This document shows positions 1-64,000 of a stretch of DNA of 64,000 nt, piece by piece. The stretch is taken from positions 496,001-560,000 of the forward strand of contig JAJTUQ010000004.1 in assembly GCA_021399445.1 (NCBI GenBank). The letters are read 5' to 3'. Source of the stretch: Xylogone sp. PMI_703 (taxonomy: Eukaryota; Ascomycota; Leotiomycetes). Under the pieces are notes generated by a model. It saw only the letters and a list, made by a program, of their open reading frames with translations. It was not told the DNA's origin and ran no database searches. Position 1 is the stretch's first letter. Every line of letters starts with the position of its first letter. Made by a program: the position numbers and the translations under genes.

Positions 1-1
1 T

Positions 2-490
2 TGGCGTTGTTTATATAGCGAGATAGTTCTGCGCACAGGCCCGTACACTGAAGACAAGCATTATTCTATCGAAGACCAGCTTGCCGCGCAATATGTGCTC
101 TCCTGCTCTCGATGGAAACGCCTGTGGCAACCTGTAATGGATCAGATCGGGCCGCCCTTTGAGGAGGACTGGAGGCAGCAGCTCTGGTGGAGTGCTGTGC
201 AGAGTTTGGGCTTAGAGGGCATGGAGCTGGTGACGACAGAGGCAGTACTGGCAGAGAAAACCGGCTACAGCCTGTCGGAGCAATGGCGTAGTCGGCTGAC
301 TGAGATTAGGAACCAGATCCAGGCTCTTGATGATGAGCCTGGTTATAGAAGAACTCTAATCGTGCCATCCGAGACCCAGGATGTGTTATTCGTCTTCGAG
401 TTTCCCGACCTCGACGAGGATATTCAGGCTTGCATGGAAATATTCGAAAAAGCGGAACGGCGGAGAGTACGTAGCTATACAAATCCATAA
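2..490 (+). CDS. 3' end of an unrecognised protein-coding gene (5' truncated by window edge)
   Basis: The frame is open from base 2 to a TAA at 488-490, so the window starts inside an exon and the first residues are missing. The visible C-terminal part is about 162 residues, rich in Trp, Arg and acidic residues, and ends in an Arg-rich tail (RRRVRSYTNP). A GTG at 95 is not a credible eukaryotic start. I recognise no domain. The composition is that of a soluble fungal protein and there is no signal peptide or membrane segment in the visible part. It could be the tail of a larger multidomain protein. Confidence 0.5.
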   Translation, partial: WRCLYSEIVLRTGPYTEDKHYSIEDQLAAQYVLSCSRWKRLWQPVMDQIGPPFEEDWRQQLWWSAVQSLGLEGMELVTTEAVLAEKTGYSLSEQWRSRLTEIRNQIQALDDEPGYRRTLIVPSETQDVLFVFEFPDLDEDIQACMEIFEKAERRRVRSYTNP

Positions 491-1151
491 CTACTCAATC
501 TAATGCCCTCTCGACAATCATTTTATCTACCTTATTTGTCTTTTGCCCTGTACAGGTAATCTTGCGTTAGTTACCCAGAGACCAGTATCTAAAATCACCC
601 TCACGTCCGTATTAACCGAGAAATCAGTTTGTTTCTGATAAAGTTATCAGTTGTTCTACTACTATGCTAGCCTAGCTAGGAGAAGTTATACCGGCTAGAG
701 CACCTCTTCTAATATATGCTATCGATGACGTGGTCGCAGCACGGATATTGTATATTAACATGAGGTGAGAGTAAGAACTTATGCAGGGTGGCCTAACAAT
801 CATTATAATTCTAATAAATCAGAGCCTATAGTTCGGTATCATTATGAATAACTAATTTATTGATAGATTTATGTGCCAAGGAGAAAGACCATTTTTACTG
901 GACACTCAATTCGTAGCACTGAATTATAACGTGTTTCATTACATAATTCTAGATGGTGTCACAGTATTACACTCATTGACTGATTAATAGAGCGAAAAGA
1001 TGTTTCACTTTGTCTGCTCCGAATGCAATGGTAACCCAACCAACCAACTGATCATTAGGTCAAGCTTCTGTACTCTATTCCAGCTATTAAAGGTCAATTA
1101 TGTTTCTCGTACCCTTAGTATGGGGGACCAACCTCGACTGAATATGCCTCA
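491..1151. other. intergenic, no gene seen
   Basis: AT-rich spacer between two genes. Only one short frame (1000-1194) is present, and it lies largely opposite the small secreted-protein gene. I see no recognisable element. Confidence 0.4.
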
Positions 1152-1370
1152 CTATTCAAAGAGTCCTCTAACCCATTCCACTGCTCTCTTATAGGATCCA
1201 TAACTTGCATATGTAGCCGGTGGTGGTGGATAATCGGTGTAAGTACCGTAAGTGCCGTAGTCACCATAATCACCATAGTCTCCATAGTTTCCATAATCAT
1301 CGGGCTTAGCTGTTGGAGCAGCTAGACCTATGCCCGCTACAGCAAGGAGTACGACGTATGTGAGCTTCAT
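1152..1370 (-). CDS. small secreted Tyr/Gly-repeat protein with a C-terminal Lys-Arg site
   Basis: A 72-residue protein. Residues 1 to about 18 form a clear signal peptide (MKLTYVVLLAVAGIGLAA). The mature part is a run of short YGDY/YGTY-like repeats followed by a Pro-rich stretch and SYGSY. A single dibasic Lys-Arg, a potential Kex2 cleavage site, precedes the last ten residues (AVEWVRGLFE). The ATG at 1368-1370 is the natural start because the signal peptide follows directly. Small Tyr/Gly-rich secreted proteins are common in fungi and mostly of unknown role, for example in wall association or as effectors. Its position 1.1 kb from a divergent UstYa-like oxidase gene makes a ribosomally made peptide precursor conceivable, but there is only one dibasic site, not the repeated cassettes typical of ustiloxin-type precursors. 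A 3' exon cannot be excluded. Confidence 0.65.
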   Translation of the reverse strand: MKLTYVVLLAVAGIGLAAPTAKPDDYGNYGDYGDYGDYGTYGTYTDYPPPPATYASYGSYKRAVEWVRGLFE

Positions 1371-2514
1371 TATAGTAGGTTGATCAAGTAGTAAAGTTCA
1401 GTTGGTCCGTTTAGTTATGGATGGGAAGGAACTTTGGGACGCGCAAGATAGCGGGAAGTAACCCCCCAAGATGAGGGTGCTAGGAGATACTTTATATAGT
1501 TGATGATCGGAGCAGACGGTCTTGATATCCTGATTCAGCCGAGATGCAGTGTGACCAAGTACCAGGTATGCATACGAGTTGCTATTCCAGCTGGAGCTTA
1601 CATCCTTGGAGATTGCCACGCCTATGATATGCTCATAGATTGATAGCTAACAGTGATAGGCTAATCTACTGTGCTGACGCAGGTGCATACCATTGAATAT
1701 CGAATTACCCTCCCACTATACCGCATGAGAAGGGACGAGGAAGCTAAGAGCTCTGTTGGACTTAAGATGAGGGGAGCTGCATGAGTACCCCACCCTTTGT
1801 TAGTTAGCTCTCCCTGGATACAGTTGTGAGTAATGTGCTGGGTGACGGTTCACTTGCAGGTACCTCACATTCATATGACGATATCTAGTGGCACAGGAAG
1901 AAGCTGGAGGCCGAGGCACCCTTCTCTACGGGTACTTTACTAGAGAAAGTGTGCCGGTGTGACATTTTTTCCTATTGCACTTACCGGCAGTACCGGTGGC
2001 AATATTAGCAGAAGCTATTATTACTATACATTTCAATGAATAGTAAAGGAAGTGCTTCTGGATTGACGGTCCTCGATTCCTAATCGGAGGTATCTGACAG
2101 TTTCCCCGCACTGCAATTGAGGTTATCAATATCAACCTTGCTGAACAGGGTTACATTATTCAATACGAGGGCGATCCTGATCCAACCAGAAATGGGGTCG
2201 AGCAGCCAAAAATACACTCTGAGGTCTCATTCGTGAGCTTAAGTCGCCATCCTCGTATTTGCCTTGAGCCGCCTTGGCATTAGATCACGAGTTGTCGCGG
2301 ACTAGGATTTCGAGCCCGATACATTATGTAGCGAGAGGCATTTTCTCGTATTACACTTGATAAAAGTCCTCGATTAAGAATGTAAGATAGAAATTACGTC
2401 AGTTATCTGGCACTTCCCCCCACTGTTACACATCTAGCTCTCCTCGATAGTTCAATAGCTAGGCAATGTAGAAACGCTTTCTCAACTAATCGCATTTCTA
2501 ACTTCAATTGTACA
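1371..2514. other. divergent intergenic region between the secreted-protein gene and the UstYa-like gene
   Basis: About 1.1 kb without a supported gene. It should hold both promoters. The few short frames (1398-1619 and 1926-2135 on the minus strand) have no recognisable content. Confidence 0.4.
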
Positions 2515-3618
2515 ATGTTGGAGAATACAAGCCATGGGAAGGAGGGATTCAGCCCTCTTCCCCAGTCGGAAGAGGATACAGAGTCTCAGATATCCAGCTC
2601 GCAAAGCGATAAACACCATAGTCATCCGAGGAGAAAACTGGCATGGATAATAGCATCCTTACAACTAATTGCACTTTCTATAATCTCAACATTATTCGGA
2701 GTTTGGCTTGGTAGGACGTTATACACGCAAAATCCCGATAAGATATGTATTGCGCAAGCTTCTCGGTATAGATGTAAGCTGCTTTTACACCCAATTTGAT
2801 GTTAGTTAAGGAACTAACATAGATTGCTAGCTCCTATTTTGAATGACGTAGATTTGTCGTTTCAAAGCGTTAGGTTTAATGGTTCTTTGTTTAAGGACAA
2901 TATTTATCGTAAAGAAGCTAGTCCAGAAGTTGATGAAGCTTGGCAAGCTTTAGGCGTGGATTGTAAGTCTGCTATTTCATGCCTATTTGATCAGCAGCCT
3001 AATTTAATATCTCTATAGATCGAGTTGCTGTCGTTCCATCAGATCAAGCAGAGCGTGCGGGTTTAACTCCAGATTATGTCCAAATCAATGAGAAATATGG
3101 AGGTGGGTACGTCGCAAACGTTGAGGGATTGCATCACTTACATTGCTTGGTGAGTTGTGTTCGCACAAAAATATGGCCTAGAATACAGCGAGCTCACATA
3201 TTGAATAAAGAACCTCTTACGACAATCTTTATATTACAACTATGATTATTACCATGACCTTGGGCAAGGGGCGTTTAAAAACGATGACTTTGTTGTTCGT
3301 TATCACGTCAGTAAGTTTATCTCCAATCGAGGAAGAAATGAAGAAAGAAATATTCATACTAACGGGTCGCTTACAGCACATTGTCTTGACATCCTCCGTC
3401 AACAACTAATGTGTACAGTCGATACCGGCATGTTAGGCCAAATATGGTGGAACAAGACCCATCCCAATGCATACCCCGACTTCAACACTGAGCATAAGTG
3501 TAAGAACTTTGAGACAGTAAGGAAGTGGGCCGAAGAGCGTCAGGCGCCAGAAAATCCGCCTCTAGACTATATAAAGATGCCACTGCATGCTAGTCAGGTT
3601 TATGAAACAATCCCGTAA
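2515..3618 (+). CDS. UstYa-family (DUF3328) oxidase, five exons
   Basis: Exons by splice signals and frame: 2515-2773, 2831-2962, 3019-3149, 3211-3310, 3377-3618, giving 287 aa. A short Ser/His-rich cytosolic N-terminus precedes one membrane helix (about residues 42-68). The conserved block DVDLSFQSVRFNGSLF is followed by two HxxHC motifs: HHLHC at 169-173 and HVTHC at 206-210, the second created by splicing. The tail has the usual Cys- and Trp-rich region. UstYa proteins are oxidases of fungal RiPP (dikaritin) pathways, where they make Tyr-side-chain ether links, and also act in other secondary metabolism; the HxxHC pairs are thought to bind metal. Here the gene lies between a Tyr-rich secreted peptide gene and an FAD oxidase gene. 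The substrate is unknown. Family assignment is strong, pathway assignment weak. Confidence 0.88.
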
Positions 3619-4399
3619 TACAACTATGATGATCCATGGGCGTATATTCAAGGTTTTGTAGAGAGTCTTCCTCAGACATTTGCGTCTGAGGTGTAATATA
3701 ATATTAAGCTTTGTAGACATATAGGAATACTTATATTCCTAGTGTTACATGTATATCTGACCCGATCAAGTGCCATTGTAAATAGTGCTTCAGTATATTT
3801 GTTCTATTAGAGCTGGCCTGAGTCCAAGATTTCTCGTTCCTACGTCTTATACGGCGTCTGGATTATGATAGAGGTCTACGGCTCTTTTATACCCCGGAAA
3901 GTAAAAGAAATAGAAATATTAGGGCTAGGAAAAAATCTTGTAATTTCTTTTCTAGTCAACTGGGTATTGAAATATTATGCAGTTACATGCTCGCATCCCT
4001 CTAGGATTGCTTGAACCTATGCAAATACGCTAAGCTACCGATATTATAGCTAAACCCATAATAATCATAAAGATTGTGGTACCGTATCTGTTCGGATCAT
4101 TTCAAATTAATCACATTCCGAAGTCAAATCATGTGTTGCATATAGACTAAAAGGGCCTTTTGGTACTTTGAGTATATGCCTTCGTATATTGTGATGATTC
4201 TACCTCTCCCAGGTTACATGAATTTGAATAATCCTCTCTTATCGTATTTTAGTAAGTGTCATAATATCGCGAAGCCATAGAGCACGTTTATTAGGCATAC
4301 TTATACATTGAGCTTGTAAAGCTTATCCAATAGCGCCGAAATATAGCCTCTATTACGTTAATACAGCGTATTACTACGCAATACGACTCCTAACTAACT
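3619..4399. other. intergenic between convergent genes, nothing recognised
   Basis: AT-rich spacer between the 3' ends of two convergent genes. The 3' UTRs and polyadenylation signals must lie here. No reading frame of note. Confidence 0.4.
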
Positions 4400-6268
4400 T
4401 TACAGACCTGTTCTGCAGAGACGTCCATCAGCATCAGCTGCCCAAGCCTCACTACCAACAGCCGTTAAGCCGTAGAAGAAGTCGTCTGGATCATTGGCGG
4501 TTTTGATAGCCCTCAGCCTTTCATAGTTTACTCCATAAAAGACATCTTGCCAATCAGGCTGATGAAAGTTACCTTCATTCATGTAGGCATCCGCGCCTGG
4601 TGTGGCAGCTTCAAGAGTAGGCATGATCACGTTAGTGAGCTCGTCTTGTAGCACTATGGCATTTTCCCACGGCTGACCAAAGGTCCAGAACGCACCAATT
4701 ATGATGCTCAAGAAAGCACCACCCCAGGAAGGCTGAATTGAGTTGCTTGACACAGGAGCAGCAATACGGCCAGACCCCTGGGTATTGACTGCTGTGGTAG
4801 CAAGATAAAACTTTCCACCATCAGTGGCAGCCCGTAGAGCAGCTACAACACCCGATAAATTGTTTGCTAAATTGTCCCGGGACACAAAGCGGCCTCCTTG
4901 CACGGGGCTAAGGAGACTGTGTGCAAAGAATGGTCGTACCGTTGCATTGTACACCTCTGCATAACTGTTGCTACTCGACGTCACGGCTACGTTGAGTAGA
5001 CTGGAACTCACTCCCGCCTGCGCCATCGCTGAGATCAACGGTTGCATCAGTATTTCGAGTTCACTGTCAGTACGACCCGGTGCCATTACGGCTACTACTT
5101 CTAGGAGGTCATACTCGATTATGACGGTGGTCACGACTCCGCTGTCCTCGACCAAGTCCTGCAATTGTGATAGGAAGATTCCAACAGCATTCCAATACTG
5201 ATCAAGGCCGCCAAGTGCAGAAGCGTTAAATCCAAGAGTCGCACCAGCAGTTTGGCTATCAGAGAATAGACGTGTGGTCATAGATACAACTACGCCATAG
5301 GTACCGCCGCCGCCACCACTCAGCGCCCAGTATAGGTCGGTATTCTGAACCGGTGTAGCCACGATGTGCTCTTCCGCGGCTGTCACAACTTCCCACTCCA
5401 GAACATTGTCAGCTCCTAGTCCATAAACTCCCATTAACGGCGAATGGCCACCACCCTGAGTGTATCCACCCGCCACACCGACAGTTGGACAATCACCAAC
5501 CACGACACGGTAACCATTTGCGGCAGCAAAGTCGAGTGCATCGCCTCCCTGAACACCTGCTCCCAATCTGAGCGCCGGCCCACTGTAATAAGACGCCTCA
5601 TACGTTGGAATCAACTCTAGATTCTTGAGGTTATGTGTCCACAATGCGAGAGCGCCAGTTCCAGTGCTTTTTCCATAGAAACTGTTTGAAAATTTGGTGT
5701 TATTATAGTTAGATAATAGAAAGAAGGTTTGCTTACTCATGGCCCGTGTTCTTGATCACCAGACGGATATTGTTCTGCTTCGCAAAGGTGAGACCTTGAA
5801 GAATATCGTCGACTCCAGTAACGTTAATTGAGTAACTAGCGTAGCTACCGAGCTTGCAGGGTGTTGATTCTGGGGTAAACGGAATACAACTTTGATTTTG
5901 CCACCATGGTGACAGAATTTCACCTGGCACGGGGATTCTAATGATTGGCACAATATTCATTAGCCTCAGCATAAACATTAGTATTGCAGTTCGTTTTTAA
6001 GAGCTTACAGGGCAACAGGGTCATCCCATTGCTGCGCAAGGCTAGCACACTCTGCGGACGAAAAGGTCGGATCATGACAGACATGCGCCGCAGGCACCGT
6101 AGCTATCAATCGACCACCCACAGTTGCATTGAGAGCATCCCATGCTGCTGGTGAAGGCCAACCTTCATCGCCGGGTATGTTCTTACAAGTTGGTGACGCT
6201 GAGCCGGAAGCCAACGCTACAAATAATGAGAGGTAGGTAATTGACAGCGACATATCTGTTTGGGACAC
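4400..6268 (-). CDS. secreted FAD-linked oxidase, berberine-bridge-enzyme type
   Basis: Exons 6268-6009, 5964-5737, 5681-4400 on the minus strand give 589 aa. An N-terminal signal peptide (hydrophobic run SITYLSLFVALASGSA) is followed by the FAD_binding_4 (PCMH) fold. NTGHD, formed across the second intron, supplies the histidine at about residue 162. The motif GDCPTVGVAGGYTQGGGHS supplies the cysteine at about 227. These are the two residues that attach FAD bicovalently in berberine-bridge-like enzymes, so double flavinylation is likely. The C-terminal BBE segment is present (NYERLRAIKTANDPDDFF...). The length is normal for fungal secreted members, which oxidise sugars or small molecules or act in secondary metabolism. 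A second in-frame Met five codons downstream could also be the start. It is convergent with the UstYa-like gene. Confidence 0.9.
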
Positions 6269-8459
6269 CTGGCGTTTAGATATAACCTACATATATGCGT
6301 TCTGGTTGCGACTGATAGTTCCTTGCACTTTATATTGTATAGCCTCTTGCTTTTACTGCTCAAATAAGGCAAATTCCTAAAACGGAAATCTGCCGGTGTG
6401 GTAGTGCAATGCTTATCGTGCAATGCTGCATGATACAGTCAGAAATGTACTTGATTGCAAGGTTGAAGATTCGTCGCTCCAGTATTCTATCCATCTCACC
6501 TTAAGAACGCTTGAAAAATGATACAAAAATCGACGAATTTGAGCTTATTAGTGTAGATTTTTGATCGTACTAGCTATTATTACTCCTAATATATCTGAAC
6601 CGCCTCTAAATGGATGTAACCTAGCGCGGGATAGAGTAGATCCACATTCTATAAATCAACTTCAGAATGCCCTAGTTCTTGCGTAAGGGAAACTTACTTC
6701 CTCGGGCCGAGTTTCGCTCGTAGACGGTCGCTTCATAAAAATGGGTACATAACCTCCTTAAGCAAATCAGGCTATCCAGAACCCCACAGTAGCTCTTGGA
6801 GAGTACCTTGGCTTTTATGAATTATGTCTGATTCTTAGTAGATTATACAAAGTAAATATAGTGCTTGGTGGTTATGATCTAGAAGCTTGAACAAACTTAG
6901 TATGAGAATTCTATTATGCCTTTAAGATACCACAATTCTGTACTTTCACGGCTGTACGTATATAGATGTATTTCCTTAATTCAGCAGCCCGCTCCGCTAT
7001 TCATGCGGCTTACACGGACATGATTGTTGGAAACACATAATTACCATACTACAGTAGTAATACAGACCCACAAATCTAACCATGATAGGGAGTTATCGGC
7101 GGCGAACTCGGTAGTGAGTTACGTAGCCTTCACGGAGCTCCGTTGGCATGCTTCATTAGACCACAAAAGTTGCCCCTTAATTCATATTCGAATAGACTCA
7201 AGACTAGATGATAGCAGTTGATGGGGCTCAGACAACACGCATTCATCGCGACAGTGATAGTGTTCATTCATGGCGAAACCTAGAATAGGGGGGCTCTGCA
7301 CATTTCCTATAAAGGTCCTATACCGATCCAGGTGCTATCTTTTCAATAAGTACACCTATATTACTGGCTCTGAACCAGCAGAATAGCTACTGAACTTCTA
7401 CAGATAATATATAAAACACACTTGTATTTTGCCGTCGAAGTCTGATGAGTGGGAGCATCTTAACGAATCGTTATGGCAACGGCCATCACGCTATCAAACC
7501 ATGTAACACTATTTTTAAAAAGACAAATGATTTTTCTTGCCTCTAAGATGCATGCCCTGCTGTATGGGCACAGCTAGATTTGTATTATCATCCGACATCG
7601 CTGTTAAGAGAGTAATGTGGAAAGCGGAATGTCACATAGAGCGTCCCGTCCCGCCCCCTGTTGGAGTTGTGTGCCCCATCAATACTTTCGAGTAATCAGC
7701 TTATTACGCAGAATATTTACCCGTTTGCCGGCAACTCTACCACTTATTTACGACTTCCAACTCCAACTCTTTAGAAAAGGTACTTTTGATACAACCTTGG
7801 CTACTCGTTAACATTCCACCACTCTTCCCTCCGACACTGTGGTTTTACCTATAATAACTGAATTACGATATTGTCAATAAGTTATTATCTCGGGTATGCT
7901 AATGCTTGAGAGAGTGGAGCAGCTTATGGGAGCTATGCCGTATTTCCGAATTCCGATGCATCTAGATTACAATCCATGTGTCTGAAGTTCCTCCAATCCG
8001 AGAAATGCACGCTACACTCGTAACGAAACTGTAATCGGGTATAGGCGGGATTCCGTCCCTTCTGTATCCTCTCTCCGTTCAGGAGCTCACTCTTATTCCC
8101 TAAGAGTCTAGTGTACTAGATCGGTATACGCTAAGCCTGCGGTTCAGGTATATACTCCGAGCACATTTATTGTTTATGATGCACGGTCACAGAAACACCA
8201 AAATACCCTAGATAACTTATAGATTACTCTGAACGATGTCAATACTAATTTGCTCTAGTCGAACGCGTAGGTTCTTTTTTGGGCTATCGATTGCTCTTCG
8301 AAAGCTTCACAAATTATCCCGTTCATATAATTACGTAAATTATAGTACTTTAATCTCATCCTGTCCGCTTTTAAAAGCTTTCACGACATGAGGCATACAC
8401 ACGACTTAACACCCATGCCGCCGCCTTATGACTTTCCATCATAATTAATCGACGGCGTA
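6269..8459. other. 2.2 kb intergenic region, no supported gene
   Basis: No frame above about 70 codons and nothing recognisable on either strand. It separates the oxidase group from the MACPF-like paralog array. The right end contains the 3' UTR of the first MACPF-like gene. Confidence 0.4.
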
Positions 8460-10479
8460 TCAAAAGCTCTTAGCCTGGTGCTTCTGAGCTTTCATCTCGT
8501 CGACCTTGCTGAGCACATTCCCCATTTCCTTGTCCTGCTCATCTTCTGGTGTGAATGGTTGCCCAATCTAAATAGCACAAACGGTCAGCGAATGTAAATA
8601 AGATAGAGGGGTATCTCAAATTGATCAACCATAGAAGTAACTTACTGGAAGCAATTCCTTAAACAGGAATGGGCTCATATGTGGCTGCACTCTGTCTTGT
8701 TCAAGAGCCAGTTCCGGGTATCTGGTCAAGATGTTGATCTCTTGCACAATGCGGATCAAAAACGTGCGAACCATGCTTCGGGCGTCTTCAAGGCCTTGGA
8801 TAGTTGCGGCGTACTCTTTTGTGAGCTTGATCGGCTTCCAGTGAAGCTTCATCTCATTGTCGTTTTTCTTCTCATTCTTGCCTCTTGGCTGTTCTACTTC
8901 CTTTTCTTCCTCAGTATCGTCTTTCTTGCTATCGTCTTTCTCAATCTCTTTTGTCTTACTAACTTCCGACGCACCTGCTCCTTTTTCATTCTCCGAGGTC
9001 TCAGTATTTGGCGTATCAACACCCGGCTTAGAGTTGGTTTCGTCGGTAGTAGGCGTCTTGTCAATAGCTTCTATGGCCTTCTTCCTCCTCTCAGCTTCGA
9101 GCAGCCTCGCTTTCTTCGCCTCTTCAATCTGCTTTCGGTATTCTGATGCACTGAGAAGCTTCATCTTACCAGCCGAGACTTCAAAGCCCAGAACCTGGAG
9201 GTTTCCAGCCACAGTCTTGTAATCGAGGTATGCCTCCTGAAGTATCGAGGCGTAGACGGCGGCGACCTCAAAGGCCGGTAACTTCAAGTTAGCGTAAAGG
9301 TTGTGATAACTGCGTAGAGCCGTGTACTTTGTCAGAATTGCGTGGGTCCGCATGGGTGTCTGCGCCACGAGCTTAGGGAACTGCAGAGCAGCATTCTTCA
9401 TGGTCTCGAAAGTCCAATCCTCATTTGCTGGAAAGATCAGAAGATAAATTAGTCGGTGGGCATAGAGACATGAGAGTTAACGGATAGATAACATACGATG
9501 TTTAAGGTGCTGTCCTCCGCCAGAATACGAGACCGAAATGGTAGTTTCATTCTCCTTTAAGAAACCATCGTTCAAGTTGTTGAGCCCCAGATGGAAGTCA
9601 ATAGCATTCTTTGACTTCCCGTTGGATTTTTCGGACTCTGGAGATTTTGGCTTTGTGAAAAATATATCGGCACTGCATTTTTCATATTGTCAGTCGGGTA
9701 CAACCGGTATCCAGTATACTGGACTCACTTTGCTTTTATCTTTCGCGCCTTATCCTCTGTCTTGGCTTTGACAGAGATGACAGCTGTGAAAGTTCCACCT
9801 TCCTGGAAGCCTGTATGATGAGATTAAAATCAGACGCTCCGTAAATATGCGGTAACGGATGCACAAACCCGAGATAAAGCAGTCGCCATAGATATCAGCA
9901 AATGTTTTACCATCCAAAATACCATCCTCGCTCGTCGCGATGGGTACGATCTCGGTCAGGGAGTGGTCGTATATCACTTGATTAACAACTTTGACGGAGA
10001 ATAGGAACGATATATCCGACTCCTTGACTTTGGAGGTGTTAAGGAAGTCAACCTTTCCAGCTGCATCCCATGCATCATACTTAATGCCAAAGGCCGCATT
10101 GACCTATAATTCAGGAGTGAGAAACGTTCATTTAGGGTACAGATACACGCAGTGCTTACATTCATCGACGAAGTGATGTCAGTAACCTTATCCACCACCG
10201 ATGCCTTGTAGCTGACATCTTGGGCAATCTCGTTCTTCCGCTCTAGCAGCTTCTCATGCTTCCCATCTGTTTCGGGGATTTGCCTGGGCGTCTCGCGAGG
10301 ACCATCGCGCACTGAGATAACAGCATTGTTAATGCACAGCTGCTGAGTGAAAGAATTGAAACCTATAAGAATATTATTTAGATGCAATTACTCTCCATTA
10401 CGCCTATTGGTGCAAGAGGAAGAGACATACCAGTTCCCAGCTGCATAGCTGAGTTATAGGGGGCTAAGAGAGTCGCCAT
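8460..10479 (-). CDS. MACPF/CDC-like protein, paralog B (seven exons)
   Basis: Exons 10479-10431, 10362-10160, 10103-9869, 9810-9729, 9672-9497, 9427-8646, 8567-8460 give 544 aa. The start is set by homology to two neighbours: all begin with a short leader and PY-x2-AM-x-LG-x-GFNS, with an intron inside the last Gly codon. In-frame sequence further upstream lacks an ATG. The segment YGDCFISGFQEGG (from about residue 156, split by intron 3) fits the MACPF/CDC signature Y-G-x-x-F-x6-G-G. A highly charged Lys/Glu-rich linker follows at about 360-447, then a conserved helical tail. There is no signal peptide, so the product is cytosolic or released unconventionally. MACPF/CDC proteins assemble into membrane pores in immunity, attack or development; activity here is inferred from the signature only. 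It is transcribed in the same direction as gene A, 0.44 kb downstream of it. Confidence 0.7.
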
Positions 10480-10921
10480 GGCTGAGGAGGTTGAATTGGG
10501 TGGGATGTGTTTCTTTGCTGTGTTGGACTCGGGAAGAAGAGCAGTGTTCAAAGTGGCTAAAATGCCTCCAGGCAATATATTATACTGTGGCCGTCCGTAG
10601 AATGAAGCAAGAGTCTGTGATGGCGCCTGGGCGAGAGAATACTTAGCTCTACATTTCAATCAGATGAGTTGACCCCTTGCATTAACCATCCATGAAATGG
10701 AAGTCTAGACCATCCCAATTGGACTGTAGCTACCTGATTATTTCAATTATTTAAATTCCAACCCCATTCAATAGTGCAAAAGACTAACTAGTCTACGCTT
10801 CACAAAAAGCGTCCCAGCAGAGGCGCATCCGCATTACTCGCGTGGTCTAAGCTAGATACTGCATTATCATACTCGAATATTCCCAACACAGCCATCAATA
10901 GGTAAAAATGCGATGTCTCAA
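10480..10921. other. spacer between two minus-strand MACPF-like genes
   Basis: Contains the promoter of paralog B and the 3' UTR of paralog A. The frame of paralog B's first exon stays open to about 10659 but has no ATG there, so this part is taken as 5' UTR. Confidence 0.4.
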
Positions 10922-11999
10922 TTATTCCTTAGGCGCTACAGTAGCGCTAACATATTCCCGCAGCTCCGACCAGGGCAGCATGAGGAGTTCGAGAACCAAG
11001 CCTGAGCTGCACAGCTCGCCACATTGCGCCCAGGGTAGCTCGGCCCCGCTGGAGATCAAATTCAGCTGCCGCAGCCTGGCGCCGGCCCGCTCTTGCAGCT
11101 GTGCCCCGAGCTTCTTGTTCTGGGCCGAGGCTTCAAGCGCCTGTTGGTAGTGGCTGATATTGAGCGCCACGTGTTTGCCATCCAGGGAATCGTACGCTGT
11201 CAAGTTGCCCATGCTGGCTTCGGCGTGCTCCTGACTACTCTTGTAATGATTCCCACTCGCCTTGATGAATCCGATATGTCCTTCATAGTCCACATTTAGT
11301 TTCTTGGACGAAAACACGGATGCTTCCGTGCCAGCAATCATATTAACGTTAGTTCCACCTAGGATGTAGGCCCCGACGAAGTAATCGCCGAACTTAGCAC
11401 GGAACTGGTTTGCTGGGTCTCTGGAAGTTCGCAGGAGGCGAAGTGCTTCGTCCGAGAGGCGCGGGAGATACGATAGCGAAACCTGGCCGCATCGATATTC
11501 TACGCGTGAGCTAGATTGAATGGTCTGCCCCGAATCAGTTGTGTACTTCTGGTTTAGGGGGGTTGTGGATGCTGAGCGTCTGGCTGAAAGGCTGAATAGG
11601 GAAATATTATCTTACCCCCGCATTCTCGGCAGCGTTCTTGTCGTACTGTCCCCGGGCGGATGCACCCAGCAGCTTGCCACCAATTTGGCCCGAAATATCG
11701 GCGTGTAGTTGATACTGTGACGCACTGGATGCAGCAGCCGTCTCCTCGGTCTCTCCGCCGCTGGATTCTCGAGTGAAGAGCAGAGGAGTGGACGATAGAC
11801 TTTGTAGGTCAAAGGCCATTTCTCCCTCGCCTCCAAACCTTGCCTTGGACTCCTTAGCCTTATCCGGCGGGGCGAAAAACGAGGTACCTATCTTCATGGG
11901 GGCGTTCATCCAGGGGATAGCCAGAGGGACTCCGGTTGAGATTGCATAGCGTAGCGACGTTGCAAGCGGGCTGTCTGGGAAAACATCTTCTAATGACAT
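10922..11999 (-). CDS. divergent MACPF/CDC-like protein, paralog A (two exons)
   Basis: Exons 11999-11616 and 11524-10922 give 328 aa. An alternative upstream GTG is ignored. The N-terminal half has no signal peptide. The second exon contains FGDYFVGAYILGG (11392-11354, about residue 173), which fits the same [YF]-G-x-x-F-x6-G-G pattern as the neighbouring genes. The C-terminal third is a charged helical region (QEHAEASMGN..., ASAQNKKLGAQLQERAGARLRQLN). It lacks the PY-x2-AM-x-LG-x-GFNS leader and the lectin-like tails of the others, so it is either an old paralog or a reduced form. It is divergently transcribed from paralog C over about 0.57 kb, which would allow shared regulation. The intron acceptor was chosen because it alone keeps the frame; the call otherwise rests on the signature and on context. 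Confidence 0.6.
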
Positions 12000-12569
12000 T
12001 GTCACGGATCGACCACTCGGATTTCGCAGGTCCTGAATTTGCTGAGTCGGAGCTGTTTTAGCCCTTGCCGTGCATTCTTTCTTATGCCTGAGCCCCAGCG
12101 AGATTAGCTCAGTAAATAGTGAGGGTTACAGTAGCTGGAGACACTAGCTAGGTGTGATCAATTACTCCCGCCTTTGCATCGGTACCAGCTGAGCGGTACG
12201 CCACAACCAAACTAGTGGGTGCACTATCGAAGCCACAACCGCGCTTGTGTAGGGCTCTAGAGCAAATAGAGTGCAGGACGGCGAGTGGCTTCGATACAGT
12301 CCATATTAGGAAAGGGATTGACTATGTTCTGGACCCTTTTCTAAAAAATATATCCCTGTATGAGCCGGAACCTGAGCCAATTGGCGAAGAGAGAGGACTT
12401 GCATGCAAAAGTCGATCGAGAGATCAAGCTTAATATCCTGAAGCAAGATCTCGTGTGACTACACTAGGTTGCTCTAGCGTCACGGGAATTGAACTTTCCG
12501 TAAGATATCTTCAAACTCGTCTCATCCAACATTAGCTCAGGCATCCGTAGGTGTTTGTGAAAATATACC
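12000..12569. promoter_or_regulatory. divergent promoter region between MACPF-like paralogs A and C
   Basis: About 570 bp separate two head-to-head starts (11999 on the minus strand, 12570 on the plus strand). No coding frame is supported here. It is the natural place for shared control of the array. I see no motif I can name. Confidence 0.45.
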
Positions 12570-15500
12570 ATGGCGTATAGAATTGCTCCCTACAATCCGG
12601 CCATGAGGCTCGGTATGGGGTAAGTAGCCTATTACGATGTTATTCGTGTTTCCTGTCAATGGAGAAAGAGCAACACATTGCTAACGTAGACATGAACTAT
12701 CTAGCTTCAACAGCTACACGCAACAGCTCTGCTGTAATGACATAGTTAGGTAACGCAGCTCTCAGGTTGAACCAAAATAATCTACTAACCCTTTGATAGG
12801 ACGGCAGAGGGAAAAACAGTCACTGATGCTGATATCAAAATTGCTTCTCCTGAGTTACCCCAAGGCGGCTCAAGTGGCCCTCGGCACGGAATTCTTGAGA
12901 CTCAGAAAGGCAGCAAAATCATCCGTAATGTAGTAAGTACGGGCGCTGATGGCCAGAATGAAGTCAGCCAAGTGGTCGCTTGGCATGCCAGCTTCATCGA
13001 TACAGCTTCGGACGCAACTAAGAAGCTCAACGTCAGCGGTTTGTCTTATCTTCTCGGCTGGAATCAAACTAGTTGCACTAATATGGTAGCTCATAGGTGC
13101 TTTATCAGTCGCTTTGGATGGTCTCGGTAGCATCAGCGTCTCAGGGCATTACCTAGATACCAATACTTTAAAAGAGTCTGACGCCACGTATAACATTACT
13201 GTCAGTGTAGACAACCAGAGACTTGTAGTGCCTGAGATGACAGAGTTCTACCCAATAGATCATATCGGGCCAAGTCGCTTCACTGAGATCTACGGAGACT
13301 GTTTCATCTCTGGGTTTGTCGAAGGTGGCTTGTTCAATGCAAATATCCATCTCAAAAAAAAGAAGGAAGCGAAGGAGAAAGATATAGGTGGTGCAGGCTC
13401 AGCCTCCCTCAATGTAGGAGGGCTTGATGTGAAGGGTGAAATCAAGGGTGGAATGACCGATAACTCATTAAAAGAGAACTTTGAAACCACCATCAGGTAC
13501 GCTTCTCTCTGTTCGCAGCTGCAGTCAAGAATTCTCGCTAATTGAGGGTATCACCCACAGCGTAACTTGGTCAGGAGGAGGGGACATCAAGCCTAATGAC
13601 GTGGATGAATGGGATATCAAGAATCTACTGAGAGTCGCAATGGAGTTCCCGGATCGTGTAGCCGCCTGTGAGTTCACTCACCTTTCTATCATAGCCCTCG
13701 GAATTTCGCATTGAGAGGCTCGGGAATGCTAACATACCATATCACAAAGGCCCCCAGAAAACATAGTGAGCAACAGATACCTGCATCTTGTTACTGATTT
13801 GACTCTTGAGACTTACTTCATAATCACCCCAGTGCTATTCTTACCAAGTATACTTCTTTGAGAAGCTATTATCAGCACAGTTTGAAAGGATCGCCCCTTG
13901 ACTATGAGAACGCCGGGATCTATACGAACTCGCTCCTGGATGCTTATACGGTTAGTGATATATATAATATCTGGAAAAAAAGGGATTTCAAACTAACATA
14001 GCATAGGATTACAAATTCATTTGGTCGCAAATCCAAGAAAGTACGTTATTGAAACGCAGTGTCGTAACTGATACTAATGTGTGTTGCCAGGGATTGCGGC
14101 TCTCGACAAGAATTTAATCACCATCTACAAACTGGAGCTGCATCCAAGCTTGGAAACGTACAGGAAAACATTCATTGATACCTATACAGAACGTAAAGGG
14201 CTATACGACAAGGCCGTAGCCCTTCAAAAAGCAGACCCGCAACGATACGGAGGCGTGACACTTGAGGCACCACTACCCCCCAACGCTCTTGTAGCATATA
14301 CGCCCGATCTGTTTGGTTTAGACCAGGCCAAGCGAGACTGCAGACTCGAGATGATAAAGATTGTTCGAGAGGTAGCTGAGATGAAGATTTTCAGTACCAT
14401 AGGCGTATTTGCTAACGATCTGGCTCTAATCTCCAGGTTTCTGAAGTCACGCGAGACCCCCAAGTGGCCGCAGATCCCACACGTGTTGGCAGATACGTCG
14501 CTCCAAGTATCTTTCGCCGACTAGTACCAGCAGAAAAGCCGATTGACCCTACAATGGCTGAAAGGGAAGCCAATGCAATGAGGAAGGGGCTTGTGGGAAC
14601 AGTCCATGTACGTAAATCTTCAAATAGCTTGAAGCACCTCATCTAATAGTTCATTCCAGGGCACAGCACAGGACCTGCAGAATCCTCGACTTTACCAGAC
14701 TGGTGATCCAATGGTTGAACTCGAAAAGCGAGTGAACATGAAATATGGACACAAATCTGCAAATTGGCGTATTGGACAGATCAACGGAAGAAGTAAACAT
14801 CCTGTAAAAGAACAGTCTTTCAACGATCTGGATGTTCTCGATAAAACCTACGTTGTATCTCGCATCACCGTATGGTACGACGATACCCGCATTGTTGGTG
14901 TGCAACTTAAATATCAAAATGGCCAAGTCATTCCTCACGGCAGTACTGATGGCTCTAACCAGTCGGTCTCTTACGACTTCCAGTTTCAAGAAAAGGTCTG
15001 TTTCATAGGTCTTGAGAGTCACACAGATACAACCAGAAATATCTGGGTCGACACCATGCACATGGGTTCCACTCTCAATATTTGGGTTGTGGAGCCCCCA
15101 AAGAGGTTTAAGGATAACAAGAAATTTGAAATCAAGGCTCCGAGACCATCTGGCAATGATTCTTGGGACTTGAAAGGATTTTACGGCTCTTTCGATCCGA
15201 AAGAAAAAGGGTTCACTCAACTTGGTCCTATATGGGGTAAGGAAGCGGTCGATGAGCCGACGCCAGCGGCATGTTCACTCTTTGACGCAGTTACATGGCC
15301 GACCGTCCAAGATTGGCCTTTATCCATTGTGGACTCGATGAAATTCCATCACCATCGCGGCGACAACTTCCGCATATCTCCTTTGCACGGCTTGTTAGCC
15401 AATTCGATCGGTACCCCATTCAACGCCCTTGACTCGATTGATACAGACTGGATATTCAAGAAGGCCAGCTTCTTCTTCATCGAATTCAGCGGATCCGTCA

Positions 15501-16081
15501 TACTTTCTGGAGTATCCGTGGATTATATGAATGGGAAGCAGCTACAATACGGCAAGTGCAACCCTTCAGCAAAATCAATCATAAGTTGGGAACCAGGTTT
15601 GAATAAACGGGAAGTTGTAGTTGGCATTGCAACGAGTATCCAGAAGAAGGAAGGTGGTCCTCAGTATTGTCTCGGGTTGAGGTTACGTCTTGAGATGCAA
15701 GCACAAAAACCGATGCCGTTGCCCAAGGAAGAGAGCCAAGAGAAGCTTAAGGAAGAAAAACAGGAGGAAGAGAAGGAGAAGAAGGACGAGCAGAAGGACG
15801 AGAAGAAAGTGGAAGAGGAGAACGAAGAGAACAAAACAGAGAAGAAGAGTGAAGAGGAGCAAAAGAAGACAGAAGAAAAAAGCCCACCTCCACCACCAGT
15901 GGTGTCAGACCTTTGGATAACAGGCGATGCTTCAATACAACATGGCGGAGAGCCGTGGCAGACGATCAGTGCAGCTCCCTCGCCAAAGCCTGGAGAAAAA
16001 TGGGCAATCAAAGGCTTCGCAGGCCAGGCAGGGTCTGATGGAATCGAAGCGCTCATGGTTGTCTGGGGTAAACAAGTGTAG
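12570..16081 (+). CDS. MACPF/CDC-like protein fused to lectin-like repeats, paralog C (ten exons)
   Basis: Exons 12570-12619, 12705-12749, 12800-13038, 13097-13496, 13561-13667, 13811-13950, 14007-14040, 14091-14371, 14437-14607, 14660-16081 join in frame to 962 aa. The leader PYNPAMRLGMGFNSYTQQLC matches paralog B. YGDCFISGFVEGG (13291-13329, residues 177-189) is the MACPF/CDC-type signature. From about residue 550 there are two similar beta-rich modules, each with a strand pattern like IVGVQLKYQNGQ / LSGVSVDYMNGK. A Lys/Glu-rich linker (about 842-898) and a last short piece follow. The pieces ending 'W.lKGFyG...WGK' and 'WAIKGFAGQ...WGK' are internal repeats. The modules resemble jacalin-related (beta-prism) lectins, suggesting glycan targeting of a pore-former. 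There is no signal peptide. Exon 6's 5' border is the least certain. Confidence 0.72.
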
Positions 16082-16911
16082 TGTAGGCCTATAGCATCCT
16101 AGTATTTTCTAATATTTCTTTGAGCTATCTTTTTTTTGGTTTTCACGACCCTCAAAGCAAATCTTATTTGTAGTAATAGGGTTGAAGTATCATATGCGGC
16201 CATTGAAACAAGTATTAAACCGATCATCTTGGACCTTTTTCGTATACCATCACGGAGCACAAGAAGATTAGCAAATTGTGATGTTTTTAGTCCAAAAGTT
16301 CTTGGAGCTGATTAAGTAATTCCAAAAGAGATGAGAGATACAGATACAGTACAAACGAAGGTCCATTGCCTAATCAGACCGTCGGTAGTAAAGATTGTCT
16401 CGGTACCTGCCAATTCACGCGTACTACCTTTCCAACGAGATATATGCGGCATAGTGGCGGCGGGAAGGTGGCAGCACGTGGCTGTGGCCCGCTGCAGCAT
16501 GCGGGGTGCCACCGGCAGTGTCCGGAGAGTCTAGAACAAGATCTTCTCCAGGTTTCAGCCCGCCACCACGGAACCATAACTGCGGTGCCTACAAACTATT
16601 GTTTGTGGCTCCAATATTAGTATTCCAAGGGAGGCTGGATCAGGTCAAATAGTGGAATCTGAAAGAGACATCGTATCAGCCACAAGGGCGATTCCTAGTG
16701 CGCAACTATAGACTTTCCCGTGCGAGCCAGGCTCCGGTCCATACATGTGTGCTCTCATAGATGATTACCGTATGGAAGTTGATCGCGAGACAGATGTGCT
16801 CTTCTCACATCGCCCCTAACAGATTGTTTTCTGAGCCCTCTGTACTCATCACGATCAAGTCCCCAGTTCTATCATTATTACCGAAGAAATATCGTTAGCT
16901 CTCAGGTGAGA
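16082..16911. other. spacer between MACPF-like paralogs C and D
   Basis: About 0.8 kb between two tandem plus-strand genes, holding the terminator of C and the promoter of D. Short frames at 16331-16620 overlap each other on both strands and have no recognisable content. Confidence 0.4.
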
Positions 16912-19351
16912 ATGGAGAACGCAGCTGGAGTGATAGTACCTTATACTGATGCTATGCATCTTGGCCGAGGGTGAGCGATTTGTCAACTGTGCAGTCGCTG
17001 CTGCACGGGCTGTGCTAATCTTGACCCCAGGTTCAACTCGTACAGTGAGTTAGAGCGTTCTATATCCATCTCGCTCATTCACAACGTGGGGGTAATCGAC
17101 TAATGCCCTTCCGAAGCACTCGAACCGTGCTTGGATGACTGTGTCCGAGGTTCACAGACTCACAGTGACGGTGTAAGTGATAAAGAGAATAAGTATGCCT
17201 AATTAGTTCGGTACTCAGCACTAACAGAGACTCAGAACACCGTGAACTACAGGATTATAATTGCTGATAAGCTCAGCGATGTTGCAAGTGCGCTCAATAT
17301 CCCATTCTATCCGTCCATTAAGAGAGAATCCATCTCATTCAATGATGCTGTCTCCGCGATAGATGAAGAAGAATTTTATTCGGCCGACGTTAACTTCATC
17401 GTAATTATCAATGTCGAAACACGAAGGCTTTCCATCACCGTAGAGGAAGGGGGGCTACGATTGAGAGATGGTGTCCAGCTTGGAAATCTTCTTTTCAATG
17501 AGATATATGGCGACTCCTACGTTTCTCAATATATTGCAGGTGGGACAGCAGCTGCCGTACTATCTATAAGTGTTCTCGATAGAACCAGGGCGGAAGAAAC
17601 CATCAAGACAATCAAGGAGTCGCTAAAACTCAATGACCACGAGGCATCCGCCAAGCTGATGCTAGATGCTTACGGTAAGGACAAATCGAATGCTTTTGCT
17701 ACTGCGTTGAAGGGAACCAAAACACATGCTTGTGTTTCATGTATCGGTAATGGCAACCTCATAAATGGTGAGTATTCCTATTGCAACTTACTATTTATAT
17801 TCCCATTTATTGACTGCAAATTAAGATGATAGCATAGATAAAGTACTTGCAAGCGTCTTAGATTTCCCCAACACGGTCAGCACCAAGTCAGCGTGGACTT
17901 GGGCTAAGTTGACCAGGTATCATATGGATTCATCTCTTATTAGTTCCCTAGGATCAAGTGAGTACGCAACTCTGAAATACGACCAAATAGAAGGCTTCTC
18001 GGCAGAGCTGCTCGATAAGTTCATGGGTTTCAAAGCGCTTCTCAGGGATCTGAAAGCCATAATTGCTGACCGCGACAACTTCGAGCCGTGTAAAAATGAC
18101 AATAATCCGATAGAAGTCTCCCTCGAAGTGCTTCTCAGTACCCAAAGGAAGCTACGTCAGGATATGTTGAAAATTATACAAGCAATAGGGATTCTTAGCC
18201 AAGATCCCTGGAGTCACAAGCGTCAAATGGCCAGGAAGCAATGTCAAGGTCCTCAGCCAGCTAACGACCTTGCGGTAGTGGCTAGGCCAGCTGCTGCGGG
18301 GCCAAACGCGACTGATCTAAGTGATGAGCCTTCCGCGGACCTCACAGTCGGCGGGGGTGCTGAACAATTGACTTTTGACTTCGGCAGCTTGTTATCTCCA
18401 GATGTTTGGAAGCGCTCTATGCCTATCCGCAAGTCAACAGTTGCACCCGATGCTAATAGCACTGCCAGAGTCTCTCAAAGCTCTGAAGCGATGGCTCGGG
18501 GACATAGGCAACGGATGGATGCCGCGCTCGTTACACACAACAACGTGGTTCAGAAGATGGAGGGTGACTCCAAGAGAATGCTTTCTGAGAAGGAGATCGA
18601 GTATACCAATAAGATGAACAACCTCGATCAATCGCTTACCAACACGAAGAGCGACTTAAAAAATGTGAAGTTACAACTTGCTGAGGCTGAAAAGAAAATA
18701 AAGTTCTTTGAGGGACCAAACAACCTTGACCCGGCATACCATGGAATGAAGGTCCTGATTTGCCTTCGCGTGAGTCCTTATACGGCATTGGACTTTGCTG
18801 GCAGTTCGTATATTCTTTTGTGGTGGAAACCTAGCCCCCCTTTCTAACAAAGCGTATAGTACCTCATGGCTGGAGCCTTGGTTTCGATAATCCAAATCAA
18901 CACTGCTACCTCGAGAAAGTTCGCCCAGGGGAACAGAATTCGCCATGGCTGATTCACTGGAACGACAAGTACATGGAGCTTGGAAACCCGGACAATGGTA
19001 CTCCCATCGAATATGCACAGCGTCGATACGATGGCGGAGCACATTGGCAAGAGTGGATGATTGGGCGCACCAATGAACAAGAATATTCTCTCAGGTAAGT
19101 ACCGCAGTTTAATGTGAGATACGTCGGCGAATTGAGATGTTGCATGCTAAATATTCCCTATAGAATCTATCACCCCAGCTGGAATGTGTATCTTGATATG
19201 GCAGAACCCCGTGAAAATAAATCACCGTAAGGTTGACCAAATCGTATTTTCATTTGCATTTCCAACTAACCGGTGTAATAGTAAGGATCTAAGAGGCTGG
19301 AGTAAGGGCCCAAATAGTGTACGTCAGCTCTTTCAAATTCATGTTTTGTAG
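16912..19351 (+). CDS. MACPF/CDC-like protein with coiled coil, paralog D (eight exons)
   Basis: Proposed exons 16912-16970, 17031-17044, 17117-17172, 17236-17767, 17838-18769, 18853-19094, 19164-19226, 19282-19351 give 655 aa. The leader ends in PYTDAMHLGRGFNSY, as in paralogs B and C, with an intron in the same Gly codon. YGDSYVSQYIAGG (17506-17544, from residue 134) fits the MACPF/CDC signature, with the usual Phe replaced by Tyr. A predicted coiled coil lies at about 465-515 (EKEIEYTNKMNNLDQSLTN...). A distinct C-terminal domain follows, containing PHGWSLGFDNPNQHCYLEKV and ending in WQEWMIGRT; it is not the lectin module of paralog C. The 14-nt exon 2, the acceptor at 18852 and the 3' end are the weakest points: the last exon could instead splice at 19318 and stop at 19378. 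Confidence 0.62.
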
Positions 19352-21004
19352 GCGGGATGGTTGTCTGTCAAAAGCTAGAAGTAGCCCTCGCTCTAGTTAA
19401 GGTAGCCCCACACGACACCTACTTTAGCTATCATTACTATTCCCATACAATAATAAATTATTTCCAGAAACTCTGTATTATTGTGAAGTATCTCTCACTA
19501 AGAGAGGATTCCACGCGAAAGAGAGGCAAGATCTAAAGCAAATTCTCGACCATTGCCCACCTGAGCCCGTTCCACCTTGATAGATTGATCTTTAGACTAA
19601 CATACGTGGTACTAGCCGAAAAAGGAGCCCCTTTTTTTTGTTTTTTTGTTTTTTTTGGAGACCTAAGTTCTGCACAGTCGTCGAGAGTGAGACATGGTGT
19701 TGGTAAGCGTGCTATGCCTGCACAAAGTAGGAGCGCAAAAAACCACCCTTCACGTTTACTACCCCTTCTGAGCTGTAGCAACCGGAGCTTCTCACTCATA
19801 GAAAGTCAAATGTTGTCAATAGCGAGACAAACTATTGAAGAAGCTAACAAGGGAGAGACGCACTGCGAATGGTGTACCCGCCACTAATGACTAGGTTGTG
19901 GTAAGTATTGAAGTTTCAACCATGGGACCCGCAGCGGAATAGAAACTAATGTACGCTAGCCCTGAAATATCACATGGATGGCTTGGCTAGAACTATTGCC
20001 ACTTCCGCAACCATCATGGAAAAGGGGGGATTGATGGTAGCGGAGACGTGCATAATCTTGCAGTTTCGCAGCCGGACTTGCAGAATCAATAGGTCTAGAA
20101 CAAGTCTAGTAGGCATTTGCCAGGCCTAAGTGCCTAATGCAATCAAGGATAGCAACTTGATCAACTTTACAATACTCTACAATAATTTATTTACAAAACG
20201 ATTCGACATTGACCCAAAGTTAAATAAATAATATCAAAGTTTTAGTTGATTATTGTATGGGTTTCAGGGCTCCTACAAACTGGTTCAAACACCCTAAATT
20301 TTTGTTTATAAAGATTTTCTTAAAACGGCAAAATATAATATCTATAACTATTAATCCTTGTTTGTAGTAGTTTTCGAATGGTTTTCATAAACAAATATTT
20401 TACATAGTGAAAAATCTTTTACCATTATGCACGCTCAATAAATTGTCCGCTAAAACTTAGCGCTTTTCAGTTAGCCTAAGTTGCAGTTATCTTACAGAGT
20501 ACAATATTCACAAATTGTTCATAATGTCACTTTGACTTTGAATGAAGGCGGAACAGAATAGGGGCGTGCGCTTGTCCCCTGTCATGTTACACTGCATCAT
20601 TCTATTGCTTCGGGGAAAGAGCTCACCTCGTTTCCTTAAAGTTTCAGCTTGCCTCTAGTCTTCATCCTCAGCTACAGTATGGTCCTATACGATTCTGTAC
20701 AGTACCACATAGCTATGGTAGCTTATCATGGCTAGACCTAGGAGCTGGCTATGTGTCATTTGCAAAGCTTGTTCAGGATAGCAACATGCCTGCAAGTGCG
20801 CAAAGAATACTAGTTTCTGCAGATTCCAATCCGGCAGACTTACCATTGGCGTGAGGCCTGGTCTAGGCATTTGGAGTGTCTAGTGTAACGATCACAGCTG
20901 AAATTCAAAGCCGAGCACAAGCCAATCTCTATCTATATATGTCGGAGCGACTGTACATCCAAACCATATCCTCCACAGCATCTTGAATTCTTTTTCTTTA
21001 CAAA
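19352..21004. other. intergenic, AT-rich, with a T-tract; no gene
   Basis: About 1.6 kb with no supported gene. A T-rich tract interrupted by single G residues lies near 19630-19656, and the stretch 20160-20520 is very AT-rich. A TATA-like string (CTATCTATATATG, near 20929-20941) sits about 65 bp before the next start. Confidence 0.4.
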
Positions 21005-21532
21005 ATGGCCGCTAATCCAAACAACGCTATTCTAAACGCCAATCCTGACCCGATTATTGCGAACATCCGCAATTGGTTGACGAATAACGCTGCCCATGTC
21101 CAGGAAGCAATGCAAACTCCAGGAGGGTGGGAGGTGTGGCTTCAACTCGAGTTGTACTTTGAGTTTCTCGCAAACCTGGCCCCAGGGAATACTGTCACTC
21201 GCGAAAGGAACAATATTTGGACCCAGAATGCAAATGATAGGATCGATTTCTGGTTGACGCAACCCGGTGTGCCGGCCATAGGCATTGAGCTCAAGTGTCG
21301 TACAGGGAACGAGAGTTCCGCCGTGTTCGTTGGCAGATATCTGGGCGATATGACTAAATGCGAGCAGCAGCCAGGAGCAGGGCTACTTCCGGCTAATCTA
21401 TACGCTGTTGCTGTTGCTCGTCAGCTAACTGATTTGAATGGGTACCACGCTTGGGATCGTCCCTCGTACGTGCCTCTTCAGGCGGGAGCGGTTACATGGG
21501 GATACTTGATTTGGCAGAGATATAACCACTAA
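21005..21532 (+). CDS. intronless PD-(D/E)xK nuclease-like protein
   Basis: A single-exon frame of 175 aa starting ATGGCC, with a pyrimidine-rich leader and a TATA-like string upstream. The order of elements fits the restriction-endonuclease-like fold: a helix with acidic residues (GWEVWLQLELYFEF, about 41-54), then an Asp in a strand (RIDFWL, D81), then the strand with E-x-K (GIELKCR, E95 and K97), followed by a helix with charged residues. No other domain, signal peptide or membrane segment is present. PD-(D/E)xK enzymes cut or repair DNA in many contexts; small orphan fungal members are poorly understood. The reading frame is intact and its codon use looks coding, so it is probably functional. 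It sits alone in gene-poor DNA. The fold is inferred from the motif; a non-nuclease member of the fold is possible. Confidence 0.6.
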   Translation: MAANPNNAILNANPDPIIANIRNWLTNNAAHVQEAMQTPGGWEVWLQLELYFEFLANLAPGNTVTRERNNIWTQNANDRIDFWLTQPGVPAIGIELKCRTGNESSAVFVGRYLGDMTKCEQQPGAGLLPANLYAVAVARQLTDLNGYHAWDRPSYVPLQAGAVTWGYLIWQRYNH

Positions 21533-22238
21533 GGTTGGATATTGTACGTTACAGACTCGTGACATTCATCCGGAATATCTACCGCTGTTGGGGGAAGAGA
21601 GCTTGTTAATACGAGTGAGTGTTCATGATGCAAGTAATAGAGTCTAGTAAACAGCTCTAAACGATGTACAAGAATAAAGATCTTATATTTGTCCTCAATA
21701 TTAAATCGCTCCAAATACCAAGTAATTAAGATATTTTTGTATGAACCTGGTCTCACATGAGACCAAGTGAAGTAAATATTCAACAGTCCCAGTTTGCTTC
21801 TTATGTATACCTTGAACAGCGAGCATAGAAAGGGGTATAGGCTTCACAATATTACGAGTAGTAGAGAAGTAGAAAGTATAGAGTGCTGTAATAGTAATTG
21901 CAAATGTTGTTGTGTTGCATGTAGCCGCCAGGCAATTGATTGGTCTCTAATCAATTCTAGAAGGGAGAAAATTACCCTCTTATTTGGCAAGCCTCTGAAC
22001 CTGGTAGCTTCGGTGAAAAATAGCTAATATGCGGGTGCGATCTTCCTATCATAACAGGATAGAATTTATATCCTATGGTCCTGTGTCATCAATTCCTGTC
22101 TTAACCTTGACATGATTTGATAAAGATTTTCAAATAATTACATGTATTCTGGAATAAACAATTAGTCTTCTTAAAAGGAATTATCGAAATTGAATCTTGT
22201 TGGAACAGAGTCTGAGCACTACTAAACTCAAGGCTTCT
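21533..22238. other. intergenic between convergent genes, nothing recognised
   Basis: About 0.7 kb of AT-rich DNA between two convergent genes. No frame of note. Confidence 0.4.
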
Positions 22239-23270
22239 CTATTTACAAAGTGTATTAAATGCAAGGACCTTTCCTCCAACCGCTGGCCCCTCAACTGGAT
22301 TCACCAAACCTCCATTTGTCGTGATGTACAAAATATGGCTGTCAGCAAAAGTTCGTCCGAAACTTGCGGATGTGTCGCCTTCAACTAGAGAGCTGGTAGC
22401 TTGACCCAAAACTGTTGAAACCTTGCCACTCGTGGTGACCTCGTAGAGTAAATTTTGCGGATCTTGTGTCACATAAGCGTTTCCGGCCTTATCGAACGTG
22501 AAATCGTCACCGACTCTATCCGTGGCGAGAATGCTGGGGTCTCCGGCTTGGGTACCATTCCGGTGGATAGGCATCTTCACAAACAGTTCCTGTCCTGAAT
22601 TGGCGTAATACAAGTCATTATTTCTGATATGGAGCCCGTTAATGCCAAGAGTGTCTGGAGCTGAAGTTGCGTTGGCAGCAGGTTTCATGGTGGGATCATC
22701 GATTGAAATGTAATAATCAGCAGTGGCGAGGTTGACGTGCCAGACAGAACCTAATCCAGAATCGCTAACCAAGATCGTCTTTTCCTTGCTGCTGAGAAGG
22801 GTGATACCGTTTAGGAAATTTGCTTCTGGGATGTCAGTCACCTTTTTGAGTACTGCTGGTCGAACCTCTTTGCTGCCGAAGGAAACGAAAGGCCGCATAT
22901 CAACCGTCCAAAGTGAGTAAGAACCAGGGGTTGATGCATCCGTGACATCGGACCAGTTGCCTGCCACGACCGCAAATTGATCAGTCTGGTATTCCGCAAT
23001 TCCCAGCACACCAAGCACGTCAGGAAATGTTGCTATGGTGATAGTGTAGTTTGGATGAAATGGGTTGAGCAAGTGCAGCTCTGGGTGATCGATCAGCGTA
23101 AGGAGAAGATCGCCATTCTCACGGATAGCAATATTTTCGACCCAGGTCTTGAAAGGAAATTCAAACAATGTTTTCACATTTGAGCTGCCGCATACCGGTA
23201 GTGCTGTGCACTTTGTGAGAAGGGAGACAAGAGCCGTCACGCCGATCGAAGAAGCTTTTGGTGCCCTCAT
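22239..23270 (-). CDS. secreted SMP-30/gluconolactonase-like beta-propeller protein
   Basis: An uninterrupted frame giving 343 aa from the ATG at 23270, which directly precedes a signal peptide (MRAPKASSIGVTALVSLL). A Met 17 codons upstream is in frame but would bury the signal. The body has repeated beta-propeller elements of the SMP-30/gluconolactonase-like type: WVENIAIRENGDLLLTLID, LNGITLLSSKEKTILVSDSG, LGINGLHIRNNDLYYANSG, DDFTFDKAGNAYVTQDP, GRTFADSHILYITTNGG. Acidic and Asn residues at the propeller entrance (N of LNGI, D of VSDS, N of GING, D of DDFTFD) fit a metal site. Several N-glycosylation sequons are present. Fungal members are extracellular and mostly of unknown substrate; lactonase activity is a guess. 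It has no clear link to the neighbours. Confidence 0.82.
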   Translation of the reverse strand: MRAPKASSIGVTALVSLLTKCTALPVCGSSNVKTLFEFPFKTWVENIAIRENGDLLLTLIDHPELHLLNPFHPNYTITIATFPDVLGVLGIAEYQTDQFAVVAGNWSDVTDASTPGSYSLWTVDMRPFVSFGSKEVRPAVLKKVTDIPEANFLNGITLLSSKEKTILVSDSGLGSVWHVNLATADYYISIDDPTMKPAANATSAPDTLGINGLHIRNNDLYYANSGQELFVKMPIHRNGTQAGDPSILATDRVGDDFTFDKAGNAYVTQDPQNLLYEVTTSGKVSTVLGQATSSLVEGDTSASFGRTFADSHILYITTNGGLVNPVEGPAVGGKVLAFNTLCK

Positions 23271-24190
23271 TGTCGTCGATATCCGATGTATGAGCTGAAG
23301 GATACTAGAATGGGAGGTCACAGATCCTGAAGTGTTACCATATATAACTTATATATATTATTCCCTTGAGTATAATCACGACTTCCTTTTCGTATCTTGT
23401 GATTTATCAGCAGAACGCTCATTCCAAGAACGCAATGCGCAAGAAGGGCCAGTGCTGAAGCAGCTGCATTGTTGTCAGAATGGTTAGCAAGGTGGTACTT
23501 CATGGATCACCAAATTTTAGTAGAGACTTACGTACCATAATGCAAACTACTTCTTCCATAAGGCGGCTGAGCCTTTACGGTTCCGGCGAGGTAAAAAGCG
23601 GAATCGGCGGTTTGGATATCCTTCGGCGAGGCTGATGAAATTCGGGCCCATTATAGAGAGCCAACTTGCCAGTCTCGAACTAGAGAGATTACGTGACGAG
23701 CATTATTAATCTAGCGCTGACTACTATACTGACAAGGGCCTAAATCAAGACTGGTATGATATATGAGGGTTTTGAGGCATATTCCAACAATATGCTAGGA
23801 GATTAAGAAGCACCACCACCTGTGGAGACTTTTGAGATTACCTTATGTCAGAAGATTATGGAATCGGTGGTATCAGTAGAGGTTTTGATGAGGCGAAGTC
23901 GATTGTAGCTATTGAATTTCACGTTACCCCTTGTTTGTCACAGCTTCACGCCTTGGCACTTATAAAGACATTACATATAATCAATACTAAGTTACACAGG
24001 GAATTGCACTTGAGGTCTCGAAATCCAAGTCATATCACTACTGCTGATATTCTTTGTGTCATGTAACTTCTTGTTTAGGCCTTTCAACGTGATAAAATTT
24101 AGTGTCTATGCTTATTAGAGTTATACATGACTGGCATAGGAGATATTTTCCATGGTACGACATAACCTTTCTTCTACTACAGTAGCAAAG

Positions 24191-24286
24191 GTCCCAGCTA
24201 GTGCTGATGTCCGCTTTTGGGACTTCCCACCACAGTAGAACAGGCTTAGCTATTATTAAGTAACACACATCAGCACTAGCAGGGAC
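24191..24286. repeat. 20-bp inverted repeat with 56-bp loop
   Basis: The arm 24191-24210 (GTCCCAGCTAGTGCTGATGT) and the arm 24267-24286 are reverse complements with a single mismatch (19 of 20). The internal 14 bp are perfect. There is no obvious target-site duplication. It could be the termini of a very short MITE-like remnant or simply a stem-loop. Confidence 0.6.
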
Positions 24287-27200
24287 GAAGTCTCACTAAT
24301 ACTATATCTACGTTTACTTCATACGAATACGGTTATTTACCTCTATGGGTCGGAGTCTGCCCGTTACCTACGCTCCAGGTAGACTTCGCTTGAGGGGCCT
24401 GAGAAGTTAAAGTATCAGAAGGAGAGCGGATTTCTGTCAGCACCTATTGATCACCTAGAATCCACCGAACTTCAGACAGAGTAATAAAGAAACCGAAGTA
24501 CTACGGATCTTTCACATTTTGCCTCATTTTAGCTATTTCAAATAAACACTAAGATGAGATGGAAGAAGGAAATCCAATTCTTGCCGACATAGTATCATTT
24601 CTTGTAGCGCGTATGAACCAACTGATGCTTATGATCCTTGATACTAATAGCGTTTAATGAGAAATAGTTAGAAGAAGAATTGCTACAGAACCGAACGTAG
24701 ATGATCCTCTATCACGCTTTTATCTCGTTTAATTTTGGCAAGCGAGCTTTAAAGCTATTGACAAAGTGTCCCTTGTGAATGTCTCCTCTGAAATAGTTCC
24801 CAGTGATACTAGCACCATCACCCATAAATATAGACTCGCTTCAGCGAAGTCGAAGAGAGAGGTGCGACTTGCTAAATTCGCAAGGATTTACGTTAAGGCT
24901 TCTCGAGCATACTATGTTTCTTTAAAATTGGAAGCATTCTAGAGATAGGTAAGGTTTTCTATGTGTAGCATTTGTGAATTTGCCGGATGACTGGGACATG
25001 TTCCAGAAGCATGACCTCGTCTGCTTTCGGTGTCACTTCCAAAACTGGCCGCAAGTTGTAGAACTCCTAAGTCTGGTCTCTATGCGTCAGAGAGCTAGAT
25101 ATCGGTATGATGGGGAAGGCCCTCAAGGGATTGTATCAAGGATCATGGTGCAACGGTTAAGCGGGAGTGCATATCAAAGCATGGCATTGTGGATCTAATA
25201 ACTGCAATGCATGATGATACTCCTGTACTACCGCATGGCTCTTGTAACTTGGCTCGACCATACCCTTAGCTCTCTCTTATATAAGCATAAGATGCTCACA
25301 GACAGCCTTTCATCATGGCGCTAGCTTTCAGAAGCTCTACTGGAGAAGCAGCGGCTCGACGTAAGGCAGAATTTTTTAGAATTAGTCTAAGTTCTTTAGG
25401 AGGCTTGATGTTAAAGATATGGACAGCTGAAATTCTCCTACCTACGAAGTTTTCCCCCCATATTTACCGAGAGCATATCCGACCAATCCATAGGGAATGA
25501 TTAGCAAATTGGCCCACATTCAACTCCATCAGATAACCGAAGGATTTTCTACACATCGAATATACACATTGGTGATGAGTTGGAACGTACGAGAGAATAC
25601 AAGACCGGATCCCACCGTAATATTTTGACCAACTAGGAGTATGCAGTAGTACCATAGTTCGATAAATCAAACTACAGCCTTAGGTCGCCCATCGTTGATT
25701 ACAGAACTTAAGCTATTAAACTAAAGACTAACTCATCTAAAGTGGAAATCTTATACAAACCTACATTGAGAATCTCAGCCAATGCCTATTTATATTTTAC
25801 ATGCCCAGCCAGGAACATCAAACGGTTTTATACACTTCACTTCATGCCCTAGCTAACCTGGTTCCTTATATTTAAGATCGAAATGGTCATACATGGTGAC
25901 TACTCTACTATGTTATATCCACTCATTTAAAAAGACAGGCAAGAAGACAGTTTCAGCCTTCATGAAACTTATAACCGTCTCTCGTAGTGGTATAACTGTG
26001 TATAATGTGAACGGCCCAATTTAAGTAACTCGGATTGGAGTAGAAAACCTTTCGCGTGCATAGGAATAGAGATAGCTACAAATAAGGCTCTACCAAGACG
26101 CCATCACACAAGAAAATCCTTATACTGTCTTAGGATACTCTGCTCTGGTGCAGAAGTCACCTTGACAACAAATTGCTGGAGCTACTGTAGACCAAACTTC
26201 GTAGAATCTTTGGCAATGTAAGAGAAGGTACAATATCAAGTGTTGGCCTCCTAAAAGCGACTCAACATTATATTATATGCAATCTTAAAGCTTATGGTTG
26301 TAAATGACCGTTAGGATTAATTATAAAAGCTTTTATTGAATAAATCAAGGAGATTTAAGAAAGAATATGCGATGGCGGATAATGTGGGTCATATATGGTT
26401 GGTGGTTACGCTCATAGCTGTCTGGCTCAACTAGTGACTTTACTAGTATATATACTGGCAGATCAGATGCTAATGGACTAGGCTGGATTACAAACCATAA
26501 TATATGTTAGTTGTACTATAATAGGAATTATAGGGCATTACGAATAGATCACTTGTATCCCTATTCATATACTCACGTTGACAGCCTACAAAATGTATGT
26601 TTGTGCTTGCATCTAAACTATAACCTAGAATCGTGGTGTGCACAGCAAGTTAAAACGTGCTACTAGAAGGTACATTATTGAGGAAATGTTAGCTCCTAGT
26701 ATGAGGAATAGCGAACCCAAGGCGTATAACTCTATAGACATACTGAGTCCAGCTCCGTCGTGGCATTCAACTTCAAGTCATCTGCTGCATCATCAAGCCT
26801 CGAATAAAATCTCCTATTTACTGCCTCAGCGATTTTGATTAAATTCTCACACAGTAGAACTCCTTGCTGGTATGAATCTGATTAATATTTAGATAATAAT
26901 GAGACAATAAATCTGATCGAGGTATATTTGAACTTCAATTGCTAGAATCCGTAAATAATTTGAACTTGCATTTGTCGGAACTTAGATCTAGCTACGGTAA
27001 GTAGCAAAAAAATAACTGGGTTAGCTTCTTGTAATTCATTCACCTTATATTTTAGAGTGAGTATAAAACTAGTCGATTACAAATTAAATGGGTCTGTTAG
27101 CAGGATCCCCTTGACTTCTCTTATCAAGGCTATGATTATTTTGGTCTGACAGTACTTTACCTAAGCCATATTTAGAACGTCTATAATTTTACCTTTCACT

Positions 27201-29149
27201 TAATTAAGATGATGAATCTCAGATAGGCTTAGAGTAGTGAACTATAAACAGTCATATAGCAAATATACACCAAGAAGTGGCTATCCATTGACTATGGAGC
27301 CAGAGTGCTAGGCCAGGTATTAGCAAACGTGCAACAATGGTAGCTATGGCATTTATGCTCCTATGACGTCCGTCCACCAGCCATATCTACTGCAGCAGAT
27401 CTATTCTGCCATAGATATAGCAGCTGAAATAGTATGTTCTACGGACTTTCCAATTAGGTTGTTCCTAAGGCCAGCGGCTCAATATCCAGACAACTATATC
27501 ATATTCATTTTTATATTTGTGTATCATCCTATCTTCCAGTTATGTTTCGAGCTATACAGGATATTCATATCAAAGCCATTGTGCTAGCAGTTTCTATTAA
27601 TATGGAAAGAGCATCTGTATTCACTAGGTAACTAGAATGGGTCACTTGACTAAGTCAGTCTTTGAAGTCCTAGAATCCCCTAAGAAAATCTGAAACAAGT
27701 ACTTAGTAGCTCAACTTACTAAAGTCTAGTGAGACTCTCATCGTGGGTAGTTAGCTTATGAGCTGCCTATTCTTCTATCCAATTTTTCTCTTCCTAACTT
27801 AAATCAAAGCTTCGACACCGCCTTGGCTAGCACTTAATATCGTTTCAGTATCCATTCATAAATCTTAAAGAGAGTAAGGAGCGATAACAGATTATGCTCA
27901 GACGGCTCTAGCCTCGTATGCTATCAAATTCCTTTGCGTACGAGATTCATATACGAATGCTTTGCAGCCTAAATATCTCGCATTAGTGAAATCTTGGAAC
28001 AGGTAATTATGGTTATGTAACTTATGTATACAGAGTAATTCATAGTAAATAGAATATCTACGTTTCAAATCAAATATATCCTACTTACTTTATCTAATAT
28101 TCGAGTTCTAGCAAATATGATTTATATCTATACCTTACCTCTAGGTCTTTAACTATCCTCTCTTTGGTTAGCCGTCATCACGGATACGCTAAAAGATCTC
28201 TCGAAACAACAGCAGCCTCGTACAGGATTAACTCGTGAAATATCTTGATCAAAAGTACACTCGTCTTATGCTCGCCATCGGCACCATATACCTCCACACA
28301 TAATGGCCCTATGCCTGTCTCCTTGCTCTGCAAATTTTGGAGTTCTCTCAGAGCTCTCCGGATTGTAAGGGACATTGTTATGGTCAATTTTATTCCTATT
28401 ATGGGTTAGGAGATATGCTTCAATACTGAGAAACTTGGTTTCACAATGATCACTGTCAAAGATACCCAGCCAAGCCACTAGTTCTTACTGCTCTGCACTT
28501 GGAGGGCAGTACGAAGCGAGCGGGCTTAGGACTCTCGGATATACGAAAGGTATTTCCTTGACACATTCTCATACTTGTATTTGCGTATTTATGATGTCTG
28601 ACATGAGAAATATGCTGGCGGTGAATCCGAGATAGAGAGTGGATTACAAATTCATGCCGGCAATACTCGGCAGATGGAAGCATGGGCCGAGGCCCCTTCG
28701 TCTGAACGTTGAGAGCTGTCATTGCTTAAGTGGAACTTGTAGTTCAAGGTCGGCATTTATCACACATCAAGGATCTTGCGAAAGGTACGTACCCCTTTTG
28801 GTATATTCTCCTCTGTTACTGCGTGATTTCTGAGATGTGAATATTCAGGCCAAGCCACAAGTTTCGGATTTTACTACCAGTGGACATTATACCTCCATAT
28901 CATCTTGATTTCCTAGGAAGATTGATTTTGTCGCATGTCAATAATTTGCAGAATAAATATGCAAAGATTGCCAGTCAAGCGCAGATCAGAATATCTTAGA
29001 ATATATTACACATTAGTGGTTAGGTGACATATTATCATACGCTACCGACAATTGTACGAGTTTATAAATCATAGAATCGTCTAAATACGCACGTTACACC
29101 ATTCTAAGACCAATCCGATGTCGGTAGTGTTATATAAGCGTGGTTGGTA

Positions 29150-29259
29150 ATGTTCATATGAACATAAGGCGACATTGTGCCTGCTAGCCAGGTGACCACC
29201 TGGCTGATCTGGATGAAAGACAACACATAGAGCGGATACACTGGTTGTCAACCAACCAG
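29150..29259. repeat. three palindromes within 110 bp
   Basis: 29150-29165 is a perfect 16-bp palindrome (ATGTTCATATGAACAT). 29187-29204 has 8-bp arms around AC (GCCAGGTG / CACCTGGC). 29241-29259 has 7-bp arms around a 5-bp spacer (CTGGTTG / CAACCAG). They lie in otherwise featureless DNA and might be protein-binding sites or transposon-end remnants. Confidence 0.5.
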
Positions 29260-29689
29260 CAAATCGAATTAGCAAACCAGATGGCTAATGGATTAGACCA
29301 GTGAATAGCTGGGATATTTAGGTACAATGTCACACAATATCTGTTTTGTAAATTCAAAATTATATGATATTATAGTATGGATTACTACCGATTACTATTC
29401 TATATTTAAGGGCTTAGGCATAAAAAGTTTTACCTCCCTGTTTAATGAAATTACAGTAAGATCAGCAAAATCCTACTTGTTTAATGTATATATTTACATA
29501 ATTCAATCCTAGCAGATTTGAGATCTTAGTTTAAGTATTGACTGAGTCTAAAATAGTAAGGTAACTCTACAAACAAGATTTTCATAGAGTATTTCCAGTT
29601 ACAACTGCTATGATAACGTATCTAGAGGCTCGTTGGTGATACTTGATAAAACTATAGGCACGTACAGCTCACTCTTGTCAAGACAATCT

Positions 29690-32600
29690 ATTATTAAACA
29701 ATGTGAATGGAGTGCAGGACGTTAGCTCTACTTCTGCGGGCACCCTATCACTGACGCACGTAGATGGTCGCATTATCCGTGCGTAATAGAAACAGAACCC
29801 CGGTAATTAAGCCCAAAGTCAAACGAAATCGCTTCTAGGGGCGGAGGAGCGGACATAATCCGATCAGTCATGCATGCCCTACGCGTGTACCGAGAGTCCC
29901 AAGGCAATTAGGTTTGAGATAACTTGGTGAAGGAATAGTGTAACATTATACCGTATGTATTGTGAGCAATGGATAGTAATACATTCGGCAAACATGCCAT
30001 ATAGCGTAATAAATGGGGCTTAACTGTGAGTTTAGCTCCGAGCCGGTTACGTTGAGGTTCTACAATATGCGGATCAACTTTAGCACTGAGGGCACTTTCC
30101 ACGGAAATCGCCTCAAGGTACCATCCTGGTGTACGGGGTACTATGTAGCTCGGACATTAGCTTAGGTCTCTTGGCATCATCTGTGCCCGTGTTCGGGGGA
30201 GTTATGAAAGTTGATGCTGGTGCTAAAAAGCGACAGATCTACACCAATGGTTAAGTTGTTGCGATTGGATACACCGTGCAGGTCCTCCCGATGACCGTAA
30301 TACCTGACGTGAGCCAAGGTTTATAGTTCTAGGGGGCTTTTGCGGGCCGTGGTAAGCCTGAAGATAGTGTTCCGATACAGGGAGCTAACGGCGTGTTCTT
30401 GGGCTTGCACAATGTAAGTAGTTGTTGTTCCGTAATGCTCTTAGCGCTCGATACGGCTTTCCTATTTGCAGGCTCCATCCCTCCTAGTGCTAAAAGCAAA
30501 ATTCTGCAATGTGCAATCCGCAGCCTTGGATCAGAGATTAGATATGCTTCTTTTGCGCCGCCGGAAGTGCTGGTCCAATCCGAAGACCCCGAACACATCC
30601 GGGAATAACTTCATAGATGGGTTCTAACCGATGCTTCGCCCCGAATGTATGATCGGCGTTCTCTCTTTGAAGCAGGAGTTTGTCAAAGGGAGTGGCTGGG
30701 CCTCCTGCACGGCGCAACTTTATTGATGGGTGCAACGCCATAAGCGCTAACTCCGATTTAACCACTGGTGCATACAGATACAGTTTCAGATCCAGCAACG
30801 GCGAGTTGGGAGCCAATACCATAGTCTTTCATGTTCGAGAGGAACGACTAGTGCTGTAGGGGTTCTCTATTACCCATGGTGAGATTGGTGGATCTTAAAA
30901 CCCGTACCAATCCGTACAGTGCACCGGATACAGGGGGTTTATAAGTCAATCCCACCCTCCACTAGCTGTATCTTTCGAATCGGAGCCCATACGGCATTTG
31001 CAATATCTACCATGCATGGTGAATCCAAATTTCTATACCCAGTGCTGATATTACGCATCGCGTAGGGTTGCATTTCATTCTATTGTGTATCATGGTAGCT
31101 TGATGCTGTAGATTTGAGCGGATTCGCTACGCAGTCTGCGTATATATTTGGAAGGTCGCCTTCGAGTTGGCAAGTCGGCTTATTTGAAAGGTGGTTCTTA
31201 TCCAATCAGAAGCATGTGTTAAATTGTAGCACCGAGAATATGAGTGCTAATTTGGGCACAATGCAAGTTGTTCTGGCATCTTTAGTGTGTTAGCCCTACC
31301 GGATCAAGGATCTTCTCGGTGGATGCGCGGCTCATACCGTACAACTCAGCAAGATTGACGTGAGCCTTAGTAATTAATTTTAAACCGTGTAGATCTGGTA
31401 CGGTATATAAGATTACTAAGATTCAACTGGCGTAGACTGATGTCATTATTTAGTAGCCTCTCAGGTTCCAGGCATAGACCCAGAAAAGGACTTACACGAT
31501 AACGTGAAAAGATTATATTTGGCGATGTGCTGTTCGAAAGGTCTGGCCATAACTCATGTACTAGGGCTACGTTACAATTAAGAGTTGCCTGGGAGCTAAT
31601 CCTCTGTGGAGTCTCGCCGCTGGGCGAGTGATGCAAACACCCTGTCTGAGGTTAACGTTATGAGCTCTGCAAAATGATTAGGCATACGGACGCACTGGCG
31701 ATACTACAGTTACATTCAACCGCATTAGATGTCCGACGTGTGTGTATCTGCATATGCATAAAACCTCAAGGGCGTACCGTCTGGGTTTAGCTGGCGCCTC
31801 TACTTTATCTGGTAAATAGTCACCAATGCAGTAGCTATTAGCCAAGAGGACAATGCTCTCAACCGACCACTAGCATACCAGGTACCGGCGAATACAGGTA
31901 TGAGTACCTCCTCAGAGACAATGCACGATGCTATGTACACTATCCGCTTAAGGGAACTATCTGACGGCCGTTAGGTTCACTAATCTTTATAGGCATACAT
32001 ATCGCGAGTACCCCAGCTAGTTCGCAGCCATCTACGCTGGAGACAAGACGGTACGGGAAGGTGGTTTAGGGCACTGTATAATACGGAGTATCCCGCATAC
32101 GAGCTACGCAGCTCTAGTGCTTATGTAGGTGTGTCAGTGATAAGCATTTACCTTGCTCCACAACCAAGCCTCGCCAAGAAGATACCCCGATGCTTGATTC
32201 TGCAGGCCGAACCACATATTCAGCATAGGTTACCGGTAGTCCCAATTGTCTAGAATGCCGTCCACCCGTCTTTTCAGGGTCCTAGACTCAGCGGACTCTA
32301 GCGATGCATCCAAAGTATCGCGCTTTTACGAGCAAGAGGGTGAGATTCTTGAGCACGAAACGGGTGTCCAAGTGGGTCGCCCCGTAACAATTGCCGTGGT
32401 ATCTCATATTTACCGGAATTGCGCCAAGATGGTTCGCTACTGAAGCGGGTGAGATTATACGGTTCAGTTCGCCACATAGGATATGTTAGGCAAAAGGTTT
32501 GTAGAATGTTACAGACGGCGAAACTACTCTATGCAAGCAACAGTTCTATGCTACAGTACAATAACACCTTACAGCGTATGCCATATAATTGCTGCGCAAG

Positions 32601-33700
32601 GCCTAGGGCATGCAGGAGGCTTACCCTGTGGCTTTCCGGCAAATTTGAGATTACGGTATCAGGGTACCGCTAGGAAACGCACTGTCTAATCAAATTTGGA
32701 CTAGGTAGTACTGTCCTCTAGTCAGAACTCTGCCACCGGAGCGGTAAAGCTTGGCTGGCCTGGCATTTCTACCATGTCAGTGAAAACATCCGGACCACTA
32801 AAACATTATCATTCCTGCAGAGTCGTCTAGGAGAGCAACTCAGTGGAGATGCAGGAGCGCGCAGTACAGGTTTCACTCAGCCCGTGTCAGCCTCTGTGGC
32901 GTCGGCAAGACGGGTTTACGGGACAGCAAAAGTTTCGAGAGTCTCGAGAGGACATGTATTGATTGGCCACGCTTGTTGCTCTCGTAAGCCGCACCTCAAT
33001 TGTAGGTGATCTGCATTTGTAAGTGATGGTGATGAGATGATGATAAAGCAAAGTTAGGTTGAATACCCGTAAGTCTCTCAAGCGGATTAACTATCCCCGA
33101 TCCCCGCTAAGCTTGATTGTCTTCGTTGAGGTTTAGGCGTTTTGCGGGCTCTACTACCCCATGGAGAAACTTCCAAGCTACTGGTAGCGGAGTTGACCCC
33201 TCATGGAGCAAGAACTGATACGGGTAGACTTAAAAGTCGGAATTGCTCTGGCTGCATGGCGTAATTCTGATCTCCTACAGCTCAATGCCCCTATTCGGTA
33301 CGTATTATACCACCGAGAGCCGCCAAACTGCCGATATTTATTCCCGTATTCGCATAATACTTATGCTCTGACGAACTGTCTATGACCCTCGAATCTACGA
33401 GGTTTATTACACCTGTCTGAGAGCTTATTCGCCAGTACGGAGGGCGTTCACCGGCACGCGGAAAATTGCCTCCAATTGATAATCCTGGAGGGTCAGCACT
33501 ATCTTTGTTGCTATAACTACCGCCCCTGGGTAGGTCCCCTATCTTTTAGACAGCACGGAGTTCACCGTAGCTGCAACGCAGTTGCTGCACCTGAGCATCC
33601 TACGGTACTTACGAGCCGGTGGGCCGTGTGCATGTTACCCTCGTGGAGCTAAAAAGAAGCCAGGTAGGATATCTGCTTAGGATGGCATTTGGCTTGCCAA
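29690..33700. other. about 4 kb non-coding island of higher GC
   Basis: Base composition changes visibly near 29.69 kb and again near 33.7 kb. Individual 60-base lines here reach about 55% GC (for example 30301-30360 and 33481-33540), while lines on either side are often near 30%. CpG is not depleted. Despite the higher GC there is no frame above about 95 codons and no protein I recognise. The borders are approximate and judged by eye. Confidence 0.5.
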
Positions 33701-34506
33701 CTACACAATACTCATCTTTTCCCGTATTTCTACTTTTAAAATAAGGCGTTCCAAATAAGAATGCAGAATCGTTATATCTTGAAGTACCTAGGTATACTTA
33801 CGTGATAAGTAATAATAAGTAATCAGTGTCATCGACCATTAGCTAGCGCACTTAGCTTTTGAAGCCGTGCCGTTTTTTTTACACTAGTAAACGGTTTCTG
33901 AGCCACTTACTTAATTATATTTTAAACGGCATTAAGCACGTTACCTTAGACATATTATTAGTATAATTCAGAGACTTCAGATATAACAATATTTGAATTT
34001 ATTTCATTGGTCATATGGCAAGCGTTGATGAATTCGCTACGCTAATGGAATGGCTAGGCCGTGAGAACTAAAGCGCTTAGATATCCAGCACCTCTTGGGA
34101 TAGTAACAAGATGACTTTGCTTTGCTAAAATATGAGACACATTCTATCTAGATCGGTCGGACCGGTTACACTACAGAGTAGAATAAGATCAACACTGGAA
34201 ACACGACTAAAGTAACGGCATGCTGTAGTACCTATTAGCCTGTCGACCGTATATTGTGCCTGGTCTAATGCATCTCCTTCCTAGTATGGAAGCGCTCGCG
34301 GAATTTACAGTAACACACCTCTAGTGCTTATTATATATAAATCTGCAATCTGGAGACCATAAAACGTGCTTAATCTACCTAGATCTTCGGGTTTGCTTAG
34401 GGTTTACATCTGCTTGTTTCCTTATTACTGTACCCCTTCCCAACATCCATCTAGTAGCCTGTCCATTACGAACCCATTACATTGCAATCCTTTTCGAACC
34501 CTAGCC
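33700..34506. promoter_or_regulatory. upstream region of the AflR-like regulator gene
   Basis: AT-rich DNA returns here after the GC-richer island. A TATATATAAA string at about 34332-34341 lies roughly 165 bp before the ATG. A GC-rich block with overlapping CGG half-sites (GATCGGTCGGACCGG, from 34151) could bind a Zn2Cys6 protein, but this is speculative. Confidence 0.35.
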
Positions 34507-35871
34507 ATGCCTTCATCCTCTGCCAGCTCCGGCGCTGGCAATACCACTGCTCCTGCAGCACCCAAACTGCGTGACAGTTGCGAGGCCTGCGCAGCCTCCA
34601 AGGTGAGGTGTAATAAAGTTAAACCGTCATGTTTCCGTTGCACAAAGCGTGGACTGAACTGCGAGTATCTGGCTACCAAGCGGGTGGGACGCAAGCATTA
34701 CAGTCGACCCAGCATTAGCGACGGAAGTAATACTCCTTCTACTAGTACCGCAAATACAATTAATGTGACCCAGTCGCCTCCAATGAGCGACTGGTTTATC
34801 TCTAATTCAGCTGATGGTTTGCCGTCGCCAAGCGTTACCGATTCTTCTTCTCTCAAGCAGACATCTGGAGCTTCCTCGGATATCTTCTCAAATGCCTTCT
34901 CCCCGGTGGGCCAGTCCTTGACCTCTGTTATCACCGACCTGACCAGCGAACTGGACGACTTTTTTACACTCACCACCGAGCTTGATGACTTCCTCGCCGC
35001 GCCATTGGCCCTATCCGTGCCAGACACGTCTGACAGCGACATCCTAAACCAGGTACGGTTTTTCTCATCTGCAGGTGCATCTGCAGACAGCGGCAGCAGC
35101 AACTGCACGACCACGTTTCTCGACGCATTCCCTGGTTTTGAAGACACCGTTTCTGAGCTGTCCTCACTCTCCAGGCCCCGCTCTCCCCTGAACCGCAGCT
35201 CCTCCACTAGCGACTCATGTAGGTGCCTCTTCCAGGCCCTCGATCTCATGAAGCAGCTTTTTCCGGATTCAAGCGCCTGCAGCATATCTACGCCCCAGGG
35301 AGCTGACAAGCCCGCAACCCTACCAACGATCCAGGACGTTATAGCTAAGAACGAAGCTACCATCATAGCCGTGGGCACCATGCTGCAGTGCTCGTGTTCC
35401 CAGGACGGCTACCTGCTTGCCATCATCTCCCTCATCGTATTCAAGGTTCTGGGCTGGTACGCTGCAGCGGCACGCAAAACGCCTTCTTCCGACTCCAGCA
35501 GCGGTTCGCGGAGTCCCAGCGTCTCCAGCATGCGCCAGTCACTACATTCGGAACAGGTACTACAGAACCCGGCCATTGTCGGCAGTTACTGCCTCGACGG
35601 CGAGGATGGAGCGCGCATGGCAGCCCAGCTAGTCCTCAGCGAGCTACACTGTGTCCGGCGCTTAGTCAACCAGCTCTCATCGAAGCTCAAGGTGCAGGCG
35701 GTTAGGAAGGGGGGAGGGGCAGATACTCCGAATAGCTCGGGCTATGTGGGTGCGGACAGCGAGACTGCATTGCCGCTTTCGGCGGTGATGTTGAGTCAGC
35801 TAGAAGTTGATTTAAGAAAGCGGCTCAGGACACTGTCGTCGGAGATTGTGGAGTTGTTGAGGAGAGAGTGA
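34507..35871 (+). CDS. AflR-like Zn2Cys6 transcription factor
   Basis: A single exon of 454 aa from the ATG at 34507. The frame is open upstream to 34366 but contains no earlier ATG. The Zn2Cys6 cluster has cysteines at residues 25, 28, 35, 42, 45 and 52 (spacing C-x2-C-x6-C-x6-C-x2-C-x6-C). It is framed by the AflR-type sequence LRDSCEACAASKVRC and followed by the basic KRVGRK linker. The middle is Ser/Thr-rich. The C-terminal half carries the AflR-type regulatory domain (CSCSQDGYLLAIISLIVFKVLGWY, then NPAIVGSYCLDGEDGARM). Family members bind TCG(N5)CGA-like sites and activate aromatic-polyketide clusters (aflatoxin, sterigmatocystin, and MdpE in monodictyphenone). It is the leftmost gene of the metabolite cluster and pairs with the AflS-like gene at 43.2-44.7 kb. 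Confidence 0.92.
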   Translation: MPSSSASSGAGNTTAPAAPKLRDSCEACAASKVRCNKVKPSCFRCTKRGLNCEYLATKRVGRKHYSRPSISDGSNTPSTSTANTINVTQSPPMSDWFISNSADGLPSPSVTDSSSLKQTSGASSDIFSNAFSPVGQSLTSVITDLTSELDDFFTLTTELDDFLAAPLALSVPDTSDSDILNQVRFFSSAGASADSGSSNCTTTFLDAFPGFEDTVSELSSLSRPRSPLNRSSSTSDSCRCLFQALDLMKQLFPDSSACSISTPQGADKPATLPTIQDVIAKNEATIIAVGTMLQCSCSQDGYLLAIISLIVFKVLGWYAAAARKTPSSDSSSGSRSPSVSSMRQSLHSEQVLQNPAIVGSYCLDGEDGARMAAQLVLSELHCVRRLVNQLSSKLKVQAVRKGGGADTPNSSGYVGADSETALPLSAVMLSQLEVDLRKRLRTLSSEIVELLRRE

Positions 35872-37246
35872 AGTGGAGGGATTAGAGGGAACAAGCAGTT
35901 CGGCAAAGCATTTTTTGGGGTGAGGGGTGCTTCCCCGGGGCTCGCTGTTTGTCGGGCAACAGGGGGAAGAGCGGCAGGCCAGCCGGCATGGCCATCGCCG
36001 AGTATCAGCTTTAGAATACACAGACGCTCTACCACGAAATTCGAATAAATGATTGATTGGTTTGATTTGCTCATAGATATTTGGTTTAGTTTATAGAATA
36101 CCCAACTGCTTCTGGCGGTTACATGTCCATGATTTTAAAATACACTAAATTAAGAGCTTAAACTTCCTCATGCTGCAGCCAATTCATCCCATATCTAGCA
36201 AAGTTTAGTCGTATATAATTAAATTTATGAAGCTTCAGTAGTATTCGGGCCTACTATACTTGCAATCATGGTACTATGTAAAGTATTCCACCACTTACCA
36301 GTGGACGGAGTTAGACATGGACCGATTTTATGTTACAATACAATCTATAGTACTATCCTCTTTTCTCCAATTAAAGTCCGCAGTATCTTATTCTCTTTAG
36401 CATTGATACCATCATCAGTCCCTATTCGAGCGCATACTGTCCTTCTACGCTGATCATTGGGACTCTTTTAGCACAGAGACCCTGAGGCTCGGTAAAAGGC
36501 TCTGTGTAGCATAAATTAATGAAATTAAGACTTGTACTTTATCAAAGACTCTAAACTAAGCCAACTGTTAAGAGCAGCATGGAGGTCTATGCATCAAATT
36601 TGCGAAAAGGTATGGCCATAAGAGTGTGCGGAAGTTGAGTTGATCATTTATCATATGGGATAATACAATACAATTAATAGAGCAAATATGAACCTAAGAC
36701 TTTGTACAACCGTTGCCAATGAGGTGTAATCATATGACTCAAGATCTATAAGATCGCACATAAGTAAAACTCCTGTGCGTTGGAGATCCGAGTACAATGG
36801 CATGTTGCACACTATATCTCTAGATGGCCTACAAAGTATACAACATGAAGAAATGGTCACAAATGTAGTAAAATACGGGAAACAGTCTCTACGCTTCTGG
36901 GTGAACGTTCGAAGGCGACATACCAAACTGCTCTGACTACAGCTTCCTATCGCGGAATACATGTTATTTTGCCCTCCGTCTCATGGACATCAATAGCAAC
37001 GCCGATACATCCAAAAACGGTAACCGACTATTTTCCGGCATTCGGGGTACGGGGAAGCCTTCTGACATGCCTCGAGTTGACTCTTGGAGCCGGACATAGC
37101 CACACTCCACATAGTAAGTGCGAGGTTGTGTATAGCGAGCAGATTCTATAAAATCTACTACAAGAATCTCCAAAGTTGTGTTTCGACAGCATCATCTCAA
37201 TTCGCTTCCTGTTATTCGCTAGTTCTTCTTCCTCCACACAATCACA
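35872..37246. other. 1.4 kb intergenic region including the SDR promoter
   Basis: No supported gene. The frame shadowing the regulator's 3' end is not coding. The right end is the promoter of the ketoreductase gene and contains a TCG(N5)CGG site, listed separately. Confidence 0.4.
37042..37052 (+). promoter_or_regulatory. candidate AflR-type site TCG(N5)CGG
   Basis: TCGGGGTACGG about 195 bp before the ATG of the versicolorin-reductase-like gene. It matches the degenerate AflR consensus TCG(N5)CGR. A single hit of this kind is weak evidence on its own. Confidence 0.35.
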
Positions 37247-38156
37247 ATGGCTGCTACCCCTTACATCCCTTACCGCCTTGACGGGAAAGTGGCCCTCGTT
37301 ACCGGCTCGGGACGCGGCATTGGCGCCGCCATGGCGGTGGAACTCGGCCGCTGTGGCGCCAAAGTCGTCGTCAACTACGCCAACTCACGTGAATCGGCTG
37401 AGAAAGTCGTCGCTGAGATCAAGAGCTTTGGCACAGATGCTGTCGCATTCAAGGCAGATGTTAGACAGGTCTCCCAGATTGTCCAATTGATGGATGATGC
37501 GGTCAAGCATTTTGGTGGGCTTGATATCGTATGCAGTAACTCTGGTGTCGTGAGTTTCGGACACTTTGGCGACGTAACTGAGGTATGTCTCTGAGGGCAA
37601 GAAATGCTTAGCTTGACATTGGGGACTAATTATCGCGCAATAGGAGGAATTCGACCGTGTTTTCAGCCTTAACACACGTGCTCAATTCTTCGTTGCCCGT
37701 GAAGCTTACCGACACCTCAACGAAGGTGGTCGTATCATCCTTATGTCATCCAACACTGCCTTTGACTTCAGCGTGCCAAAGCACTCACTCTACTCTGCCT
37801 CCAAGGCCGCAATCAACTCATTCGTGCGCGTTATGTCCAAAGATGCTGGAGCTAAGAAGATTACTGTGAATGCAGTTGCTCCAGGAGGCACAGTCACAGA
37901 TATGTTCCATGATGTCTCCCAGCATTACATCCCTGATGGAGAGAAGTATACCGCAGAAGAGCGACAACAGGTGAGTTCCAAAAAACACTACTAGAGTAGT
38001 GATATAGCTAATACGGCACAGATGGCGGCACATGCATCGCCACTAACTCGAAATGGATTCCCAGTCGATATTGCGCGTGTGGTTTGCTTCTTTGCTAGCA
38101 AGGAGGGTGAATGGGTAAATGGAAAGACCCTTACGGTTGATGGTGGTGCAGCGTAA
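37247..38156 (+). CDS. versicolorin-reductase/THN-reductase-type SDR ketoreductase
   Basis: Exons 37247-37582, 37644-37970, 38022-38156 give 265 aa, the usual length. The NADPH-binding TGSGRGIG lies at residues 19-26, the NSGVVSFG motif near 100, the catalytic Ser near 148 and Tyr-x3-Lys (YSASK) at 162-166. The C-terminus [14 protein letters not shown] is characteristic. Detailed motifs ([34 protein letters not shown]) place it with Ver-1/AflM/StcU and MdpC rather than with melanin THN reductases. Such enzymes reduce a hydroxyanthraquinone or naphthol ring before dehydration or deoxygenation. In emodin-type pathways the partner is a scytalone-dehydratase-like protein, which is present at 48.6-49.4 kb. 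Expected location is the cytosol. Confidence 0.92.
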
Positions 38157-38853
38157 ATTACCTGTCGTGCCTATATACGTCGGAGTTCAGGTGTAATTGG
38201 TAAAATCAGTCATTCTCCTGGCAGCGAGTCAGATTTGAATAGATATTAGAGTTACACTACCGAAGATTTTCCCAGCTTTGCAAAAAATACAAATGGATTT
38301 AGATGATGGTTACAATATCTAGTGCTATCATTGACAATATTATTGTATATCAACATGGATGTTATAAATGTGATTTGAATTATAGGTCATTTAAATCATG
38401 CACTGCTGAACTCAAAAAGTCTGATTCGATAGCGTTTTTATTACTTTACACGTATTTTAGAATTTATAGTAACATAATTAATACTATGTCCTTAATAACG
38501 GTGATTCTTACTAGGAACTTTGAGATCATATCAATGTTATTAGTTAATTATACATTAATTTGATTTAAGTTACCAAGACCCAAAAATCGGGTCATATCAA
38601 GTCAATTCAATTCTAACATTGAGAACAACCAACCAAAAGCAGATAAGACACCTGATTTTAGAATATTAGCCACTTTTAGATGTTTTAACTTTAACAAGGA
38701 GTATATATTTATTGAAATTTTCACGTGGAACACTCCTCTTATGTCTAAAACCAACAAAAACACAAAACATGATCTCTCGCTAGACAAAATTTTCTATTTC
38801 ACACAGGTAGACGCCAAGCATCTAATTACATGATCAATGCAAACTGAGATCTA
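38157..38853. other. intergenic between convergent genes, AT-rich
   Basis: About 0.7 kb of AT-rich spacer between the 3' ends of the SDR and GST genes. A small frame at 38303-38563 has a very AT-biased composition and is not believed to be coding. Confidence 0.4.
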
Positions 38854-39635
38854 CTATTTATTTTCCGGCAAAGTCGGATACGGTATATCCAACAGGTGCA
38901 ATTCGCCCACAACGTCCTTAAACATCGGCACGCCGTGAACCTCATTAAACCACTCCATCAGTCGCGGGTAGTCTTTCCGGAATACTTTGTGGAATACCAT
39001 GACCGCGAACACAAGAATACCCGCGGTGAAGTAGTCGGCAAGCGTTAACTGGTCCCCAACAAGATATCTGCTCTTCTGCAAATGGTCATCGAGGAGCCTA
39101 CAGTTGGCATGGAAGGCGCGCAGGCAATCCTCGCCGTTTTTGCGCACTTCCAGTTGTCGGCCCAGCATGGGGATGATGACACCCCCAATGGCTGGCAGCA
39201 GGTCCGAGTTGGCCAGCGACATCCATTTGAGGATGCTGTAGTAGTCTCGCCGGCTGGAGCCAAGGAGTGTGGTTGTGTCGCTCTGTGATGTGACTTTTTT
39301 GGCCCTGTCAGCTGTGGCATGGGGGGACAGGATTAGGTGAAGGGCGCACTGTACAAAGCGATGGGGATGCACTCGGTAAGCACAAACCCATCTGCGCCTA
39401 CGAGGACAGGCACTTGGCCTAGAGGGTTGACCTGGCGAAGCTTCGCATAATTCTCCAGGTTATCTTTGTCTGCGTGGACGATCTTTAGGTCGAGGCCATG
39501 CGCTTTTGCGATGGCCAAGATGGCAAAACATCGGGGGCTAGCCTAGATATGCCGTGAGAACTAGTCGATCTTAATCTGGAAGGTGTTGGTGCTTACCTTG
39601 TTGGGCTCGTGGATGTAAAGCGTGCCGAATGACAT
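38854..39635 (-). CDS. glutathione S-transferase-like protein (StcT/MdpJ/eEF1-gamma type)
   Basis: Exons 39635-39597, 39542-39350, 39311-38854 give 229 aa. The N-terminal thioredoxin-like domain starts MSFGTLYIHEPN and contains NPLGQVPVLVGADGFVLTE, whose Pro-Val-Pro-like turn and acidic end form the glutathione site. The all-helical C-terminal domain contains the typical YLVGDQLTLADYFTAG. The first domain resembles the N-terminus of elongation factor 1-gamma, as do StcT (sterigmatocystin) and MdpJ (monodictyphenone). In such clusters these GSTs are thought to conjugate or protect reactive intermediates. The second intron is only 38 nt, at the low end for fungi, but the frame and domain continuity support it. 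The gene diverges from the P450 gene over about 1 kb. Confidence 0.88.
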
Positions 39636-40658
39636 TTTGAATGGAGATTACTACTTTCGAATTTTAATCTCCGGTGGAATAAGTATCGATATCTTCAGTT
39701 CACGAGGATAGGTGTGGGGCTTATATCTCTGGGGATGATTTGATTTGTAGGCGTCGGTTCTCCGAGTCTCTGACCCTTGTGGTTCATTATTCTGGTAGCA
39801 TTCTTGACTGCATGCCCGAGTTGCCCAATTCCGATCTCACCAAATCTTCGGGAATGCTTGGTTCTGGTCACCGACGACCAGGGGTGTCAAGGTACGGGGA
39901 AGAATGCTCGCGATGGTCAGGGCCCGACAACAATATTTTGTGAGCTTGGCAGGCTACGCGAGTCTATTTCGACAACGAATCATCGATCTGTCCAAGTAAA
40001 AACTTTTGCCTCATGGACAGGAATGCGTCCGTAGTTATTTTGCTTTCGGAAGGGCCATAGTACAGCGTCTTCTGCATTGAAAGAGATTTTTTCTTGCCTA
40101 AAGCCGCGTTCCTATGATGCTTATTGGTCAATGTCCCAACAGTTATTACCAAAAGGGCCATGATAACAGCCATTTGTAGATCCCGCTATTATAAGCTTTC
40201 TAGAGTAAATTTCACACGCCAGTAGGCTTATCTTATAATTGCTATTTCTGTTTAATGTAGAAGTTTGATACGCATATAGGAGGACTAATGAACTAGTTTG
40301 TTCCTATTCCTTATTAATTTGTCACCTACAATAACGGTTTACACGGCTGATAATACTTCTACGGGAGTTTGTATGTCACACGTTAGCTGCAGTTAAGAAT
40401 ACAGCCTTGAAGCAGCCCCGACTGCTAATCCGAAGGTATCCCTTTGCGGGTTCTAAGGCGCGGGACACAGAGCTTCCATACCCCAGGGTATACCGCAGTA
40501 TCCCGGAACTCCCGTCAGTATCTGATGGTTGGAAATTCTTTTTAAATAGTCTGATGTAGGCATGTGAAGGAGTATTCTTTTCCCAATTTCTCTCCGTCAA
40601 CACTATCTTGGAAACAGCTCCGCAACCTCTACAATAGGGGAGAGGGCATCTCTCAAGA
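39636..40658. promoter_or_regulatory. divergent promoter region of the GST and P450 genes
   Basis: About 1 kb between head-to-head starts. It contains the palindromic TCGG(N4)CCGA element at 39754. The frames inside it (39740-40034 and 40376-40804) are not credible genes; the latter runs antisense into the P450's first exon. Confidence 0.5.
39754..39765. promoter_or_regulatory. palindromic TCGG(N4)CCGA element
   Basis: TCGGTTCTCCGA, a 12-bp element with inverted TCGG half-sites, 119 bp upstream of the GST start in the shared GST/P450 promoter. The same architecture occurs upstream of the AflS-like gene (44870). This is the type of site a Zn2Cys6 dimer of the AflR family could bind. Confidence 0.45.
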
Positions 40659-42634
40659 ATGGCTATAGCCGACTTCCTCCAATCTTTAGGAGAGAAGTAC
40701 CTCTCTGAAGAATATGTATCCAAAGAATACATATTGAACTTCCTCAAAAATGGTGGCGCTGTCATCGCTGTGGCGGCAGCCGGTACCCTTTGGATACTGT
40801 GCACTATTATCTATCGTCTTTTCTTAGGACCTTTGGCTAAGTTCCCTGGTCCTAAGTTGGCCGCCATGACAGGATGGTATGAGACGTATTATGACTGCTT
40901 TAAGAAAGGCAGATATTGGGTTGAGATAGAGAAAATGCACCAGAAATATGGTTTGTCATCCCTCTGATACTGTGTCTCATCATTAGTTACCGGACTAATT
41001 CTGTCACAGGTCCAATAGTACGCATCAGTCCATGGGAGTTACACGTGAACGACCCAGACTGGAATGAGCCATACAAAGTTAGCTCTCGAGTCAACAAGTA
41101 TCATTGGTACTACACGCACATCAACAGCTCCGATTCCGCATTTGGAACCGCTGATCATGATCTTCATCGCATCCGTCGCAAGGCCCAACAGTCATATTTC
41201 TCCCAGGACTCCGTTGCCCAGTTTGATCCCGTCCTGGCGGAGATCCAAGCAAAATTTTGTGCACGACTTGAAGAATTTAGGGGTACTGGTGAACCAGTCA
41301 ACCTTGCCAATGCATTTCGCTCGCTGGCCACAGATGTGGTCACGGAATTCGCATTCCATAAATCATACAACCTTCTGGATTACCCGGACTTCGCCGCTGG
41401 ATTTCAGCGAGCCGTGAGAGACTTTCCTGAGATTGGAATGTGGCACCGCCACTTTGGTCTTGTTTTAGATGTGTTGCAGTCTATGCCCCGATGGCTTATC
41501 AAGTTGATAAATCCGTCCGGTATTGGTGTTGTGGATTTCTTTAATGTAAGATACAATCACTCCAGACGGCTTCATTGCAAGACTATTTTTTGCAATAGCT
41601 AACTTTGCGATTCATTAGGACATAAGTAGTGGAACAAATGCCATTGTTGCAGAGTACAACAGCAACACCGTCAAAAAGTCAAAACCTAATGTCATCCACC
41701 GAATGCTTGACTCCCCAGATCTACCAGCCAAGGAAAAGGCTTCCTGGCGTCTTGAGCTAGAGGCTCGTACATTTGTAGGGGCCGGTACCGAGACGACGGG
41801 GAATACCCTGAGCGCCACGACCTTCTACCTTCTGCAGCATCCAGATAAAGTAGCACGGCTGAAGGAAGAGGTTACTGCAGCTCAAAACCAAAGCCCAACT
41901 CGTTTGAGGTATCATGATTTGCAGCAGCTTCCATATCTGGTATGTTATTCTAGGAGGAGTTTTATGGATACGTGACTAACTTTTTGATTCCCTGTAGTCT
42001 GCAGTCGTCTTAGAAGGCCTTCGGTATGTGTATTTACTGTACTTCTTTGAGACGTTCGTCTAACATGTTGATCATTGTAGGATATCATCTAGTTTGTCGG
42101 GTCGTCTGCCTCGTGTTAATACACGGGAGGCCTTGAAATACAAAAACTACACCATTCCTGTTGGCGTAAGTATTTTCCAAATACCACGGTTAATCTACTA
42201 TCTAAGGCTAACTGATAAATTCATTAGACACCCGTTAGTACGACTCAGAAATTAACCAGCGATAACCCGAAAATTTTCCCGGAGCCGCGATCTTTCGTCC
42301 CCGAGCGCTGGCTCACGTCTCCAGCAGAGCGAAAGCAGCTAGAGAAGTATTTGCAGGGCTTTGGACGTGGCTCTCGAGCCTGCTTGGGTATCTAGTACGT
42401 GTTCCCAGATGAGTACTCCATATTAGTTTCACTTTTCCCATTATCTGGCATGATACTAAACTACATGGCTTCTGCAGTCTTGCTTACTCGGAACTTTATG
42501 TCACGCTTGCTGAGCTGTTTGGAAATTTTGATATGGAGCTGTTTGACACGGAGGAAAGTGATATCTCGCAGTATCATGACTATTTCTCTCCGTTCCCGAA
42601 TTCGGATAAGGGGCTTAGGGTCACGATAAAATAA
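40659..42634 (+). CDS. membrane-anchored cytochrome P450 monooxygenase, seven exons
   Basis: Exons 40659-40950, 41010-41545, 41619-41939, 41998-42023, 42081-42165, 42228-42394, 42478-42634 give 527 aa. An N-terminal membrane anchor (about residues 32-50) is followed by the Pro-rich hinge LAKFPGPKLAA. The I-helix oxygen-binding motif is GAGTETTG (about 330-337). ExxR is E389-R392, formed partly by the 26-nt exon 4, and the PERW motif is at about 445. The heme-binding loop is FGRGSRACLG (465-474) with the axial ligand Cys472. All key residues are present. The overall type resembles fungal class II (endoplasmic reticulum) P450s of the trichodiene-oxygenase-like group. The substrate is unknown; context suggests oxidation of an anthraquinone-like intermediate. 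Confidence 0.92.
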
Positions 42635-43248
42635 AGTGCGAAGGAGGTTGAAATAGGTCAATGTCTAGAGAATCCCAGTGCAGAGTGAAGGAAACTAAGG
42701 AATAGCTAGAGTACTGTGTAGCTGAGTTATAAAAATACGACGACGCCGATTCAATAACTATGTTTAAAATCAAAATATCAGTTGGTCTCTAGCCCCGTAA
42801 ATTACAAGTTAGAATCATTGTCTCTATAGTCATAGAATCCCTGATAGTTAATAGGTTGTATGTATGGCGGTGACTAAGCTATCTCTGCAGGCCTTCCTTG
42901 CTGTATCAGCCCCCTGTATCCTGCCAGCTAGGGGCTGATTAGGCTTTGGGTAAACGGGTTTAGTGCACTAGTTTCCTCTATCTCCGTAGTGTCTGATCTC
43001 CCGAAAATCTGGTCAAATTTTGCGAGCAACGCTGTATATCCTTACATGACTGATGATTAATGCGAATAGATCCGAGATAAATTTAGCTACACATTTATGC
43101 TAATTACTAATATTGAGATCTTCACTATCGTCAGTCATTCGCCTTAATCGATACTATCACATTTTCAATAACGTTTTTGTCTTCTGGAAAGTTTTCATAG
43201 GTTTCATATTCATAAAGTAAAGAAACTATAGATTTCACATATCCTCTG
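42635..43248. other. intergenic between convergent genes
   Basis: About 0.6 kb between the P450 and AflS-like 3' ends. Nothing recognised. Confidence 0.4.
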
Positions 43249-44732
43249 TTACATTATTGTTGGCTCTAATAGCTTCTGCTCCCCGTTGATGTAAGCCTGA
43301 TACCTAATCCCTAAAGCCACAGTGAGACTGTTGCGCGACCGAAACTTGTTGATCACGGCAAGCCGGCCCGCACCGTCATGGACGCTATTCACCATGTCCA
43401 CCAGGTCCTCCATCTCCATCTCGCGCTCGTTGGTTAGTTGCAGCAGGGTGAGATCCCGCAGTCGAGCGATTGCCTCAACGTCCGGGTCTACCGTGCCTGG
43501 CTCGGGTAACAGGTGCAACAGTAAGACCAGCGTCGCCACGCTGTTGGCACGGAGAACACCCAGATGAGCGTGCAATTCAGCGAGGATTCGAGATGGTGCT
43601 CCAGCTGAAAGTGAGGGCGAGGGATGGCGGAGGATATACACCGCAGCTTCACCAACCATCTGCCGCGCGCCAGGCGTTCGTCTCTGTGCCGTAATGCGGC
43701 GGCGAATGTCGTCGGGCTTGCTGGCGTCAACTGTGCCACTGGCCTCGGACGCGCCCTCGCCCATCTGGACGATGAAGTGAAGCGCCGGATACAGCTCCGC
43801 CAGCGCTGTGGCCGTGGCTGTGGAGCGAGCGCCTACCTACACAGATGTCAGGGAGAGCAAGTCGCTGGAACATATGTGGATCTGAAGATCTAGCTCAAGC
43901 TAACAAGCAAGGAAAAAGAAAGGACAAAGCACTTACCTCGACGATACAAGCATTTCCTAGGGTGTGCCAGTCCAGCCGGCTCAGGAGCTCCGTCTCCGTA
44001 TGGTGCGTATCCTGCGCACATCGACGATAAGCAGCCCACTGGCGCTGTAGCTTGGGCCGTTGCTCGCATGCCAACTGGAAGGTGACAGCAGAATTCGAGG
44101 TCAGCGTGTAGGCGCTCTCGGTGGGCCGGTCGGAGTGGCCATGGAGCTGGGTCGCAGTGGTCATCTGCAGGGCGGTTGGGGCAGCGGTCTCGGCGAGGAA
44201 TATGGCGGCGTCGAGGTAATTGAGCTTGGTAACGAAGGATGCTGACAGCATGGTATGGGCAATGTGGCCGCTCTGGGGCTCGATCAGGAAGCCCACGGTG
44301 GAAGTCATTCGCACCACCCGGCACAGCTGCGTCTCGGGCACGCCTGCCATATCCGCAACGTCCTTGGCCGGCACGCTGCCACTGAGAGGGATGCACGCCA
44401 GCACCTGGAACTCGCCCAGCCATTGCAGACACGCGAGGATCTGATTCTGCTCGAAACCATCAAACGCCGCTCGGCACCGAAATGGGAAAGACTCGGCGCA
44501 CCTGGCTGGCAAGATGGTGGATGAAGTCGGCCGGCTCAGCCAGCAATGTCTGGAGGCGGGCCACCACGCCCAGCACCTTGCGCTTGGCGTGGTGCATCTC
44601 GCACGTCGCCTCGCACGTAGCTTCTAGATGCGGGTTTGCCCCTATCCCCATCTCTCGAAGCTGATCGGCGAGGCCTTGGGCTGCCAGTACAAGCTCGTTG
44701 CACTGTGTTTCGAGTTGGCTCACGATATCCAT
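43249..44732 (-). CDS. AflS/AflJ-like O-methyltransferase-family co-regulator
   Basis: Exons 44732-44502, 44446-43937, 43836-43249 give 442 aa, close to the length of AflS-type proteins. The start MDIVSQLETQC was chosen over an in-frame Met 38 codons upstream because AflS-like proteins begin this way. A winged-helix-like segment (LACLQWLGEFQVLACIPLSGSVPAKDVADMAGVPETQLCRVVRM) spans the first intron. The C-terminal half should be the methyltransferase-like fold, but the SAM-binding glycine loop is poor (VEVGARSTATATALAELYP, where G-x-G would be expected). This fits a protein that kept the fold as a co-activator rather than an enzyme. AflS/AflJ and MdpA bind or assist AflR-type activators. The matching activator is at 34.5-35.9 kb. 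Notably GC-rich and well preserved. Confidence 0.85.
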
Positions 44733-44869
44733 GGCTACAGTACAAGTCAATGAAATAAACGGTGCAATACAAAATGGATCTTTTAGCACTTTCCCCACTG
44801 GTCTGGGGGCTATCTCCAGCTTATGTATCCCATCCGCTCTCAACAATGAGCGTTAAGTCCATCCAGTAA

Positions 44870-44881
44870 TCGGAGAGCCGA
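44870..44881. promoter_or_regulatory. palindromic TCGG(N4)CCGA element
   Basis: TCGGAGAGCCGA, 138 bp upstream of the AflS-like start. Same half-site spacing as the element in the GST/P450 promoter, with a different spacer sequence. Confidence 0.45.
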
Positions 44882-45102
44882 TGGCGGGAACGTGCCTGAT
44901 ACTAATTCCACCGCGATCCTGGGCGATCCCGGGTTTGTCTAAGCTTTCGTCCAACCAAGCTAGGCAAATAAGGTTACATCAAGTCAGACTATACCATCGT
45001 GGTTGTGTCCTTCTTTTAGGCTGATCCTGTTTCTGCTGCACCAAGTAAGCCCTTCTGCATCAAGCCAGATCTTACGGACGCCATAATATCGGGCTAGAGA
45101 AC

Positions 45103-45113
45103 TCGACATTCGG
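45103..45113 (+). promoter_or_regulatory. candidate AflR-type site TCG(N5)CGG
   Basis: TCGACATTCGG, about 370 bp upstream of the AflS-like start. Matches the degenerate consensus; could be chance. Confidence 0.25.
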
Positions 45114-48100
45114 GCAATGTGTGTATCGGAGACCGTTCTTGCAGATCTGGTCGAGAACCTTGATAGCGTGTAGAGACGGGGGAGATACGCCCGTAGAAAC
45201 TCGACAGCCCTCGCCACCTAGGGCATGCAGCTCCAGAGACAGCGCCCATTCTCAGCGGCATCTGGAAATATCTGGAAATATCTGTCTCCAAAAGTCAAAT
45301 AGCTTTCCCGACAGATTTGGAATCAACTCGACTCAAATCATGTCGATTCAGAATCAGATCAGACTGGATTAGCCTAAAGGTAATTGTTTATCTACCCGTA
45401 CCTACTCGACGTTACGCCAACGTTCAGCGTCGATTAATATCAGACTGCAAGTACAAGTAACCACAACAGCTCATTTACCGAATTGGGGAGTCGGGATAGA
45501 TAACCTTATTCCTTTCACGGGCAGCAACTAATCCCAACCTCACTTTCTAAAAATGGATACGAGTGTTGGTAATAATCGTCGCTCCCTGGACTGCCCCCTC
45601 AAAAGCCCTAAGTTTCCGTTCTGGGTCTCCCAGTTGTAAGCCACAACCGCGGGTGGCCCCGTGAGTCTTGGCTGCAGCCACACTATCGCCACCACCAAGC
45701 CTTTTACTTCTGAAGTCTACTTTCTCAAAGCTTGTATTTGCTGTAGAGTCTGTAGAGTGGTGATTCGGCCTAATTCTTGCCTACCATTCAACTATGTGAG
45801 CAAACAAACATTGCCGGTAGTTTCAGGTTTACACTCTCAGCAAAAATTCCGGTAATGCTTCAGTGCTGCGTAGCAGACTTGCAACCGTACAATTACAAGA
45901 ATAACGTAGCCACCATACACCGCCCCTCTTACATTATCCAAGCCAGATTGTATATGTGCCTATCTATTCTCTAGTACATGGACGACTGACTTTACTCTAA
46001 TTCCATGATTCAGCATACTTCTCTCTCATATAACCATTCAACGAACGGTGCTAACCTTTCCAATATTTCTAATCCATTATAAGTTGCGGACAAGCCACCC
46101 TGTTTAATAATTCCATTCCTAGTATCATAATGGTTGCCCACGAAAGCCTCATGGACTATTGCCCGAGCATAGAGTTCTGCAGTACTATATCACCTCTCAT
46201 ACTTGTCCGAGTCATTTACAGTTTTCTCTCCAAGGTCGTAACATAGTTGAGAATTCTGATATTAGCCGTGCTCTTTTCGCTGATCCTTGGTTAGTCGATG
46301 ATGGACTGACTTCGCAAGCTGAGCTTGACCTAGCGTTAACTGGGAGTAAACTTTAGTTTTGCTATTCTGATTATTTGTATATTTAAGACGGCTTAATTAT
46401 GATAACCCCATGTTCTGAGAATGCGCTCATATCTTTTTATATTCAAGGAAATGATGAATACCTCAATTCTTTTCGTTCACTTTTTGCTTTCGTCTTGAAC
46501 AGTTATATTATCAAATTATTCAAAACATATAATCTTAAGCCACAATCTAGTAGATTTCCGAAATAAATGTTTCCGTGACTATGCCTGATATAATCTATAT
46601 TGGCGAGGCAAAAGGAATATAAAGCATACCTAGTTGAAATTTGTTACACTTTTGCTACATGACAGATAGTAAAATGTAAATGTGCCGAAGTTGATCATTA
46701 GAGTATATGAGCCGTCTTTGTGATAGTCATCTCTTATGAACTTTAGAGTTTCATAATACCAGTATAAACATAGATACTCTCCAAGCCAATTGTAGTCGTC
46801 ACTGAAGTCATATCCGTTCATGAAGGTCTATAAAACCGCGAAGATGCTCGCCAGCTGCGCGTTGATAAGTCTTGGGATATTGGGTGGTAGTTATTGTAAA
46901 GATTATAGAAATATGCTAGAGCTGGTTTCCAATGGATTTAAGTACAACCCTGAAAGAGCTCGCTCTGAGGTTATAAGTACGTAGAGAAGATATATCAATA
47001 GCCGCGAATTTATACATGCGTGTCAGTGTAAATACCTTGTATCAAAAGCTTATATTCTTGGTTTCCACAATTTAGCGTGTAGTGACATAATCCTGATTAT
47101 GATAAATATTAGTGAATAAGCAGTCTTTTTATTATACCAGGTGTTATGTTATTGCCTTTATAAGCCATGCCACCGGTACTTGTAAAATTTGTTGATACTG
47201 ACTCTTATATTACTCGGGAAAATGAGTCAATTCTAATCATTCATCTCATTGATTCAAGCCAAACAGTTAACGTTCTTAGGCTATTCTTTACGTACATGAA
47301 GTCACGAACAGAAACATCAAAACGAAGATGATTCGTTTGGCGCACTTTTTCTGACAATCATATTCTAGCAAAAAAGATTGTTTTTAGCATAGATATTTAT
47401 TCATTAGTATCAAAGTTATTGCATTATAGAACATCGCACACTCTGTTTGGACTCCTTTCCGAGAGCTCCCCGGAAGGCCATAACTTACACCTTGGATCGG
47501 GCCCATGTTTGCGGAATTGTTAGACGGGTTGGCTGTACATTGTGAAATAAGACTATAGCTGTAGTATTAAAATTATAGGCGTACAGCGGAGTGCAGCAGT
47601 GTGGCATGCGTATTGATAACTAAGCTTCGGACAGTAACACATACTGACTAGCTTCTCAATTTACAGCTGGGAGCCACTATCTTCGTAGCAGTAGAGCCTC
47701 CTGTGGCCGGCTGTATGATGGCTAAACTGCCCCAACCGGCCCCCTACCCTACTGAAATTGAGCCTTGGCACTTTATAAAGAGTGAAAAAGGATCAAGTTA
47801 TGAGTTGAGATTACATATATGAGCTATAGCAGGGTAATAATATACATGTGCAACCAGGCTCTCGCTGGAATGCAATATGATCTTCGAATCTCCAGAATAT
47901 AGGTAGAGATCACTACTTATTTAGCTCTTGAAGTCCTGATAGTTATCTTTCACACCATGAAAGCCTCATCCACACACATAGCTATATGTAACACTAACAA
48001 TAATAACTAGCATAACCGGCGTAATCGGGTCTTTTATCCTTCTTACTACTTACGCTATAGAATCATACCTTCTAATTGGTTGATTGCTTTTATCTATACT

Positions 48101-48615
48101 TTACAGATTTATGAGGACTATTTGCCACTGTCGTACATTCCGGTCGTAGAAGCTGATAGGCCATCTCATATACTTATCAACATGTGCTCGAATGCGTGTA
48201 CGTTACTGAGATGACAGCATTTTGAATAGAAATTAATTTATCGAAGTCCAGCATATCAATAAACCGATTATGAAGTATATGAATAGGCCTGGATCACATC
48301 AAAACGGAAGGAGCTAGGTTTACTACAAACCTAAGCTAATATGCCATATGCTCACTCAGTATTATATGATATATTTAAACCAAGCTAAGGGCTGGCAATG
48401 GAGTAACACCTCATCTTAGAACGTTTACTAGAAAAATATTAATCATTATTATATTGAAGTGTAATAGAGACCGATAATTTCAATTTCGATGGAGTCATAA
48501 ACGTGCTATAATCTCAGACTTGCTGCTTTGGAATATGCTACTTGATTCAAGCGGCTATTTTACTACTACCTATTCCGCTCTTGAAAAGCTTTGGAATCTT
48601 TCTAGAGGCCTGGGG

Positions 48616-49401
48616 CTAATGCTCCTTTTCTCCAAATTCCTCCGCACCCTGCTCGAAGACCTTGTCATGATCGTATTCCGACCATCGAATATCTGGCTCA
48701 ACTCCAGCAAACTTCCACACACCATCCACCTTGCGATACCATATAGTGCCCTTACCATGTGCGTGTCCCTTAACCAAGACCTCGCTCAACTTATCATCTA
48801 CATATTTCTGGTGCGCAACACGCATCTGATGGTAGCCAGTAATTTCCGCCTCGCTAGTTTTCATCCATCGCGTGATGCCGATAAAATGCTGAGTCTTGAG
48901 GCGTGGGTTACCCAGGACCTTGGGATCTGATGCCATTTTAATGTAATCATCGGCAGGTATGGCCTCCCAGAGTTTGTTGAGGAAGGAGCGGTAGTCAATC
49001 TACGATTCATGTCAGGAGTACAGCCAACAGTCTCACTAGAAACAACAAACACGCAGGGTGGGGGAGATGCATCTTGAGAGACGGTCCCAGTCTTTGCTAT
49101 CATAACTCTCCGTCCACTCAAAGAGCGCGGTTTGGCAGCCTAGGATTTCTTTGTAGTGTGTTAGACTTTGGAAAATGATGTTCCGTGGGGACGCGACAAA
49201 CCTTCGAATGTAGGTTGGAGGGTCATGATGAAAATGGTGTTGGTGTTGGGTAAGAGGTACGTATTGGAGGACTATGATACGGACGTGCTTAACAAATAAC
49301 TGAAATAGCTGACTCCCTTCGTGATTGCCATGGCGTTTGCAATCAATTTTCTGGTACAGCAGAGGCCTTTCGTGCTCCGACCTGTAGGTATCATCCAGCA
49401 T
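48616..49401 (-). CDS. scytalone-dehydratase-like protein (5' end unresolved)
   Basis: The two clear exons are 48999-48616 and a first one ending at 49051. Family motifs are strong: [15 protein letters not shown] and IDYRSF around the intron, then [47 protein letters not shown]. The catalytic Tyr/Asp/His set of scytalone dehydratase is represented by these Tyr, Asp and His residues. The enzyme class dehydrates reduced naphthols in melanin synthesis; close relatives (MdpB) dehydrate a reduced emodin-type intermediate, working after the Ver-1-like ketoreductase found here. The odd point is the start: the only in-frame ATG is at 49401, giving about 70 more residues than usual before YDSKDW. A short upstream exon (for example 49401-49382 spliced to about 49167) or a degraded 5' end are alternatives. 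Confidence 0.8.
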
Positions 49402-49835
49402 CAGCGCAAAGTCTGACCAGTACAGAGTTGTTCCGCACCCCGAAGGACCAATTTCCGCATTTTTTGGAGTCCCGTCCCCGTGGGTGGCATCGCCCGGGGT
49501 TCTTCCTGGTCTTTAGGGCTCGCTATGCAGGTCCATGATCCACTGCTTACGTCGGATCTTCACTCGCGAGGCCCCTTTTGGTCCCCGATTAGGCTATGGA
49601 CCTCGAGGGGATCGTTGAAGTTACAAGCTGATTCTACAATTTTGTTCACCAGTCTTCGATGGTAGTTGTCAATTTCCGAGTCCCGATTCCACGATCTCAT
49701 TGTCCCATTTTCTGTACAATGGAAATAAGAGTACCCGAAGATTTCTTTTTAAATTGAACGGACCATGCTTTCCTTGGCGTCAGGTCTTGAGATTGAACTG
49801 CCACATCTCAGATACCTTTCGCTCAGTCGATAGCA
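49402..49835. promoter_or_regulatory. divergent region between dehydratase and GMC oxidoreductase genes
   Basis: About 430 bp between head-to-head genes. It contains an AflR-type site at 49676-49686. A minor frame at 49480-49665 is not believed. Confidence 0.45.
49676..49686 (-). promoter_or_regulatory. candidate AflR-type site TCGGGACTCGG
   Basis: On the minus strand, TCG-GGACT-CGG, 150 bp before the GMC start at 49836. The first ten bases are identical to the site upstream of the ABC transporter (53573), which suggests a shared regulator rather than chance. Confidence 0.5.
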
Positions 49836-52162
49836 ATGGACAAGCGATCTACTCTCTTGCTACTTGGTGGGCTCTTGCTTGCTAAGGCAGGCGTCATTCC
49901 TCGTTTTGCTACCGTAGTTTCAGAGCGAGACGTGAATGAGAGCACATATGACTTCATCATCGCTGGCGCTGGTCCTTCTGGACTCACTCTTGCCGATAGG
50001 TTGACTGAAGACGCCAATGGTATGTTAGATTTGGCTCCATCGAACTTGGGAAACAAATACTGAAGATAATCTAGTTAAGGTTCTGGTCATTGAAGCGGGT
50101 CCATTGGATAAGGGAGAAAATTTTATTTACGTACCTGGATTCAGAAACCCAAGCCCATATTTCTGGCCGAACCTGAACACTCAACCGCAAACTGAGCTCA
50201 ACAATCAGGTTATTCCACTTTACTGCGGAAAGGTCGTAGGTGGTGGTAGCACTGTTAACTCAATGGTTTTCCTCAGGTATGCGAATTTGCAAACCTTTAC
50301 TGCTTTTCTATAGAACTCTTGACAAAAGCTTATGAATATAGAGCTACATCTGGTGATTTTGATGCTTGGGAATCACTAGGAAACAGGGGCTGGGGATGGA
50401 ATGAGATGCTTCAGTATTATAAAAAGGCAAGTCCGTTTTTTATAAAAATGGTACACTCTTGGCTAACATGTAGCCTGCACATATAGAGCGAAAACTTCAC
50501 CTTGCCAAATCCAGAATTGGTTACAACCACAAATATTACGTGGGATGCTTCAGTCCGTGGGTTTAGTGGACCCGTTCAATACACTTATCCAAATTATGTC
50601 TACCCTGCAAGTGGTACGTATTCCTCAGCACTCTAATGAAGAATGCTGCAATTATTCCCTTACAATGTCTCATTTTCTAATAACTGAGGCACTATGCATC
50701 TACGAAGTGCTTTATACATTTGAAAGAAATTAGCTCACTCTTCCCATAGCCAATTGGATGGCCGCTATTGAATCTGTCGGCGTCCCATACAGAGAGGATC
50801 CCAGTGGAGGATCGAATCCAGGAGTCTTCGCCTTGCCATTCTCCATGGATGCAACAAACCAGACTTGGACAAGAAGCGATGCCCGACGAAATCACTACGA
50901 CAGGGTAGACACCCGGCCCAACTACCATCTGCTAACAGAAACCACTGTCGCAAAGATCACGTTTAAGAACAATCGAGCAACCGGCGTTGAGTATCTTCCA
51001 ACTGCTGGTGGAAATTTATCAACTGTGCGCGCTTCAAAAGAAGTCATCGTATCTGCAGGGGCTTTACATACACCCCAGATCCTGATGCTTTCCGGGATTG
51101 GGCCGAGGAAAGTGCTTGAATCTCTTCAGATCCCAGTAATTTCGGACCTTCCAGGAGTTGGACAAAACTTGCAAGACCAGTATACGTTGAACGTGCCATA
51201 TACTTGTAAGTCCTCTTCAACTCGCCAGCACTACATCGAAGCTCCTGTATATGCTAACTAACCATTCACAGGGAGCAACCCAGTCTTCCCCAACTCTACC
51301 TCCCTCTCCACCAACGCTACCTATAATGCCACACAGTATGAGCTGTACCTTGCTAAGAAGCCAAGCGCTTATACTATCTCATCGAATCTTCCTACGAACT
51401 TCGGCTTTGTGACATTGAAACAACTTGCCAATTCTACATACCAATCTATCATTGCTCAAGCCAAGGCTGCTAATCCTGCTGCTCACCTTCCATCCGATAT
51501 TGATCCAACCGTCCTTGCAGGCTACAAGGCACAACGAGAATTGATGATCCAGCAGCTGCAAAATCCAAATATGGCCTCCGGTTCCCTGAATTGGAATACA
51601 GATAAGACAGCACAGGTTTTCCATCTCAAACCACTCAGCCGTGGTAATCTAACTATCAACTCGACCAACCCACTAGCAAACCCAGTTTATGACTTGCGCT
51701 CTGCTACAGACCCAATTGATTTCAAAATACTCACTGCTGGATTGCGCATGCTACGGACATTAATGTCCACTCCCGCAATGGCAGAGCTCGGCCCAACGGA
51801 GGTAGCTCCATATGGAGCGCAGTTCCAAACTGATGACGAAATTCTTTCAGTTTTGCGAGCCCAGACAGGACCAAGTGCTGCACATCAGTGCTGTACAGCT
51901 GCTATGCTTCCGCGGGAACTTGGTGGCGTAGTCGACTACGAGAGGAAGGTGTATGGGGTCCAGGGTTTGCGAGTGTCAGATATTAGCAACATGCCAATGG
52001 TGCTTGCTGGACCACCCACAGCCACCCAGTACGCTACTGGCGAAAAGGTGAGTTCTCCATTTGAGTTTTCTAGAAGTTATAGTCATTTTATGGTTATTAA
52101 TATCTCATTAGGTTGCGGATATGATCAAGCATGAGTATTGCCTCGACGGATATTGCAACTAA
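49836..52162 (+). CDS. secreted GMC-family FAD oxidoreductase
   Basis: Exons 49836-50019, 50075-50276, 50342-50426, 50487-50613, 50750-51205, 51272-52047, 52112-52162 give 626 aa. A signal peptide (MDKRSTLLLLGGLLLAKAG) leads to the dinucleotide-binding IIAGAGPSGLTLADRL (about 41-56), whose first Gly-x-Gly set is intact. The GMC signatures CGKVVGGGSTVNSM and SAGALHTPQILMLSGIG follow. The active-site region has the His at about 556 (AHQCCTAAMLPREL). The second catalytic position lies in GPPTATQYA, where most GMC enzymes have His or Asn, so the proton-handling residue may differ. Intron 3 is of the GC-AG type (GCAAGT at 50427). Relatives include secreted oxidases of secondary metabolism and of sugar or alcohol oxidation. 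It is divergent from the dehydratase gene. Confidence 0.9.
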
Positions 52163-53693
52163 GGTTTGACAATAGCTCTTAACATCTAAACCCAGTAATT
52201 GGGTTACTTCAATTTTGGGGCGCCCTCGTTCCTTTTCCTTATGTCAACATTGAAACTTCGTCACCTAAAATAGAAATTTTTATACCTTTTTGACGGGGGC
52301 TGTGATCGAACAAGTCATACTTTATATGTTGTGCATCATCTTCTTAGATAAAATTTAATTGCGTACAAAACCCTTGCTTACAATCAAACGTATTATTCTA
52401 GAATTGACAGTAACATAAGAGAAAAAGTATATGATAAATCTAGCTTTACTTCAGTCTTTTGGTATAATTTCACTCCAACAAATGGTCTAAATGATGCGTC
52501 TTGTATAGGAGTTGTATAGGAGCTCGTTGTACATTTGTAGTCACCTCATGTTGCCGGCTCTAAGTGCTGGGAGCAAGTGTATAATACAAAATTCTGAGGG
52601 ATTTGTATGTTCGATTTAGTTTATTTGTGGATTGGAACATCTGTATTGTAGTTTGCAATATGTATGACGCACACTCTTCTTCCTTGGTACCCTGCTTGCA
52701 GCTGAGCTAGGGAGACGCTTGTCATTTACATATTAAGTGCAACAGGGTTGGATGAAATAATGATGAAGATATGTTGCATATGCAGCATGCATGTACTACC
52801 CGTCAAAAAGGAGCTTATAATAGGTTGTAGACATATCAGCCGCCATATATATCTAGGCAGTGTTCTACTATTAAACGCTCCGTTCAACCTAATGCAAGGA
52901 TAATCCGAGTAGTCATAATATATCTATATCTCTCTCTCCATCTTAGCATTGTATCTATATACGCGTAATTTATGGGACTGGATGGGATTATAAAGTTCGC
53001 CTATCAGGAGTTACAGATTTGCTGTTACTGGCACATGAGTGCAAGGCAATAGATACAAACCTATCTGCACTGCCTGTTCAGCTAGCTCTTCTCAGGTTTC
53101 TTGACTAAAACACTGTGCTCCCCCGGAATCCCCCTTAAGCATAGGATTATGGTAGCCAAATGAGAGGACGCGGACCACTCGGATCTTCACATCTGCCGAT
53201 ATTTGAACTCAGCCAATAATCCAGGCTCCTTTCAAGTACTAGGTGAGTTACGATGGATGCCCGCTTGGGAATAATAATCTCCGGAATGGTAAACCGAGGA
53301 ATTAAGAATTGGTGTGGGAGTCGGGGTTACATTGGTCTGGAAAACGGGGATCGTATTTTCGGGCATCCACGTTGATAACGGCCTTCGGTGATGGTCTAGT
53401 ATAGTGTGTCCCAGTTGCGGCTTACCGGCTATCGAAGTTTGTTTAGTATTTTCTGATTTTTGTTGTGTGCTTACACAGTCATTTGGTATTGTCATTGCCT
53501 GGCTCTTATCGCATTCTTTCTTGTTTACACTCTCTGATGTTCCTTCGTAGGCTCCTGTATTTTCTCACACTCTCGGGACTCGAACTACAAAGTCAATTGC
53601 CTGCACAACCCTAACTTCCCTACAACGTAACGCCAGCTACAGCGTAGTTGAAATATTGGTAATTGGGCCAATCGAGTTGCAACAGGAAGTTTG
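52163..53693. other. 1.5 kb intergenic region with the ABC-transporter promoter
   Basis: No supported gene. It contains the canonical AflR-type site at 53573. The remaining AT-rich DNA is featureless. Confidence 0.4.
53573..53583 (+). promoter_or_regulatory. canonical AflR-type site TCG(N5)CGA
   Basis: TCGGGACTCGA, 111 bp before the ABC-transporter ATG. It is an exact match to the AflR consensus TCG(N5)CGA and shares ten bases with the site at 49676-49686. It supports co-regulation of the transporter with the cluster. Confidence 0.5.
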
Positions 53694-56600
53694 ATGGAGC
53701 CAAAAGATACTGAGACGCTGGAGGGGGCCCTGGCTAAGGAGCGCGAGTCCTCTCCAGCCGCTCCGCAGCCACGATCATCAATCTCATCGGGAACCACTGC
53801 TATTGACATAGAGCAACACAAGGAAGAATTACGTCCTTATTGTCGCAATGGTTTAGCTAGAATACACAGTAGTGTATCTGTGGAGCAGGCGGAAGCCGAC
53901 TTTGAGGAGTTGCAGAGGGAAATTTCGGGCTTGAGCCATGAAAGTGAGAGAGATGGCCGGCTAAAGGTGACAGATATTGAAAAGGGGACGGCGCTGTCGG
54001 GAGGTTCCTCAAGTTTTGAGGATGAGCCATTTGATCTGGAGACATACTTGCGTGCTAGCCACATTGCTGAAGAGGAAGCGGGAATCAGGCCCAAGCACCT
54101 CGGTGCGTACTGGAATGGTCTGACGGTGAAGGGGACGGGAAGCAGCACGAACTATGTCAAGACATTTCCGGATGCAATAGTCAACTTCTTCGATTATGTT
54201 ACTCCGCTTCTTAGACTGTTAGGTATTCGCAAGAAAGGGAGCGAGGTGACTTTGTTGGACTCATTTAGGGGAGTCTGCAACCCTGGTGAGATGGTCCTGG
54301 TGCTAGGCAAGCCAGGGTCGGGATGCACAACATTTTTGAAATCCATTACGAATCAGCGATATGGATTTACAGACATTCAGGGAGAAGTTTTATATGGCTC
54401 TTTTGCTGCTGAAGAATTCAAGCGGTATCGGGGAGAGGCTGTGTATAACCAAGAGGATGATGTACATTATGCGACGCTCACAGTCGCGCAGACACTGGGG
54501 TTCGCACTCGATACCAAAACCGCTGGAAAGCTTCCCGGAAGGATGAGTAAATCAGAGTTCAAGGAGAAAGCCCTTGCAATGCTTCTGAAGATGTTTAACA
54601 TCGAACACACTCGCGATACCGTCGTGGGTGGACCGCTAGTTCGCGGCATCTCAGGAGGTGAAAGGAAGCGTGTTAGTGTGGCAGAGATGCTGTGCACAAA
54701 TGCTAGTATCCTGGCGTGGGACAACAGCACCAGGGGTCTAGATTCATCAACGGCACTGGACTTTGTAAAGTCGTTGAGAGTGTATGCGAATCTGTATAAG
54801 ACAACCACATTCGTTTCATTGTATCAGGCATCGGAGAATATGTATAGGCTTTTCGACCGGGTTTTAGTCATTGATGCAAAGAAGCAAGTCTATTTTGGTC
54901 CGGTGAGTGAGGCTCGAAGTTACTTCGAGTCCCTGGGGTTTGACCCGCGGCCTAGAGAAACTACACCCGACTACCTTACTGGATGTACGGATGAGTTTGT
55001 GCGCGAATATGCTCCCGGCTACTCAGCGGCGAATGCGCCTCACAGTCCAGGGACACTAGAAAAGGCTTTCCTGGATTCGAAGTATTCCAAGATGCTGGAT
55101 GAGGAGATGACTATTTATAAAAGCAAGCTTGCCGGAGAGCAAGAAAAACACAAGAACTTCTTGTTGGCGGTTAAGGAGAGCAAACAGAGAGGTGCAGGAC
55201 GATCCGTTTATACTGTCCCATTCTATCGACAAGTCTGGGCTTTGATGAAGAGGCAGTTTACCCTCAAGCTTCAAGATAAGACGACGCGCTTGCTTTCCTG
55301 GATGAGAACTGTCATTATCGCCATTGTCCTCTCTACTTTGTATCTCAACTTGCCTGAGACTACTGGGAGCGCATTTGGGAAGGGAGGCTTGCTCTTCATC
55401 TCCCTACTATTCAATGCTATTGCAGCTTTATCGGAATTGCCCGCCGCCATGCATGGGCGTGGTATTGTGGCCAAGCACAAATCTTTTGCTTTCCATAGAC
55501 CATCTGCATTGTGGATTGGCCAAATTTTAGTAGACCAGGTCTTTGCTGTAGCAGAGATTATGGCATTCTCCCTAATAGTGTACTTTACGACTCATCTATA
55601 TCGTAGCCCGGCCGCCTTCTTCACTTTTTTCCTCATGCTTTTCAGTGGGAACATGGCTATGACGTTGTTCTATAGGACCATTGCATGCATAAGTCCGGAC
55701 TTCGACTATGCTGCTAAGTTTGCAGTGGTCTTGACTACACTGTTTACTACTACGTCAGGATATCTGATCCAGTACCAATCTGAGCAAGTATGGCTGAGAT
55801 GGATATACTACGTCAATATACTCGGCTTAGCCTTCAGCTCACTGATGGAAAACGAATTCAGTAGGATTGAAATGACATGCACTCAAGAAACATTGATTCC
55901 ATATGGACCTAACTATACGGATATCAACCACCAAGTTTGCACGCTGCCAGGATCGACCCCTGGCACTGATATTGTAAATGGATCAGCTTACATTGAGAAA
56001 GCCTTCTCATATGCGCCTAACCAATTGTGGAGGAATTGGGGAATTATAATGAGTATCATCATATTTTTCCTCATTATGAACGTCGTCCTTGGAGAGTTTA
56101 TCAGATACGGCATGGCAGGTAACACGGCGAGAGTGTATCAAAAGCCGAATGCGGAACGAAAAATATTAAACCAAAAACTCTCGGAGAAGAGAGAGAAACG
56201 CCAGAAATCCAAGAAAGATAGCGACAGCTCAGACTTGAAGATAAACTCAACGAGTATTCTGACTTGGGAAGGGTTAAACTATGATATTCCGGTTCCAGGT
56301 GGAACTAGGCGGCTTCTGAGAAATGTGTATGGTTATGTCAAGCCTGGGGAGCTAACTGCACTGATGGGCCCATCTGGCGCTGGGAAGACAACATTACTGG
56401 ATGTGCTTGCAGCACGAAAGAATATTGGCGTTATCACTGGGGATATTTTGGTCGATGGAATGAAACCTACAAAACACTTTCAGAGGAGTACCTCATACGC
56501 TGAGCAGATGGATCTTCATGACCCAACACAATCCGTTAGAGAGGCGTTGCGATTTTCTGCGGATCTGAGACAGCCATATGAGACGCCACAAGAAGAGAAG

Positions 56601-58262
56601 TACGCATATGTGGAAGAGATTATCAGCCTTCTCGAACTGGAGGATCTTGCAGACTGTATCATCGGCTCACCGGAAACTGGCTTGACGGTTGAACAGCGAA
56701 AACGCGTCACCATTGGTATTGAGCTTGCTGCTAAACCGGAGCTCCTTCTCTTTCTGGACGAACCAACTTCTGGGCTTGATAATCAAAGTGCCTTCAACAT
56801 CGTTCGATTTCTCAAAAAACTTGCTGCTGCTGGCCAAGCGATTCTCTGTACTATCCACCAGCCGAATACTGCTCTCTTTGACAACTTTGATCGTCTTCTC
56901 TTACTAAAGTCCGAGGGCCGGTGTGTCTACTTTGGTGAGATTGGCGAGGATTCTATTATACTTCGAGACTATTTTAAACGACATGGTGCTATAGCTAAAG
57001 ACAGCGATAATGTTGCCGAGTTCATGCTTGAAGCTATTGGCGCCGGTAGTTCGCCACAAATTGGCAGGAGAGACTGGGGTGATATCTGGGAGGAAAGTCC
57101 AGAGCTTGCAAATGTCAAAGATGCTATTTCGCAGATGAAACAGGAACGATCCGTTGTTGGCAGGCTGCTGAATCCCGGAATTCAGAAAGAATTTGCTTCC
57201 CCTTTAATTCACCAGCTCAAGGTCGTCATCCATCGCACCAACGTCGCCTACTGGCGATCACCCAACTTTCTGTTCACCAGGTTCTTCAGCCATGTTGTTA
57301 TTAGTCTAATCACCGGTTTCACATATTTCCAACTAGATACCTCTCGGACTTCATTGCAAGACAGGCTCTTTGTCGTCTTCCAAGTTACTAATCTACCAAG
57401 TTTGATCATAAACCAAGTCCAGGTAAATTGTCTCTCTTTGGTGCCACAGCCTGTGCTTCCAATTACTAACGAACAAATAGGTCATGTACAACATCAAACG
57501 TTCTATATATTTCCGTGAATCGTCATCCAAGATGTATTCATCACTTGCCTTTGAGCTTGGCATCCTTGTAGCCGACCTTCCATATAGCTTCCTATGCGCC
57601 GTCACTTTCTTCCTACCTCTCTATTACTTGCCAGGCTTCCAAAATGAATCATCGCGCGCTGGTTTCCAGTTTCTCATGATTTTCATTACCGAACTTTTCT
57701 GCATGACCCTAGGCCAAGCTCTCGCGGCTCTGACCCCAAGTACTTTTATCTCAACCCAGTTCAACCCCTTCATTATGATCACCTTTTCTCTTTTCTGTGG
57801 TATCACTATCCCAGCAGTCCAGATGCCCAAGTTTTGGAGGTCTTGGCTGTATCAGCTTGATCCGTTCACAAGACTTACTGGGGGTATGGTAGTCACTGCC
57901 ATGCACCAGCTGCCAATAATATGCAAGCCTTCGGAGCTGAACGCCTTTACCGCCCCTGAGGGGCAAACATGCGGAGAGTACATGGCAGATTTCTTTGCTG
58001 CTGGTGGACCTGGATATATTGTAAACAATCAGACGAGCAACTGCGAGTACTGCGCGTATAGTATCGGTGATCAGTACTATGAGCCGCTGGGGCTAAGTTT
58101 TGATAATAGATGGAGAGATTTGGGTATCTTCCTTGCATTCGTTGGAAGTAACTTGTTTATCGTATTCATGGCCGTAAGTTCGATAATCCAAGTTTTAACT
58201 ACGGTGGAAGATATAGCTAACAATCATACCAGAGTCGGTTCCTTAACTTCAATAGAAGATAG
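53694..58262 (+). CDS. PDR-type (ABCG) full-size ABC transporter
   Basis: Exons 53694-57422, 57481-58173 and 58233-58262 give 1483 aa, a standard PDR length, arranged NBD-TMD twice. NBD1 has the degenerate fungal Walker A GKPGSGCTTFLK (about 205), signature SGGERKRVSV (about 319) and Walker B-like ILAWDNSTRGLD. NBD2 has the normal Walker A GPSGAGKTTLL (about 891), the degenerate signature LTVEQRKRVTIG and LFLDEPTSGLD. This asymmetry is typical of Pdr5/CDR-type pumps, which export hydrophobic compounds across the plasma membrane. The start uses the ATG at 53694. The last exon encodes only SRFLNFNRR, a basic tail common in the family. It is likely to export the cluster product or protect the producer. 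An AflR-type site sits 111 bp upstream. Confidence 0.95.
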
Positions 58263-59274
58263 ATCTCCATGGTAGGACGCGCCTTCAGTGGGACATTCAA
58301 GTATCAACTCCCTCAGTTTATTCAACCTAGCCTATTACACTTTAAGATGATGCAGCTTTTAAGGATCATACACCGTAGGCATTGGAATGGGGGCGAATCG
58401 TTAGGACTTGACTTTGGCTCTCTTGTCGTCGCGGGAGCGGGCCTGTGGGGGAAACTGTGGTGTACCCGATATCTACCAATGTCAGCGGTATCAGCACAGC
58501 TATTCAACGCATCCCCGAAAAAATTCCAGAAACATTTAACTAGTTAAAAATAGATTTCAAGAGTTTTATTTCTTTCACTTTGAGAATATTGTACGTTCTT
58601 TTAGATAATTTACTCGCTTTTAAACTTTTTAGTCAACAATTACAAGAAATCTTTCATCGCTCTAACGATGTCCTAATTGGTAGCTAACTACCATTGCCCA
58701 AAGCTGTTGCTCTTTCAACTAAACAGCCCCTCATTGCTGTATCCTCACGTCCTTGCCCCTGGCTAATGTAACTTTGTTGAGCAAGTTATGGTGTTGTATG
58801 CCAGGTTCCAAAGACTTTCTCGGATAACCGGGTTGTAAGTCTCGGTGGCCGGCCGTTCCAACAACTCTGAAACTTCCGGTACGCAAGAGGGTAATAAAAG
58901 CTCACCTAGCCCCATGAGGCCATCTTTCAATTATTTTGCTACTCGATATGTTAGGAGTGAGGAGGAATAAAACGAAAAAGTGCTGCGAATATGACGGACT
59001 GATGGCGGGGACCACGCCAGAAAATTCCAAATCACGAAAAAGCATATATTACCGCATCGAGATGTCCTAGGAGAGCGGAATTAGTGGTTTCATCCCGACA
59101 ATATGGTAGAGAATGTGAAACATTGATAGCATACGAATGCAAGATACCGGGTAGTATGCAGGCATACAGCATCACAAACTTCGACCAGGGGGGAGACAAT
59201 CGACTATTTATCGGATATTGAGAATCAAGCCACGGCGGATGGAATATGCTAATTATCTAGACTGATCTATTTCT
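58263..59274. other. intergenic between convergent genes
   Basis: About 1 kb with 3' UTRs. A frame at 58269-58547 immediately after the transporter stop has no recognisable domain. Confidence 0.4.
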
Positions 59275-61069
59275 TCAGCTGCTCTTGCTAACGTCCTTAA
59301 CGCTGTTCTTTTTCGCTTCGGCAGCACAATCCAAGGCATACTTAATAGTATCAATGAGATCTTCTCTGTCTTCCAATCCCGCCGAGAACCTGATTCCTTC
59401 CTCCTTAACGCCTATCTCTCTGAAGTACGTCCTATCCTCCACAGACCTGCCATATACGAGCATATTATACGCCAGCATGAGCGTCACGTGTGCTCCTAAG
59501 TGCGGGCTTGAGTAGAAGCCGCAGTTATCGAAAAAGGCCTTGGCCATATCGGTGTTCTCGAATTCGACCGTGAACAGACACCCGTAGCCTGGCTCTGGAA
59601 ATTCGGGCGTGCTCCGCCGCATCACTGCGTCGTAGTTCTGCTTGGTCGGCAGCAGTGTGGGATATTGAACCTTGGTGACAGGTGAGTTGGGATCAGCGAC
59701 GTACCGTTGGAAGAAGGACGCCATGGCCTCGGCGTTGCAGTTAAGACGACGGGCTCGGGTGAGAAAATCAACAGAGTTAGTAAGTAGGACTTCGGCATCA
59801 GCAGCGAAGAGCTCGTTCTTATGGGTGGACTTAAACCTCGTGGCCAGAGTAGCGTAGTGAGAGGACTGCGGGTTCAGTACCACGGACCCTCCTAGGACAT
59901 TGGAGTAACCGCTGAAGGATTTGGTTAGGGATGTTAGGAGAATATCAGCCTGTGCAAACACATCGACATTCGCAAAGCTCCCAATGGTGTCATCAACTAT
60001 GAGGATGAAGCCGTGCTTCTCAGACTACATACAATACGAAGGTGAGCTCCGGGTACATGTGTGTACGGCAATACCGGGGCGGACTTCTTACCAGTTTTTT
60101 GAGGCGGTGGAGATCGACACTGTCAAGAGTTGGATTTCCTGGGAATTCCACTATGGCAAAACTCACTGGCCTTCCTGCGCTCTTCTCCTCCTCTAGCCAG
60201 GACTCCATCCCATCAATATCCTCCTTGTCCACTTTTCCGAAATGCTTGAATCCATTGGGGCTCTCTTCGTGGAGGTGATGATGTGTATTGTGGAAAACAA
60301 CTCCAAGGACAACGGCAGTACCAGGACGCTGCTGTAAGAGAAGATTCGTGGTATGGTATACTGCAGCCATTCCTGTAGGGTATAGGAATACGTCTTTGGG
60401 CTGGCACGTTACCTTACTAGGGTCAATTGCTCCACGGTGGATTAGCTTGTGAATACGAGCTCGCAGCCCCTCGTGTGCCCAACTTTCAGGAGTGAACGTC
60501 GGTGCTGGCACGTTGTCCAGTTCAAACGGCACCTCCGTCATCGTAGCGACACCCTTAAGAAGCTCCTCTGCAGCCCGAATTGAAAGTCCTAGACCCGGCT
60601 GCCCCCAGCTCTCCATAATCCCAAACGTCTGCGCTGGGTTATACATCACGGCATATACGCGGTGTCCGGCCACATCAACAACCTTGATGGTTAAATCCTC
60701 CGGCTTCATGACATGCTCCCGTCGGTACTTCAGTGAGACATGGCGCCTGGTATACTGTATCATAATCGGATTGAAGTATACCATGACTCCTTTGCCCTCT
60801 TCTCCCGTCTTCTTAGCTATCTCTTGACCGAGCTGGGAATTACTGTTAGCATAGCCCGAAGTGTTTAACGTAGAGGCACTCCTCACCTGAGCCGCAAAAT
60901 GTGTAGGTGAGAATCTAGGGTATATATGGACGACTCCGCCCATGGGCGACATGTCTCCATCGCGAACTTTCTGCAGCTTGTCCCATCCAGGGATGTTTGT
61001 GACAATACTATATGGTGTCTGCGGGGGCGGGGCATGACCGTATTCCGACTGCGGCTTTAGGACAACCAT
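59275..61069 (-). CDS. cystathionine gamma-synthase-like PLP-dependent enzyme
   Basis: Exons 61069-60092 and 60024-59275 give 575 aa. The N-terminal half holds the extension usual in fungal cystathionine gamma-synthases. The C-terminal half is the Cys/Met-metabolism PLP fold: YPTGMAAVYHTTNLLL (cofactor phosphate region), IVDDTIGSFANVDVF (the Asp that contacts the PLP ring) and SLTKSFSGYSNVLGG with the Schiff-base Lys at about 361. A late Arg (EEGIRFSAGLEDREDLI) fits substrate carboxylate binding. The family catalyses gamma-replacement on activated homoserine, making a C-S or, in some secondary pathways, a C-C bond. A primary-metabolism role cannot be excluded, but the position between a cluster-type transporter and a GMC oxidoreductase suggests a dedicated enzyme. 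No AflR-type site was noticed upstream. Confidence 0.88.
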
Positions 61070-62610
61070 ATTTGCAAAAGGTGGCTCTTAGGTTTATGGC
61101 TGTTGAAAGGAGAAAATTGAGATCATCTATAGCTAGAAAGGATGGTCATTTAAACTATGACAGAGGGCAGCTGCTATGAAGTTTATTAATCATGGTTAGA
61201 AGGGGTTTGCAAGTCAACAGCTTGTACACAGTAAGCTGCCGTCAGCACTAAGAAGAGGCGTTCAAGAGGCTACTGAAAACGTCTGGATACTGTCCGTGCC
61301 TCAAACCCCTCCTTGACTACAATACTTTATGCGATTTTGATTGGATTGGGTTGAAATAAAAGTGGATGAGTGTACAGTTGTTCAGCCTTATTGCGCCGCG
61401 TTCTAAGCACCATTTGTTGGCAGAAGTTTCCTATTCCTTCAACGGACGGAAACGGAGGAACTTATTCAAGAATAATATACGCGCATATATTTACAGTATG
61501 GAGCATCCTGAGGCTTGGCATACATACCGTATCTGGTTGAAGTTTAGTCACCGCTGGTCAGCAGTTTTATCAGCTGGCCTAAATCCATTTGCGTTTTCCC
61601 GAGCTGAAAGCATCTGCGAGAATATTATGCCCTCAGCCAGAGCTTACAGCAAGCAATTAATCAGTGTTAGGCACATTTGGCTATTCACAATACCAGGAAG
61701 TCTGAACTCTTAAAATTAAGATAGATAAAGGCTGAATTAGAGTTTATAACACAGTGTTATGGGCGCTGACATCGTCAACAAGCGGATTTTGGTCTGCCCG
61801 AGATTAAAGCTAGATTATCGCTAGATTAAAGCGTCTAACATGATGTTGCGTGCCGAAGTGGATTCTTTTCTAAGTTAAATGCAAGTGAATTTAGGTTCAC
61901 ATTGGTAATCAGTAGAACACACCGACCACAATTAATTGATGTTTTGACGGGCATCAAGTTTATCCCTAGTTGGATTAGTCATAACGAAGTGGTACTTGAG
62001 AAAAATCATAACTATATGCTAGCTATAGCGCATTTGAGCCTGTTTGATTTTCCTGTTGAGTCAACTTTGTACGAGACCATTCCTCTTCTGCATAATAAGT
62101 TTTATCTTCCAATGTTATCAAGGAGCCCTCTACCGAAATTCGAACAAATGTGCTAAAGAAGATTAAAGGGCGTCTATTAAAGAACGGGTCAAAACGGGGT
62201 AAATAATTTTAATTCTTCAAATCGCAAATTTATATTTTATAAATTTTAAAAGATAATATTAATAACTATTAACAACTATTGATAAGTATATATCATGAGT
62301 AAAAATTGTATTATATTATTTAGACATAAGTAAACGAAAACATACTAATATTAAGACTAATTTATTATTACTGTCAATATTTAGATATGAATCATAATGG
62401 AACTATATGTTAATGGTCTCAAGTAATTACTATTGATAGAGAAGATTATATCAAGGACACAAATTAGTGTAAGAAATATCACAGTACATAGTAAGATCTA
62501 TTCATAGCCTCAGTGGATGCATTTGATCTATTCTATTATAGTTTAGACTAGACGATATCTAAAAGCGTATACTCCATCTCCCTCTCTCTCAGCTTGTTAG
62601 TATTGGCTCT
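61070..62610. other. 1.5 kb intergenic, possible decayed mobile DNA
   Basis: Two frames (61366-61713 and 61902-62156, plus strand) are longer than expected in AT-rich DNA but I do not recognise them. The stretch 62160-62500 is extremely AT-rich. They may be remains of a transposon; no terminal repeats were found by eye. Confidence 0.35.
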
Positions 62611-64000
62611 TCAGTCGTCTAGACCGTGTTCCTTGACGATCATTTCACCCGCCATCATCCCTATCTGATACGCGTATGTCTGCGGATGGGCGCTATATCA
62701 AAATCAGCAAACTCAGTACGTAATCTACGGCACATGTTAACACAGTAGATTCATGAACTTACTTCAACAAGTAAGGCGTTACGCTCATATCAGCTACGCG
62801 TAAACCCTCAACACTAAAGACCTTGAAATATGGATCAACAACTGCTCCATCCCTCTCCTGAGACTTGCCGGTCTTGCAAGTGCCAGATTCATGACCACCA
62901 GTACCTAGATTCTCTCTCCAATACGTGAGGATATCTTCCTCGCTGTCACCGCGAGGGAATTTATTGGTGGGGGTATTTAGTAAAAGACCCCTCTTCATAA
63001 GCTGGTCGACTACGCGAAGCGCTGCCCGAGTTGCTTCGATCGTGACACGTTTATCAAATGGATGGTCTAGATAGCTTGCCCTGATCAATGGTGGAACTGT
63101 GGGGTCTGGTGACTGAAGCACCACTTCTCCTTTGCCTTGATTATGCTGTGTGAAGACAGCCCATCTGGTCACGGGCCCTGTGACTCCTCCCCAGTCTAAT
63201 ATAGCAGTGGCTTGTTGACGTGCTTCCCAAGCTGCAATAGTTGGGCGTTTGATATGCGTCTGGACGTGCTCCGGAAGAGATTTAAATTCAGGACTCGATA
63301 AGATCTCGTCATTCTTCAAGAAGAATGTTGCAATGCCCTCACTAGGTTCTTTGTCTGGGCGGGTGAAAATCATAGTTATAAAATAATGGTCTCTTAGATT
63401 CTGCCCGACATGCTCATTGGAGTGAACGACAGGAATATTGAATTGTGCTAGCTGGTCTGAAGGGCCTATGCCGGAATGGAGAAGGATCTTTGGTGTGTCA
63501 ATAGCTCCAGCTGAGAGGATGATTTCTTTCGAAGCCTTGATCACCTTGCCGTTAGCCAAGCCGATGCCAATTGCTTTTTGGCCTTCAAATATAACGCGGT
63601 GGACCAACGAGTCCGTGGCAACACGGAGGTTTGACGGAGCACCTCCGAGCACATCGGCTGATGTAGATCGACGCCCATTATACGAACTAAGTGGTGATAC
63701 GGTGACGCCAATAGGATTTCCTCCAGACGGGTCAGGATTGATAGGATGTCCGCATGCTTCCCACGCACGTGCGAATTCGAACATATCAGAATTCCATTGG
63801 GCCTCCCAGCTGGAGAGGTGAATTGGTCCATCCCTACCATAGGCATCTGGGCTAAGGGTGAAGTGGCTTTTGATCTCGGGAGTCGTCCCAAAGTCAAGGT
63901 GGTAATTTTCAAGCTGTCTGTATCTCCGCTCAACATTCTCCCAGTTCCAAGTCTCATTACCGGTGATTCTTGCTACCTCGTCCCAGTCATCGCGAGACCC
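62611..64000 (-). CDS. GMC-family FAD oxidoreductase (5' end beyond window)
   Basis: The frame is open from the window edge (64000) down to 62763, followed by an intron (62762-62693) and a last exon 62692-62611. The visible part is 440 residues. The N-terminal FAD-binding motif lies outside. Visible motifs are GSRDDWDEVARITG, SAGAIDTPKILLHSGIG (GMC signature 2), LGTGGHESGTCKTG with the catalytic His, and the spliced NAHPQTYAYQIG with the second His. The active site therefore looks complete, unlike that of the other GMC protein in this window. This version is of the choline-dehydrogenase/aryl-alcohol-oxidase type. It may belong to the same metabolite cluster, which evidently continues past the right edge. 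Confidence 0.9.

What the first reader, a model, noticed from the sequence alone, without database searches (positions are those of the whole stretch)
8460..19351. Array of four paralogous MACPF/CDC-like genes
Seen: four adjacent multi-exon genes each have one copy of [YF]-G-x-x-[FY]-x6-G-G (11392-11354, 9890 to about 9796 across an intron, 13291-13329, 17506-17544). Known: Y-G-T-H-[FY]-x6-G-G is the signature of the MACPF/CDC pore-forming superfamily. Inference: this is a locally expanded family with different accessory domains, arranged as two minus-strand genes and two plus-strand genes around one divergent promoter. The pattern suggests a multi-component or diversifying pore-forming system used against competitors, hosts or predators.
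Basis: partly seen in the sequence, partly recalled or inferred. Interest (0 to 1): 0.88.

Follow-up and report, generated by a model that had tools for sequence, protein, structure and literature searches.

The report
Fungal cluster of perforin-like pore proteins
A filamentous fungus carries four neighbouring genes for proteins built like the membrane-piercing perforins of our immune system, and two of the four also stand side by side in several other fungi, which suggests that they work together as one two-part pore weapon.

Summary
Four intact, intron-rich genes (A, B on minus; C, D on plus) each carry one [YF]Gxx[FY]x6GG signature. B equals a deposited protein of Xylogone sp. PMI_703 letter for letter. 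B, C and D are paralogues and relatives of Aeg-L, an Alternaria pore protein with a solved 36-chain structure (B-family profile E 2.9e-23). A looks like a bare MACPF core: all 50 listed PDB fold matches are MACPF/CDC, and A and B profiles find each other around the signature.

A recent local expansion is not supported: B and C each group with their own Fusarium relatives, A is more distant, and only D looks like a lone fast-evolving copy. New here: of 14 named genomes with a detected A, A lies beside B in 10 and on the same-length contig in one (no data for 3); three deposited proteins are A+B fusions; a second A-like/B-like pair lies elsewhere in this genome; and no aegerolysin, the usual partner of this MACPF group, lies beside them. 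Best reading: a two-part A+B pore plus a lectin-tailed pore former, C. Pore formation and A-B assembly are inferred, not shown.

The parts
10922..11999 (-). Gene A: bare MACPF-like protein, 336 aa in my model (11999-11616, 11548-10922), 328 aa as deposited; signature FGDYFVGAYILGG at 11392-11354
8460..10479 (-). Gene B: Aeg-L-family MACPF-like protein, 544 aa, 7 exons, charged linker and helical tail; signature YGDCFISGFQEGG split by intron 3
   Evidence: (100% identical to deposited P0001)
12570..16081 (+). Gene C: Aeg-L-family MACPF-like protein with jacalin-like tail (residues about 540-680, perhaps a second repeat ending at 957), 960 aa, 11 exons; signature YGDCFISGFVEGG at 13291-13329
16912..19351 (+). 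Gene D: fast-evolving Aeg-L-family MACPF-like protein, tail probably coiled (Pfam Leu_zip below cut-off), 668 aa as deposited (P0133); signature YGDSYVSQYIAGG at 17506-17544
12000..12569 (.). 570-bp spacer between the divergent start codons of A and C (candidate shared promoter)

Best explanation
The locus encodes a set of fungal MACPF pore proteins of the Aeg-L kind. A and B are two parts of one system: A, a stand-alone MACPF core, and B, an Aeg-L relative, are made together and join in one hetero-oligomeric ring that inserts beta-hairpins into a target membrane; A takes the place that an aegerolysin has beside other ascomycete MACPF-like genes. C is a related pore former that carries its own jacalin-like sugar-binding tail and so chooses its target by glycan. 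D is a diverging copy of uncertain activity. Without strongly hydrophobic N-termini the proteins are probably held in the cytosol and released on damage or feeding, or leave by another route. Shown here: gene models, homology, fold class, A-B neighbourhood. Inferred: pore formation, A-B assembly, sugar targeting, storage, target.
Confidence: 0.5

Rival explanations
1. All four are MACPF pore proteins, but each acts alone as a homo-oligomer, or with a partner coded elsewhere such as the aegerolysin on C22. The cluster only keeps them under shared regulation.
For: The Aeg-L structure has 36 chains of one sequence, so this family can form rings of one kind of chain; an aegerolysin exists in the genome; a review says that a shared locus indicates coordinated expression, not necessarily joint action (PMC9505663, section 32 read); 101 of 115 B-search hits have no A in evidence.
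Against: Where an A was found it lies beside a B in 10 of 14 named genomes and on a same-length contig in one (3 without data), and an A-like gene lies by the B-like gene of a second locus here. A has no domain beyond the core, so no targeting part of its own.
Confidence: 0.3
2. The proteins have the MACPF fold but act inside the fungus (development, spores, cell death on fusion) and do not attack others.
For: No strongly hydrophobic N-terminus in a simple check; some fungal MACPF proteins are reported intracellular (PMC9505663, section 32).
Against: Lectin tails recur in relatives: jacalin, H-type, ricin-B, and a fucose-lectin-like stretch just below cut-off in the second locus, which fits foreign glycans; Aeg-L acts on animal epithelium (passages of PMC13341504 and PMC13253223).
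Confidence: 0.15
3. A chance motif in unrelated proteins; no MACPF fold.
For: Pfam MACPF is not above its cut-off for any of the four; A shows weak sub-threshold matches to another family, PF07996.
Against: Random expectation 0.08 per window; signature kept in 110 of 115 B-search and 13 of 17 A-search hits; Aeg-L homology; fold matches.
Confidence: 0.03
4. A recent local expansion by tandem duplication.
For: Four related genes side by side; the database search with D returned only D itself.
Against: B and C group with different Fusarium clades; B-C identity 30-35% against C with Fusarium P0099 46%, B with Fusarium P0003 57%, A with Fusarium P0118 53%.
Confidence: 0.04

Closest known systems
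Aeg-L of Alternaria alternata (PDB 9uj0), named with Aeg-S
   Same: Sequence homologue of B and D, and of a close relative of C, over the MACPF core; solved 36-chain pore
   Different: Works with Aeg-S (passages; that Aeg-S is an aegerolysin is recalled); here no aegerolysin lies beside the genes, but a second MACPF-like gene does
Beauveriolysin A/B, nigerolysin A2/B1 (aegerolysin + MACPF-like pairs)
   Same: Gene pair with a MACPF-like protein; BlyB is not recognised by Pfam but was modelled on MACPF templates (PMC8624791 passages) and has the signature (PMC9505663 section 32)
   Different: The partner there is an aegerolysin in 5'-5' orientation; here it is MACPF-like and on the same strand. 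BlyB and NigB1 were not compared by sequence here
Pleurotolysin A/B (PlyA/PlyB)
   Same: Two-part fungal MACPF pore; the OlyA/PlyB pore heads the Z list of A (7.6, tied with rows within 1)
   Different: PlyB is in PF01823 and PlyA is an aegerolysin; 13-fold pore of 26 PlyA and 13 PlyB (PMC8624791 passages)
Complement C8/C9 and stonustoxin (complexes of different MACPF-type chains)
   Same: More than one MACPF-type chain in one system (recalled); both appear among fold matches
   Different: Animal proteins with other accessory domains; no direct sequence relation shown

Membership tests
MACPF/CDC superfamily | 13-residue signature Y/F-G-X2-F/Y-X6-G-G | tested here: met
   All four, one copy each
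MACPF/CDC superfamily | MACPF core fold (bent central sheet, two hairpin regions) | tested here: met
   A and B models rank MACPF/CDC structures first, with weak scores and low-confidence models; C and D not folded, linked by homology to B
MACPF/CDC superfamily | Pfam PF01823 over its cut-off | tested here: not met
   A exon 16.6 bits, full A 14.3, cut-off 21.5; none for B, C, D. BlyB also gets no Pfam domain, so this is a limit of the model for that group and not a defining feature of the superfamily
MACPF/CDC superfamily | Forms oligomeric membrane pores | not testable with these tools
   Needs protein
Aeg-L family (ascomycete MACPF-like) | Sequence homology over the MACPF core | tested here: met
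   B 2.5e-9, D 4.6e-4, C relative P0099 0.001, B-family profile 2.9e-23. For A: no PDB match at E<=1, so A is not filed here
Aegerolysin/MACPF bicomponent pair | Aegerolysin gene beside the MACPF gene | tested here: not met
   The only aegerolysin match at E<=1 is on C22 (exon-wise search)
Jacalin-like lectin (tail of C) | Pfam PF01419 over its cut-off | tested here: inconclusive
   22.4 bits for the exon, 19.6 for the whole protein, 20.5 for a cut piece, cut-off 22; relatives P0089 34.1, P0092 46.2, P0099 and P0111 none; a profile from five relatives finds C 540-680 at domain E 2.5e-9

The most novel reading that the evidence does not exclude
Filamentous fungi have a conserved membrane-attack system made of two or three different MACPF chains: a bare MACPF core (A) that replaces the aegerolysin as obligate partner of an Aeg-L-type chain (B), with lectin-tailed chains (C and relatives) as interchangeable aiming parts, often in the gene order B-A-C.
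Probability: 0.4. Interest if true: 0.75.

Novelty: new variant of a known kind. Interest (0 to 1): 0.52.

Why it matters
The fungal two-part MACPF toxins described in the papers seen here use an aegerolysin to find the membrane. A widespread pair of two MACPF genes would be a fungal parallel to hetero-oligomeric complement pores, a ready test of how MACPF chains divide the work of binding and inserting, and a lead on how fungi deal with nematodes, insects or rivals. It would also give a meaning to families (A above all) whose members mostly carry the name hypothetical protein.

Tried and rejected
Pfam on single exons, full models and both alignments gave no MACPF assignment above cut-off; not used as a membership test because BlyB also fails it. 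A had weak matches to PF07996 (T4SS; 14 bits against 24.7; 2 of 17 A proteins, best E 0.0011); set aside as below cut-off. Profile-profile comparison of A and B gave only 30 columns at the signature (probability 23.5, E 8.6e-4), so A-B homology rests on the signature region (up to about 84 columns) and on folds. PDB sequence search with the A profile found nothing at E<=1. Aeg-L (9uj0) is in the lists for A but not in the 50 rows shown for B by either program, although it is B's sequence homologue; that shows how rough the B model is. The amphipathicity test was mixed. In the tree 110 rows were used; hits without the signature or with short cores were left out, P0001 was replaced by my identical B model, and the fused model P0006 came out as a misplaced long branch that set the midpoint root. 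D stood beside Penicillium P0113 on a branch of 4 changes per column, so that place is not trusted; P0113 was not in D's own database answer, although the pair aligns at E 6e-30, so the database searches miss relatives, and the B and D searches scored only the 7997 and 7995 candidates sharing most words. The PF15294 match of D's tail is below cut-off.

Paper searches for fungal MACPF families or pairs: 5 of 5 listed; 20 of 23; 20 of 46; 20 of 36; 9 of 9; 4 of 4; 2 of 2. I saw listings with the start of abstracts, passages of PMC13341504, PMC13253223, PMC8624791 and PMC9505663, and the whole of section 32 of PMC9505663. In what I saw nothing describes an A-B pair; I claim absence no further. 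sought papers on Xylogone only; its listing was not followed.

Full report
What is there. The window is a stretch of contig C20 of a 50.1-Mb genome. Gene B equals protein P0001 of Xylogone sp. PMI_703 letter for letter; the genus is a leotiomycete. Splicing by hand with GT..AG introns of 48-85 bases gives four open genes: B (-, 8460-10479, 544 aa), A (-, 10922-11999, 336 aa), C (+, 12570-16081, 960 aa) and D (+, 16912 to 19230 in my model, to 19351 in the deposited one). Deposited A and D use other splice sites and agree at 98 and 97%. A and C diverge from a 570-bp spacer; B follows A on the same strand after 442 bp; D follows C after 830 bp.

The signature. Three contiguous matches in six frames against 0.08 expected, the fourth across an intron in B. 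It is kept in 110 of 115 B-search hits and 13 of 17 A-search hits; the four A-family misses read GA in place of the last GG. None of these 132 has the strict [YW]G[TS]H[FY]x6GG form. An A-like gene elsewhere in the genome has YGTHFVSGFLLGN, which is canonical but for the last residue.

Family. B, C and D are paralogues: B-C E 7e-52, B-D 5e-18, C-D 5e-16. The profile of 53 B-family proteins finds PDB 9uj0 (Aeg-L, 36 chains) at 2.9e-23. [quoted passage not shown] A is not found by that route, but its profile hits 30 of 112 B-family proteins at E<=1e-3 (three fused A+B models dropped first), with none in 20 shuffled sets or the reversed set; the B profile hits 5 of 17 A proteins, with none in 20 shuffled sets. 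In an ORF scan of the window and six loci of the same genome, the A-profile hits up to E 1 were A, the A-like gene, the B-like gene beside it, D and C, and nothing else.

Not a local expansion. In a tree of 110 cores B sits with Fusarium B genes (100/99) and C with Fusarium P0099 and P0111 (100/100). The rows that I labelled C-type, H-type-lectin and ricin-B are each one side of a branch against the other labelled rows. D hangs on a very long branch (4.0), and its database search returned only itself.

The A-B pair. Of 17 A-search hits, 14 come from named organisms. Here A lies beside B in the DNA; in nine more the locus tags of A and B are consecutive (F. albosuccineum 6137/6136, F. mexicanum 10400/10399, F. 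mundagurra 14315/14316, F. proliferatum 04798/04797, F. longipes 4514/4515, F. musae 013781/013782, Conoideocrella 008521/008522, Aureobasidium g1610/g1609, Xylaria curta g1682/g1683); in F. equiseti both are on a contig of the same length; for Scytalidium sp. 3C, F. napiforme and Nemania serpens there is no information. Three B-search hits carry an A part in front (P0006, P0016, P0043), probably gene models that run two close same-strand genes together. Seen from the B side, an A is in evidence for 14 of 115 hits; the A search reached close relatives only, so the rest is open. In this genome a second A-like gene (+) lies tail to tail with a B-like gene (-) at C19:6669097-6672892. That stretch was fetched because of its B-like gene, so the find is not unbiased; single-protein searches of the genome with A and with the A-like ORF each found only the query's own locus, that is, they miss each other and would miss other distant copies.

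B-x-C order. Of seven C-type proteins outside this genome, five share a contig (by length) with a B-type protein, and in three of these the tags leave one place between, if Cosmosporella tags run in tens: F. nematophilum 010752/010754, Cosmosporella 080370/080390, O. brochopaga 004079/004077. Here the order is B-A-C, so an A-like gene is the prediction for the gap; it was not read.

Aiming parts. C has a jacalin-like domain at about 540-680: borderline in Pfam (22.4, 19.6 and 20.5 bits for three cuts, cut-off 22), clear with a profile from five relatives (domain E 2.5e-9), and a weak second repeat ending at 957 (0.002). Among relatives P0089 and P0092 have Pfam jacalin, P0083 H-type and P0074 ricin-B lectin domains, while P0099 and P0111, the closest to C, have no Pfam match. 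The second locus has a fucose-lectin-like stretch, 24.5 bits against a cut-off of 25.3. A has no such part.

Partner. Ascomycete MACPF-like proteins are known as neighbours of aegerolysins (PMC8624791 passages; PMC9505663 section 32). The only aegerolysin match in this genome is on C22, with no A- or B-profile hit in the 9.9 kb around it. Hence the proposal that A stands in for the aegerolysin. This step is inference.

Level of certainty. MACPF class for B, C, D: high; for A: good. Pore formation: likely by kinship. A with B in one pore: about even. Target: unknown.

Noticed in passing
G000:C19:6669097-6672892 (L015:1598-5393): Second A-like (+) and B-like (-) pair, tail to tail; the A-like protein has YGTHFVSGFLLGN, the B-like one is followed by a fucose-lectin-like stretch just below the Pfam cut-off.
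   Followed up: partly
G000:C24:409628-411376 and G000:C23:1419591-1421339: Two near-identical (98% over 4,485 bases) single-ORF genes of 583 aa: distant B-family-like N-terminus (E 4e-6) without the 13-residue signature plus a jacalin domain above cut-off.
   Followed up: partly
G000:C19:8013569-8013971 (L001, L002, L016): The only PF01823 match of the genome over the family's cut-off (24.3 bits).
   Followed up: no
G000:C22:2982815-2983138 (L013): The only aegerolysin match of the genome (102 bits), without an A- or B-profile hit in the 9.9 kb read around it.
   Followed up: partly
window 34363-64000: AflR-type Zn2Cys6 regulator (34363-35871), P450 (40925-41602), GMC oxidoreductase pieces (51262-52134, 62759-64000) and a PDR-type ABC transporter (53652-57518): may be a secondary-metabolite region.
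   Followed up: no
window 4400-5755 (-): Berberine-bridge-type FAD oxidase exon beside the cluster.
   Followed up: no
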